Positions 1 through 64,000 of a stretch of DNA of 64,000 bases are shown piece after piece. The notes beneath the pieces were generated by a model that worked only from the letters and a program-made list of their open reading frames with translations, was not told the DNA's origin and did no database searches. Position 1 is the first letter of the stretch. Every line of letters begins with the position of its first letter. The translations under genes and the position numbers were made by a program. Source of the DNA: Eucommia ulmoides (taxonomy: Eukaryota; Streptophyta; Magnoliopsida; Garryales; Eucommiaceae); the NCBI GenBank assembly GCA_016647705.1, contig CM028326.1, positions 21,653,901 through 21,717,900 on the forward strand, given 5' to 3'.

Positions 1-1834
1 GATATGTTGACCAGAGATGGAGCTACATTTTCTAGAACCTTAATTTTTGGCTAAGTTGGAGAATGATCCACCTTTTCAGTTATTTGTTTCTCATCACTCT
101 TTTGATCTAATCTTATACCCCTTATCTTCAATTCACTCATTTCTTCATTTACTCCAGTTTGTGAGTCATTACCACTGGAATCCAACTCACTCATTTTTTC
201 ATTTACTCCAATCTGTGAGTATTACCATTAGAATTCAATGTCATATCAGTTATCTCCAAGTTGTCCCAATCTTGATTATCATAATCTAGACTTTGAATTT
301 CCTTTTAGTACTCCCCCTGAAATTCTGGTTTCGGAGAAGTACATTGTATCTTCATGGAAAACAACATCTATCGTGATAAATAATCGTTGTGTTGGAGGAA
401 GATAACACTGATATCTTTTTTTATGAGTGGCGTACCCAACAAAAACACATTTCAATGCTTGAGGAGTTAACTTGCTTTGTTGATACTTATGTAGATGTAC
501 AAACACCACACATCCAAAGACATGGGGCAGTAAACTTGAGATAGCTGGAGCCATAATCCCATCATTTAGAGTTTGAAATGGTGTTTTGAAATTGAGGGTG
601 CTGGAAGGTACACAATTGATTAAATAAGCTGATGAAGTTAAAGATTCTCCCCAATAAGACAACGGCATATGGGCTTCAATTAGCAAAGCTCGAATAATCT
701 CCAACAAGTGTTGATTTTTTCACTCGGCCACCCCGTTTTGTTAAGGTGTGGTGGAGCAAGTTGTCTGATGGACCATTCCTTATGCTTCCAAATAATGTTG
801 AAATTCAGTACTCTAATATTCTTCATCATTGTCACTACGAAGAACTTGAATATTTCTATTGTACTGAGTTTCAATTCTTTTATCAAATTTTTGGAATAAT
901 GAGTTCACTTCGCTTTTGGACTTCATCAAGTAAAGCCATGTCATTCTGGTACAATTATCAATAAACGTTACAAACCAACATGCCCCTCCCAAAGTGTTGA
1001 CCTTCGATGGACCCCAGACATCAGAATAAATAATCATGAACGGAAGTGGACTTTTATTCAACTGTAATGAAAATGAAGCACAATGACTCTTTGCAAGTTC
1101 ACAAGTATCACAGTGAAAACTGGAAACATCGACTCTTGTAAATAAACTGAAAAAAGCCTTTTTAAGATATCCAAATAAAGCATGTCCAAACCGGCGATGT
1201 CGAAACCATATTTTCTTCATTTTTTTATCTTCAGAACCAGCCACTACCAAAGCTTGTCATAGGCTTTCGGTATTGTTTGGTTCTAAATCCAAGTAATATA
1301 GCTTCCTCTGTCGAGTACCACGACCAATCGTTTTCCTAGTTTTAATGTCCTTAAACATACAAAAATCAGGCCAAAAATGACAACACAAGATAAAATAGCG
1401 GTTATTTGGAAAATTGACAAAAGATTATAATCTAAAGATGGAACAACTAAGACAGACTCCAAATTTAATATATTGGTGAGAGTCAAAGATCATTTCCCAA
1501 TAACTGAGGTTAAAGTTCCATTTGCAGTTAAGATAATTTTTTTGGTGGAGTGATTGAGTGATGAGACTTGTCTAGAATCATATGTCATGTGATGATATGT
1601 TTCACCAGAATCAATTATCCATGCATTATTCAAAATAAGTGTTGAAATGTTTAAAATCCTACCACTATTGTCTACAGCTACAACTGTTATATTGGAGTGT
1701 TTTTGGTGATTTTTCTTCGCGCGACTAGGATCCCACCATTTTAGATAGCCCACCAATTTAAAACAACAATTTTTTGTATAACCAATCTTATGGCAATTGG
1801 TGCATTTGTTTGAAGAAATTTTTTCAATCATTTT

Positions 1835-1870
<36 letters not shown>

Positions 1871-2583
1871 AGTTTCGTAAATTGCTTTATGATGACTTTT
1901 AAAAGAGTAATAACAATAAAGCAATATCACAAAACCATTAGATCAAAAAGTACAATTACCGATTGAATAAAATCCACTATACGTTGAACAACTGAAGTGG
2001 TGAAAGAACAGGTTGATCTCGAAGTCGATTACGGATGCTTATCAACGGCAAAGTTTTGATCATCGGAAATTGTTGGAACCCTAATTCTGGTCACTCCGAT
2101 TAGCAATTTGTCGACTACATTGCCGATTAGATTGGCGAGTGTTTGAATCGAGTCCCAGAAATACAGCAACGGATCCGCCAAAGAGTTTCTGGTAATCGCC
2201 AAAAGCTTCTAGCATTCTGGCGTTGATAATGACGGAGATAATTAGATTTGAACGGATCTCAATCTCCCGTAGGAGTAATTGGTGAGGAAGGGAAAAGCAC
2301 GTCGTTGGTGGCGACGGCTTGCAAGGGGAAATAGGGTTTAGCAGATTCAGCGACGACCTAGGGTTTCAGGACCTTTTGTTTTGTTTCTGGCGGAAGATCT
2401 GCGACTAGGGCTTCAAAGAAAGGTTTTTCTTCTCCTTTTTTTTTTTAGATTGAAGCGATTCAATTTGGCTCTGATGCCATCTTGAAATTGTATCTTTTTT
2501 TCATATATATCTTCTCTTGAATTATACGAGTTTACATAATCTAATCTAGGAAAACAATTACATAATTCAGGAAAATATATTTT
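1..2583 (-). mobile_element. Ty1/copia retrotransposon remnant, cut by the window edge
   Basis: Read on the minus strand, this is the 5' half of a copia element. A primer-binding-like site complementary to GCTCTGATGCCA lies near 2470–2482, with LTR-like sequence to its right up to about 2583. A CCHC zinc-knuckle part of gag (C-x2-C-x4-Y-x4-C type) lies near 1750–1830. A gag-pre-integrase and integrase part follows near 800–1250 (HCDTCELAK and YSDVWGP motifs), and a later integrase part near 280–710 (FVGYA motif). The element continues off the left edge. It is an old, broken copy with several interruptions. A run of about 36 T near 1834–1869 lies beside the gag part. Confidence 0.85.
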
Positions 2584-3654
2584 TTGCCTTATTTAAAAAA
2601 GACTACATCCCTCGCCGTCGACCTCGCCGTCCCCGATCTCGCTGCCCACCTCTTTGCGGAGGACCGCATCTCGCTCGAAATAAGCGGATCTCGATGGCAG
2701 TGGTCGGATTTGAAGGCGGCGTCCCTCGGCGACGATCGGCTTTGGGCTGTAATGTCCAGCGATGGTCGGATCTGGACGATCTTGAGGTTTGTTTGGTTTG
2801 TTTGTTTGGTTTTTTTCTTCTCTCAAATCCGATCTCGTCGCCGACGGCCCTGCACTCTCCCCGACTCATTCTCTCTCTCTCTCTCTCGCTCTCGGCAACG
2901 TCATGGTGACGACGACCTTCCTGCCTAACCCGCTGCAAATTGCCTTGCCTGCCGAAATCGCCGCCTACATCGCTGTCGCTCATCGTCGGTTTTCTCGAAA
3001 GACGTTTCGTTCCCATAAATCGACATCCTCATTCCCGTTTGCCCTCGTTGATATTTTCGATCAAGGCCGTCATTGAATAGATTTGATTTTTGGCTCCCTT
3101 GACCAGAGTATTCTGGTGCAGAAATTGTGCTCTTGAGCTGCCGGCGCGGAGGATGGTGGCCGGTGTGGGGGTGGTTTTGGTCGGGCATGTTGCGTGATGG
3201 TAGGAGCGTCGGTGATGTGATGGTTGTCGGTGTCGTGTCTAGAGAGGTGGGTGGAGCAGGGTGGGGGTTAGCCCGCCGGAGATGGGATGAGAAGAAAATG
3301 AAGAAGAAGAAATAAAAAGAAAAAAAATACACAATAAACTTTTAAAATTTAGATAAATTTAAATAGAAAATGAAATGATCTTAACTAAAAAATAATTAAT
3401 AAAAATGACCAATACCTTTTGGGTAAGGTTCAAAATTAGCACCATTCCCTAGGATGCGTCAAAATTCAAATATGAGATTCCAATTGAATAGCGACTTAAA
3501 TATTATTATTCCTTAGATTTTAATTTAACCCTCTATTAAAGGTATCACTGTAAACGATCACTTCATCAAAAGTTTTATAATGCAAAAGAGAGAAAGGGAG
3601 TGGCTGGGGTCAACACTATTGGGAGTAGTGTTTGACGAAGGGAAATTGCTTGCA
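2584..3654. other. unassigned segment, GC-richer then AT-rich
   Basis: From about 2600 to 3300 the base composition rises and CG dinucleotides are frequent, with a CT run near 2868–2890. Several overlapping open frames exist on both strands, none longer than about 137 codons and none with a recognisable domain. It could be a captured 5' part of a gene or the body of a DNA transposon. From 3331 to 3654 the sequence is AT-rich and I see nothing in it. Confidence 0.3.
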
Positions 3655-6600
3655 CTATTTTTCAATTTGTTTTTTAATGAAATGAGTGGAATAAAATCAC
3701 ATGATATTTTATGTTAAATTGCTTTTTATACACTTAAATTTTGTTTTGTTTATAATTTTAATTTTTAATTTTTTATTTTTGAACAATTTAATAATATTTT
3801 CAAGTTAGTTAAAAATATAAAATAACACTCAATTAACATTTTGCCTATCAAAATTTTAATTTACTTCAAATTATCAAAATTGTATTCTCTTGTAATAATA
3901 AGATAAATTACAAGTAAATGTGATATTTCTCTCATGAATTTATTTTTAATATGCACAAAAATTAAACAAAAAAAAATGATAATGTTTTATTTTATTTTGT
4001 TATTTTGCTTAATAAAAATTATGACAATTATTTTATTTTGTTATTTTTCTCAATTTTTTTTTTATATACATAAAATTAACAAAAATTATGACATTATTTT
4101 ATTTTGTTATTTTTCTCATCATTTTTTTTTTAATAGAATGTATTAATTTATATTTGTATTTAAGCACACAATATTGTAATAGAATGTGTTAATTTATCCC
4201 ACATCAGATGTGGAAGGAATTGAAAAAAAAAAAAAAATTATTGTATCATAATGATTATAAATTAAATTTTAAAACAAGTTAAAATTTAAATTTTAGATTA
4301 TAAATAAATGTGAGTAGAAATGAATGATTTATGAGAAAAATAACAAAATAAAATAAAATTATGTCATAATTTTGTTAATTTTGTGTATATTAAAAAAATT
4401 ATGAGAAAAATAACAAAAAAAAATAATGTCATAATTTTTGTTAATTTAATGTATATTAAAAAAATAATAAGAAAGATAACAAAATAAAATAAAAAATTGT
4501 CATATTTTTTTTGTGTATATTAAAAATAAATTGATGAGAAAAACATCACATTTATTTGTAATTTATCTTAATACTAAAGGATAACTCGTGCCTGAAGGCA
4601 TGGATTAAAAAAAAAATATCTTAATTTGAAAGAAAAAATAACTTTCAATTACAATTGAAATAATTTTTAGACCAAAAAACAAATTGTATAAAAAATAAAA
4701 ATATATATATAAAGAAGAACACAAAAATGCTAAAAATTGAAATAATAAAATAAATAAACCTTCAAATTTTTAAAATTTATTTTCATCGTCAAACAATTCC
4801 AATGAACCATAATTAAACACAAATTAATAATACATGTAAAAAAAAAAAAACTCTTATTATTTATACAACATTCTCACGGTCCAACCTTATTTTTATATGA
4901 ATAGAACAATAACCAATAACAATATATAAAACTTGGCTAACAATTCAAAAAAAAAATTGACAAAACACTAATTGTTTTCCAATTTCTCAACTGGTGTTTT
5001 TCAAGTCAACACAACAATAACCAATATTTAAAAAAGAATAACATAATTTGCTTTGTTTATACAACATTCCCAAACACTCCAGTTTTTAAACCAACTTAAC
5101 AATAACTAATAATATAAAGTTAACTATTTTTTTTTTAAAGAAAATACAACTTTTGTTTATACAACATTCCCGCTCAATTACAACAATTAAAATGGTTATT
5201 GCAAACAAAATGTAATGCAAATATAATGTAAAAAATAACCAATCGAACCTAATTTGAAAAAAAAAAAAAAAAATGTAAGAGAATAAATAAATTGACGTAA
5301 AGAGAAATTACCTCTCCAAAGTAAATATTGCAAGCCTAAAAATATATTCGGAAATGGGGCAAGAAAAGAACTTTAAGAAAAAAAAATAAGGAAAGAAAAA
5401 TAATCAAGAACAAAATTTCTAAAAATAGGAAAAACAAAAGACATCAACAAAAATGCTATCAAACACACCTTATAACTTATAAATATAGAAAAAAAAAAAA
5501 GGTTAAAGGGTGAGTTTTCATCATCTTTCTTTAACCAAACTTACATCCAACAAAACCAAAAAAAAAAAAACAATATACATAAAATTCAAAATCTTAAAAA
5601 CATGACAATATTTATCGGGAAAATAAAAAAAAAAAAAACTGCAAAATTCAATCTGTACATAAAATTAACTCAAGATAAAATTAAAAATTTGTACACGCAC
5701 AAAAAAAACAATTAATCCATCAATCACTTAAACAATTAATCATTCAAATAGATATTATTCATCTTCTACGGAATCTAAACTTACCAAAAAAAAGTGGGAG
5801 AATATGTTATTACCTTAGCTCACGATATTCTGTTTCAGTCAATTTAACGCCATCAAGTAGATATTATTCATCTTCTATATCATCTTTGAAATTGTTCCAA
5901 ACAAAACATAGGGCTGAAGTTAGGAGAATGATTGAAAGAAAAAAAAAATTGATACCGTTTCTAATGCGTCTCCAACATTCAACATTATTATTGCAACAAA
6001 GTCAATTAAGGAAATCCCAATTAGAAAGCAAATCTTTAAAAGTAAAAAGTGGTCTACCAAATCCATCACCTTATTTCCTCAAACTTCTTTTGTTCTCTTT
6101 TCTTTAAATACTCCTGCCTTGAAACTTTCCTACTCGGAAACATGAAATATAGAAGGTATAATAGAGACTCAATAAAAAGCAATCAAAGCAGAGATGGAAG
6201 TTGGAACTCAAAAGAGAAAGATCTTGCACAAATCTAAATGTTTCTCCTCAAACATGACATCTGATGGTTTGTTCGGATGCTTACAACAAAACACTACCTT
6301 AAACATGAAATAATAGGGCAAATTCAATGATAAAATGCAAAGAATTTCGAAAATAAAGCATTGATAAAATGCAAAGAATTTCAAAATAAAGATATACAAA
6401 CTTTTACAACTAACTGAAGACGGGGAACAGAAAATCGGGAAAAGAACAGGAATTCATGAAGAGGACAACAACTTCAATTCTTGTTTCATGACTAAATTGT
6501 GGAATATCAGGCAATGTCAAAACAGAAAATAGGATTTGAGTACAATAAATGAAATTGATAAAAAAAAAAAAAAAAAACTACATTTAGGCAATATTCCAGC

Positions 6601-8015
6601 AATCAATTGTATAACATATTCCAAAACATCGGGAACAGAAAACGGGGAACAGAACAGAAAATTGGGAATATACCTTATTTCAGCAATCAAAGCGAGTACA
6701 TCCCGTGCCTTCACTCATGAATTCTTTTTCAAACCTAAGAACACAGATAAAGAGAAAAACATGTAAATACACTTCAGAGTTCCTATCACAAATATAGAAA
6801 AAAAAAACTCAACATATATTATACGAACAATACAATATAAAAGGATTTTCAGCATAATCAAGTTGGCTAGTAACAATTTTCAGCAAAATTAACAATAACA
6901 GAACAAAAACTCAGCAATTTTTTAGCATAGCAAAATTATAGCAGTAACAGAACTAAATTGAATTGAACAATAGTAGTAACAGAAATATGGGAACATAACT
7001 GAATTAATTGGGAAAATGGAGATAGAGAGCAATAGATATTTAGATAGGGCTTCCCTAAGTTATAGGCAAATCAAAGCCAATGGCAAAATCAAAATCAAAT
7101 CCAGCCAACTACAATCAAGATCGAGTTAAAAAAATTGACCTATAGGCAACGACAAGGATCTGGTGGCAAGAACGATGAAGATGGAGCAATCGATGACAGA
7201 GGGAGGTGGTTTTCTTGATGGCCATGAGAATGAGAGATGATCCTGTGATAGCCATAGGGGTGGGGGTGTGTTTGGGTCTGCGAGGAAGAAGATGGGGATT
7301 GGAGAGGTAAGAAAAGAAGATGGGAAAGAGCAGATGAGAGAGAGGCGCGAGAAGATGGGAAAAAACAAATGAAATAAACATAAAGAAAAAAACCTAAACA
7401 AATTAGAGTGAGCAAGAAAGAGGCGTTGATATACATCGTTGGAGAAGGAGGCCAGAGGCGACGTCGTCACGAGGGAAGGGCGCCGCCGTCATCGTGAGTA
7501 GTGGAGAAGCCGCCATTGTCGTCGCAAGTAAGGGATTGCCGCTGGAAGTGTCGACGATTTTAGAGAAATGGCAAGAGAGAGGCTTAAGAGTGAGAGTGAG
7601 AGTTAGAGAGAGATCCTGAGAGTGAAAATGAGAGAGAGATGCTGACATCATATTGCAAACCCTATTTTGTGAAGGATATTAGTGTTACATTGGTGGATTA
7701 ACCTAGACCATTTTTTATGGGAGATATAAAGAGCGGCTGAGATTCGCCTAGAGCACTTATGTACTTTCTGTTTTATTATATAGATTACAAGAGAATATAA
7801 GTTTAATAATTTGGAGTAAATTAAAATTTTGATACGCAAAATGTTAATAATTGTTATTTTATATTTTTAACTGACTTAAAATATTATTAAATTATTTAAA
7901 AATAAAAATAAAAAATAAAATTATAAACAAAACAAAATTTAAGAGTATAAAACCTAATTTAACATAAAATATTGTGTTTAGATTCCACCCATTTCATTTA
8001 AAAAAAACAAAAAGT
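3655..8015. mobile_element. long-terminal-inverted-repeat element (Mutator-like or foldback)
   Basis: About 240 bp at the left (3655–3899) recur inverted at the right (7775–8015). Both contain the order TGAAATG, GTGGAAT, ATTTTATGTTAAATT, TTTGTTTTGTTTATAATTTT and CAAAATTTTAATTTACT. The match is imperfect but runs the full length, so these are the arms of one element of about 4.36 kb. The middle is AT-rich (4570–7000), then GC-richer with CT-type runs (7100–7660), which resembles a captured 5' gene part. I could not recognise a transposase. The outer ends are approximate and I could not read a target duplication. Confidence 0.55.
3900..4569. repeat. palindromic foldback insertion (MITE-like)
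   Basis: The left arm starting AAGATAAATTACAAGTAAAT is matched by the inverted right arm ending ATTTATTTGTAATTTATCTT. Each arm is about 230 bp and contains two or three tandem copies of an AT-rich unit with the core ATTATGACA and TTTTGTTATTTTTCTC. The insertion sits exactly where the left arm of the surrounding inverted-repeat element breaks off, so it arrived later. Flanking AAT on both sides (3897–3899 and 4570–4572) is a possible 3-bp duplication. The centre carries ATCCCACATC followed by AGATGTGGAA. Confidence 0.6.
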
Positions 8016-9064
8016 TAATATGATTTAGAAATAGGAGTTGTTTACCTTTTTATTATATTTAAAAAAAAATTTTTTACTGAAATGGGTGGGCTCTGAACTT
8101 ATTTATCAGACTAGTGCTACCCGGGTATTGGAACCTAGGGTTCCGAACCCCGGGTTCAAAAAAATAGCATGTCACATACCCGGTGTTTCGAACACCAGGT
8201 ATACGACGATTTTTTTTGTTTTTTTAAACTTTATACTCGGGGATGTGATCCCAAGGTATACAAATAGTTAAAAAACAAAAATAAATTAACTATCCCAAGA
8301 TGTGCAGCAACTGTCAGCATATATTAATTTATATATACTAATTAATATATGTCATGCATGGGCATCACATATATTAATTTATATATACTAAAATTATATT
8401 GAGTTCTTGACCAAATAAATGTATTTTAAAAACTTAATTTCTGAAAACACTATTGTTAAAACTTATTTACAGGATTAAAGTAAAACACATTTGTGAAATG
8501 CGTTTTTATAAAAAACGCATTTTCCAAATGCGTTTAAAAAGAAAATAAAAAATTAAAAACGCATTCATGAAATGCGGATCTTTGGGCGGGTTGGAAAACT
8601 TTAAAAACGCAAAATGCTTTTGCGTTTTTCCAAAGAAATAAAAAAAAATTAAAAACGCGGAATTGTTTTGCGTTTTTAAACAACACCGTTTTTTTTTTTG
8701 GGGTGTGTTTTTGTTTTGGCAACAGAACAGAGATAGGAGAGAGAGAGAGAGCGCAGAGAGAGAGAGAGAGAGAGAGCAGACCAACACATTTGGGTTTTAA
8801 AAATCCAAATATTATTTTACACAATATACCCCTAATTTTGACCATTATTTCATTTTAAATATTTTGTTTTTGCTTTTTACTTTTTACTTTTTTTTTTTTA
8901 ATTTCTTTTTTAAAAAAAAAAAATTGTTTGTTAATTTTAATTTATTTTATTGTTGTAATTTAAATTTAAAAGTGAGGTCAAATAGTCGATCAAATAAATC
9001 AAACATTTAGTCCACTCTTAGTCGATCGACCGACTGAATTAGTTTTCAGAATTTTTTATTTTCA

Positions 9065-9645
9065 TTGGAGTCATGTTGCAGTCAAAGCGCATTGTTCCTT
9101 ATGACTTGTTTTCAAGTGATCAGCTTACTTTATGTGAGCCGACCAAAGCATTAAGGATATTGCCTAGATTTAGGAACATCTTGGTACATTTTAGAGAATA
9201 AGGTCTTTCACTTCACGGAATTTCTTTTCAGTGGAAGTACCTAATTCATAATTCATTTGACAATAAAAAATAAGATGAAATTTGGAAGTTCCTTGGTGTG
9301 TCATTCATTGGTCCTAGTTATGACTGGTATGGCAAATGCATTCGAACATGTAATCTCATGTTTCTTTCTTCTTCCATGGATGCTTATTGGGAGTTTCTTT
9401 GCTTTCTTGATGACCACTAGAGAATGTTGAACGAAAAAACTGCGAACAACATACCACTCCTCAAGTATAGTGCTTGGAATGGGGAAATTTTATCTTGTAC
9501 TAGTTCCCAAATCAAACACGAGTCACTAAAAATTTATATCAATCAGCCCGCTGAGGAACATGTGTGGCTAAACAAATGGAACATTGAAATGGGGTGCCCG
9601 GACGATACATTTTCAAAAAATTCAATTATGAAAATGAAGTAATAA
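9065..9645 (+). pseudogene. unrecognised coding-like fragment inside the Mutator-like element
   Basis: The non-repeated middle of the element has the composition of coding sequence and several consecutive open stretches on the plus strand, the longest being 72 codons (9424–9642). Phrases such as PRFRNILVHF, PSYDWYGKC and EEHVWLNKW look like real protein, but stop codons interrupt the series, for example the TAG just before the ATG at 9424. I do not recognise the family. It may be a captured host gene piece or a decayed element protein. Confidence 0.35.
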
Positions 9646-10550
9646 TAATTTTAAAGTAGAAATCTATTATGAAAATTAATAATTTTTTGAAGTAAAAATA
9701 TTTTTTTAAGTAGATTTCTACTTCAAAAAATCTAGTATAATAAAAAATCATACTAGATTTTTTAAAGCAAAAAAGATATTTATCTTTTTTCAATTGAAGT
9801 AAAAATATTTTTTTTATTTTCAATTGAATTCAAGTAAAAATTCAATTAGTCGACATGATGTTCATTCGGTTGACAGGTTAGATCAAGACATGCAATTTGA
9901 ATTCACTATTTTTAACGGTCCACTGATTTGTCAAGTCGGTCGACCGACTGGATTAGTTTTCAGAACTTTTTACCTCACTGTTTTAACCGGTTAAACGTTT
10001 GATTTATTTGATCGACCATTTGACCTCACTTTTAAATTTAAATTACAACAATCAAATAAATTAAAATTAACAAACAAAAAAAAAAGTTTTTAAAAAAAAA
10101 TTAAAAAAAAAAGAGTAAAAAGTAAAAAGCAAAAACAAAATCTTTAAAATGAAATAATGATCAAACTTAAGGGTATATTGTGTAAAACAATATTTAGATT
10201 TTTAAAACCCAAATGTGTTGGTTCTCTCTGCTCTCTCTCCTCTGCGCTCTCTCTCACCCATCTCTGTTCTGTTGCCAAAACAAAAACACAAAAAAAAAAA
10301 AAAAAGGTGCTGTTTAAAAACGCAGAACAATTCCGCGTTTTTAATTTTTTTTTTTTTTTAATTTCTTTGGAAAAACACAAAAGCATGTCACGTTTTTAAA
10401 GAAACGCACAACCCTTTTGCGTTTCCAACCCACCCAAAGACCCGCATTTCATAAATGCGTTTTTAATTTTTTTTTTAAAAACGCATTTGTGAAATGCGTT
10501 TTACTTTAATCCCGTAAATAAGTTTCAACAATAGTATTTTCAGAAGTTAA

Positions 10551-11135
10551 GGCCCCGTTTGGTTAGTGTTCCAAACCAAACCCAACTCAACCCAACCCAA
10601 AAATTTTGGGTTTGATTTTTGAGAACGCGTTTGGTAAACATAAAACTCAACCCAACCCAATCCAAAAAATAGGAATTAATTCTCAAAATCCTAAAGAAAT
10701 CAGAAACAAAAAAAAAGTTGTTTCTTTTTGTGCCCAAAAAACTTAACCCAAAATTCTCAACTTCTGACTTCATTTGCAGGCCGACCACCACCATCCGCCG
10801 CCGCCGTCCGGCGACCGACCGTCCGTCTCCGGCCACCTCCGGAGACCGTCCGCTGCCGTCAGCGTCCACCTCCGGCGACGGCGACGGCCACCTCCGCCGC
10901 CGCCACCGGCCACCGCCACCGGCCACCGCCACCGCCGTCCGGCCGCCACCAAACAAAAAAAAAATTAGTTTTAGAATAAAATCGTTAGCAAACACATCCT
11001 GTTCTCAGCATAAAATAAAAATTGTCGTTACCAAATGTAATTTTGTTATCAAAATTTTCAACCCAATCCAATTCAACTCAACCCAATCCATTCCAGTTAG
11101 GTTCAGAAAAGTAGAAACACTAACCAAAGGCCACC
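10551..11135. mobile_element. DNA transposon with GGCC-type inverted ends nested in the Mutator-like arm
   Basis: The right arm of the 8035–11709 element is interrupted here. The sequence between CAGAAGTTAA and GTTTTTAAAATGG is continuous in the left arm but split in the right. The inserted unit starts GGCCCCGTTTGGTTAGTG and ends with the complement-like CACTAACCAAAGGCC. Inside the ends are runs of AACCCAA motifs. The core (10775–10960) is a CCG/CCACC-rich low-complexity block that gives long but meaningless open frames on both strands. A target duplication was not clear. Confidence 0.55.
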
Positions 11136-11719
11136 ACAGTTTTTAAAATGGACTTATTTGGTCAAGAACTCAAATTATATTATAATGTTATTTTCAAAAA
11201 AAGTCTTTGTCAGGCAATTAATTATTTGTGGATTCTCTCTACTCACGTGATGTTGCCTCAAAATTGGGATGTGTTCTAAAAGCTACAACCCCTCCATTGA
11301 ATCCACTATTTTCAAATTTACTTGAAAATTATACAATACACCACTGAATATTTTGTATATTTTGTGTGGAAACAAATTATTATATATTAATAAACAATTG
11401 GTATAAGTTGTTTACATAATAAATAGTTTAAAAAAAAAAAATCTGACAACAAGTCTATTTAGGCTTATTTACAAGAGTCGAATGTCACGAATATAAAATT
11501 TAAAAAAAAAAATCGTCGTATACCCGGTGTTTCGAACACCGGATATACGACGTACTATTTTTTTTAACTTGGGTTTTGGAATCTTGGGTTCTAATAACCG
11601 GGAACTCTCAGGTAGCACTAAGTTTGGAGCCAACCTATTCCAATAAAAAAAAATATTAAAGTATAAAAATTTTAAAGTATAAATTGTATAATAAAAAGAT
11701 GAACAACTCTTAGAAATAG

Positions 11720-12043
11720 TGTCTCTTCATCACACATACTACTCCGAATACATTCTCTCTCTTCCTCTCACTCTCTCAGTCTCTCTCTCTCTCCATTCTC
11801 TAATGAAAATTGGAAGTCTTCTCTCTCAGAAATTAATTATTAAAAAAATAATTAATATGTTAACAACTCCAAGTTGGTCCGAGTTGATTCGAAATTCAAC
11901 GTCTGGATCGAATCATCTCCGGCGACCAGAAAACACCCGAAACTCCATAAATATGGAGCTTGATCTGCCTGCATTTCTCGCACCTACTCCACCATTCCTC
12001 TCCCGTCGAATTGCATTTCTTCACATTTTGTTTATCTTTTCCA
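11720..12043 (+). promoter_or_regulatory. 5' region of the TNL gene
   Basis: Only 334 bp separate the Mutator-like element's end from the receptor start codon. The stretch has CT-rich tracts near 11756–11800, typical of plant leaders. An ATAAATA box at 11949–11955 is a possible TATA element about 90 bp before the ATG. Anything further upstream that drives this gene lies inside the transposon arm. Transcription start is inferred only. Confidence 0.35.
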
Positions 12044-12552
12044 ATGGCTCTTGTAAAAGTCCCAAAAGCCTCCCATTCGCCTCCCGAATTCACCTACGAT
12101 GTGTTCCTGAGCTTCAGAGGCGCGGACACCCGCAAAGGTTTCACGGATTACCTCTATTTATCTCTGAGGCACGCCGGGATCGAGACGTTCCGAGATGACG
12201 ACGAGATCGAGCGGGGGGAGGGCATCAAGCCGGAGTTGCGGAAGGCAATTGAGCAATCGAAGATGTCGATTATTGTCTTCTCCAAGGACTACCCGTCTTC
12301 CAGGGCGTGCCTCTACGAAGTCGAGATGATTCTCCGCCGGAGCAAAAGCTTTGATCACGGGATTTTGCCGGTGTTCTACGATGTTGATCCTTCTGATTTG
12401 AAGAACAGCGCGAGAGCCCTCGCGGTCGAAGCAGAGGAACTGGAGAGGCATGAATCACGTAGTGAACGGGCGGAGAGAATGAAAGAATGGAGCGCGGCGC
12501 TCAAGGAGATTGCCAGTGTGGCCGGGATGGTTTTGATGAATCAAGCTGATAG
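12044..12552 (+). CDS. TNL exon 1: TIR domain
   Basis: Encodes residues 1–170. The fold opens YDVFLSFRGADTR (18–30), continues with FRDDDEIERGEGI (49–61) and SIIVFSKDYPSSRACL (75–90), and has the FYDVDPSD motif at 111–118. The catalytic glutamate of plant TIR NADases corresponds to E92 in CLYEVEMI and is present. The usual Trp two residues before the Cys is Ala here (SSRAC). The family is known to cleave NAD+ when assembled, so this TIR looks competent, by inference. The donor is GATAG|GTAATT; its first bases read on as AGG TAA, so an unspliced message stops after residue 170. Confidence 0.92.
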
Positions 12553-15500
12553 GTAATTTACTCTAGAGACCTTTAATCCTTTTAGACCTCTTTGTCAAAT
12601 TATTTCAAGTCATATTTAACAACTGATCGTGTGGTAATATTCATATTCATATAAGTTTCCATAAATTAGAGACCAACCATTTTTCATTGGGATAATTAGC
12701 CATAGTTTGTTTTAATTTTAATATGGGTATAATCCCTTTATTATATTTTAGCTTATCTTTTAGTATGTGGTCAATGATCCATTATATCTCTAGTCAAATA
12801 CCTTCAATTAATGTTTGTATGGCTTGGTCACCTGCTAGTGTCCCACTGTCAAACCTTAGGCTTCCGGTCACGAAATTCAGCCACTGTCAGCTAATTTTTT
12901 TTTTCCTTCAATTACATGTAACTATTTCTTTTAGTTTATTTTTTTTAATTATATGCTACAATTATTTTTAATGTATTTTTAGTTACGTGTATTTTTTAAT
13001 TACATTTTTTAGTGTATTTTTTAGTTACATTTTTTAGTGTATTTGTTAGTTATATTTTTAGCAAATTTTTTAGTTACATTCATGTGATTTTTCAACAATC
13101 GGCAATTGAAAAATTAATTGAATGTAACTAAAATAATTTAATAAAAATATGATACTAAAAAATTAGCAATGTAAGTTATGTAACTGAAAAAAATTCCGGC
13201 AACGAGAGGTTCGGCGGCCGGCGGTGGCCAAAATCTAACGACTAGAGTCTAGTGGTCGGTAGCAGTTGGCACCGCAACTTGTTGGTAGCCCTAATTGAGA
13301 TGTTAGTTTGCTTGAACTCTAAGAGATAGTATATATATATATATATATATGGGCTTTGGCTCAGTATGTGAAACCCTAATCTCACTAGGAAAACTAAACT
13401 CTAATCTTAGAAGGCTACCAAGGTTACCCTAATCACCTCTTATATATAGATTCCATGTATATCTCTGTAAATGCAATTTTCTCATATATCAATATAATCA
13501 TGTTATCTCAATATTAAGCCTCTCAATTATTCTGACATAGTATTAAGAGTCAATTCTTCCTAGTCATGTTCCTACTAAAATTTCGCAAACTTAATCTTTT
13601 CAAGTCTTCCGCTGCGTTGCTATCAACAATTGCGTTTTCATCATTCAACAAACCAACATTGTATTCACCATTACCATCACGCTCATTTCATAAAAATTAG
13701 TTCAACGACACCAAAATCGCTGCAATCGGGCACTGAACGTGCCACCACGCACCGCCAACAGTCCCTCCCTCCACCGTCGTGACCTTTGTTGACTCCTACA
13801 GGCTTCAATATCAATCCAAATTCAACACCCACCTTACCATCATAGCCGTCTTGATGAGACGATTCCAACACCACCAAAATTAGACATCGTGCGAGCCCTC
13901 ACATGCCAAGTCGGCCCTATACGTGTCGTCGTATCATCCAACATGTCAGCGCCATGTATCAGCCACATTAGTGAAAGAAACTGCCAAGTCAACACCACAT
14001 TTGTTCCTCTCTGCCACGTCACCAACTCGCAATGGATCAACTTTCTTGACTGGTTTAGGATGTTTTTGACCGGTTTTTTACAAGGTTGGACTGGTTCCTA
14101 GAGTTTTTTGACCTCCTGATTCTATTTCTGGGATCTATTTTGTGATTTGAGACTCACATAAAATACTTCATTTTATATTTGTATAGTTTCTACGTTGGTT
14201 CACCAATTTTTTGACCAGTTCTTGAAAATCTAAAATTGGTTCTTGGATAATTTCAGCATTTTGAATCTTTCTGTTGCCATGGTCTACTCAATTTTGAATC
14301 ATACAGTATAGCTCATTTTTTGTTGTTGATTCGGTTCATTACGGTGGTTTGACTGGTTCAAGAGTTCATCAATCGGTTCTTCACAATAATAGACCAGTTC
14401 CTGGATAATTCAGCATTCTGAATTCACCTGTTGCCTTGGTTTCTGCAGATTTATATCACACAATATACTTTGTTACATATTGTTAATCTAATTCAACAAC
14501 GACGTCTAAGAGTTGTTCTTTCTCAACCGTTCTTATTGCCAAAAAAGGTTCTGGTCTTGCATCCACTGTTGTTTCCATCTCTATTGAGAATATAGTTTCA
14601 ATCATCAATAACTTTCTCTCCGATTATGGTACAAACTTTTCCCTTGCCCTATCACTTACTACAGATAATTCTTCTTGGTTCCTTGATTCTGCCTATTGCA
14701 ATCATATGACTTCTGATCCCAACATCTTCTTATCCAAATTATCCGCTATGAATGTCCCTACCATTAATATTGTTGATGGTTCTCATATGCTTATTACTTA
14801 TACCGATCAAATTTATACTTCACATCTTTCTATTCCTGACACATTTAATTTCAAAACTCACGTTAAATCTCTTATCTATTGGCCAACTCTGTGAATTGGG
14901 ACTTGATGTGATATTTTCTAATAGTGGCTATCGTGTGTAGGATTCTCGGACAAGAAAAACCCTTGAGACTAGTCATAAAGTTGGATATCTATTTGAACTC
15001 AGTAGTTATGCAACCTCACCACCATCCTCATCACCATCATCCTCTTTATCACCACCACCACCACTACTACTACCACCATCCTCATCATCATAATCATCAT
15101 CACCGTCATTTTATATTTGGCATTCTCGGATAGGTCACACTTCATCTAGCCTTTTTAAATTACTTATCTCTAGTGGTCAATTAAGTTCAGTTTAACATGA
15201 GTCTTTTAATTGTATTCATCGTCAACTTGCAAAATAATAAGTTTTACCTTTTAATGATAGTCAGTCTATTTCTCTCACACCCTTTAATCTAGTGCATTTT
15301 GAAGTATGGAGGCCTTTTCCTCATACAACAATGGGTAATTCTCGTTATTTTGTTATATTTATAGACGATTACTCTTGATATACATGGATATTTCTTATGA
15401 AGAATAGATCTGAACTATTCCAAATACATTCTGATTTTTCTTCTATGGTTAAAACCCAATTTTCTCAAAATATTAAAGTTTTTGTTCAGATAATGCAATG

Positions 15501-18500
15501 GAATACAAGAATCATATTTTTCTCAGCTTGCTTCACAAAAATTACACACTCCCCCACCTCTCGTCTTGAAACCTCTCAACAAACTGGACGAGCCTAACAC
15601 AAATATAAATACATTCTTGGCACAGTTCGTGCCCTTATTATTTCTTCATCTTGTCCTGAGCGCTTTTGGGGTGAGGTTGCCCTAATCGCAATATACACTA
15701 TAAACCATGTCACTTTCACTACAATTCAGCTTCAGTCTCCATTTTAGCGTATTTTCGATAACACTCTCACTTACTCTGATCTCAAAGTCTTTGGTTGCGT
15801 TTGTTTTGTTGTTCTCAAACCACATGAACACAACCAGTTGGAACCAAGGGCCTGTCTATGTTGTTTTCTAGGATATGCTCTTGAACATAAAGGGTATCAA
15901 TGTTGGAACCCCATCTCTAAAACTTTTCGTATCTCTCGTCATGTTATTTTTTGGGAACATCAAATATTTTCTTGAGGAAATTTATATGCATACCCCTCCT
16001 GCCCTAACTACTCCTCAATACAAAGTTTATCACCTTTGCCTTGCCCTATATGGTTTCAAATGTGCTCCGTGTGTTTGGTTTTCAAAATTTAACACCACCA
16101 TCCACTAGTTCGGGTTCACATCCAGCGCTAATGATTTTGCCTTGTTTCTTCGCCGAACTAACAACAGTGTTATCTTCCTCCTATCGTATGTGGACGATAT
16201 GATAATTACAGGAGATGATCTACGTTCAATCTCTGAATTCAAAAAATTTCTCATTGGTCAATTCGAGAGGAAAACACCTTAGCAAGCTTACTTATTTTCT
16301 TGGTCTAGACGTTTCAACTGGTTCAGATGGATACTCTCTCTCTGGGCAAATATGCATCTAACCTTCTTTCAAAAGCAGGTATTACTGACTTTACTATTGC
16401 CAATACTCCTCTAGAGCGGAATATCAGACTTACTCTACTATATAGCCTCATATCCCGGACGTCACTCTCTATCAACAACTAGCTGAAAGTTTGGTATATC
16501 TCACGGTTACTCGCCCGGACATTACTTATGTCCATCAAGTCAGTCAGTTCTTGTCCGTTCCTCGGATCACTCATTACTTGGTATATCTCACGGTTACTCG
16601 CCCTCAGCTCCGGACCGACCTGGATGGATCTGATATTGAGCTATCTCACCGATGGGATGCTTTTGAAAAACCAAGCTCATTCCCAGAAAATAAGGTACCA
16701 AACAGCACGGTACGCCCTTATTAACGGTGTTCTATACCGCAAGTCCTTCTCAGGTCCGTACTCCAGATGCCTCCGACCTGAGAAGGCCGACTACGTTATG
16801 AGAAAAGTTCACGAAGGCATTTGTGGAAACCACTCGGGTGGCAGGTCGTTAGCTCGGAAACTGCTCTTGAACGGGTACTACTGGCCCAAAATGCTCGAGG
16901 ATGCGGCGGACTTCGTTAAGAAATGTGACAAGTGCCAGCGATTCGCCGCGCGCCCCCATGCCCCGCCAACCGAGCTGGTGTCGATGTCCAGCCCGTGGCC
17001 CTTCGCCCAGTAGGGGATCGACCTCCTCGGCCCATTCCTTCATGGGATCGGCCAAAAGGAGTTCCTGATCGTCACCATAAATTACTTTACCAAATGGGTA
17101 GAAGTTGAGCCCCTCGCCAGAATCACCAAAGAAAGGATCCGAGACTTTGTCTGGAAGTGAATGATTTGCTGGTTTAGCATCCCAAGAGCCATCATCTCGG
17201 ACAACGGAAAACAGTTCGATAACGACCTTTTCACCGAGCTGTGTACCAGGCTGGGGATCAAAACACACTTCTTTTCCCCAGGTCACACCCAAGCTAACGG
17301 CCAGGTTAAAGTCACCAATCGGACTATTTTGCAAAATATGAAAACCAGGTTGGACAAATCCAAGGGGTTATGGGTGGAAGACCTGTATTCGGTGTTGTGG
17401 GCTTACCACACAACATCCCGGACTCCAACTAGCGAGATGCCTTTCGCAATGACATTCGGCTAGGAGGCCGTCATCCCGGTCGAGATAAGCATGCCTTCGC
17501 CCTGCACTGCGCATCCGTTCGATCGAGCTGAAAATAAGGCAGGTATGGCTGCTCAACCTTGACTTGCTCGAAGAAATTAGGGAAATGGCTCAGATTCATC
17601 AGGCCGCCTATCAACAAAGAACAACCCGATACTATAATCGCCGAGTGCGACCTCGATCCTTTGATGTAGGCGATCTCGTCCTGAGGAAGGTCACACTGAC
17701 CACCAAAGACCAAAGCGTCGGAAAGCTAGCACCGAGCTGGGAAGGACCTGACCAAGTCACTTGAATAGCTCGGCCTGGAACCTACAACTTGGAAAATAAA
17801 GAGAGGGTACCTCTGAGACACCCCTGGAATGTCGAGCGCCTGAAGCGCTACTATCCGAGAGAAGAGCCGACTCCTTAGACTTGTCAAAAGATTTTTTATT
17901 TTTGATCTTAGAAAATTGTAATAGAAAAGTTCGAAATTAATGAAAAATGGTGTTTCGGTTGAAAAAACTTTCCAAATATTCCAAATTCTCCAAGTGTAAA
18001 GGCGGAGGCAGGCAGCCCTCCGTATCGAGAGGCTGGGGACGAGCCATCCTCCAGCTATTTCTCCACGGAAAGACGAAGACTAGCTATCAATCATCAAAGG
18101 CGAAGACGAGCAGCCCTCTGTGCTGAGAGGCCGGGGACGAGCCGCCCTCCAGTCATTTCTCCACGGAAAGACGAAGACTAGCTATCAATCATCAAAGGCG
18201 GAAACGAGCAGCCCTCCATGCCGAGAGGCCAGGGACGAGCCGCCCTCCAACCATTTCTCCGTGCGGAGGTAACTCTCCCGCCAAAGAAGTAGTCTGGCAA
18301 AAGACTAGCTGTCACGCCGAAGATAGGGATAAAACAACCTCATTTCGGGTCGGCCCCCTCCAGTAAGATGACCACAAAAGCTCGGCAAGCCGAGCTCCTA
18401 TGGTGGCCTGGGGGGTAGGACGACCAGCCACGGGTTCAAAAATCTGGAAATGTTTTGGGTTAAAAAACACGACTGTTGTGTGTCTCAATCATGTTAATTG

Positions 18501-21500
18501 TGTTGCATAGGAGACCAAAAAGTGTTGGTGTGTAATCAAATGGCCAGTGACACATCTCCCTTGCATGGATAGCAAGTTCCCGAAAATTTTCGAAGCATTC
18601 GAACCAAGTGGCCAAAACCGTTGGGCTGAAGACGGACGCCAGTCCGCAATGACCAGGTCGGTATAGCCACTGCTAGGCTATTGAAGGTCGCCTCGGTTGT
18701 TAAATGGTTACTGTTTAAGTTATTTGTGGTCGGTGACATTCATCAACTTGCAGTGATTATTAAATCGTATTTGTGAGTAGTGAAAATTAGTGACTGGCTA
18801 GAAAAGATGGAACAAGCAGAACCAGAAAAATAAAGCATACAAAACACGATTGGCAAAAATGAGGAGTTCTATTCATTGATCAAAATTTTGTGCATACAAA
18901 AAATTGGGACTTCTGCCCATAATTACAAACTCGCTCCTCGCCGGGCCAAACAAAAAATAAAATAAAGAAAAAAGAAAAGCAAAAAAGTTGCAAGTTTTGT
19001 TGTTTGGCTCGGCTGAATGGAGGCCTACTGCTGGAAGGGATCTGGGCCGATCTGGCCTTCGCTGACCACAGTGGCAGCAACCTGGCTTCCCGACAATCCG
19101 CCATGGCTCCCAAAGGGTCTTCCAGGCTCAGCATCTTGCTCGGCCTGGGCCTCTTGGATGTCTTCTTCGGAGGGCTCGAGCAAGATCTTCATGTAGTCGA
19201 CTTTCTAGAACTGACGCCGAACCAAGTTTATCGCTCCCTTGAACCCTAGCTTGATCACACTCCTCCCGATCCTGTCCCGGAGCTCATTGAACTCCTGGTT
19301 GCTCTTCCTGTTCGCCACGGCTCCAGCTCAGTTGCCCGGCTTTCCCTCATCGCCTGAAGCTAATCGAGAACGATTTGCTCGGCACTCCTTGCTCTTGCCA
19401 GGTCATCCTCGGCCCACTTGGTTAGCTCCCCATCCTCTTAGCCAGTTGCTCATTCTCGCCCCGGAGCCTTTCCAACTCCCTCTAGTACTCATTCAGAGGG
19501 TCGATGTGCTCAGCCCTCCCTTTCTCCAACCTCTCACACTTCTGATTGACTTTGTGGAAGCATAATCCCAGCTCCACCAAATAGTAGAGGGCCTGCAAGG
19601 TCGGCAAAGAAAAGCGTTAAAGAAATAAAGCTTGAAAGACCAGGTTCAAAAATCTCACTGAGGTGAGAACTTACTGAAAGCTGATACCAATAGAGGTCAG
19701 AGGCGAGCTGACCGTCGGATTTATCAGCGAATTTTGCTCGATCCACTGAGAGAGTGGTCTAGTGGATGAAAGTCGAAAGGATATCCGTCGTCTCCAACAT
19801 ACCCTTGTCACGTCAGAGCCCGGTCATTACAACAAAAGGCTCCACCTTCTCCTTCTCCTGTTGGGGCTCCTCTCGTCTCGGCTGGGCCTCAGCTCGGCTC
19901 TTTTTTTGCTACCCGGCCGTGGCCTCAGGTGCACCTGCCTTTCACTTCTCCATGTCTTTCCTCTCAATGGGAGTCGAGCTCTCTGCATCCACAGCTATCG
20001 CCACCGACCTAGCCGTGGCTAAGGTTGTAGGCCTCCTTGGTACCGCCGCTCTTCCTGTTGTTGCAGGCCTGGCATGGGCCGCTTGAGGCGCCGGCCTAGT
20101 TGATGGAGTGGTAGGAATCGGCTATGTCCAAACTGCCTAGTCCATCGACCCTTCCTAGGCCGGCTGGTTGGCCCCAGCCCCTTAATTGACATCCTGTAGG
20201 AGGAGAAACCAAAAAGCATTAGCCAACAGGAGAAAATGTCAATTGTGAATAATTTGACGAGCTGGGGTAGAAAAACTTATTGTTCTTAGAGTCCTCCTTT
20301 AAGGTTAGCTCTGGCAGAGACAAGTTGCTCCAGAAGTAGAGGTCGTACAAGCACAACGAGATAAGAGCGCTAACGTCATGAAATGGGTTGCTGAAGATTT
20401 GATCTCTCTGTGCGAGAATCTTCGGGCTCGGCTCGCGCTTCTTCGAAACTGAAAGAGCAAACGAAAGCAACTCAAAAGAATTGACCGAGGAGGAAAATAT
20501 AAAAGTTTCCAGGCTAAAAAGCTTACCCACGGTCCCCTAATGCCTCTGGACCGGGAAATCATATTGCGGCGTCGGGTCGGCCTCCCATCTGGTCTCAGCC
20601 AGAAAGAAGAAGCCTGACTTCCAGTCCTTGATGGAATCAGCGTAGCCCTTGAGGAATTTCTGCCGGGCCGAGATATAGCACCAACAATTCCCACCGGGCA
20701 TGGACTTCGCTAGGAAGACGGTGTGAAATAGCTCGAGGGTCGAGGTAATACCCTCGGCCAGGCAAATCACGTGGAAAGTCACAACCATGCATATGCTGTT
20801 GGGGGCGAGCTGTGACGGACACAACCCGAGGTCCTAGCAGACCTCCCTTACCTAGGGGAAGAGGGGGAACCGCAGGCCACCCTGCAGCTGTTGATCATAG
20901 ACCGTTATAAACCCCTCCGATGGGGCGCAAGCCCGGTCATCCTCCCCGGGAACGCGCGTCTCCACTAAGCCGGGGATCGCATACATGGAACGGAGATCCC
21001 GAACGGCCTTCTCCGACAGGTCGGATTTTACCCGCCAAACCCAAGCTTCCTGAGGGACCTCACAAATCAATCGACAAAAGGTCGAACCCGCCCTAGGGGG
21101 ATGACCGGATGTCAACGGCTGGGCTTCCACCTCCTGAGAGGATATACCCTCGGTACGAGCTCCACGATTGGACTCGTGCCGAGCTCAGTCCCAGAACCCC
21201 TAGATGAGCCCGCTTCGCTCCTCACTCTCATCCGCCAAGGCCCGCTAGGCATGCCAGGAGGTTGGGAGGTCCCTGCTCCGGCCTCCTTCTGGGCCCTTTC
21301 AGAAGAAAAGGTCATCCACTGGACGGCGACCTCTGGCTCGTCCTCCGGCTCATCGACCTCGGTCGCAGACGAGCTAAGCTCGATCTGCAAGACCAGTTCA
21401 GCCACAATCTCTTCAAATCTGAACGGGCTGTACCCCGACGAACAGGACTCAGACATAAAAGACATGAAGAAAAAGGAAAAAAGAAAGAGGAGTACCATGC

Positions 21501-24500
21501 TCTGAGGTCGGGTGGAGCTTTAACGCTACTTTGGTGAAGAAATGCGAAGGAATGAAGTGTCTATTTATAGAGGGGCCGAGAAGTTGAACTATCGCGACGA
21601 TCGGACAGTTCGCGGAGCATCGATTCACGCGTCATCAGCCACGTATCGCACATCCGGTCAATGTGTTAGTCAAACTTCCTAAGGAAGCCAGAAAGCACCT
21701 GATCGGGCTAGTCTCTCCTATGTTGTCGGTCTATCCTTCTGTGATGTGCCGTCTCGGCCCCGAAACCCTGTCCTCCATCAGCCCGGCTATCCGTTCTCGA
21801 GCCGTGCATCATCAAAACCCTCAGCGTCTCGTCCCATTTCCACGCTAAAGCTTGGGGGGCAACTAATGTGGGTAAAATTGGACTTGCTCCACGTGTCTGC
21901 CACCTAGATCAAATTCACCACGTCACCAGCGCCACGTCAACAACGGCCTGATCAGCCCGATGAATAAGACAGCCTTTGATGCCTACTCAAGTCGGTCAAC
22001 ATGAAGCACTCGGATCTCCAAACAGCGATCTCCTCGAAGTATCGCCGCAAAGGGCAGGTCGGCGCGTACAGCCTGACCTGCATCTCGGTGCCCAGGCCGA
22101 CCTGTCTCTCTTAACAGGCTTGGCCCATGGGCTTCTCCATCAAACAGTCTGAAGGCCCAGGCCCATAGCTATAATCCGTTGTGTCGCCCTCGCGCCTGAT
22201 TACTTAGCACTAAACCGAGTTTAAGGCCCTAATCTTGCGGAACGCTAATCACTCTTTTGCCTATAAATAGGAGGTTTCATCAACACATTTCGGGAGAGCG
22301 AGTACACACGACAGATCGCCTAAACAGGTCGAGGTAATAGTTTTCCTCCAGATGACCTAATTTCTTCCCCCCGAGCTCTTACTCTCACACCAGGAACACT
22401 CAGGTCTGTCCTATGTGCAGGTGGAGCTCAGCCCGAACATCGGCCTGGAGAATAAGTCATCGGAACTGACTTCTTGGCTTGGACGACAAGTCGGACAACG
22501 CCCGTCCAACCGTGATCGAGGACTCCAGCAAGGACGAAGAGACCCCCCCCATAGATCAGCTGCAACTCACATGAAGAGTAACCGGACCATACTACTGGTC
22601 GGACCAATTTCCGACACCAACACTCATTCCAAAGCAAGTATCACTGACTTTACCGTTGTCAACACTCCTCTAGAGTCGAATATCAGACTTACTCCACTAT
22701 ATAGCCTCCTCTCCCGTACGTTACTCTCTATCAACAACTGGTTAGAAGTTTGGTATATCTCACGGTTACTTGCCTGGACATCACTTATGTCCATCAAGTT
22801 AGCTAGTTTTTATCTGCTCCTCGAACCACTCAATACTTAGTTGTTCTTCGCATTTTTGGGTATGTCAAGGGCACCTTATTTCACAGACTTCATTTCTCCG
22901 TCCAGTCTGTTCCCACCTTACAAGCTTATTCTGATGTCGACTGTGTCGTAAATCTTACCGACAGACGTTTAACCACTGGTTATTGTTTTTTCATGGGTAA
23001 CTCTCTCATTCCCTGACGTAGTAAGAAACAAACCGTTGTTGCCCGCTCCAGCACTGAAGCTAAATACTGTGCCATTGTTGATGCAACATAAGAATTACTT
23101 TGGTTATGTTGGCTCTTCGCTGACATGATAGTCTCCTCCCTCACTGCCACTGTTTTACTTTGTGAGAGTAGGAGTACTATTCAGATCGCCCATAATGATG
23201 TTTTCCACGAGCGTACAAAACACATCGAGTCCAATTGCCACTTCATCTGTCACTACATTCTCTAGAATACTATTCTCCTTCAACCCGTTAGTTTAGCCAT
23301 TCAAACAATAAATATTTTCACCAAGGCTCATCGACCCAAACGCTTTCATGGTTTCCAAACTCAAGTTCACATATTCTTTATCGCCTTAATTTTAAGGGGG
23401 GATGTTAATATATATATATGGCTCTTAGCTCACTATGTTAAACCCTAGTCTCACTAGGAAAACCAAACACTAACTCTACCAAGATTACCCTCGTCACCTT
23501 TTATATAAAGACTGTCTGTATTACATATCTCTGTAAATGTACTTTTATCATATATCAATATAATCGCTCAATGTTCTCTTAATATTTTACCTCTGAATTA
23601 TTCTAATAAAACCAAAACTGAACTAATTACTTGCTTTTGAATTTTTTATTAATTTAGTGCAATTTTTGGGAAATCCCACAAACTACCCCTTTTTCATTTT
23701 AGGTACTTAATTGGTCAAGCAGAAACACTTATATTACGAGTTCTGTAAACGAATATAAGCTCAATAGCCACATACAAAGAGACGACATATGAATATGACT
23801 AATTAATAAAATTGTATATGTTGGGGTTGTTTGGTTGTTCAACTTTTAATATAATTTTATTAAACCTCTATTCAATCAATTTGAACAAAATTTTGATTAG
23901 TCATACTCACGCTTGTTGAGCGGAATGAATTTGGGAAAAATTAGATAGCATGGCAAAAGACGCATATGAAGAACAAATCTTTGTAAAATTATTTTTAGTG
24001 TGAATGATATCTAAAGATTTCTGAAATTCTGTGGTTTATACATATGTTTTTCATTCTTTAAATAGAATTTTGTAAGAGCTATGATATAGTAATTTTATAC
24101 CATAAGGCTCTACATTGCCCATTATATAGCCATAACGGTGAGCTAAATTTTGAAGAAAATTGTCTTAATAAACAGGCTAATAAAAAGAAGGGATTTTTAT
24201 TATTTAGTTCTTTGTTAATATTTGATCATTTGCCTATAGTAAAGGGACATATTTGCCCTTTATATAACTAAATAACCCAAACCATAAAACCTAATTTCAC
24301 TTGGGAAGCTGCCGCTGCCTCTCTCATTCCCTCCCTCTGTCTCTGCAAGCTCGGTGGTGGGTTCGTGTGTTCATTGCTAGCTAGCTCGGAAGTGGGTTCG
24401 CGCGTCAGTGTCGGCGAACCGCCGCACCACCGCAACTCGTGGGTGCCAAATCCAAAATTGCCACAGACGTAGATCTCGTCAATGGGTTCTTCTTTCATGC

Positions 24501-27500
24501 ACTGCTTCGCCCTCCATTTGAATATCGGTGGCGCAATGTTGCTATAGCAGATGATGAATCCAAATCCCGTCAAAAACACCCTAACACTAACGATTTCTCT
24601 CTCTCTTAGCCCCTTTCTCCTCTCCGAAACACAGTTGAATGTTCAGATTTTCGGATATGAATGTTCCATTTTCCCCCATTTTAGCCTCCACTCTAGGAGT
24701 TCCAAATCCGAATGTTCACTTTTCAGATCTAAATGTTCCGAAACCATTCTCTAGGAGTTTCCAATCTGATTGGTCCTCCATTTCGGAAATTAAATTTTCA
24801 GATCTGAAAGTTCATTTTTGATTTTGGTGGACGTTCATTTTTGTAATTTGGTGAATATTCTGGTTTGTGTTTTCGTCGTTTTTTAGAGTTTTTCAAAGGA
24901 AATTTTCAATGTACTTGGGTTGCTTTTTTGTGAATGTTCGTATAGGGGTTAGATTTGTTTTGATTTTTCATTGTGAATATTCATTTTTGTTTGATTTGTT
25001 CATATCGATTTTTTCAGATCTGTTTTTTGGGAGAGTTTTGGTTCGATTTTTATTGTGAATATTATCGCAAATCTGTTCAGATTTTGAATGTTCATATGAA
25101 ATGTGTTTTCATTGATTTTTTTATTAGGTTTGGTAAATGTCCATAAATACTGAACATATTTTGCACTAACCGTTTGACATTTATATGAACATTCACTATT
25201 TTTCATTTCTTGCCCAAAAAATTCGAAAATTATCTCATTAGAAAGAGGATTTTGTGAATATTAATTTGATTTTTTTTGTTCACTTCTTAATCAACGATTT
25301 CGATCACAGTAGCCCTTTCTTTGTGACTGGTTTTGATGTTTTTGGAAATTGTAACTTTTCATAAATACTGGCCGTTGCATAGCACTCAATGGCAGTAATT
25401 TGTAAATACAACATCAACAGGGGACAAATGTTAGAGACTATTTTCTAAGAACTAAAAAAATTATTTTCCTAGTTAAGGGGTTCATTTTATGAGTTGTACA
25501 TCTCTTAGGGTCTATATAATAAAAATCCCTAAAAAGAAAAGTGAAGTTATGGTCCACATGAGCTAAATAGGAAATATGACCTAAATACTAACTCAAATAA
25601 TGCATTAATGGAAATATTAAATACTCCAACACCCTCCCCTCAAGTAGGAAACAATAGTAAGGTAGTGTCAGGACAACTCTGATAGTAGGACAGTAGCAGG
25701 TGGCTGCTGGATAGGAGGTTCGGCTCCATGGGAAAGGCGTCGCAAGAAGGTGGTGAGGCGCAGGGGGCTAGGGTTTTCCTCCGCCCCTGCGCCTCTAATT
25801 ATTTTTGTCTTTTTTAGCTCTGATACCAAAAAAGATTTTGGGGAGGATGAGAATAATTTTATCTAATGCAATATATCCTATACAATAAGGCTCTATACTC
25901 CCTATTATATAGCGATGATGTTGGGCTGAATTAGGAAGTATCGCCGTAATAAATAGGCCAATAAAAAGAAAACGAAATCTATCAAATTAGTCAACATAAC
26001 CTATATAGAAAATTACCTAAATACTAACTCATAGATAATGCATTAATGGAAATAATAAATATTCCCACACTTTAATTAATATAGTTTGTTGTTAAGGTGC
26101 AATAAATATCCTTTCTTGTTTTTGGCCATCTATTGTGGAGTTTATGTATGTGTTTGGTTTACTAGATAAATAGTATTTTGTTCATTTGAAACCCCTTCTA
26201 TACAAATAAAAGCTCTGGATATAGTAGGAAATTTGTGTGCAAAGGTGTTGTGAAAAGTTTTAAAGATGGTAAAAGCACACACACATAGACGCCAAAAAAA
26301 AAAAACAGTTGCACACTAAATGGGCTCACTTATAGACCCTTCTTTATATCTAACATGTTTGTCTGTCTTTCTCATATGACTCGAACATCTAGGCACGAGG
26401 GGAAGTTCATCATGAATATCATTAAAGTAGTTGAAGGAAAGCTAACTTTCAGGATCCTACGCCTTGAGCGTCACCTAGTTGGAATGCATTCTCGAGCTAA
26501 GAAAATTATTTTGTGGTTAAGGGATTTGTCAGCCAACGTAGGCATGTCGGTGATATGTGGAATGGGTGGCATAGGGAAGACCACCCTTGCCAAATTCGTA
26601 TATAATGCATCCAGAAGTAGTTTTGATACTTGCAGTTTCCTGGAAAATATCAGAGAGGTTTCTAAAGAACCCAATGGTTTAGTTCGTTTGCAAAGTCAAC
26701 TCCTTGCAGACATTCTTCATAACAAAACGATAAGAGTACACAGTGTTGAGGATGGACTTGGGAAGATCCAGCGTGCCTTGTCGAAAAAGAAAATTCTTCT
26801 TGGTCTTGATGATGTGGAGGAGGTGGACCTTTTAGATGCAGTTTTTGGTATATGGGATTGGTTCTCTCCGGGAAGTAAAATTATCATAACAACTAGGAGA
26901 GAGGGCTTGCTGGAGGCTTATGAAATTAATCAAGTTTATAGGGTTGAAAAGTTGAATTATGATGAATCGCTTGAGCTTTTCTGTTGGCACGCTTTTGGAC
27001 AAAAACATCCCCAAAAAGGTTACATGGAGCAAGCAGGAAGGTTTGTGCACCATTGTGATGGGCTTCCTTTGGCACTAAAAGTTTTGGGCACTTCTTTATT
27101 AAGGAAAGGCTTACATGTATGGGATAGTGCTTTCAAAAAATTGGAATCTATTTCAGACAATAAAGTTCTAGACATGCTTAAAATAAGCTATGATTCTTTA
27201 CAGGATGACCATGATAGAAATCTATTTCTCGACATAGCTTGTTTCTTTGTTGGGAAAAACAGAGATGACACAGCAACTATTCTGGATGGATGTGAGTATT
27301 ATACAGCAGTAGGGATCCAGAATCTCATCGATAGAAATCTCTTGACAATTGAAAATGATAAGGTGAGAATACACCAGTTGCTTCAAGACATGGGAAGACA
27401 TATTGTTAGCCAAGAATCTAAGTATCCGGAGGAGCATAGTAGACTCTGTCATCACAAAGATTCCTTCAATGTTCTTGCGGAAAAAACTGTAAGGAAAATA

Positions 27501-30500
27501 TCAGCTTTACATGCTAATGTGCATGCATTATTTATTTTTTTGTCTAAATTTTCTGATTTAGATAACTAACTGGTTTGTTTCCTTTGAATGTTCTGAAGGG
27601 CACTACGAGAATTGAAGGCATCATCCTTAACACTAGAATGTTGTCGAAATCCAATGAAGTTGTCTTTGAAACCAATGCTTTTAAAGAGTTGCGGAACCTT
27701 AGATTACTCAAGCTAAGTTTCATACAATTTTCAGGAAGCTATGAGGTTTTTCCTAAGAGATTAGGATGGTTGTATTGGCATGGCTTCAGTTTAAATTCAA
27801 TACCCCGTGTTTTTCCTCTAGAGAACGTGGTTGCTCTTGACATGCGCTATAGCAACTTGAAACAAGCCTGGAATGGAACTAAAGTATGCCACTCTTTTCC
27901 AAAGTTCCTTTGCATTATGTGTATATATATAATTCTATCTATGTTGTTTCAAAGAACCATATCAAATGGTATGCTTTCAACAACTGCCTAAAATTGATTT
28001 TCCTCTCTTTCTACCTAGGTTTTTGGATCACTGAAAATCCTCAATCTCAGTCATTCCCCATTGCTGGAAAAAATTTTGGACTTCTCAAGAGTCCCCAATC
28101 TGGAAAAACTGATTGTCAAAAACTGTCCAATTTTGGCCTATGTTGATGAATCCATTGTGAATCTAGATAGACTTTTGGTCTTGAATCTTAGAGATTGCAA
28201 GAAGTTGAGGAGTCTTCCAAGAAACATCCACATGGTGAAGTCTCTCGAGCAACTGACTATCTCCGGTTGCTCGAATCTTTTTGGAGTTGCGGATGAGCTT
28301 AGGAAGATGGTATCTCTGAGAGTTTTTCGCGCTGATGGAATTGTAGCACACCATGTGTTGTCTACAATGAGAGAGGGTGCACTACCATGGTACGGATGCT
28401 TCTTGCCTTGGGTACAGAAAGCAACAACCAGCCCTAAAATATCATGGGATTCCTTGCCAAGCACTTTGGTGACAATCACCCTCGCTAATTCCAAGCTCAC
28501 AGATGATGTTTTTCCCGAGAATTTCAGTGGGCTCCCCACGTTGCAGAATTTGAACCTAAGTGGAAATTTAATTCGTGAGTTGCCGAATTGCATTAAAGAT
28601 CTTACCAATCTCAAGACGCTTGATCTGTCATGGAACAAAAGGTTGCGGCGGATTGAGTGGCCGGCGGTTGCCGCCGAAAATCTGATTGTCACAGAATGCA
28701 GGTTGCTTGATAAAATAACGTACAAAACGGAAATGTCTTTTCAGAGGATCTCGCACGGTGCATGCATGAAGCTCGATTACGTTCAGCACGGCTTCAAGAT
28801 ACAAGCAGTGAGTAATACCGATGTTCAACTAATTAATAGTATTGGCTTCTTTGGCTTGGAGTCCATGGCAGATCTTGAGGCAACCATTGTCAATGTCATT
28901 GTATGGAGTAATATGAAGCGCCCTATCCAGGTTCTCTCTCTCTAGTCTCTATATTTGTATACATATCTGTTTGTATGTGTTAATAGATGTAGATTGGCCT
29001 TTGCACATATATGTAGATGGCCCATTAGGATAAACCATATACCATTTGCACATATTAATACAATCGTCTCATATTCTCTATTAATATTCTATGTCCCAAT
29101 TATTCTAACATGGTATCAAGAGTCAATCTTCCTTCGGCCTCTCCCTACTAAAATTTTCATCATTTTTCTTTCCAAATCACCGTTGTCGCTGCCTTTAAAA
29201 CATTCTATAACCATTTAACAACTCAACACAAAATCCACCATCACCATCAGACTCACCTTGAAACAACAAGTCCAACGCCACTGCGGAACAGCCCAACCAT
29301 TGCCTTACGCGCTCCTATGTGCCACAAGAACACTCCACATCGTTGTCATTGTTGTTGGCTATACAACCACCACCGTTGCTCCAAAATGAACAAAACACAC
29401 ACCACCATACTTGTCTCCACAAGATGAAGCCAACACTAACGACCTCACCTCAAATGGACACATGGCATGCCCTTATGTGCTGCCAGTATCCTCTGTAGCT
29501 CCACTATGAGTTCTCCACGTGCTCCTGTAGCCATGCCAACGACATGTCAACACCAAATCACTACCTCGTTTGCGCGCACGTCAGCACGAGTCACAACATG
29601 AGTCACTGCCACATCAACAGCTTGCCAATGCCACGTTAGCGCTACGTAATCACCTATCTTGACTAGGTACTATCAGTCAACAACCATGTCAGTAGATTGC
29701 CATGTCAGCTGCCACATTGTTGAATTCTCTGTTGTTCAGCTTCCACGTAAGCTCTACGTTGTCACTACCACGTCAACACTAGTCAATGCCATATCATCTC
29801 TAGTCAGCGCCACCTTAGCCCTGGTCAACTTGACTGTTGACTCATTCAGTGTTGGTTCAAGATAGTTTTTTTTTTCACCGTTTCATAACTTTTTTTATCA
29901 ATTCTTGAAGGTCTAAAATTGGGTCCTAGTTATTTTCAGCATTCTGAATCCATTTGTGACCTCGATTTATTCAATCTTGTATCACACAATATTGTTAATT
30001 TAGTTCACTACGGTCTTTTGGCAGGTTCAAGGATTCATTTGTCGATTCTTCACGACATTAGACCGCTTCCTGGAAAATTTTGAGCTCCTAATTGCATCCA
30101 CAACCTCCATTTTTCCAGATTCATATAACACAATATACTTTCTTGTATATTCTTGATTTGATTCAAAGATGATGTCCAAGCCTTGTCCTTCACCTTCCGT
30201 TCTTGCTGCCAATAAAGGTTTTGATCCTGCCTCTACTGTTTCCATCTCTATTGGGGATTCAACTTCACTCTTCAAAAGTTTTTTCTTTGATTCTATTACA
30301 AATTTTTCCTCAGCCTATTCACTTACTACAAGTAATTGTTCTTGGATATTTGATTATGCCTCTAGTAATCATATGATTTTTTTATTCCAATATTTTGTCA
30401 TCAAAACTATCTGTTGTAAAGCTCCTAGTATTCATACTACTGATGGTTCTCATATGCGTGTCACTTACATCAATCAGATTTTTACTTCACACCTCTCTAT

Positions 30501-32603
30501 TTCTGACACTTAATTCCAAAACTCAATTTAAACCTCTTATTTGTTTGGCAACTCAATGAATTAGAACTCGAAGTTATATCTTCTAATAGTAGTTGTCGTG
30601 TGCTAGATTCTCGGAAAGGAAAACAATTTGGGATTGGGTTTATAATTGGACGTCTATTTGAGCTTAGTGATTTGCACCTTCCAACTCAATCTCCACCACC
30701 GTCACCCTATATCCCTCCGTCCACTTGTGCAACTCCACCACCACCACCACCATACATATCATCCTCACATGATTCATCTTCTCTCAACCTTTGACATTCT
30801 CGGTTAGGTCATGCATCAATCTGACGTATCCGCATTTTAACCTTTAGTGGAAAATTAGGGTCTGTATCTACCAAACATCTCGATTGTCTTCCATGTCAAC
30901 AAGCTAAAGAACACGTAATACCTTTTCACAATAGTGATTCAGTCTCTCTTGCACTTTGACCTAATTCACTCTAAGGTTTGGGGGACCCTCACCTTCTACC
31001 ATAGGGGGATACAAATACTTTGTTATATTTGTTGATGATTACTCTTGGTATGCCTAGCTATACCTTAAGCATAAACATTCTGAATTACCTCAAATTTATT
31101 TGGATTTTGTTGCCATGATTTAAATTCAATTTTCCCCTAATATCAAAACCTTCAAATCTACCAATGCCATGGAATACATGGACTAGTGTTTCACTGCCAC
31201 CCTTCGAAAACATTGCACACTTCCACATAAATCTTACTCTGGCACTACTGTTCAAATTGGTTGAGCTGAATGTAAACATCGATATATCCTAGATACTGTC
31301 TGTGCACTACTCATTTCATCCTCGTGTTCGGAGTGCTTCTGGGGAAAAGCTGCTCTCACTGTCGTCTATACCATTAATTGGGTCGCTTCATTTACCATTG
31401 GTAATCTTTTCCCTTATGAGAAGTTGTATAGAGTCTCTACTAATTACAACCTCTTAGAAGTCTTTGGGTGTGTTTGATTTGTCCTCTTACAACCTCATGA
31501 ACATACCAAACTTGAACCTCAACAAAATATTTTAGGGTACATTTTAGGGTTATTTGACTTTTACCCCATTCTCCCCATTCTACTATGACCTTGTATCACT
31601 TCAATTGACCCCCTCTTACTTCTCAAGAAAATATTGAGCCTTTTTTATTTTGTTTTCGAAAATTTTGAATCCTGATTTTGTAATCAGTTGTTGAAAATTG
31701 TGAAAACTTGTTTGATTTAGTTTTCGAAAAAAAAAATTATCTATAATGTATTAAAAAATTGAAAAGTAAAAGTGATTTGACTGATTGAAATATGATGCTG
31801 AAAAAGAGAGATAATGATGACGTTTATTAGATAAATACAATGTAAAGAAATTTTGTAGAGAAATAAAAAGTAAATATATAGATAAAAAAGTTGAAATTAA
31901 ATTTATAAAAAAAAATAATATCAAAAGTAAATGATGTGATATATTGAAAATTGTTATGTAAAAGTGTTTTTGAATTGTACTCTCAAAGAGAATTAGTAGT
32001 ATTTTGAACTTTTTAAAATAAAAATTACTACTCGAATTGCCAACCAAACATCACCATTACTACTACTATATATTTTTGATAAAACTGTGGTTTAATTTTT
32101 GCAAGATACTGTATGAACATGCTATATTCAGCACTTACTTTCCGGGGAGGGAAGTTCCGAACTGGTTTAGCCACAAGATGAACGGCTCTGCATTATCGTT
32201 CATGGTGCCATCGTTCCCTCTCCTCCGCCCCCACGGCTTGAATTTGTGCTTAGTGTATACGATTCCGAGGATGAAAGACTTTTTGCCGATTCCAATACGG
32301 GTAAGAATCATTAACCGGAGCAAGGACCTGGTGGGTGTGTATGAACCGAGGTGTTACGGTGTGCCAGAAGCCGATGGCAGCGACATGGTGTGGCTTGTCC
32401 ATATAGGGTCGTTGGTCCTATTTGAGACAGACGATGAACTGGATATAGCTTTCGACATGATGATAGAGGGGGAAATAAAGGAGTGTGGGGCACACGTTTT
32501 GTACTATGACGAGGAGGAAGAACTGTATCAATACTACAACACGTTGTTGTTGTCATGGGATTCGGCTATGATGATCGAACAACTCGGATTGTCAGGTATT
32601 TAA
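12044..32603 (+). CDS. TIR-NB-LRR immune receptor (TNL), five exons
   Basis: Intracellular immune receptor of the TMV-resistance-N type. Exons: 12044–12552, 26393–27488, 27599–27883, 28019–28930 and 32106–32603. They total 3,300 nt, 1,099 residues plus a TAA stop. Junction phases fit without forcing: exon 1 ends after two bases of an Arg codon, exon 2 supplies the third, and the later introns are phase 0. Each intron has GT and AG ends. Domain order is TIR (about 15–165), NB-ARC (about 200–520), LRR (about 540–915) and post-LRR/C-JID (935–1099), the usual length and five-exon plan of the family. The ATG at 12044 starts MALVKVPKAS just before the TIR fold; an in-frame ATG at 11960 would add 28 residues unlike any TIR protein. 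Unusual points are the size of introns 1 and 4, a Gly in kinase-2 and a degenerate MHD. Expression is unproven. Confidence 0.9.
12553..13300. other. TNL intron 1, left part
   Basis: Host intron sequence before the copia insertion. It is AT-rich, with a run of TTTTTAGTTACATTTTTTAG-like short repeats near 12890–13100. A short GC-rich patch lies at 13195–13300. Nothing coding or element-like with clear borders was seen. Confidence 0.4.
16372..16580 (+). repeat. 209-bp copia segment, left copy of a flanking duplication
   Basis: This RNase H-region segment recurs in direct orientation at 22631–22839, on the far side of the gypsy part. Both contain TGACTTTAC, AATATCAGACTTACT, TTTGGTATATCTCACGGTTA and TTATGTCCATCAAGT. 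A 25-bp piece of it (16490–16515) is repeated again at 16578–16602, where copia sequence turns into gypsy sequence. Confidence 0.8.
16603..22622 (+). mobile_element. Ty3/gypsy (Tat-lineage-like) 3' part nested in copia A
   Basis: Parts present in order: a piece with the integrase zinc-binding motif (H…C-x2-C near 16810–16935, CDKCQRF), the integrase core (near 16980–17460, with GIDLLGP, FTKWVEVEP and ISDNGKQF), the integrase C-terminal region to about 17880, a long spacer, an antisense additional-ORF block (18880–21500), a purine-rich tract CTTGGGGGGCAA and one LTR (about 21867–22622, starting TGTGGGTAAAATTGG and ending GACACCAACA). The 5' half and 5' LTR are not in the window. The integrase phrases and the antisense block suggest the Tat/Retand/Ogre group (inference). 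Broken, with several interruptions. It is younger than copia A, which it splits. Confidence 0.8.
18880..21500 (-). other. antisense additional-ORF block of the gypsy element
   Basis: Minus-strand coding-like stretches lie between integrase and the 3' LTR. Phrases such as LAPNSICMVVTFH, SMPGGNCWCYISARQK and DWKSGFFFLAETRWEADP recall the plant retrotransposon extra protein whose relatives carry W-K-x-x-F-F. A proline/glutamate-rich N-terminal part and a lysine-rich patch are also visible. Such antisense extra ORFs between pol and the 3' LTR are known from some Tat-lineage elements. It is a fossil with several interruptions. Assignment rests on remembered family phrases only. Confidence 0.5.
22631..22839 (+). 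repeat. 209-bp copia segment, right copy of a flanking duplication
   Basis: Direct repeat of 16372–16580, immediately after the end of the gypsy LTR (22622). From here the copia element continues through RNase H to its 3' LTR. A plain retroviral-type insertion would duplicate only about 5 bp, so the 209-bp copy needs another explanation. Confidence 0.8.
24085..26069 (-). mobile_element. short non-autonomous LTR element (TRIM/copia type) in TNL intron 1
   Basis: On the minus strand: 5' LTR from 26069 to about 25829 (TGTGGGAATATTTATT…), primer site TGGTATCAGAGC at 25828–25817, only about 185 bp of internal sequence, a purine tract CTTGAGGGGAGGG at 25644–25632, then the 3' LTR from 25631 (TGTTGGAGTATTT…) leftwards. 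The 3' LTR is split by the 24190–25529 insertion. Shared LTR phrases include AAGGCTCTA, ATTATATAGC, AATAAAAAGAA and AATGCATTAATGGAAATA. No coding parts. The outer left end is approximate. The LTRs differ noticeably, so it is old. Confidence 0.7.
24190..25529. mobile_element. Mutator-type non-autonomous element nested in the short LTR element
   Basis: Flanked by a perfect 9-bp duplication TAAAAAGAA (24181–24189 and 25530–25538). Terminal inverted repeats are GGGATTTTTATTATTTAG on the left and, inverted, GGGATTTTTATTATATAG on the right. The 1,340-bp body has no recognised protein. It contains scattered copies of GAATGTTCA and TTCATTTTT and a GC-richer start (24300–24560). A 9-bp duplication points to Mutator transposition. 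Confidence 0.8.
26393..27488 (+). CDS. TNL exon 2: NB-ARC nucleotide-binding switch
   Basis: Encodes residues 170–535, starting HEGKFI just as in other TNLs. The P-loop GMGGIGKTT is at 226–234. Kinase-2 ILLGLDDVEE lies near 304–313, with Gly307 where Val is usual; both Asp residues are kept. RNBS-B is SKIIITTRRE, GLPL is CDGLPLALKVLG and RNBS-D is LFLDIACFF. The MHD motif near the end of ARC2 reads I496-H497-Q498 (VRIHQLLQDMG). The acceptor is ACATCTAG|G and the donor AAAACT|GTAAGG, giving EKT–GTT across the junction, where relatives have EKN–GTE. Confidence 0.92.
27599..28930 (+). CDS. TNL exons 3 and 4: leucine-rich repeats
   Basis: Exon 3 (27599–27883, residues 536–630) and exon 4 (28019–28930, residues 631–934) are separated by a 135-bp intron; a 110-bp intron precedes exon 3. 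Exon 3 starts GTTRIEGIIL and contains LGWLYWHG and VALDMRYSNLKQAW, the usual first LRR block. Exon 4 carries irregular repeats such as LKILNLSHS, LEKLIVKNC, LLVLNLRDCKKLRSLP, LEQLTISGCSNL, LQNLNLSGNLIRELP and LKTLDLSW. Both exons are open throughout and keep frame. The donor is ATCCAG|GTTCTC. The LRR part confers recognition in this family; the ligand is unknown. Confidence 0.9.
28978..31535 (+). mobile_element. Ty1/copia element B in TNL intron 4, same family as copia A
   Basis: An LTR-like start (about 28978–29110, TGTTAATAGATG to ATTATTCTAACA) is followed directly by the primer-site-like TGGTATCAAGAG. Then come a non-coding-looking leader, a protease-like part (near 30300–30510, with SNHM), a proline/CCA-rich linker (30690–30760), gag-pre-integrase and an integrase part to about 31535. 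Layout and wording match copia A part by part, including the leader, the TCTTGCTGCCAATAAAGG-like phrase and the low-complexity linker. No 3' LTR was found here. Old, with many interruptions. Confidence 0.8.
31536..32105. other. TNL intron 4, right part
   Basis: AT-rich intron sequence between the copia remnant and the exon 5 acceptor. It starts with TTTACCCCATTCTCCCC-like wording seen at the ends of some plant MITEs. I could not delimit an element. Confidence 0.35.
32106..32603 (+). CDS. TNL exon 5: post-LRR / C-JID domain
   Basis: Encodes residues 935–1099 and the TAA stop. The acceptor is TTTTTGCAAG|ATACTG and phase 0 joins KRPIQ to ILYEHAIFSTYFPG. The motif FPGREVPNWFSHK followed by SALSFMVPS is the hallmark of the C-terminal jelly-roll/Ig-like domain of TNLs, which in characterised receptors contacts the effector together with the LRR. 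An acidic YYDEEEE stretch lies near the end, as often in this family. The exon is 3.2 kb from exon 4 because of the copia insertion between them. Confidence 0.9.
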   Translation: MLYEHAIFSTYFPGREVPNWFSHKMNGSALSFMVPSFPLLRPHGLNLCLVYTIPRMKDFLPIPIRVRIINRSKDLVGVYEPRCYGVPEADGSDMVWLVHIGSLVLFETDDELDIAFDMMIEGEIKECGAHVLYYDEEEELYQYYNTLLLSWDSAMMIEQLGLSGI

Positions 32604-33985
32604 CTGTTTATATACCATTTCAGATACATCGCATTAAAAAATTTTAATCCACTGTATTGCACTCCCAAAATCAACTACTACACTTCTGTCATCACGTTGA
32701 TTTTAATATTATATTCCAGATTTTAATCGCACTTACTTTTCAATATTACAAATAATAATAAATCTTAAACATACATTTTATATTTTTAATGCAACAATTT
32801 GAAAGATCTATTCAGAACATATTTTCTATAAGAAATCACTTTGACAAATACTTTTAAAATTGGATTTTTATCCAACTATGAATGTGAATGAGTCAATATC
32901 ATTGGTTCAACAGGTGGATCCAAAAAATTAGTTAATTTTTTTAGGGAATTTATTAGATTTTTTTATAATTCGGAGTGGTTTATATAAAATTTTAAAAAAT
33001 TTCAATTGATTTCTCTCGTAAAATTATAGAGGTAATAGTGAAAATTTTCGAAATTTCACGGGCTTGTGTCCTCCCTAGGCACCAAGTAGCTCCACCACTA
33101 AACATGACCTCATAATTACATAATCAAATAAGTAAAAATAATTGTTTTTAAATAAATAACAGTTAAGTTTACTTTGTTAAAGAGAAAATTATCAAATTTT
33201 CTCTATAGAGCAAGTCAACCGCTTTTTTTGTCCTACACTTTTTGAAACTTATTTTTATATCCTTAAAAAATTTCCCTTTATTATTTCGTCCAAAAGCATT
33301 TTTCTGAGATTGTAGTTGAACATTTTTACCCTTATATTTGTACTTTTATTAAAAAAATCAACTTTTGCATTAATGTCTCGTTAAAAAATCAGATGAACAA
33401 AAAAGTTATACATTCTTGATTGTCTCGTTAACACAATTAATTTGAAATTCGCATTTGTATTTAAGTCTTTTTTGTAGTGTAATTGATTTCAATTCTGAAT
33501 ATAGTGTTTAATTGATTTCAACTACATTAAATATTCAAAGTTGATTTCAATTATACAATGTTGATTTCAACTTTTGAATATACAGTGTAATTGAAATCAA
33601 TTACATGACGTGATACATTCAAAAGTTGAAATATAAAAAATAATTTTAAAAAATATAAATATGAATTTTAAATTGATTATCTTGATGACACATAAAGATA
33701 TAATTTTTTAATCATCTGATTTTGTTAACGTGTAATCAATTTGTAAACTTTAATTTTTTAGACGTTGACTTCATTAAATAGTGACACCACATTTTATTTT
33801 AAGGGGAAGTTCTAAATGTACTTTTCCCTCTCTCCCCTATTTTTCCAAAAACAAGCAAATAAAAAACAGACATATTGCTTAATTTTTATTAGTTAATATT
33901 GATTGATGGTCTTTATATAAAATGTAAGGATTGAAATAGTCGGTCTGAGAAGACTGATAGAACATTTTTTCTTTTTCTTTTTTTA
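32604..33985. other. intergenic AT-rich sequence downstream of the TNL gene
   Basis: No coding or RNA gene signal. The 3' untranslated region of the TNL gene must start here. Near 33480–33610 short phrases such as GTTGATTTCAA recur in direct and inverted form. Nothing else seen. Confidence 0.4.
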
Positions 33986-33989
33986 CCTC

Positions 33990-34650
33990 TCTTTAAATTT
34001 TTGGGTTAATCGGCTGGAAATCTCAAATAATAGACTTAATTTTAAAAAAGTTTCGCTTAAAATATAAATTTTGATTTAGTCCCTTAAGTTAGATTTCGCT
34101 TGAGTTTTAATCCCGCATTACAGGAATTATAGAAAAAATTTGGTGAATAAATTCGTATTATAGTGAATATTAATTACAATTTAATAATTGTTATATTTTT
34201 ACATAAATCTGTGTATTTTTTGTTAGATGTACTTATGTTATATTAGTTACATATTACAATTACATATATCTGCGTAATATTTGTGATATTTAACAAATAT
34301 TACACACAAAAATTAATTTAATATTAATTACATGTATTTGTGTACATTTAGTTACATGTAACTAATTATATGTATTTTGTGTGATTCTTATTACATTTAA
34401 TAAAATTTTACACACAAATTAGTTATGTGTTATAAAATACAGTAATGTTTGTTACATCTAACAAAAATTTACATACAAAATTGGTACATGTAACCGCGTG
34501 TGTGCAGGCGCATGTAGTGAGCTACCGCCTTTTTAAAATGCGCATGCAATTGTTACAAAACACAAGTTGCTTCCGTCGCTGGGATTTTTTAAAAATTAAG
34601 GGTGAAATAAGGGACTTCCCACCGAGTGCCCCTAAAAAAAATTCCTGATT
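33990..34650 (-). repeat. dispersed repeat R1, copy 1 (MITE-like)
   Basis: Read on the minus strand, it matches 45180–45570 on the plus strand. Shared phrases are AAGTCCCTTATTT, TTAATTTTTAAAAA, GCAACTTGTGTTTT, TTAAGGGACTA and TCAAAA-TTAT. The middle is rich in TTACATGTAACTAATT-type short repeats. No coding content. Ends were not resolved to the base. Confidence 0.55.
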
Positions 34651-34765
34651 TATGTTTTTTTTTTTTTACCCTCTGTAGCAATTGAATATGTTGGTGATGA
34701 TGAAGAATAAGCCAAAGTAGCTTGCGACGGGAGAAAAGTTGCTACTGAAACCATTGACATGTAAT

Positions 34766-35136
34766 TAGAGGTGTGTAGTGGGTCTGGTCAATTAGCCAAA
34801 TCTGCCCAAACTGCAATACTCGCATTGAAAGTCAAACCGCCGAGAGTAACCTTTGTATTGTGGCAATTTTGTAGCAAATTTTTTATAAGTTTTAGTCATG
34901 TAACAGTTTTTCGTTTTAGCAATATTTATTTTATTTCAAAGTCCAACCCGAAAATACTTAGGCAGAATGGCCTCGAATCGCATACTATTGGGCAACTTAC
35001 GTTTTAAACTAGTTGACCCACCCCAACCCATACATTATTGGATGGTTCACAATTCAAACTAGCCTAAGTTGCATAGTATTAGTTTAGTCAAAAAAAATTA
35101 CCTAAACTGTGTCAACCCGCTTGTTGTACATCCCTA
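34766..35136. mobile_element. hAT-type MITE with 8-bp target duplication
   Basis: Flanked by a perfect 8-bp repeat CATGTAAT (34758–34765 and 35137–35144). Ends read TAGAGGTGTGTAG and, inverted, TAGGGATGTACA, matching plant hAT ends. The body is 371 bp with no protein. It shares sequence in inverted orientation with 41030–42131 (for example the start TAGRGGTGTGTAG, GCCAAA, and AAAGTCCAACCCGAAAATAC against its complement). Confidence 0.85.
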
Positions 35137-35142
35137 CATGTA

Positions 35143-35143
35143 A

Positions 35144-35191
<48 letters not shown>
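35143..35191. repeat. (AT)n microsatellite
   Basis: About 24 uninterrupted AT units directly beyond the right duplication of the hAT-type MITE, followed by AAAATAAAAATAAAAATA. Confidence 0.95.
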
Positions 35192-36993
<1,802 letters not shown>

Positions 36994-37019
36994 AGACAGA
37001 GTGAGAGGATCTGCGACTG

Positions 37020-38655
37020 AGGCCAAATAAATTGTGAGGGAATCATATAATAAAATCTAGAGATTTAGGCAGCAGAATATGAAAAATATAAATATATTTA
37101 ATAAACAATGTTCGTTAAAGCTCAAATTTATTTGTTTTAGCATAAAAAAGAACAAATAACTATAAATAATAAATGTAAAGTATATACCTCTTTTGATTCT
37201 TCACCTCCAAGCCAAATGATCTCGAGGCGGGATTTGAGAAGACTTTTTTAAGAGTTGTTGGATCTAATCCTAAATCAAGAACCAAAATTGATTCTATCTG
37301 AAACAACACAAATGTCTTACCTTTAATAATATCTACAAGAGAAATTTTGTAAGGATAATTTATACGGAATATCTAAGAATCAAATTTTAATTTCGAAGAT
37401 CTAAGGTAGGTTTGTTTTTATTCTAGTAGGTAGTAATAATCAAAAGAGTAAAACACTCAAGAAAATAAGATAACTGAATTTTGCCTTTAGTGGGACAATG
37501 CATGGTAGCGTCCCTTTTATAAATACAGTCCAGGATTCAAAATTCAGGACCCTTTTTCTTTAATTTTACCTTCATCCCCTAACTTCTAGGTAGTTTAGCA
37601 TTACTATCCACTCGTTTTAGAGTACTATCCAAATTTCTATTTCTCATTGTGTATTGACACATTAAGTTCATGACAAAAGGTAGATGGTAGAAACAACTAA
37701 TTAATTAATTATTCAAATAAAATTAAAACAATTCTTATTTTGTCCCAATAGATAAAAAAAAATTATCCACTACGTCTCCTCTAACTGTGAGTCACGTTTA
37801 TCTACATATCACAGTCATATCAAGTTGATACGAATTTTATCAAGAGAACCCCTTTAGTTATGATTTTGGAATCATACAATATTTTTATCTTGTGCTCCTG
37901 AAACAACCAACATGGTATGATTAACGTTAAAAATCCCTAGTCAAATCATATGTTTATATTGATTGATAATATAATTTCCTATAACATCAATTGGAATATC
38001 ATCCCAATTGTCACATTACTTTGGCAAGAGTCTTTACTAAATTATACTAAATATAATCATAGAGAACACATCTCTCTTTACTGAGAGTAATATATCCTAT
38101 CTTACATATTCGAGTATCCAGATGTACATTTCACTATACCAATAAAAACCTTTGAAGTTTCATGGTTAGAAAATAACTCTTATTATTATCAAAGTATAGG
38201 AATGCATAAATGTGATAGTATGAAGATCACAAGTACAATCATGACTCTAATACCGTATTTTTATATTGAACAAAGCTACCATGTGAGGCACTGAGGATGA
38301 TCACCTTGAAGGGCCTTATTACTCTTGTAAGTTCTCTTATGATTATTCTAGTATCTCATACTAATAGTTGAGACTCACATTTTCATAAGAGAAAACACCC
38401 CACAAGTTAGTTTGGATTGTTAAATACTCGTTTTTACAATCCAATACTGACTAGGAATATTTAGGATACAAGTTACCAAAATGTCGATAGTCTCAGACTT
38501 TTAATCCCATTAAATAGCTAATACGTCTTCAACTTCATATCCAAGGTACTACAGTAATATGATATGATTCTAGAATGATATCAAAACACTTTTTATTAAT
38601 ACTTGAGATTATAATTTTAAAGACAAAATCCACTAAATGATGAAATACAAGATTA
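37020..38655. mobile_element. LTR-retrotransposon-derived sequence, left block
   Basis: The part 37060–37800 resembles 40140–40800 in direct orientation. Shared phrases include CAGCAGAATAT, GGGATTTGAGAA or GTGTGATTTGAGAA, ACACAAATGTC, TAAGAATCAAATTT and TAATTAATTAATT. An inverted primer-site-like GACTCTAATACC lies at 38243–38254. This fits decayed LTRs of one family. No coding parts are seen. Borders are approximate. Confidence 0.45.
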
Positions 38656-38671
38656 ATTATAGGACTTATAT

Positions 38672-39906
38672 ACCCAAGAGGTGTTTGTCCGGTTGGCAAG
38701 GTGTTGGCCCTTAACAAAGCTGGAGGACCACTTGGCACGGATTTGGTTTGCTTTGCTACCGAACGTGGTGTATATGGAACAAATGAAGGCGTGTGTAACA
38801 AAGGCTGGACACGGTAAGCGTCAATTAAACGAGGTGTCACGGGTCAATGCTAGCAAGCATTGGGTGACGCTGACGCATGAAACAAAGTGATCCTTGGCAC
38901 AGGCCTAGGATCAAGGCTCATGGGCAGTGGCATGCGATAGTATAAGTGGGCATACAAGAGCATCACTGGATGATGTGGGTGGACATCAGGCGTCGCTAAA
39001 ATGAGGTGTGGTGATCCTAGGCGCAATTCTAGGATCGACATTCACTGAGACAACGTAAAGGCAAGCTTAAGCACGAGGCTAAGCTAATGAGGCAGAACGT
39101 GAGTGCAAGACACATTCTGGCCGTGTGGGTGGCATGGCGAGGCCTCAACGGGCGTCAGCATGACTATGGGAACGAGATGGCAAACGGATAGAATGTTGGC
39201 ATGATGCAAAAATGCTTGAAATGAAGTCCTAGCTCTTAATGAGCTAAAGTGACTAGAAGTTACCAGGCATGTGCAAGGCATGCTAGTCAATTTTTGGACA
39301 GTTTCTGGGTAGATTGGGACATATTTCAGGCTGAAAAACTATCTTCAATGGGCTAGACAAGTGTCGAATAGGTGTCAAAAGTCTGTCTATGCAGTTGGGG
39401 CTATCAACTGTCATAGCTCTCTATAAATACTATGTTTGCATGTCTGATTTTGGCATTGAATGAGTTCCTGCGAATTTCCAGACAAAGTTTGTAAAATTCA
39501 TTCCTTGTTTCCTGAGTTATAAATACAAGGTTGAGCATTACTCGCAAATTGTGTTGTGTTTGTTTGTGGGTGCATTTTACGTGTCAGTGTGGTTCCATTG
39601 CGTTACAGGACTTTCACAGGGCTAACTAGTTATAGTGATAACTAGATCATCACTTGATTAGAATTTTCGTGGTAAAAAATTAACCTTGTGACATAAGGGG
39701 AATTGTTTCATTTCCTTATCAACTATGATTCGACTATCCTACGGAACACTTTGGGAATTAAATATTGAATTTAATCTTAATTGCACAATGCCGATGTGGG
39801 GGAGTGCACCCTTAAGATCACCCGGGGAAGTAACTAGTCGAGGTACACATAAGTTAGCGCTCAGACAATACCTTGCCGTTAAAAAAAAAAAAAAAAAAAA
39901 AAAAGG
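38672..39906 (+). mobile_element. 1.2-kb retroposed unit with poly(A) tail and 16-bp target duplication
   Basis: The unit ends in 24 uninterrupted A (39881–39904). It is flanked by ATTATAGGACTTATAT (38656–38671) and ATTATAAGACTTATAT (39907–39922), which differ at one base. Those two signs indicate target-primed reverse transcription. The body is GC-richer than its surroundings and has no open frame above about 100 codons and no LINE protein. It begins with GTCCGGTTGGCAAGGTG, which loosely resembles a tRNA-type A box. Alternatives are a very long SINE-like unit, a non-autonomous LINE derivative, or a processed copy of a non-coding transcript. Confidence 0.6.
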
Positions 39907-39922
39907 ATTATAAGACTTATAT

Positions 39923-40870
39923 CCAACAATCTCCCATTAATACTATAACCAAGCGATACACTCTCTAATAAGAATTCTTTCAAGATACCAATCTACTTGC
40001 CATAAAGTTATTGCCTTAATGGGTGGATCAACTAAGTTATCTGTTATGTCTACTCTCTTAATATTGATATAATTTCTTTTGATGATTTCTCGAATCAAAT
40101 GAAAGCACGGCTTAATGTGTTTGTAAAAGATATTATATCTATGTGAATACAGCAGAATATAATCTTTGAAATTAATTTCTTTTCAGAAATAATCTTCTAA
40201 ACTTGAATCAATTTACGATAATACAAAATAATAAACAAACATAAAGAATAAATTGCGTTTAAACTTTATATCTCTTCGGATACTTCAGCCTCATAGTTAG
40301 TACTTACCGAGGTGTGATTTGAGAAAGCTCTTCCAAAAATAGTATCGACAAATCTTCGTACAAGTAATGATCTTCGAATAGCGACACAAATGTCCTATCT
40401 CTAATGATATTCACACGAAGAAGTCTATTTGAATGGTGTTTACGAATTATATAAGAATCAAATTTAGTAAATCTAGGGTAGCTTCGATTTGATTCTAGCA
40501 GATAGTAAGAATCAAATCAATACACAAAGAAGAAAAATAGATGGTCGGTCAAATTTGCCATTGTCTGTATTCTTATTTATAGACTATGTTTGGTTAAAAC
40601 CCTAGACTTTCTCTTTATTGCATATTGGGCCCGAACTTCTAAACAGATAGACATTAGTATCCATTATTTTTTCAAGGACTATTCAAACTTTATTCTCCAT
40701 TACCTATGACCCATTAAGTTTGTTAAAAGCTGAAAGGTTAGAAATAATTAATTAATTAATTTACTCAATAATTAATAAATTAAAATTAGAACAATTCTAA
40801 AACCTTTGTAAAGAACAATTATTTATCGCATCTCCACCAACTATGAATCATGTCTATTCACATATCATAG
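39923..40870. mobile_element. LTR-retrotransposon-derived sequence, right block
   Basis: Starts CCAACAATCTCCCATTAA, the wording found beside the purine tract of plant LTR elements. It continues with 40140–40800, the second LTR-like copy (see 37020–38655). About 60 bp (near 40003–40064) recur inverted at 42316–42376, beyond the TRIM-like element. Broken remnants only. Confidence 0.45.
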
Positions 40871-42317
40871 TGTTGGGTTTATCCCACATCTGATGTGGAA
40901 AGGGTTGGTGGTCAGATTATAAGTATGAGGAAAAATCTCACCTCACGAGATAACATTTAGAGTTGAGAGAGGCCCAAGACCGACCTTACATTGGTATCAG
41001 AGCCCAATTTACAACAATTCTAGCCCAATTAGAGGTCCGCAATGGGCAGGTTGAGCAAAAATCGTGAACCAAACCAATGTTATGCGGGTTGGGCTAGTTT
41101 AAACCCTAGACCGTCTAATAAATGTGAGGGTTGGGGCACGTTAAAGTGTGCGGGTTGACTAATTTAAACTGTAGGTTGCCCAATAGTATGCAAGTTGGAC
41201 CGATTTTCGGTTTGGGCTAATGACAATCGTGAGATGCCCAAGTATTTTTGGGTTGAACTTTGATATATAATAAATATTGCTAAAAAAATTGTTGCATTAT
41301 TAAAACTTGCAGAAAATTGTTACAAAATTACAGTATTACAAAAACAAGAAAAAAAAAATACAATATAATTTATAAACCATCACCAAAAAAAAAAAAAACA
41401 ATTACAAATGTAAACCTTGATCGTCCTTGGCATAACCGAGACCGATTCCTTCTTCTTATATGTACCCAACTCTAGATGTTGAAGACCGCATACTAGCAGA
41501 GAAGGTATAAGCATTTTTTCTATAGCTGATTACGTTATCTACTTTAGTTTGTCAAGTAAATATTCCCGTTGTTAACATGATTAAATCAATTATATTTTGC
41601 TTATTGTAGTATTTGTAAACTACATCTGTTAGTAAAATTAGTGGGTTGCAAGAAGTAGGATTAGAAGAAGATAATTCTATATAATTTAGGTTTAGGGAAG
41701 TCAATTTAGACCATCTATTGGATGGGGATACTACTGTAAACGTTTATTAGATTTGCAACAGTAATGCTATTCTATTTTTTCTCTACTCGCCAAAAGACGG
41801 TCTTCTTTTGCACTGCAAACACTCGATGGTTATATATTGTATAAGCAACCCTACAATATATTCAAGTATCTGTCTTACCTTAATGTCATGTCTTTTGCTA
41901 ATATGTGGGCGTGGTAGTGTTTGCTGAAGGCGTTGGTGGCTACTATAGGCAACGGGCGAGTTGAGGCGGTTTGGGCCAAAACCGCGAACCAAACCAATAC
42001 TGTGCGGATTGGATTAGTTTGAATCGTGAACAGCCCAATAATGCGCGAGTTACTATGAGCGGTTTGCATTTCTATGTGGATCACGATTTGGACAGGTTTG
42101 GCAAGTTGAACCAACCAGCTACACACCCCTAGGCCCAATAGTCGCTGAAAGAGAGACTAGTTGAGAGTTAGCAAACCAAGGCATACGAAGGAAAAATTGT
42201 TGGATTTATCCCATATGAATGTGAAAGGGGTTGATTGTCAGATTATAAATATAAAGGAAAATCTCACCTCATAAGCTACCTTTTATAGTTGAGAGATGCC
42301 CATAACCACCAAACCCT
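40871..42317 (+). mobile_element. TRIM-like LTR element with 120-bp LTRs
   Basis: The 5' LTR is 40871–40990 (TGTTGGGTTTATCCCACATC to GACCTTACA), followed after one base by TGGTATCAGAGC, the initiator-Met primer site. The 3' LTR is about 42198–42317 (TGTTGGATTTATCCC…), preceded by a purine-rich GAAGGAAAAAT. The LTRs also share GTCAGATTATAA, AATCTCACCTCA and AGTTGAGAGA. Without the nested element the interior is only about 105 bp, so it never carried genes. The LTRs differ at many positions, so it is old. The exact 3' end is uncertain. Confidence 0.75.
41030..42131. mobile_element. hAT-type non-autonomous element nested in the TRIM-like element
   Basis: Flanked by AGCCCAAT (41022–41029) and GGCCCAAT (42132–42139), an 8-bp duplication with one difference. 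Left end TAGAGGTCCGCA; right end, inverted, TAGGGGTGTGTAG. Both ends are followed by a GGTTNGG-type motif and by AACCGCGAACCAAACCAAT-like wording. It belongs to the same family as 34766–35136, in the opposite orientation, but is three times longer. No transposase is seen. Confidence 0.75.
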
Positions 42318-42376
42318 AATTAAGAGAATAGACATAATGAATAACTTAGTTGATCCACCATTAAGACAATAACTTT

Positions 42377-44349
42377 ACAGCAGATCAACTCTTGCACGTG
42401 TTTAGATCATTAATCAGAGCAACAAACTAGTGGATGGGTATTAACCTAGATATTATGGGGTCCCATAAGCCGCCGCCAGCCATATGCGATGGCTCATTTT
42501 TGTCATAGGTAGTCTTTTAGAAAAAATATTTAAAAAAAAAAAAAAAAAAGGGAAGCTGTAAAAAAATATTTTAGAAACAAAAATTTATATAAAAATAAAT
42601 TTTTTGAAGTATAATTCGAACACTCAAGAAATTCACCACTGATAATTTCAGCACTAACAAGTTTTAAGTTCCAACCACACAAGTTTTAAGTTCTTAATTA
42701 TCAAAGTTATCATCAAACATTAGCTACATTGTTGTAGGGTTCTAGCAGATGTAAATTCATAGGAAAAAAAAAAAGCAATATTTGCACAAATGTAACAGAA
42801 ACACAAACCAACATAGATAACAGAGTACATATGAAATCAAATGGTAAGATACAGCCGAGCCAAAAACCAGACTCTGATCAAATGGTAAGATACAGCTGAG
42901 CCAAAAACCCAACTATGACCTCTAGTTCTTATCATCCTACGCTGTGGATTTGCTTATGCCCCTATTGTCTCTAAAGTCCAATTTCTTACCGGACAAACAA
43001 AAACACACTAAATTACCCTGTGGATTTGCTTATTGCAAATCAAAACTGTTGGAAGGACAAAAGGGTGGGCCTGAACAATGGATGGAGGAAAACAGTGGTG
43101 CAAAAACAGCTCTTCTCATCCCGAGTCGAGGCCTGGTCTCTCGTCAGTCTTCGTAGCATGTATCTTCAATAATATACTACCGGCTTCATAACAGCATTAC
43201 AGAAAGATGTTTGTTCTTACTTACAGTGTCGGGAATTTGTAGTAACAATAATCAGCCAAAACTGTATGAAACAATCGAGAGAGACCAATAAGTCACGCTA
43301 CTAACGAAGTAATTTCTAATTTGTATAGAGTCATGAACATGTATCTCGATCTTGTGCCCAAAATACAGTTCTGAGCATACTATTAATTCTCTCCATATTT
43401 GCTTTTAATTAAGGCTGAATGAACCATCCATTCCCATTTGAGAGGGAAAAGGTTACCATGTAAAAGAAGAGAATACTGATTACTTTGAATTTATTTGCTA
43501 ATGCACATACGGGATGTTGGAGACAAAATGATTACTTACAATTTTATTTGATGCTCAAATCAAGCTCTTTTCAGCTCAGGAAAAAAAATAACTTGCCTCA
43601 GAAGCCTGAAATAAAAGCCAAGTAGTTTAATTATACAGAATATCTGTTGTTTTACAATTTTCTAAGTAATTATTTCTAAATTTAGACCATATAGTTAAAC
43701 CGTTTACTTGATCCAAAGAGAATAAAAAAATGGAAGTACCACCAATTTCAATTAAACATTCATGCAGGGCAAGGGGTCAACCACCATTTCCTAATTCTCA
43801 TTGACAACTAACCTAAAATTAATCTCAAAAATTAGCACCATTTGTTAATGATTTTTCTAAGAACTTCCAAAAATAATAATAATGGTAATAATAATTTTTG
43901 AATAAAAAAATAAAAATAATTTGGCAAAAATACTTTTACAAAAAAGCAAAACAAAAAATAAAAATGTGCTTGATATGATCTCTTAATCCAAAAAAATCAT
44001 AGAAATTTAAAAAAAAAAATGGGTGGAGAAATCCTAATCCATCAATCTCCATCAAACCCTTAAAATATAAAAATCGAAAAAAAAAAAAACAACTGTTTTT
44101 TCCTCTGTTTTTCGAGAAAAATACTTAAAAACTTGAAAAGTTTGTTGTTGTTTTTTTTTAAGTGCAAAAAAACTATCCTTAAAATGAAGTATTTTTTTGC
44201 TGTTACAACAGTGCCGCAGCTTTTGATATATCATTTGGCGGAAAAATTGCAAGCTTAGTTACAGGAATATGACACAATAGTAGGAAGCAAAATTAATTTG
44301 AAAGTAGATAAAGAAATGCATAACGCACATACCCAATAGCTGCCATACT
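42377..44349. other. intergenic sequence downstream of the ATPase gene
   Basis: No gene seen. A 41-bp unit occurs twice in tandem at 42836–42876 and 42877–42917 (TGGTAAGATACAGC core). CTGTGGATTTGCTTAT recurs at 42941 and 43018. The ATPase 3' untranslated region must lie in the right part, where A-rich runs near 44070–44090 are visible. Confidence 0.4.
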
Positions 44350-47300
44350 CTATTTGTTATAGCCTACTTGTAACATCGTATGCCGATAGCTACGGCCCCG
44401 TATGATTTGATGCCACATGTACTGTAATGAGTTTTTGAAGCCCATTTGGATTTTCTCTTGGACAAGCCTGCAGAAACAAGTAAATGGTATTTTAAAAACT
44501 TGCACAATGTTTCTCCAGTAAATCAATGAAAGTAATCTTACCATCTAACAAGGCATCTCTGAATGCCTCGAGATACAGGACGGATGAAAGATGGATCCCT
44601 CTGTGCATAAAGCAAACCCACCTGTGAAAGATTGTAAATGAGAAAATCATGCATCTAATTTGGGGGACATGTATGTTTAAACACCATTCTTTAAATAAGA
44701 TTGGGAGCAGTTTGTAGCTACATTGACAAAAGTAAGGGGGTGGGGGTGGCAACCAATTGAAAAATGATTTCTGAAGAAAATCAGTTAAACATGAAGTTAA
44801 AAAGGGTCAAATTCTTGAAAAGATCCAATTAACGTTATTCAACTAAAGTTCTGGACACTTATGCCATATGGAGTGGCATATGGGCGCAAGGCGGGGGCAT
44901 TTTAACAAGTCTCGGATGGGACGTAAGCCCCATGAAATATGATTTTTAATATTTTTAAGATATATAAGAATTAAAAAATACCCAAAAATATTTGTAGAAA
45001 AATAAATATAAGATGGCAAAAGAAAAATAATGGACAATATGTATAAAAAATTTATGCCAAGTTAGTAACAAAGTAAAACAATGAAAACTTTTATAGGACA
45101 GTGGACTAGAAATAACTTGAGTTATGTTAAATGTCAACCATAGTTAGAACCATAGAATAACTTAATTTTAATTAACATTTAATTTATTGAAATAAACAAA
45201 TAAGAAAAGGGTGTTTCTGTGACAAGTCCCTTATTTGACCATTAATTTTTAAAAAGCCCCGTAAGCAATTGCAACTTGTGTTTTAGTCATGCACATTAAA
45301 AAAACGTGGAAGGCCCAATACACACATTGTACTCTCACAGTTATATGTATCGAAGATGTGTATAAAATATTTGGAAGATATAACAAATATTACACAAATA
45401 CATGTAACATAATTACATGTAATCTGTAACCTATAACTAATATTACACAGGTTCATATAACTAATTTTACACAGGCGTGAGCACATGGGAGACTAATACA
45501 TAAACAAAAACCAATTTAAGGGACTACATCAAAACTTATGTTTTAAATAAGACTAATAATAGATTACACTCGCTTTTTAGAACTAATAACCAATTATCCT
45601 TAAAAAAAAAAAAAATGAACATTAGGCTTACACCCCAAACCTTGGGCTTTGCCCAATTTTGACACCCAAGGCTCCGCCCAGAAGTCTGGGGCATACGCCC
45701 AAGGAGCATTTCGCCCCAACCATAGCTTACAGGCATTTCTACTGCGCCTCACCTTTGGGCTCTCTTGGGACTCACCCAAAAAACACCTTTTGCAACACTG
45801 GCCACTCCCATAAAGCTCTTCGTGATGGGGTTAATTCAATGGTGCACCATGTCATGTTTGAAAAAATGCACGGGGACCATCTTGTCATTTGACAAAAAAC
45901 ACATACTCCTTAGGTTTGAATTGCGTGTATCAAATGAACGCAACAACCTTCACATTTGGTTCTAGACAAATAAAAACTAAAATTGTTGAACTTCAACATA
46001 AATAAAACCTTTGTCACCTACTCATCAGCAGATTCAGCACCATTATCACTAGCCCCCTACACCTCAACAGACCCTTTACTAGACAACCACTTTGGGAAAA
46101 CAATAATAACAATAAATAGGAATGATGATGATAAATTTTAGGCGTAACCCCATGATACCATGTAGCTCAAATATGTGCATCCTATGTTATTAGGTGACCA
46201 CTTCGCAAATAGATTCTTATGAACGTTCTTATTCCGAAGTTCAGTGATAACCAAATAACAATCAAGACACAAAAAAATGATACAGATGCAGCATGAGAAA
46301 ATAAATGAATTAAAAAAAAAATAACCTCTATCAATGCAACGGCAGAAGGATCATCAAAAATCTCCAGGCTACAATCAGCTAGGTAATTTAGCTGTAACAA
46401 AAGGATAAAAAGAATTTAGATGAGTAAAATTAGATTAAATATGAGACAGTAAATTTATGCATCCAACTTTGAGATTTCTCCGTCATCTGCAGTGACCATG
46501 AAGATTTAAAGTTATGGCCTGGGCATCTCACCCAAATGGTCAAGTAGCAATTTCTCCTTGTGAAAGGTAATGAATTTATTTCTTAGATAGGAGTTTCTCA
46601 GTAATTATGCATCGTTGCTTTTAAAGATGGCAAGGGATCACACATCAAGTTGCAGCTAGCAACAAAGATTTTAGATTTTAGAATAATTATCACAGATTAA
46701 ACCAAATTTTTGCATCTGTTCGTGGAGTTACTTTTAAGGAAATCATGAATTTAGCACTATTCTGAGAAGGGAAAAAAAACTAAGTAAACACATAATGACC
46801 ATATGGAAGAATCATCACAAATGAGACCAAGTTCTTGCATCATAAGATTGCAAATTGACAGCATGATTCCCTCCAATGATTAACAAACAAAACTTGAAGA
46901 AGGTTTACCCCAAATTCTGTATTGACAAAAGACTGAACAAAGTCCATTAGTTGAAGCTTTGCCCACCAATAGGGCAGGGAAGGATTCTCTGTATCTGGAG
47001 GATGCCTCCAAGGAGCACCGAACCGTAATTTGTCTTTGGAAATCTTTCCACCTTGTGCATCCATAGCAAAATTTTGCAGCAATGTTAATACTCTATCCAT
47101 GGCAGGATTAACCACTGTAATCTGTTATGGAGTGAAATAAAATAATAATTTAGCAAATACAACAGCTCATGAATTTGCTTCTGCCTTTTCACATAATGAG
47201 CAACAAGAGAAATCTATATTAACATGGTGTTATTCTAAAGGTTTAATATCAGAATTCACAGCAATAAATATTAACTAAATCATTAAGAGAGAACCACATA

Positions 47301-50300
47301 AAAAAAAAAAATGTAGCGCTGCCCAAGTGGCAACATGGGACTGCAGCAAGAACATGCAAATGGAACATTAAAAAAATAGTATATTCACAAGTAATAGTGT
47401 AGATTAAGTAAGAGGACAAAATCAATGAGCGAATCTCGCTCTTGGTATAGGAGGAATAGGCAGAGTTTTAGAAGGAATTCCACTTGGTTGTTGCAAGCCA
47501 AGAATCTTCAAACCCAGATGACCTTGTCTTGAATTGTTCTAGGTTAGGTGTTATGCTTTCTTTTAAGTTTCCACTACAGTCGATGTTTCCTTTAGTTTGG
47601 GTTTGGGTAAGGTAATTCAAGGAGGGATTTCACTTTGAGAAGGAATTTCACAAATTCTTTTTCTAATATCCCTTGTTTGCGTGCTAAAAAAAAGGGATTT
47701 GTAAAATTCATTGAATTTGTAAAATGGAATTTCAAAGGGAAAAAATGGGATTTTCAAATCCTTTCAAAACAGGTGTTATTCCAAATCCCTCTAGAAAGAG
47801 ATTTCACTTCTCTCAATAGTTATAATTAAAATGATATAAAATAGATATAAAAATAGTATAATTAAAATTATAAAAGATGCCTACAATAAGTATGAAAATA
47901 GTATAATGGATATCAAAATTCTACGTACAAATACTTGCCTATCCAAACAAGAAAAATATGAAATTACGCAATCAAATTTTTCATCTAAAATAATTATCCA
48001 AACAAGAAATTTATAAATGATGAAATTTCAAAATCCAAAATTTAAAGTCCCATCATTTACAAATTTCAGGAATTTATCAAATCCCTTCCCCAAACTCAAC
48101 CTCAGTTACACAATGCAGCCCCTGATAACAACGGTATTCATCAAACTACCATAAGGAAAATATCTAGGTTTGAGGAAAATTAGTAGCCCTTCTTTTCTCT
48201 TAAATATCAAATGATTTTGTAATATAGGCACCCCAAGTTATTTTACATCAAGAACCTATGTCCAAGCAAACCTCTACACTCGGGGCTACCCAGTCAATGA
48301 GGCTCTGACACTGTTTCCTAGGTTAATTAGATGCATGCAGTCATCCGGCCACACATGGAGAGGCCATATAGATAGAAAATGAGCACCTAACAACTCCATA
48401 AAGGCTATCCCTTAACCAAATCACTGCAGCCATAAGAAGAAATGTTCCAATACCTCTATAGTTCCTCCAATATGAAAGAGGTGCTTCAACTCAAATCAGT
48501 CGCTTTGAAATTGAAAATAAGAGCCGTACCATACTGAATAATACAATCTCCCATCGTACTTTCCATCCACAATATTAGTTTATCACTTTGATTTGGTCAA
48601 CAAAACATTGGTGTTTTTTTTTTGGGGTGTTGGGGGGGAGCAATGTTTACACACAAATTGGGGCTAATCCTCCACACCTTTCCCGATGCAAATGCATGCA
48701 AGATATGATCCCCAAGCTGATACAATCAATCAAAAAACTCAACAAGTTTTCATAGGTAATCTTTATATTTGAAGAAAGAAACATAGAAAACATAACGCAT
48801 CATGCTTCATTCTAGCACAGCAAGGTTTTGGTTTTTCTACTGACAAATAACGACCTTCTACAAACCAAACACGTTAAAAGAAAAGTTACAAGAAATGAGC
48901 ATATAAACCAGGCATATTTCAATTAAATGAATATCTATCATTAGTCCTAAGAAAGATAAAAAATTGTCAAAAAGAAACAAAGAGAATAGAAACATCGATG
49001 AAGATGGAAGTGAGTGGCCATCCAAAATGTCAGCCCTACATTATTCCAAATACGCCATATATAAAGTTCCAACGGATTGAAAGATGAGACGATGTTGTTT
49101 GTGACAGAACTTACTTGTAAGAATGCCAAATATGCATCTACAATGTCCTCAAAGGTATTTCCTCTGCTGTCCATGACCCTATACATGAATCAATCATTTT
49201 ATGTAATTCAACCATACATATGTAGGACAAGGCCTAAGAAACAAATTAATGCACCGATTTCCTATAGCTGTCTCCAAAACAAAAAGTATAAACAACAAAA
49301 CTTTCCAACCTACAAGGCTATATTCATGTGTTTAAGGCAAGCAGTGAAGTTGAAGTAATTTTCTCGTTCGAGATGGATGGAAAAGTCATTCAAGGAGAAA
49401 GAGAAAAGGGTTACCATGCGCTTTCAAAAAGCAACCCCCACATACATGTCACAAATATTTCACCTCAAAGCTTGATTCACCCACGGCTATATATTTTATA
49501 GTAGCCTCAAGCATTTTTCCTTCTATTTTTTAGTTTTCCAATTTCATTCTTTGGAGAGAAATTTTCACTAACTGTTACATTTTAGTCGAAACCCATAAGA
49601 GGAGTGCATTCAGACTAGGAGTTATGGGCAGTATGCCTTAGACCATAAGTTCGTAAACAAATCACAACACTGTCCAAATATGGTGCAGTGTGAAAAGGCT
49701 GATAGTTTTCACATATCATTGCTAAAAAAGCAAGTTCTTAATGTGAAGGCATTACATCTAAATCCCGTGGCCACCTCTGCCCAGACCCGCAAAGACTTAT
49801 CTGGCTTGTATTCTATAATTCTCTATCTCCTTATATGGAAAATCGTGGTTGCAAAATTAAAATGAAATTTCTTGAGCCACTAAATATTCATCAAACAAAA
49901 ACGTTATTGGTGTCAACGATGTAATCCTTTTTTTTGGGTTCATCACACATAACAGTCTGCCAAACGACCTATATCCAACCTTCAAGTCAAGAGTTCACTG
50001 CAGATAGAGGAAGTAGAGAATGAACACCTCAGTAATTGGCAATATTCCCACTCCCTGGGTGGTAAAACCAAGACATCGAAAAGGGGGGGCGGGGTTAAGA
50101 ATTATCCATACTCTTCATGCATTCATTGACCCAGTTCACATACTATATTTCCCTAATCCCTGTTTTATACTAATAAACAAACAAAAGCAACTGTGCGCAA
50201 AAAACATCAAATAAAAAAAACGAAGTACAACAATCACCTAATTCTAACCAGCTTTCATATGTCACAAGAAACACGTGTTGCTCAATGAAGGGGACTTAGG

Positions 50301-53300
50301 GGAGAGATTGCAAGACAACAAAAATTAAAGAAGAAAAATATGACGGTTAAAAAAGGGTTAATTGTCTTTTACCACCAACCAATACTTTAATCTTGTTTCA
50401 TTTTGTCCCCTCTACTTTAAAAACCTACATTTTACCCCCTTTTACTTATGATATATTGGAAAACTTAATTCTTTTTTTTTTTTTTGTGCTTGTTTAACTT
50501 AATGAAATATGCGAAAAATGGATGAACTGAAATTTTCAATCTAAATTTAACATGAAATGGACAAAACTACCCTTTATATTAATTTTAATATTTTGTCGTT
50601 ATTAAAAATATAAGAAAAAATGAAGTAGAAAGAGAAAGAGAGCTAGAGATAGAAAACGTTAGTTTTCTCTTTTTTTTATCTTTAAATATTAGATTTAAAT
50701 TAAAAAGGTAAATGATAAATAAGTCATTTTATATTTTTTTGAATAAAATGTGAGTTTCTCCCTTCGATTAAGAGTAGAAGAATGTGGTGTGTAGATTTTC
50801 AAAGTAGAGGGATTAAAATGAAACAAAACCACAGTACAAGGGGATAAAAGGCAATTAACCCAATAAAATATAAAAAAAAAAAAATCTTGGATGATAATTT
50901 GTATGGTACATATAGATCACGACAAACCATCAATATAAACTGCGATAGAAGTAAATGTATAGCATATAATCAACAATTAACAAATCAACAAAAATGTAAA
51001 AAGTTGGCATAAGATTAAGATGGTAAGAAACCGAAGAAGCAGTTAATAGTACTTACTTCTGGTAATAGTTGCTTTGTTTAAGTGCATAAAGCTCAAAAAG
51101 ATGTCTCGGGTTTGGCCCCAGCACCTCAACAATCACATTCCACTACAACATCAACAAGCATACTCGATTATTTGCTCAAAGTAAAATCTATCATCATTCA
51201 AAAGATCAAATATACAAAGCCACAAAAGTAGGCATAAGTAGTTCACTCATCAGGAATAGCTCACCTCTGAGGGACTGAAATAATCTGAAACAAAGTGCAT
51301 ATTGGCTTCTTGAGGCGTCCATCCAAAAGTCTGCGGGTAAAAAAACAAAAAAAGTGAAGAATGAGACATCCACACATCCCCACCAAAAATCTGCAAGTTG
51401 AGAAGAACAAGATATACCAAGCTCTATGTGAACAACTTATACCCCCACCGTGACAACCTTTTGAAGAAGGAGAATTGAGACAATGACCGATAAAATCATA
51501 TAACCATGAACCAGAGCCAAAAGACACAAAACAACTCTAGAACCCCCACCCCTCTAACCTTTCAAAGGAGAAGGCAATAACAAAGAAAAGCATATAAAAA
51601 CCATGAAAAAGTGCCAAAAGTGAAATGCATGCATTCTGAGAGGCACCACAGACATAGCAAAATGGTCTGCCAGCTTACCTCACGGGAGATAAAGATGTCC
51701 GGAAATCCAAAATCCATGTATGCTCGATAAGAATAGTAGCTGCAGAATATCTGTAAATTTCAAAATCCTGAATAATTCAAAGATACAACTGTATAAAAGA
51801 AAACTTATGAACATGCAGGTTTAAACAAGTAGAAGGGACATTGAGCTCAGTTTAGACAAACCATCATCTAGCTTTAAAAAAAAAAGGTGACAACAACTTG
51901 GCAGTTATTACTTATGCGCTTTGAAGTATTGAAAATGAGATGAAACTTATGTCCTTGGTAAATCAGTATGTCAATTGAAATGACAGGATAGTTTCCATGA
52001 AAAGAGGAAGAAATGCAGCCTTGTCATGTAGGTGAAACTGGGAGAATATGAACACTAAATTTATGCTTTTTGTAGATATTTGAAGTAGAATCATGTGATA
52101 TGGTAGTACTAATCTCTCTCGGGGTCTATTTTGGGCTAAATGGCATTTACGTAGGGTCAGATTTATATGCACACGTTTTTCATTTTTCTTTTTTCTTTTT
52201 TTTTTTTTTAATTTTTCATGTTGCCTATAGGCGCCATAAATAAAACTCAAATCTGGAACACAAGGCAACATTAAATTTTCCAAATTTCGCGCTTGCTGAA
52301 ATTGCTTGTCTTTTATCTCCTTCCTCCCCTCCTATGCCATATTCTTCGTCTACTAGTATCAGGTCTTTCGTCCACCTATCATGTTTTCTACCTCCTCTCC
52401 ACTCGTGGGACTTTTTTATTTACCTCTTTTATCTTCCCCTTTATTGTACCAACACCCCATTTGGATGAAACAAGGGCGGAGGGAAGAAAGAGGAGTACCT
52501 ATGGAGAGCGATGGAATCATATCCTAGTAAAGAATAAATTGTAAATGGTAGCAACAAAACCTCCTTCTTACTGTGTGTTATTTCACTACTATATAAAATA
52601 ATATGGCACAAAATTAACTATCAGATGTATGGTGGTGTATATATGAACAATGCCAAGGCATTAATGTCGGAACCAAACATCTCCTATGCTATGACGCACC
52701 AAAAGAAAAACATAATATGAAGAAACAATCGTATTCCAATTGCTAACAGGAAAAACGTTTTGTTTGAATTAAAACGGGTTGAGCAAACAAGAAAAACAGC
52801 CAAACAAGAAAATAATTTACCTATCGGACGTTACAAGAATGACCGGAAGACACCTTTCATTTGCACCCAAAGCTATTATTCTCCATATCAAACTGTCATG
52901 ATACATTGAGGCACAAACGGTTGCATCATCCGTTAAAACCGCATTCTTTAGAACATCGATATTGTTTATGACCAGCTTCGGCTACTCAACACGACATCAA
53001 AAAAATTTAATTAAAAGAGAATGAAAAAATAACGTAAACAGAAACAAAATGGGAAAAAACATATTTTAAAGGCATTTCTTAGAGCACTTGATGGTCCTGC
53101 TATGCTTCTTGGTTTAGTGCGTGCTAGGTTTACCTGAAAATAATCAATTTCAGCAGCAACAGACAACAGTTCCAACAACAAGCAAGGCCAATCCGTCGCC
53201 GAGTTAGCCAAAGACCTTGAAAAACCACCCGTCCGATTCAAATGCGCAATAGCATTAGCTCTCCAACCTTGCTGAACCCTGATGACCTCCTTGGCCAGTT

Positions 53301-53833
53301 TCAGCGCCAATATTGCTTCCCTATAGTAGGAATATTCATCAACAGTCTCACTCTTCCCCTCGTCTCCCATGTCCAAAATTCCATCAATGTCATCGGCATT
53401 TAATCGATCAGACAGAGCGAAAACAGCCCTATCCCACAAAGTGGAAACTGGAACTTTAGCAGATATGGGTTTCGAGCTCAAATTAGTGCTGGTGGATTGG
53501 AGTATGCGGCGAAGAGCGGTATTGAGGCCATACCATTTGCTGAGAATGGTGAAGATTTGGTGGGAGCTAATGGTGCCGAGTTTGATGCCCTTGTGGGCCA
53601 TCGATTCAAGGCACTGTTCGAGTTGGGTGCGAAGATTTGGTAGAGCAGGCGGCGGACAGTTGGACCACGAAGTCCACGGGAAAGAATGGCCGTGAATTGG
53701 GTGGTGATCTTCGATGGCCTGTGCAAAGTCGACATAGCCGGTGATATGTGGACCCGTGTTCCAATTTTCTAGGAGACCTAGAGAGGAGGAAATGAAAGAG
53801 AATTATGAACATGAATAGCCTCTGTGCGTCTAA

Positions 53834-53865
<32 letters not shown>

Positions 53866-54026
53866 AGAGAGAGAGAGAGAGTACGTTCGAGTATGAGGGT
53901 GGTTTTGCCGACGCCGCGAGGGCCGTGGAGGATGAGCGGCTGAGGGACGCGGTGCTGCTGGGCGTGGTTGTTCAGTATTGTCTCCAGCAGCGGTCTGGGG
54001 ATGATCCTCCATGGTTTAATCACCAT
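44350..54026 (-). CDS. P-loop ATPase of unknown function, 11 exons
   Basis: Exons in transcript order: 54026–53885, 53777–53134, 52981–52821, 51739–51679, 51330–51265, 51142–51057, 49178–49115, 47121–46909, 46391–46326, 44621–44542 and 44467–44350. They total 566 residues plus TAG, all phases agree and all introns are GT–AG. Walker A is HGPRGVGKTT (34–43). KLVINNIDVL (264–273) stands at the Walker B place with N-N-I-D instead of an acidic pair, and PVILVTSD (308–315) fits sensor 1. The rest (YRAYMDFGFPDIFISRE, TFGWTPQEANMHF, YWWAKLQLMDFVQSF, RDPSFIRPVSRGIQRCL) reads like a conserved plant protein; I recall the ATPase_2/AAA+-like group but cannot name it. No signal peptide is evident. The start is set at MVIKPWR; an in-frame ATG at 54209 would add 61 residues. 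ORC5 was considered and dropped. Confidence 0.82.
45180..45570 (+). repeat. dispersed repeat R1, copy 2, in an ATPase intron
   Basis: Matches the inverted 33990–34650 (see that entry): AAGTCCCTTATTT, TTAATTTTTAAAAA, GCAACTTGTGTTTT, TTTAAGGGACTA and AAACTTATGTTTTAA occur in the same order. It lies in the intron between exons 9 and 10 of the ATPase gene and is shorter than copy 1. Confidence 0.55.
45625..45800. other. GC-richer CCCAAGG-type repeat patch in an ATPase intron
   Basis: Contains many copies of GCCCAA, CCAAGG and CGCCC (for example CACCCAAGGCTCCGCCC). This is a wording common in plant non-autonomous DNA elements. Borders were not found. Confidence 0.3.
47595..48104. mobile_element. 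MITE in an ATPase intron, related to 56634–58058
   Basis: Left end GTTTGGGTAAGG…GGAGGGATTTC and right end, inverted, GAGGTTGAGTTTGGGGAAGG. The interior shares CAAATACTTGCCTATCCAAA, AATTATCCAAACAA, CCCATCATTTACAAAT and TCAAATCC-type phrases with the 56634–58058 element in inverted orientation. It lies between exons 7 and 8. A target duplication was not clear. Confidence 0.5.
48105..49114. other. ATPase intron 7, remaining part
   Basis: No gene, RNA or delimited element seen. Ordinary AT-rich intron sequence with one TTTTTTTTTGGGGTGTTGGGG stretch near 48616–48640. Confidence 0.4.
49179..50354. other. ATPase intron 6, left part
   Basis: Intron sequence between exon 7 and the 50355–50861 MITE. 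Nothing coding or element-like was seen; a short purine run of G's lies near 50083–50095. Confidence 0.4.
50355..50861. mobile_element. 507-bp MITE in ATPase intron 6
   Basis: Ends GGGTTAATTGTCTTTTACCA and, inverted, GGGTTAATTGCCTTTTATCC. Further in, both arms have GTTTCATTTT, CCCTCTACTTT and AAATGTAGGT/AAAATGTGAG-type wording. No protein. This is a common plant MITE pattern. The flanks (AAAAAA and AATAAAA) do not give a certain target duplication. Confidence 0.65.
51740..52820. other. ATPase intron 3
   Basis: Intron between exons 3 and 4. A poly(A/T)-rich run lies near 52180–52212. No delimited element was found. Confidence 0.4.
53834..53861. repeat. (TG)14 microsatellite in the first ATPase intron
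   Basis: Fourteen uninterrupted TG units within the 107-bp intron 1 (53778–53884), followed by a (GA)n tract beside the donor. On the coding strand these give a CT-then-CA run just downstream of the splice donor. Confidence 0.95.
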
Positions 54027-54170
54027 TTTCTCCTCCTCTCGAGTTGATCTGAGGAAGTGCAGTTTTGGCTGCGTCCCTGCTGACGCCTGACAGTAAGGCG
54101 GACCATGGTGTTTCTGTGGTTCGGCAATGGCTCTCGGACGGGTCAACCCGGATTGTTTAATCGAATTATT

Positions 54171-54857
54171 ACGGGCGTTCCGTAACCATTTTGTGTCCAT
54201 CCCATGCAATGGGATGAAAATGAGATAGGATGGAATAGGATGAGAATTTTATTTCTTTGTTGGAAATAGAATGCGTTTAGTAACGGCAATTTATTTTAGG
54301 GATTTGGAAATAAAATCGCGTTTGGTAACGATATCCAAGAAGCAATCAAACTCTAAACCACAATCGAAATCAAAATCTTAAACCCTAATCGAACTTGAAA
54401 TTAAAATCGAACCCCTAAACCACAATCGAAATCAAATTGTAAACCCTAATTGAATTTGAAATCGAAATCGAACCCAAACCCTAAACCCCAATCGAAACCA
54501 AAATCGAAACCAAAATTTTAGGCCAAAGAACACGGTTTAAACAAACAGCAATGAACCAAAATCGAAAAATGGGAGCCGAAAATCTATTTCGAAATCGCCT
54601 GTTTCGATTTCGAAATCAAAACCAACCAGACGATGATCGTAATGGAGACGACAACGAGCGTGATATAGACGACGACGAACACATTTTCGATTTCGAACCA
54701 AGCAGACGACAAACTGAAGAAGAAGACGATGAAACATGTTTCGATCAATGTTTTTAAAACCGGACCGGACGTCGAACCGGAAAAGTCACCGAGTCACAGG
54801 TCACCGGTTCAACTGGTAAACGAACCGCGGTTGAACCGGAGACGTCATCATTACGTC

Positions 54858-54906
<49 letters not shown>

Positions 54907-56229
54907 AAGAAAAAATATAGTAAATGAAAAAAAAAGATCAAAAGGAAAAATAAAAAAGACAAAAAAAAAAAAAAAAAGAAAAATAGAACACAAAGAATGA
55001 AAAATATGAAAACAATCAAAACAAAAAAGCAAAACACGTAACACAACAAATGAAAACAAGAAGTAAAAAAAAAAAATCTAACCAAATCCTTTGCAAAGTG
55101 TGGCTAGGGGGCTTAGCTAGAGTAGCTTTTACAAGTTACAATACACCGACAATGCTTTATAGTGGCTGTCATCTCCATCAGACCATCTTCAATATCATTT
55201 TCACAGGCTCGCTCTCTTTCTTGCTCTTTCTCGCTCAAATATGAAATATCATAGGGTTTTCACAGGCTTTTTGTCTCTTGCTATTTCTCTCTCTTTCTCG
55301 CTCCGTTTTCCTTTCTTTGTATCAGCAACCCTAACGACGACGATACAAAGGAGGTCGGCGATCAATCGTACACAGTGAAGTTTAGCGATGGTTTGGAATT
55401 TGGATGGCGCTGGTCGGTGGTGGTTGACTGGTAGTTGGTCCGTCGATCGATTGTGTCCAAAAATATCCCTATCTGATATCCCTCTTTCAAATCTCCTAAG
55501 CTACCTTACCGTCATAGTCTGAGTAGTGCCGATGGGTTTGGGAGAAAGGAACACACGAGGAGAAGTAGTTTTTGCAGGAGAATGGGGAATGAAGAAAAAC
55601 CGGGCGGTTCATCGAAAACCGGAACTGTTCGCGGTTCGACAGTTGAACCGGTTCAAATCGGCCAGTTGACCGGTTTTAGGGGTAAAACGGTTTTAGGGGT
55701 ATAACCGAACCGAAATCTGAGTCGGTCGACGGTTCAACCGGGCGGTCCGATCCGGTTTTTAAAAACATTGGTTTCGATTTCGAAATCGAAACCCTATAAG
55801 CAGACGAAATCGATGACGATAGCAAAGAGATGAAGAAGCAGACGACAGCGACAGCTGGACGAGGTCAACGGCAAACCGGCGGTGGAGAGCAGAAGGAAGA
55901 AGTTCAACGTTGAAGAAGAAAAAAAGAAAGAGAGAAAAAAAAGAGTCTACCAAAGTTTGAAGGGGGTCTCAGTAACAATTGAAAAAAAATACCTCCATGT
56001 CCTTTTTAAGAAATGGAAATGGGATGGAAAAAAATGGGATCCATTTTTTATTTTTTTTTTTGTTTCTCACCTATTAAGAAAAATGGGAATGGAATATAGT
56101 TTTGGGAAGGGAAGGGAATGGGAACGGAAATAGGATTTACCAAATGCTATTCCCAAACAAAAATCCCAAAAATCTAGGATGTAAATGGAATGGGATGGGA
56201 TAGGATAGAAACGGTTACCAAACGCCACC
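54171..56229. mobile_element. DNA-transposon-like unit upstream of the ATPase gene
   Basis: Left end GGCGTTCCGTAACC (with CCATCCCAT following) and right end, inverted, GGCGTTTGGTAACC (with CTATCCCATCC following). Sub-terminal AGGATGGAATAGGATG and TGGGATGGGATAGGATAG match in inverted form. Much of the interior (54340–54560) is a degenerate tandem array with the core AATCGAAATCAAAAT and AAACCCTAA. It is split by a nested hAT-type element. Family not settled; target duplication unclear. Confidence 0.55.
54746..55770. mobile_element. hAT-type element nested upstream of the ATPase gene
   Basis: Flanked by GTTTCGAT on both sides (54738–54745 and 55771–55778), an 8-bp duplication. Ends CAATGTTTTTAAAACCGGAC and, inverted, CAATGTTTTTAAAAACCGGA. 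Further in, GAACCGG, GGTTCAAC and ACCGGTT motifs recur in both arms. It contains an (AT)n run (54862–54903) and a GC-richer core (55090–55560) without a recognised protein. The host site is itself TTTCGAT-rich, which weakens the duplication slightly. Confidence 0.7.
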
Positions 56230-56633
56230 TACGTTTTTCAGGCTTTCCGTGACGATTTTTTTTTTTTCTTTTACATATGGAGATTGAACTCTTGAACTTT
56301 TTAAAAAAAAATAGATACATATCCACTAAATTACGAGTTTTGAAATCTTTTAGTGACCAACTTAGATAAAATGACGAGTTTTAACTTTTTTAAGCTTGGT
56401 GGGATGAAGGGAAGTAGTTTTTTATGTTTGCACTTTAGACCTAAAAGTTTTAGGTTGAATACTTCAGTCCTTAGGCTTAATTTGGTCCCAATCTTTCAAA
56501 TTCAAAAAAATTGTCAAAAAATAATTGTTGAAAATGAGAAGCACACGGTGTTTGGTAAAAAAATTATTAAATTATTAAAATAGACATATATTATATGTAT
56601 TTATTCATACTATTAACAAAATATAAAAAATAA
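56230..56633. other. spacer between two elements
   Basis: AT-rich. A 76-codon open frame is present but has no recognisable domain. Nothing else seen. Confidence 0.35.
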
Positions 56634-58058
56634 GGTTGCGTTTGGATAAAAGACTTGACAAATCCAAGGGATTGGTCAATTATGGGATTTCAAAATTCTG
56701 GATTTTGACATCCCATCATTTATAAATCTATTATTTAGATAATTATTTTAACTAAAGAATTTGACTGTGTAATTTTATAATTTCATTGTTTGGATAGGTA
56801 AAGTATTTGTACAACAAAAAATGGAACCCTAATCAACAAATTCAAATCTAGATAGAAATTGAAACCCTAATCAACAACAGAAATTGGAACCCAAATTCAA
56901 ATCTAAATAGAAATTGGAACCCTAATCAACAACAGAAATTGGAACCCTAATCACCACAAAGAGGGAAGGGTACCTAATGCAGAGCTTTGATTCCCTATCA
57001 TTGATTGTCACCCAAACAACATTTAGAAAATACACATCTTCTCCTCCTTTCTTCCACTCCACCATGAACACGCCCTCTAAAACGTCCTTCGACGAGCACC
57101 AGTGGGTCATCCAAATCCAACAGACCCTCGACGACGACGTCGAAGAAGAATACGATTTCCCCATTAGATCTACACCAAATTAAGCAAGAAACATGGAGAA
57201 GAAGACTATGGACGAGGCGGCGCAGATCGACAAACGACAGCGACGAAGAGCGATGGACGATGACGAAGAAGAAGATGACGAACGAGGTGGCGTAGATCGA
57301 CGGACGACGGCAACAAAGAGCGATAGACGATGATGAAGAAGAAGAAGACGATGGACGAGGCAACACAGATCGACGGACAACGGCAATGAAGAAATAGAAG
57401 AATGACAACGAAGAAGAAGATGGCTCAGTCGCGAAGAAGAGGTGCAAGAAATCTCAAACGACGAAGAAACGAGGCTCAATTTCACAAATCATCTCTTTGA
57501 AGGATTTGGCAAATGACTCCTAGTTTAAAAAGATTTCCAAATCTTTTGAAGGCGGCGCAAATCGACGGACGACGGCGACGAAGAGCGGTGGACGACGACT
57601 ACGAAGAAGAAGGCAGCATAAATTGATAGACAACGGCAATAAAGAAGCAAAAGAATGACGATGGAGAAGAAGAAGGCTCAGTCGCGAAGAAGAAATGCAA
57701 AGAAGAAGGTCTCAGACGACGAAGAAACAAAGCTCAATTTCACAAATCTTCTCTTTGAAGGATTTGGCAAATGACACCTAGTTTAAAAAGATTTCTAAAT
57801 CTCTCTCTCACCACTATTTTTTAATTGAAAGGATTTTACAAATTCTTTCTTATAAATACCCAAATATCACAAATCCTCTCTTTGAATGATTTGGCAAATG
57901 ACACCTAGTTTAAAAATATTTTCAAATCCCTTTCTCACCACTATTTTTTAATTGAAAAGATTTTACAATTTTTTTCTTATAAATACCCAAATAAGGTATT
58001 TGTCGAAAATGGATTCTGAAATTTCTTACCCAATTGAAATCCCTCCCCCAACACAACC
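56634..58058. mobile_element. PIF/Harbinger-type non-autonomous element with internal tandem duplication
   Basis: Flanked by TAA on both sides (56631–56633 and 58059–58061), the target typical of PIF/Harbinger. Ends GGTTGCGTTTGG and, inverted, GGTTGTGTTGGG. The core is two direct copies of a roughly 270-bp block (about 57265–57535 and 57540–57800), both with AGTCGCGAAGAAGA, ACGACGAAGAAAC, CTCTTTGAAGGATTTGGC and CCTAGTTTAAAAAGATTT, plus a third partial copy to about 57960. GAAGAAGA-rich wording gives long open frames of simple composition. No transposase. Confidence 0.65.
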
Positions 58059-58061
58059 TAA

Positions 58062-59525
58062 GATACATATTAATAAAATATTTGTCTGTATTAATCTATA
58101 ATGAATATAAAATTCATAAATAAAAATATTTTATATGTTAGAAATAATAAAAATAAAATATTATAAAATAATTTAAATATCTTACATCTTTCAAATAAAA
58201 AATTAAAATATCATTAAATAAAAAAATAAATACTATTTTGTAATAATAAAATAAAAATAAGAGTAATTTTGTCATATAAAGTTTATCAATTAAAAAAATT
58301 AACTTTTAAAAACATTATTCTCTTGACTTTTAAAAGCAGCCCAAGAAAAATAATCGATATGTGACTTTAAAAAAACTGATCATCAAACACACTTAGGTAG
58401 ATTTCTCTTTTTCAAAATGAAAAACACCCTCCCCAAATGACGAGAGTAATCCATAAAGTTTAAGTTATGCAACAAATTTTGAATTAAAGGAAAAGAAGAC
58501 TTTTAACCCTAAAGTTTTAGGGTTTAATTCATATTTTGATGAGTTTGATAATATAATTATCTTAATGATTTTTCTGGACTAATATTGTAATTGAAATGTG
58601 ATTATAGTGTAAGAGAATGTTAGTCAGATTAATGATAGATTAATGATATATTGAGAACGACATATGCCAAATTTGATACACTAGAAGTGAAATGGATGAT
58701 CAATACAATTCAAGAACAAATGTATGATAAGATATTTTTTACAAATTATTTTTTTTGTATTTCCTAAGGTAAACAACATTTATATTTGTCAATTTCGTTT
58801 CAACCTGATTGGGATAACACACTTTGTTGATTCTAAGATTTTGATGGATAATTAAATGTTGATATTTTTTGTGGAACTAACAATTTTATTGAGTGTTTTA
58901 GTTTATTAGTTCCAGTGAAGAGATTATTATGAAGATATTGAGAAAAATGTTAAATAGATGTTAAAGACATTGACAAAGATGATGCATGTTAAGAGATCGA
59001 AGAACTTGAAGAACCTAGGGAAAATAACTCAGATTAACTTTTTACTCTTAATATATCCCGATTAGGATCACACATGACACAAAATATTTTTACAATTATG
59101 TGTATTTTTTATAGGATCCTAATTAGCTAACATATTTGCTATTATGTGTAATTGTAGAAGAAACAATTGATTTAAGAAAGATAATTAATTAAAATTGAAT
59201 TTAAGAATTTAGTGGGGTTAACCGAGAAAAGAAATAGGTTGAAAGGGCAAAAACGTCGAAAAAATTTAGTAGAAAATTAATAAAGGAGAGGTGTTCCAAC
59301 TCAATCGGTCGACCTACACAAATTGATTGGTCAATCGATGAAATGGAGCAGGGAAGAAGATTCAGTCCCTGAATTGGTCAGTCGACAACTAGGTCGACTT
59401 ATGAAAATGAGACAAACTCTCTGAATCTTTTGGTCGACAGATAAGTCGACTTATGGTTAAAAGGTGAACCCTCTGAATCGTTAGGTCGACAGGTAAGTCG
59501 ACTTATTAAACTCTTTGAATCATTC
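58062..59525. other. AT-rich sequence, probably start of an LTR-derived block
   Basis: AT-rich to about 58490. From there TTTAGGGTTTAATTCATATT and TTTTGATGAGTTTGATAA resemble the opening of large plant copia LTRs. From 59305 onward the motif GGTCGACAGNTAAGTCGACT recurs about every 60 bp and continues beyond the solo LTR at 62352. Confidence 0.35.
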
Positions 59526-62346
59526 TGTCACACCCCACCCCAGACACCCTTCACTATGGGCCTGGCGTGACGTCGACATAACATCACTTGAACGTCAAAC
59601 CAACTCATAGAACGACAATATACATACAATAATATACAATCGTCTAAATATGCATATACAAATTTTCTACTATGGAGACTCACCCGTCCCCAAATATATG
59701 AACAGCAAAATAAATACTATGAACCTCTCACAGGTTCACCCCAGACAGCTCATCTCAAAACCTACACCCGACACCATCGTAGGACTCTATCTAGCGCCAG
59801 TAAAGGACCGATTTCTATCTACTTCACATGCGAGTGTATTGTCTTCTTAGTAAAAATATTTTATAATAATAATTCATAACTACAACATCTAAATGGATCG
59901 AGCGTAAGTATATAGACAACACGTAACTAGTAAAATTCTTCATAATATAAGCAGTGAAAATAAACCAATAAGTATAAGTTTCATTCAAACCCATCTAGTA
60001 TAAAATGATACCAATCATCATAATAAATAATAAATCACCCAATATAAGTAAAACATCACATCTCAAAACACCACTCCACCACAACACACACTGGCTAGCC
60101 ATAGTGATCGTTTAACCTCACGATCGGGAGTTGCAATGGTACCGTAACATCCGTAAGAATGTCTTCCTACGAAATATTCACACCCCTTTTGGGGAGAAAT
60201 ATAATCCACACCCCTTACGGGGAGAAATATCCACATTCAATTGAAAGAATCCACACCCCTTGCGGGGAGAAACATAATCCATACCCCTTTCGAGGAGAAA
60301 CCACACCCCTTACGGGGAGAAAACTATAGTATCATCCAAATCATCAGTATAGTTAAAAATCCATATCCCTTATGAGAATAAACACATTTCACACCACATC
60401 GTCAAAAATTCACACCCCTCATGGGGAGAATATAAACCATATCCCTTTCGGGGAGAATTTCCAAAATCACGTTTTTCACTCTCTTTTAAAAAGCACCACC
60501 GATTTCAATAAAAACTATTTTTTTTTCCACTCTCTTTAGTACCACCAAATCCAACAAATCATTTTTAATCATTCTTTTCAAAAACCAACACAATTCACCG
60601 AAAATCCATTTTACCAACTCACCCAAAAACCTGTTTGATCCATAACATTTATAAAATCATACAGTTTTAAGTAAATACATTTTTCATCATTTGGCAAGAA
60701 AACAGTACACTCACCTCGATATCCGTTTTGCAAAACTGACACTGATCACACTTTATCTGGACGCCGGTGCCTGCGAACCTAATAGTGACAGAGCCTAAAT
60801 TAATATCTTATTTAGAATATCCTAATTATGCAATGCAAACCCTATATTCTGAATCGTTACTATTTTATGTACCATGTTATTAAAATTAATTAATTGTTAC
60901 GATTTCAGAAATTGTAACGCTAAATAAAATTTAATTTAACGAAAATTAATAATCGATTGAAATTTCATCTTTTTCCAAATCCTTTAGCGGCCACGAGATG
61001 GGTTTTGGATTTTCCTAGGGTGGTTTTCAGCAAATTCCCCTCTTTTTTTTTTTTCTTTTTTTCTTTTTCTTTCTTCTTTTCTTCCTCTGTTTGCGCTTAT
61101 TGTTTCTGTTTCGATTCAAACACCGTCGGCTAGCTCCTCTCTCTCTCTACTATTACCATCCAACAGAGGCCTCTCACACCTAGTTGTTCTCACTGCCGGC
61201 CCTACTCCATCCCCCAGCACGGATCACCAACCACCACCGGCCACTCCACCACCAATCGCATTTACCCACTTGACACATATACACCCAACCGTGATGACCC
61301 ACTCACACACCATCGGGCCAAACTCATGCTGCCTCTGTCATTTAACCCAACTGATCACACTCCCACACATAGCTGCCCAATCAAAAATAGAACACACACA
61401 CACATCAGCGCCGACGGAGGAACACCCACAGATACGACGATCGCCGCCACTACCGTTGGGTCAACTCACACCACCGCCACCGCCGAAACACCTACACACA
61501 CAGAGCATACCAAACAGAAAGAACAAACACACACAACCACAACTCACTCTCTAACTTCCACTTACCGCCGGCTAATCTAACCGACGGCGACACACACACA
61601 CCGGAACACAGTTGAACACACACACACTCATGTAGAACACACACAGAAAAACACACATACATACACGCAGCACATACACATAAACAAAACCCACAACTTA
61701 CCGCCGGCGAACCCCACACAATCGGCAACAAAACCCACCGACAGATCTCTCTCTCTCTCTCTCTCCGTCGCTCTCTCTCTCTCCTCTTCTCGATTCTTCT
61801 TCAGTCTTCTTCGCGATTCTTCTCTCCATTTTCTCTCCGTTTGACTATCTATCTATCTATCTATATATATATATATAATCAAATGGCCAAACGGACAAGT
61901 GCCCGGCCCTCCACCGCTCATTCCTTCACCATCTCTCTCTGTCTCTCTCTCTTTCTCTCTCTCTATATATATATAATATATTTTCTCTTAAGGCCCCTCA
62001 TTTTTGTTAAGTTTCATGTTTTTATTTTTATATTTTGAAGATTCACACTTTAGCCCCCGAAACTTTTAAATCACAAATTTAATTTTAAAATCCGCTTCGC
62101 TATTTTAGTTAGGATAATAATTTAATCTCATTCTAAATTTTAATGTTTTAAAAAATTGCAATTTATCCCCTTTATGATTTGTTAAGATTTTAATTAAACT
62201 GAACTTCAATTTTAATGTTTTAAAAATTTACGAATTAATCCCTCACATTCACAATTAAATCATAATTAATATCATCAACCCTGTTATTTTCGAAATATTT
62301 TAAAAGCAACTTAAATTATATGTATGTCCAAGGTCGGGGTTTTACA
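59526..62346. mobile_element. 2.8-kb solo LTR (Ty3/gypsy, Tekay/Del-like)
   Basis: Starts TGTCACACCCC, ends GGGGTTTTACA, and is flanked by a perfect 5-bp duplication CATTC (59521–59525 and 62347–62351). Sequence on both sides of it reads on as the same GGTCGAC-rich repeat, so the site is clean. Its length and TGTCACACCCC start fit the large LTRs of the Tekay/Del chromovirus group (inference). No internal coding part is present, as expected after LTR–LTR recombination. It contains a decayed array of CACACCCCTTACGGGGAGAA-type units (60178–60460) and a CA-rich tract (61380–61690). Confidence 0.75.
60178..60460. repeat. degenerate tandem array inside the solo LTR
   Basis: About ten copies of a short unit with the core CACACCCCTT-CGGGGAGAA, spaced 22–50 bp apart. 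Each unit is a small hairpin (CCCCTTNCGGGG). Confidence 0.85.
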
Positions 62347-63985
62347 CATTCGGTCGACAGATACAAAATAAGCGGTCGACTTATGGCGAATGAATTTTGG
62401 CTTGGGCCACGTCTTGAATTGGGCGGTTGACCAATGGGTGTTGGTTGATCAACCAATGGCCAGTTTCAAAATTTGATATTTTTATGGTTTTGATCCAAAA
62501 AGTAGCCGTTACTAACCATTTTATGGTTAAGATATGCGAGATATCTTAGGGATCTGATAGTTTTTGAGCTATTTAGTTAATATTTTAATATCCCTATAGA
62601 TATGGTTCAAGTATTTTGAATATTTCTCAATTTGGTTCATGAAATTCTTTCTATCTTATCTAATTGAGATTGAATATAAGTTTGAGGAACTAAATTGAAT
62701 GTTTTAAACAATATAATTAAATGAATTATACTAGGAATGAGTCTTAATGATATAAAGGGGTTATTGGAGTAATTATTTGTCATGAAATGTGGGAACTAGC
62801 CGTTAGAAAGCTTGTTCTAATCCCCTATAAATAAACCTACGTTTTTTAGGTTTAAAAAATCTCATTCATTTTTTAAATTCTGAAAAGTTATTCAATTCTT
62901 ATGTTTTCTAAGAGTTATCATGCTGAGAGTATTGTGAAAATTTTCTTGAGAATCATTCTTGAGATATTTTGAAGTGGATTATTGTTGATTATCGACTTGA
63001 GGTTTCATTGCTTATCATATTTATCGGTGGATTCCTTGTGAGAATGTTCCAAGTTTATTACTATTAATTGATTGTTTACTATTATCATATTCTACTTGGA
63101 ATTTGATCATTGAAATTATTTTCCTGTTTTTAAATTGAAAATTATTTTTGAAACAATTTCTTAAGAAAAATTGATTACGTGCTAAATTTCTTGCTACCTA
63201 TTTTTCGTTTAAAATCAGATTTTGAAATTCTCACTCTATTTCTATCACAGGTATCAGGACATTAATCGAGTTCAAATTTATCTGGCGTGGTAGAAGCTCC
63301 GAGTGGGAAAATTACTTATCAATTTTGTAATTGGTGAGTTGAGTGTCGGATTAGATACTATTGGGAGTGTCTAATCAAGGGTAATTGGTTTCAATCTCTT
63401 CCGGTAAAGAGATTGAGGTTTTGATCTTTGCCTAGAGTATAAAAAGATTAATTGTTAATTCTTTCTTGATAGAGTTAATTTAAGTGATTTTCTAACGGTT
63501 CAATCCTTACCGAGTAAAAGGATATTTGGAGCGTTTTTGTGAGGTTTGATTCTTAGCCTACATATAAAAGAATTAGATTAATCTTTAACCTATGAAAAAA
63601 GATAGGGTTATTCCTAAGCCTGTGAAAAGAAATTGTAAAGGTTGATTCTGAACCTGCGAAAAAAATCGTTTTGTAAGAGTTTGGTTCCTACCTAGTTAAA
63701 CGGATCATAGTGATTAGTGGATGTGAATCTCCACAGAGCTCGGGGGACTAGATTAGCTAAGAATAACTTGGTGAACCAGTATAAATTTCTAATATGCTGT
63801 ATTCTTTTATTTATTTATTTTTGTGTTATTTGGTGTGCACTTAGTTGATACTTAATTTTCGTTGTTATATAGATAATCGTTAATTTAGGGTAAAAATTAA
63901 TTATTTGATTTTTAAAGTATTTTATTTGAATTAATTTTTATCTACCAAATTCACCCCCCCTCTTGGGTAGTTCCTGGGCCAACAC
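62347..63985. mobile_element. probable large LTR reaching the right window edge
   Basis: Continues the sequence interrupted by the solo LTR. From 63380 to 63680 a degenerate unit (GGTTGATTCTNANCCT-GNGAAAA type) repeats about every 50 bp. The stretch AAATTCACCCCCCCTCTTGGG at 63948–63968 is the wording that typically ends large plant copia LTRs. The matching second LTR would lie outside the window. Confidence 0.4.
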
Positions 63986-64000
63986 ACTTACATTTAAATA

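Follow-up and report, generated by a model that had tools for sequence, protein, structure and literature searches.

The locus at positions 12044 to 32603 of the window, by which is meant the whole 64,000-nucleotide stretch of Eucommia ulmoides DNA that was analysed, is in all likelihood a single TNL gene (TIR-NB-ARC-WHD-LRR-C-JID, 1,099 aa) whose first intron has been swollen to 13.8 kb by nested transposons and would be removed by splicing to give a ROQ1-like receptor, and this offers the best account overall. A sequence-only reading of the same DNA had proposed a single TNL gene with transposons filling its first intron, and the proposal is well supported by the place and phase of the intron in paralogs, by the existence of a tandem copy, and by the freedom of exons 1 to 4 from indels between the two copies. 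The exon coordinates given in that reading were all reproduced, as were the 13,840-bp length of intron 1 and the phase-2 join AG|G that yields Arg170, while joining and translating the exons confirmed 1,099 residues with a single terminal stop and four GT-AG introns (13,840, 110, 135, and 3,175 bp for introns 1 to 4, respectively). The gene model is as follows:

12044-12552, plus strand: exon 1; TIR, residues 1-169 and two bases of Arg170 (PF01582, 2.7e-36).
12553-26392, plus strand: intron 1; 13,840 bp, phase 2, GTAATT...TCTAG, with TAA in frame at 12554-12556 if retained.
26393-27488, plus strand: exon 2; NB-ARC plus winged helix, from the last base of codon 170 through residue 535 (PF00931, 4.7e-30; PF23282, 3e-19).
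27599-27883, plus strand: exon 3; residues 536-630, start of the LRR region.
28019-28930, plus strand: exon 4; LRR, residues 631-934.
28931-32105, plus strand: intron 4; 3,175 bp, with a Copia-like relic that is 68% related to the one in intron 1, largely common to the tandem copy.
32106-32603, plus strand: exon 5; C-JID (post-LRR) and stop, residues 935-1099 (PF20160, 2.6e-6).

From the N- to the C-terminus, the predicted protein gives profile matches to TIR (2.7e-36; residues 18-183 for PF01582), NB-ARC (4.7e-30), WHD_ROQ1 (3e-19), LRR_8 (2.3e-13), and C-JID (2.6e-6), the scores of the last two both lying above their cut-offs; the P-loop GMGGIGKTT is found at residue 226, within the NB-ARC. 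Its TIR, NB-ARC, LRR, and C-JID domains, together with the phase-2 intron, make the predicted product a member of the TNL family. The top match among solved structures is Roq1 (PDB 7jlv; 1.4e-142, with the best stretch covering residues 16-728), which we take to be a Nicotiana protein, and the domain order and the WHD_ROQ1 and C-JID profiles are common to the two. Residue 92 of the window protein is Glu and faces, in an ungapped part of the alignment, residue 86 of Roq1, presumably the catalytic one. The two proteins differ at the MHD place, where Roq1 reads MHD and the window protein IHQ; across 12 loci, this place reads MHQ in six, IHQ in two, MHD in two, MHH in one, and VHQ in one. A further difference from ROQ1-type TNLs concerns the kinase-2 motif, which reads LGLDDV in the window protein, with a derived G307 at a position that is V in all ten paralogs compared. 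A tRNA scan was empty.

The length of intron 1 was assessed against the spacing of TIR and NB exons across the genome. Pairing of each NB exon with the nearest same-strand upstream TIR at no more than 60 kb, provided that the interval contained no other listed NB exon, drew on 90 of 115 NB rows and 101 of 127 TIR rows and gave 87 pairs (three NB rows were left unpaired), a tally of TIR-NB distance; these pairs are not all independent because some contigs seem to duplicate clusters present on others, the values 278, 284, and 581 bp turning up identically on contigs C7 and C112. The spacing reaches a maximum of 49,060 bp, with nine of the pairs above 10 kb, and the window gene is the eighth longest. 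The statement that TNL first introns usually measure a few hundred bases proved a poor fit to this genome, where spacing has a median of 1,379 bp and is above 2 kb in 33 of the 87 pairs, and the exceptional length implied for the window intron is unsupported, since 18 of the 87 exceed 5 kb and spacing extends up to 49 kb. The longest pairs could be joined remnants of different genes. TNL clusters with very long TIR-NB spacing were observed on contigs C7, C9, C11, C17, and C43. The window gene is, as far as its predicted product tells, an ordinary disease-resistance receptor, and long TIR-NB spacing is common to several related receptors in the genome. Among the open-licence papers listed in literature searches, none is concerned, by its title or the beginning of its abstract, with giant TNL first introns as a class.

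The place and phase of the intron between the two halves match those of the family. In all ten paralog loci with both exons found, some of which are near-identical second copies, the NB exon is preceded by AG and one codon-completing base. The 18 pairs spaced more than 5 kb apart comprise the window gene, its tandem copy, and 16 others; among these others, as read by eye, a GT donor was seen at or near the homologous place in 16/16 and AG|G in 14/16, the match beginning too late in the remaining two for their acceptors to be placed. Paralog matches to exons 3-5 mostly stop at identical exon limits, with the exception of the start of exon 3, which is less well tested because the matches mostly begin 11-22 residues inside that exon. 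At the level of DNA, the exon structure of the model and the homologous place and phase of the intron may be regarded as demonstrated.

The tandem copy lies 57 kb upstream, from C2:21608539 (contig coordinates), and retains all five exons with identical splice sites. Its exon 1 is 98.4% identical in DNA to that of the window gene, its exon 2 carries one TGA, and the alignment of exon 5 between the copies has a gap of 237 columns and, close to the end, another of one base. The duplication unit, which is interrupted by insertions on both sides, and the elements within intron 1 are as follows:

11488-42457, plus strand: tandem duplication unit; other copy at about C2:21607986-21633322, in the same orientation.
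13339-23604, plus strand (apparently sense): old Copia-like LTR element, also in the tandem copy; terminal repeats 13339-13533 and 23408-23604, 78% alike.
16583-22623, plus strand: Gypsy-type fragment inside the Copia-like element, missing from the tandem copy; integrase zinc-binding domain PF17921 (1.5e-10) in the frame 16483-17010.
24190-25529, no strand assigned: element of 1,340 bp whose ends are inverted, with a target duplication of 9 bp, TAAAAAGAA; missing from the tandem copy.

The first intron of the tandem copy measures 7,726 bp and holds the Copia-like insertion at the matching place, whereas the Gypsy fragment and the 1,340-bp element are found in the window intron only. The Copia-like class is a weak call because the Pol_BBD match at 14487-14891 scores 17.8 against a Pfam cut-off of 27 bits. 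That this element was inserted before the duplication may be taken as demonstrated by the comparison of the copies, and it agrees with terminal repeats only 78% alike set against a synonymous divergence of about 0.11 between the gene copies (dS 0.108 in exons 2-4). The window element is without about 680 bp present both in the tandem copy and in a separate upstream copy of the element. A later insertion can likewise be regarded as demonstrated for 24190-25529, presumably a Mutator-like element going by its target-site length: it represents a gain in the window copy because the site in the tandem copy is unoccupied and differs by one base. Once the elements found are subtracted, about 2.2 kb of intron 1 is left.

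The Gypsy fragment, the domain search of which covered its parts outside 18601-20599, has on either side a 218-bp stretch of Copia-like sequence, duplicated in direct orientation (16365-16582 and 22624-22841, 85%). Its insertion as an ordinary LTR element was considered and rejected, given that these flanks are Copia-like; the 218-bp repeats cannot be the LTRs of the inner insertion because the same stretch is single in the tandem copy and in the separate upstream element copy. The duplication looks like a scar of repair or recombination, which fits better than LTRs, and the fragment would have been either gained in the window copy or, through recombination between 218-bp repeats of this kind, lost from the tandem copy. 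A 26-bp exact repeat was also observed at 16491/16578, near the junction of the fragment, and a 98-bp tandem repeat at 17998-18291, within it.

Several further features were observed around the unit. Immediately upstream, 11168-11485 matches the upstream flank of the tandem copy at 90% in inverted orientation. The start of the tandem copy is matched at 84% by 11488-11563, and a near-perfect short inverted repeat was noticed by eye at 11513-11553, 5' of exon 1. In the flank of the tandem copy, C2:21624326-21628893 matches the window at 33.4-36.5 kb twice, so that a further local duplication is indicated there. Elsewhere in the window, the minus strand holds a Copia-like pol remnant at 282-719 (SH3_retrovirus, 5.7e-24) and a 263-codon open frame at 53014-53802 that gave no Pfam match at 0.01.

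ROQ1 and other TNL receptors recognise effectors, oligomerise, acquire TIR NADase activity, and signal through EDS1. By the same token, transcription of the window gene would start 5' of exon 1 and cross intron 1, which would then be spliced out to leave a receptor acting like ROQ1, with effector binding leading to oligomerisation, TIR NADase activity, and EDS1 signalling. Some transcription is likely to end early in intron 1, as reported for Arabidopsis RPP4 and RPP7, which would give a TIR-only protein that ends at Arg170. It is possible, if somewhat doubtful, that this second product is a regular one and that the locus has a dual output, with intron 1 serving as a switch between read-through, which would give the TNL, and premature polyadenylation or retention, which would give a 170-residue TIR-only enzyme. 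Such a switch would be served by the AATAAA at 13140, the sole AATAAA/ATTAAA in 12553-14500, by the apparently sense orientation of the Copia-like element (a weak match), and by the phase-2 donor GTAATT, which puts a TAA in frame right after Arg170. An immediate stop, however, follows any phase-2 GTAA/GTGA donor, and 12 of the 19 donors compared, which include second copies of one locus, have one; the TAA is therefore a by-product of the donor and no sign of selection for a switch.

Precedents for a dual output come from Arabidopsis. Passages of PMC8116057 describe FPA-dependent proximal polyadenylation, in intron 1 at RPP4, that results in TIR-only transcripts from RPP4 and other TNLs, and passages of PMC7529245 describe the suppression by EDM2 of early termination at the intronic COPIA-R7 of RPP7, full-length transcripts across COPIA-R7 being thereby promoted. 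RPP4 harbours ATREP15 in its first intron and ATCOPIA4 in exon 6, according to passages of PMC7529245, PMC8116057, and PMC10241880. Going by the same passages, RPP7, RPP4, and the window gene are alike as NLRs with transposon sequence inside the transcribed unit, and RPP7 and the window gene are alike in having a retrotransposon in the first intron; given that exons 1 and 2 form one unit, the window gene would carry its retrotransposon inside the transcribed unit in the manner of the RPP7/EDM2 type. RPP7, as described there, is nonetheless a CNL with its coding sequence wholly downstream of the element, whereas the window intron parts two coding domains and, compared with RPP7 and RPP4, contains three nested or adjacent elements. 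The Citrus NBS gene Cs9g13310, with introns of 16 kb in a passage of PMC4374887, is comparable as an NLR with kilobase-scale introns, and intronic transposons have previously been reported to accumulate in Arabidopsis and rice resistance genes (PMC10241880).

The coding sequence of the window gene was compared with that of the tandem copy. Between the copies, no indel was found in the 2,802 coding bp of exons 1-4, in comparison with 30 in 1,956 aligned non-coding bp (p 3e-12), and dN/dS was 0.275 in exon 1 and 0.43 both in exons 2-4 and in the ungapped 462 bases that open exon 5. These measures argue for coding constraint over some or all of the period that followed the duplication; dN/dS and the indel contrast are pairwise, and the constraint is not assignable to either copy. 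When the 74 amino-acid differences in exons 1-4 were polarised with ten outgroup loci, 33 looked derived on the window side and 14 on the side of the tandem copy, the other 27 being without polarity. At sites with at least 80% outgroup agreement, 13 changes are derived in the window copy, including V307G (kinase-2) and R324W, versus three in the tandem copy; the window copy is thus intact but faster-changing at conserved sites, an excess that may reflect diversification or early decay. It counts against full receptor function, and IHQ at the MHD place and the gaps in exon 5 likewise weigh against the preferred reading.

The same count of 13 versus three would speak for the window gene being a decaying paralog, with an open frame yet no working receptor, either through kinase-2 or other changes or through a failure to read through intron 1, although fast change is also expected of NLRs under diversifying selection. 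We hold decay to be rather unlikely. The TGA already present in exon 2 of the tandem copy and the two elements confined to the window intron would be in keeping with decay, but 1,099 codons have persisted without a stop or frameshift, dN/dS stands at 0.43 and not 1, and exons 1-4 are devoid of indels.

Divergence is unusually low at the 5' end of the gene. Exon 1 has a dS of 0.037 versus 0.108 in exons 2-4 (Fisher p 0.039), the copies differ at three positions in the 523 bp of 12146-12668, an interval that runs from exon 1 into intron 1, and no difference occurs in the initial 116 intron bases, versus 216 in 1,956 non-coding positions (p 2.8e-6). Purifying selection as the sole keeper of exon 1 was rejected on the strength of the low dS and the identical adjoining intron, and gene conversion over about 12146-12668 is preferred to selection because the near-identity includes neutral sites. 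Recent gene conversion between the copies is likely for this interval, and the low divergence of exon 1 would be partly its product and not that of selection only. A much bolder proposal, which we regard as very improbable, is that in this genome giant TNL first introns, reaching 49 kb, are maintained as a device shared by the whole class, in which heterochromatin between the halves lets the chromatin state set the choice between a TIR-only enzyme and the whole receptor, with gene conversion keeping the TIR exon and donor of this pair near-identical despite the stop in one NB-LRR half.

Still less probable is that exons 1 and 2 belong to neighbouring genes, the first encoding a TIR-only protein and the second an NB-LRR protein expressed from a separate promoter among the transposons. 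The 13.8 kb and two LTR-like repeats that separate the exons, and the early ATG in exon 2 (Met177), would suit two genes, and the Arabidopsis annotation has transcripts starting upstream of RPP4 exon 2, a start described in a passage of PMC7529245 as unconfirmed by its authors. The two-gene reading was nevertheless rejected because donor and acceptor sit at the place and phase of the family and the tandem copy retains both. Among the matches listed in the genome-wide TIR search, there is no further TIR between exons 1 and 2. An assembly error fusing pieces of different TNLs, to which a genome with clustered and repetitive TNLs might be prone, is barely credible in view of zero N in the window and in the 50 kb upstream and of the same exon order and shared intron sequence in the tandem copy.

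For the TNL family in this genome, tight intron limits in annotation could lead to a miscount of TIR-only and NB-LRR genes, because long TIR-NB introns are common among its TNLs, with 18 of the 87 pairs above 5 kb. The window gene and its tandem copy together give the relative order of insertions into one intron, and they offer a natural experiment on whether elements within an intron shift the output towards TIR-only transcripts.
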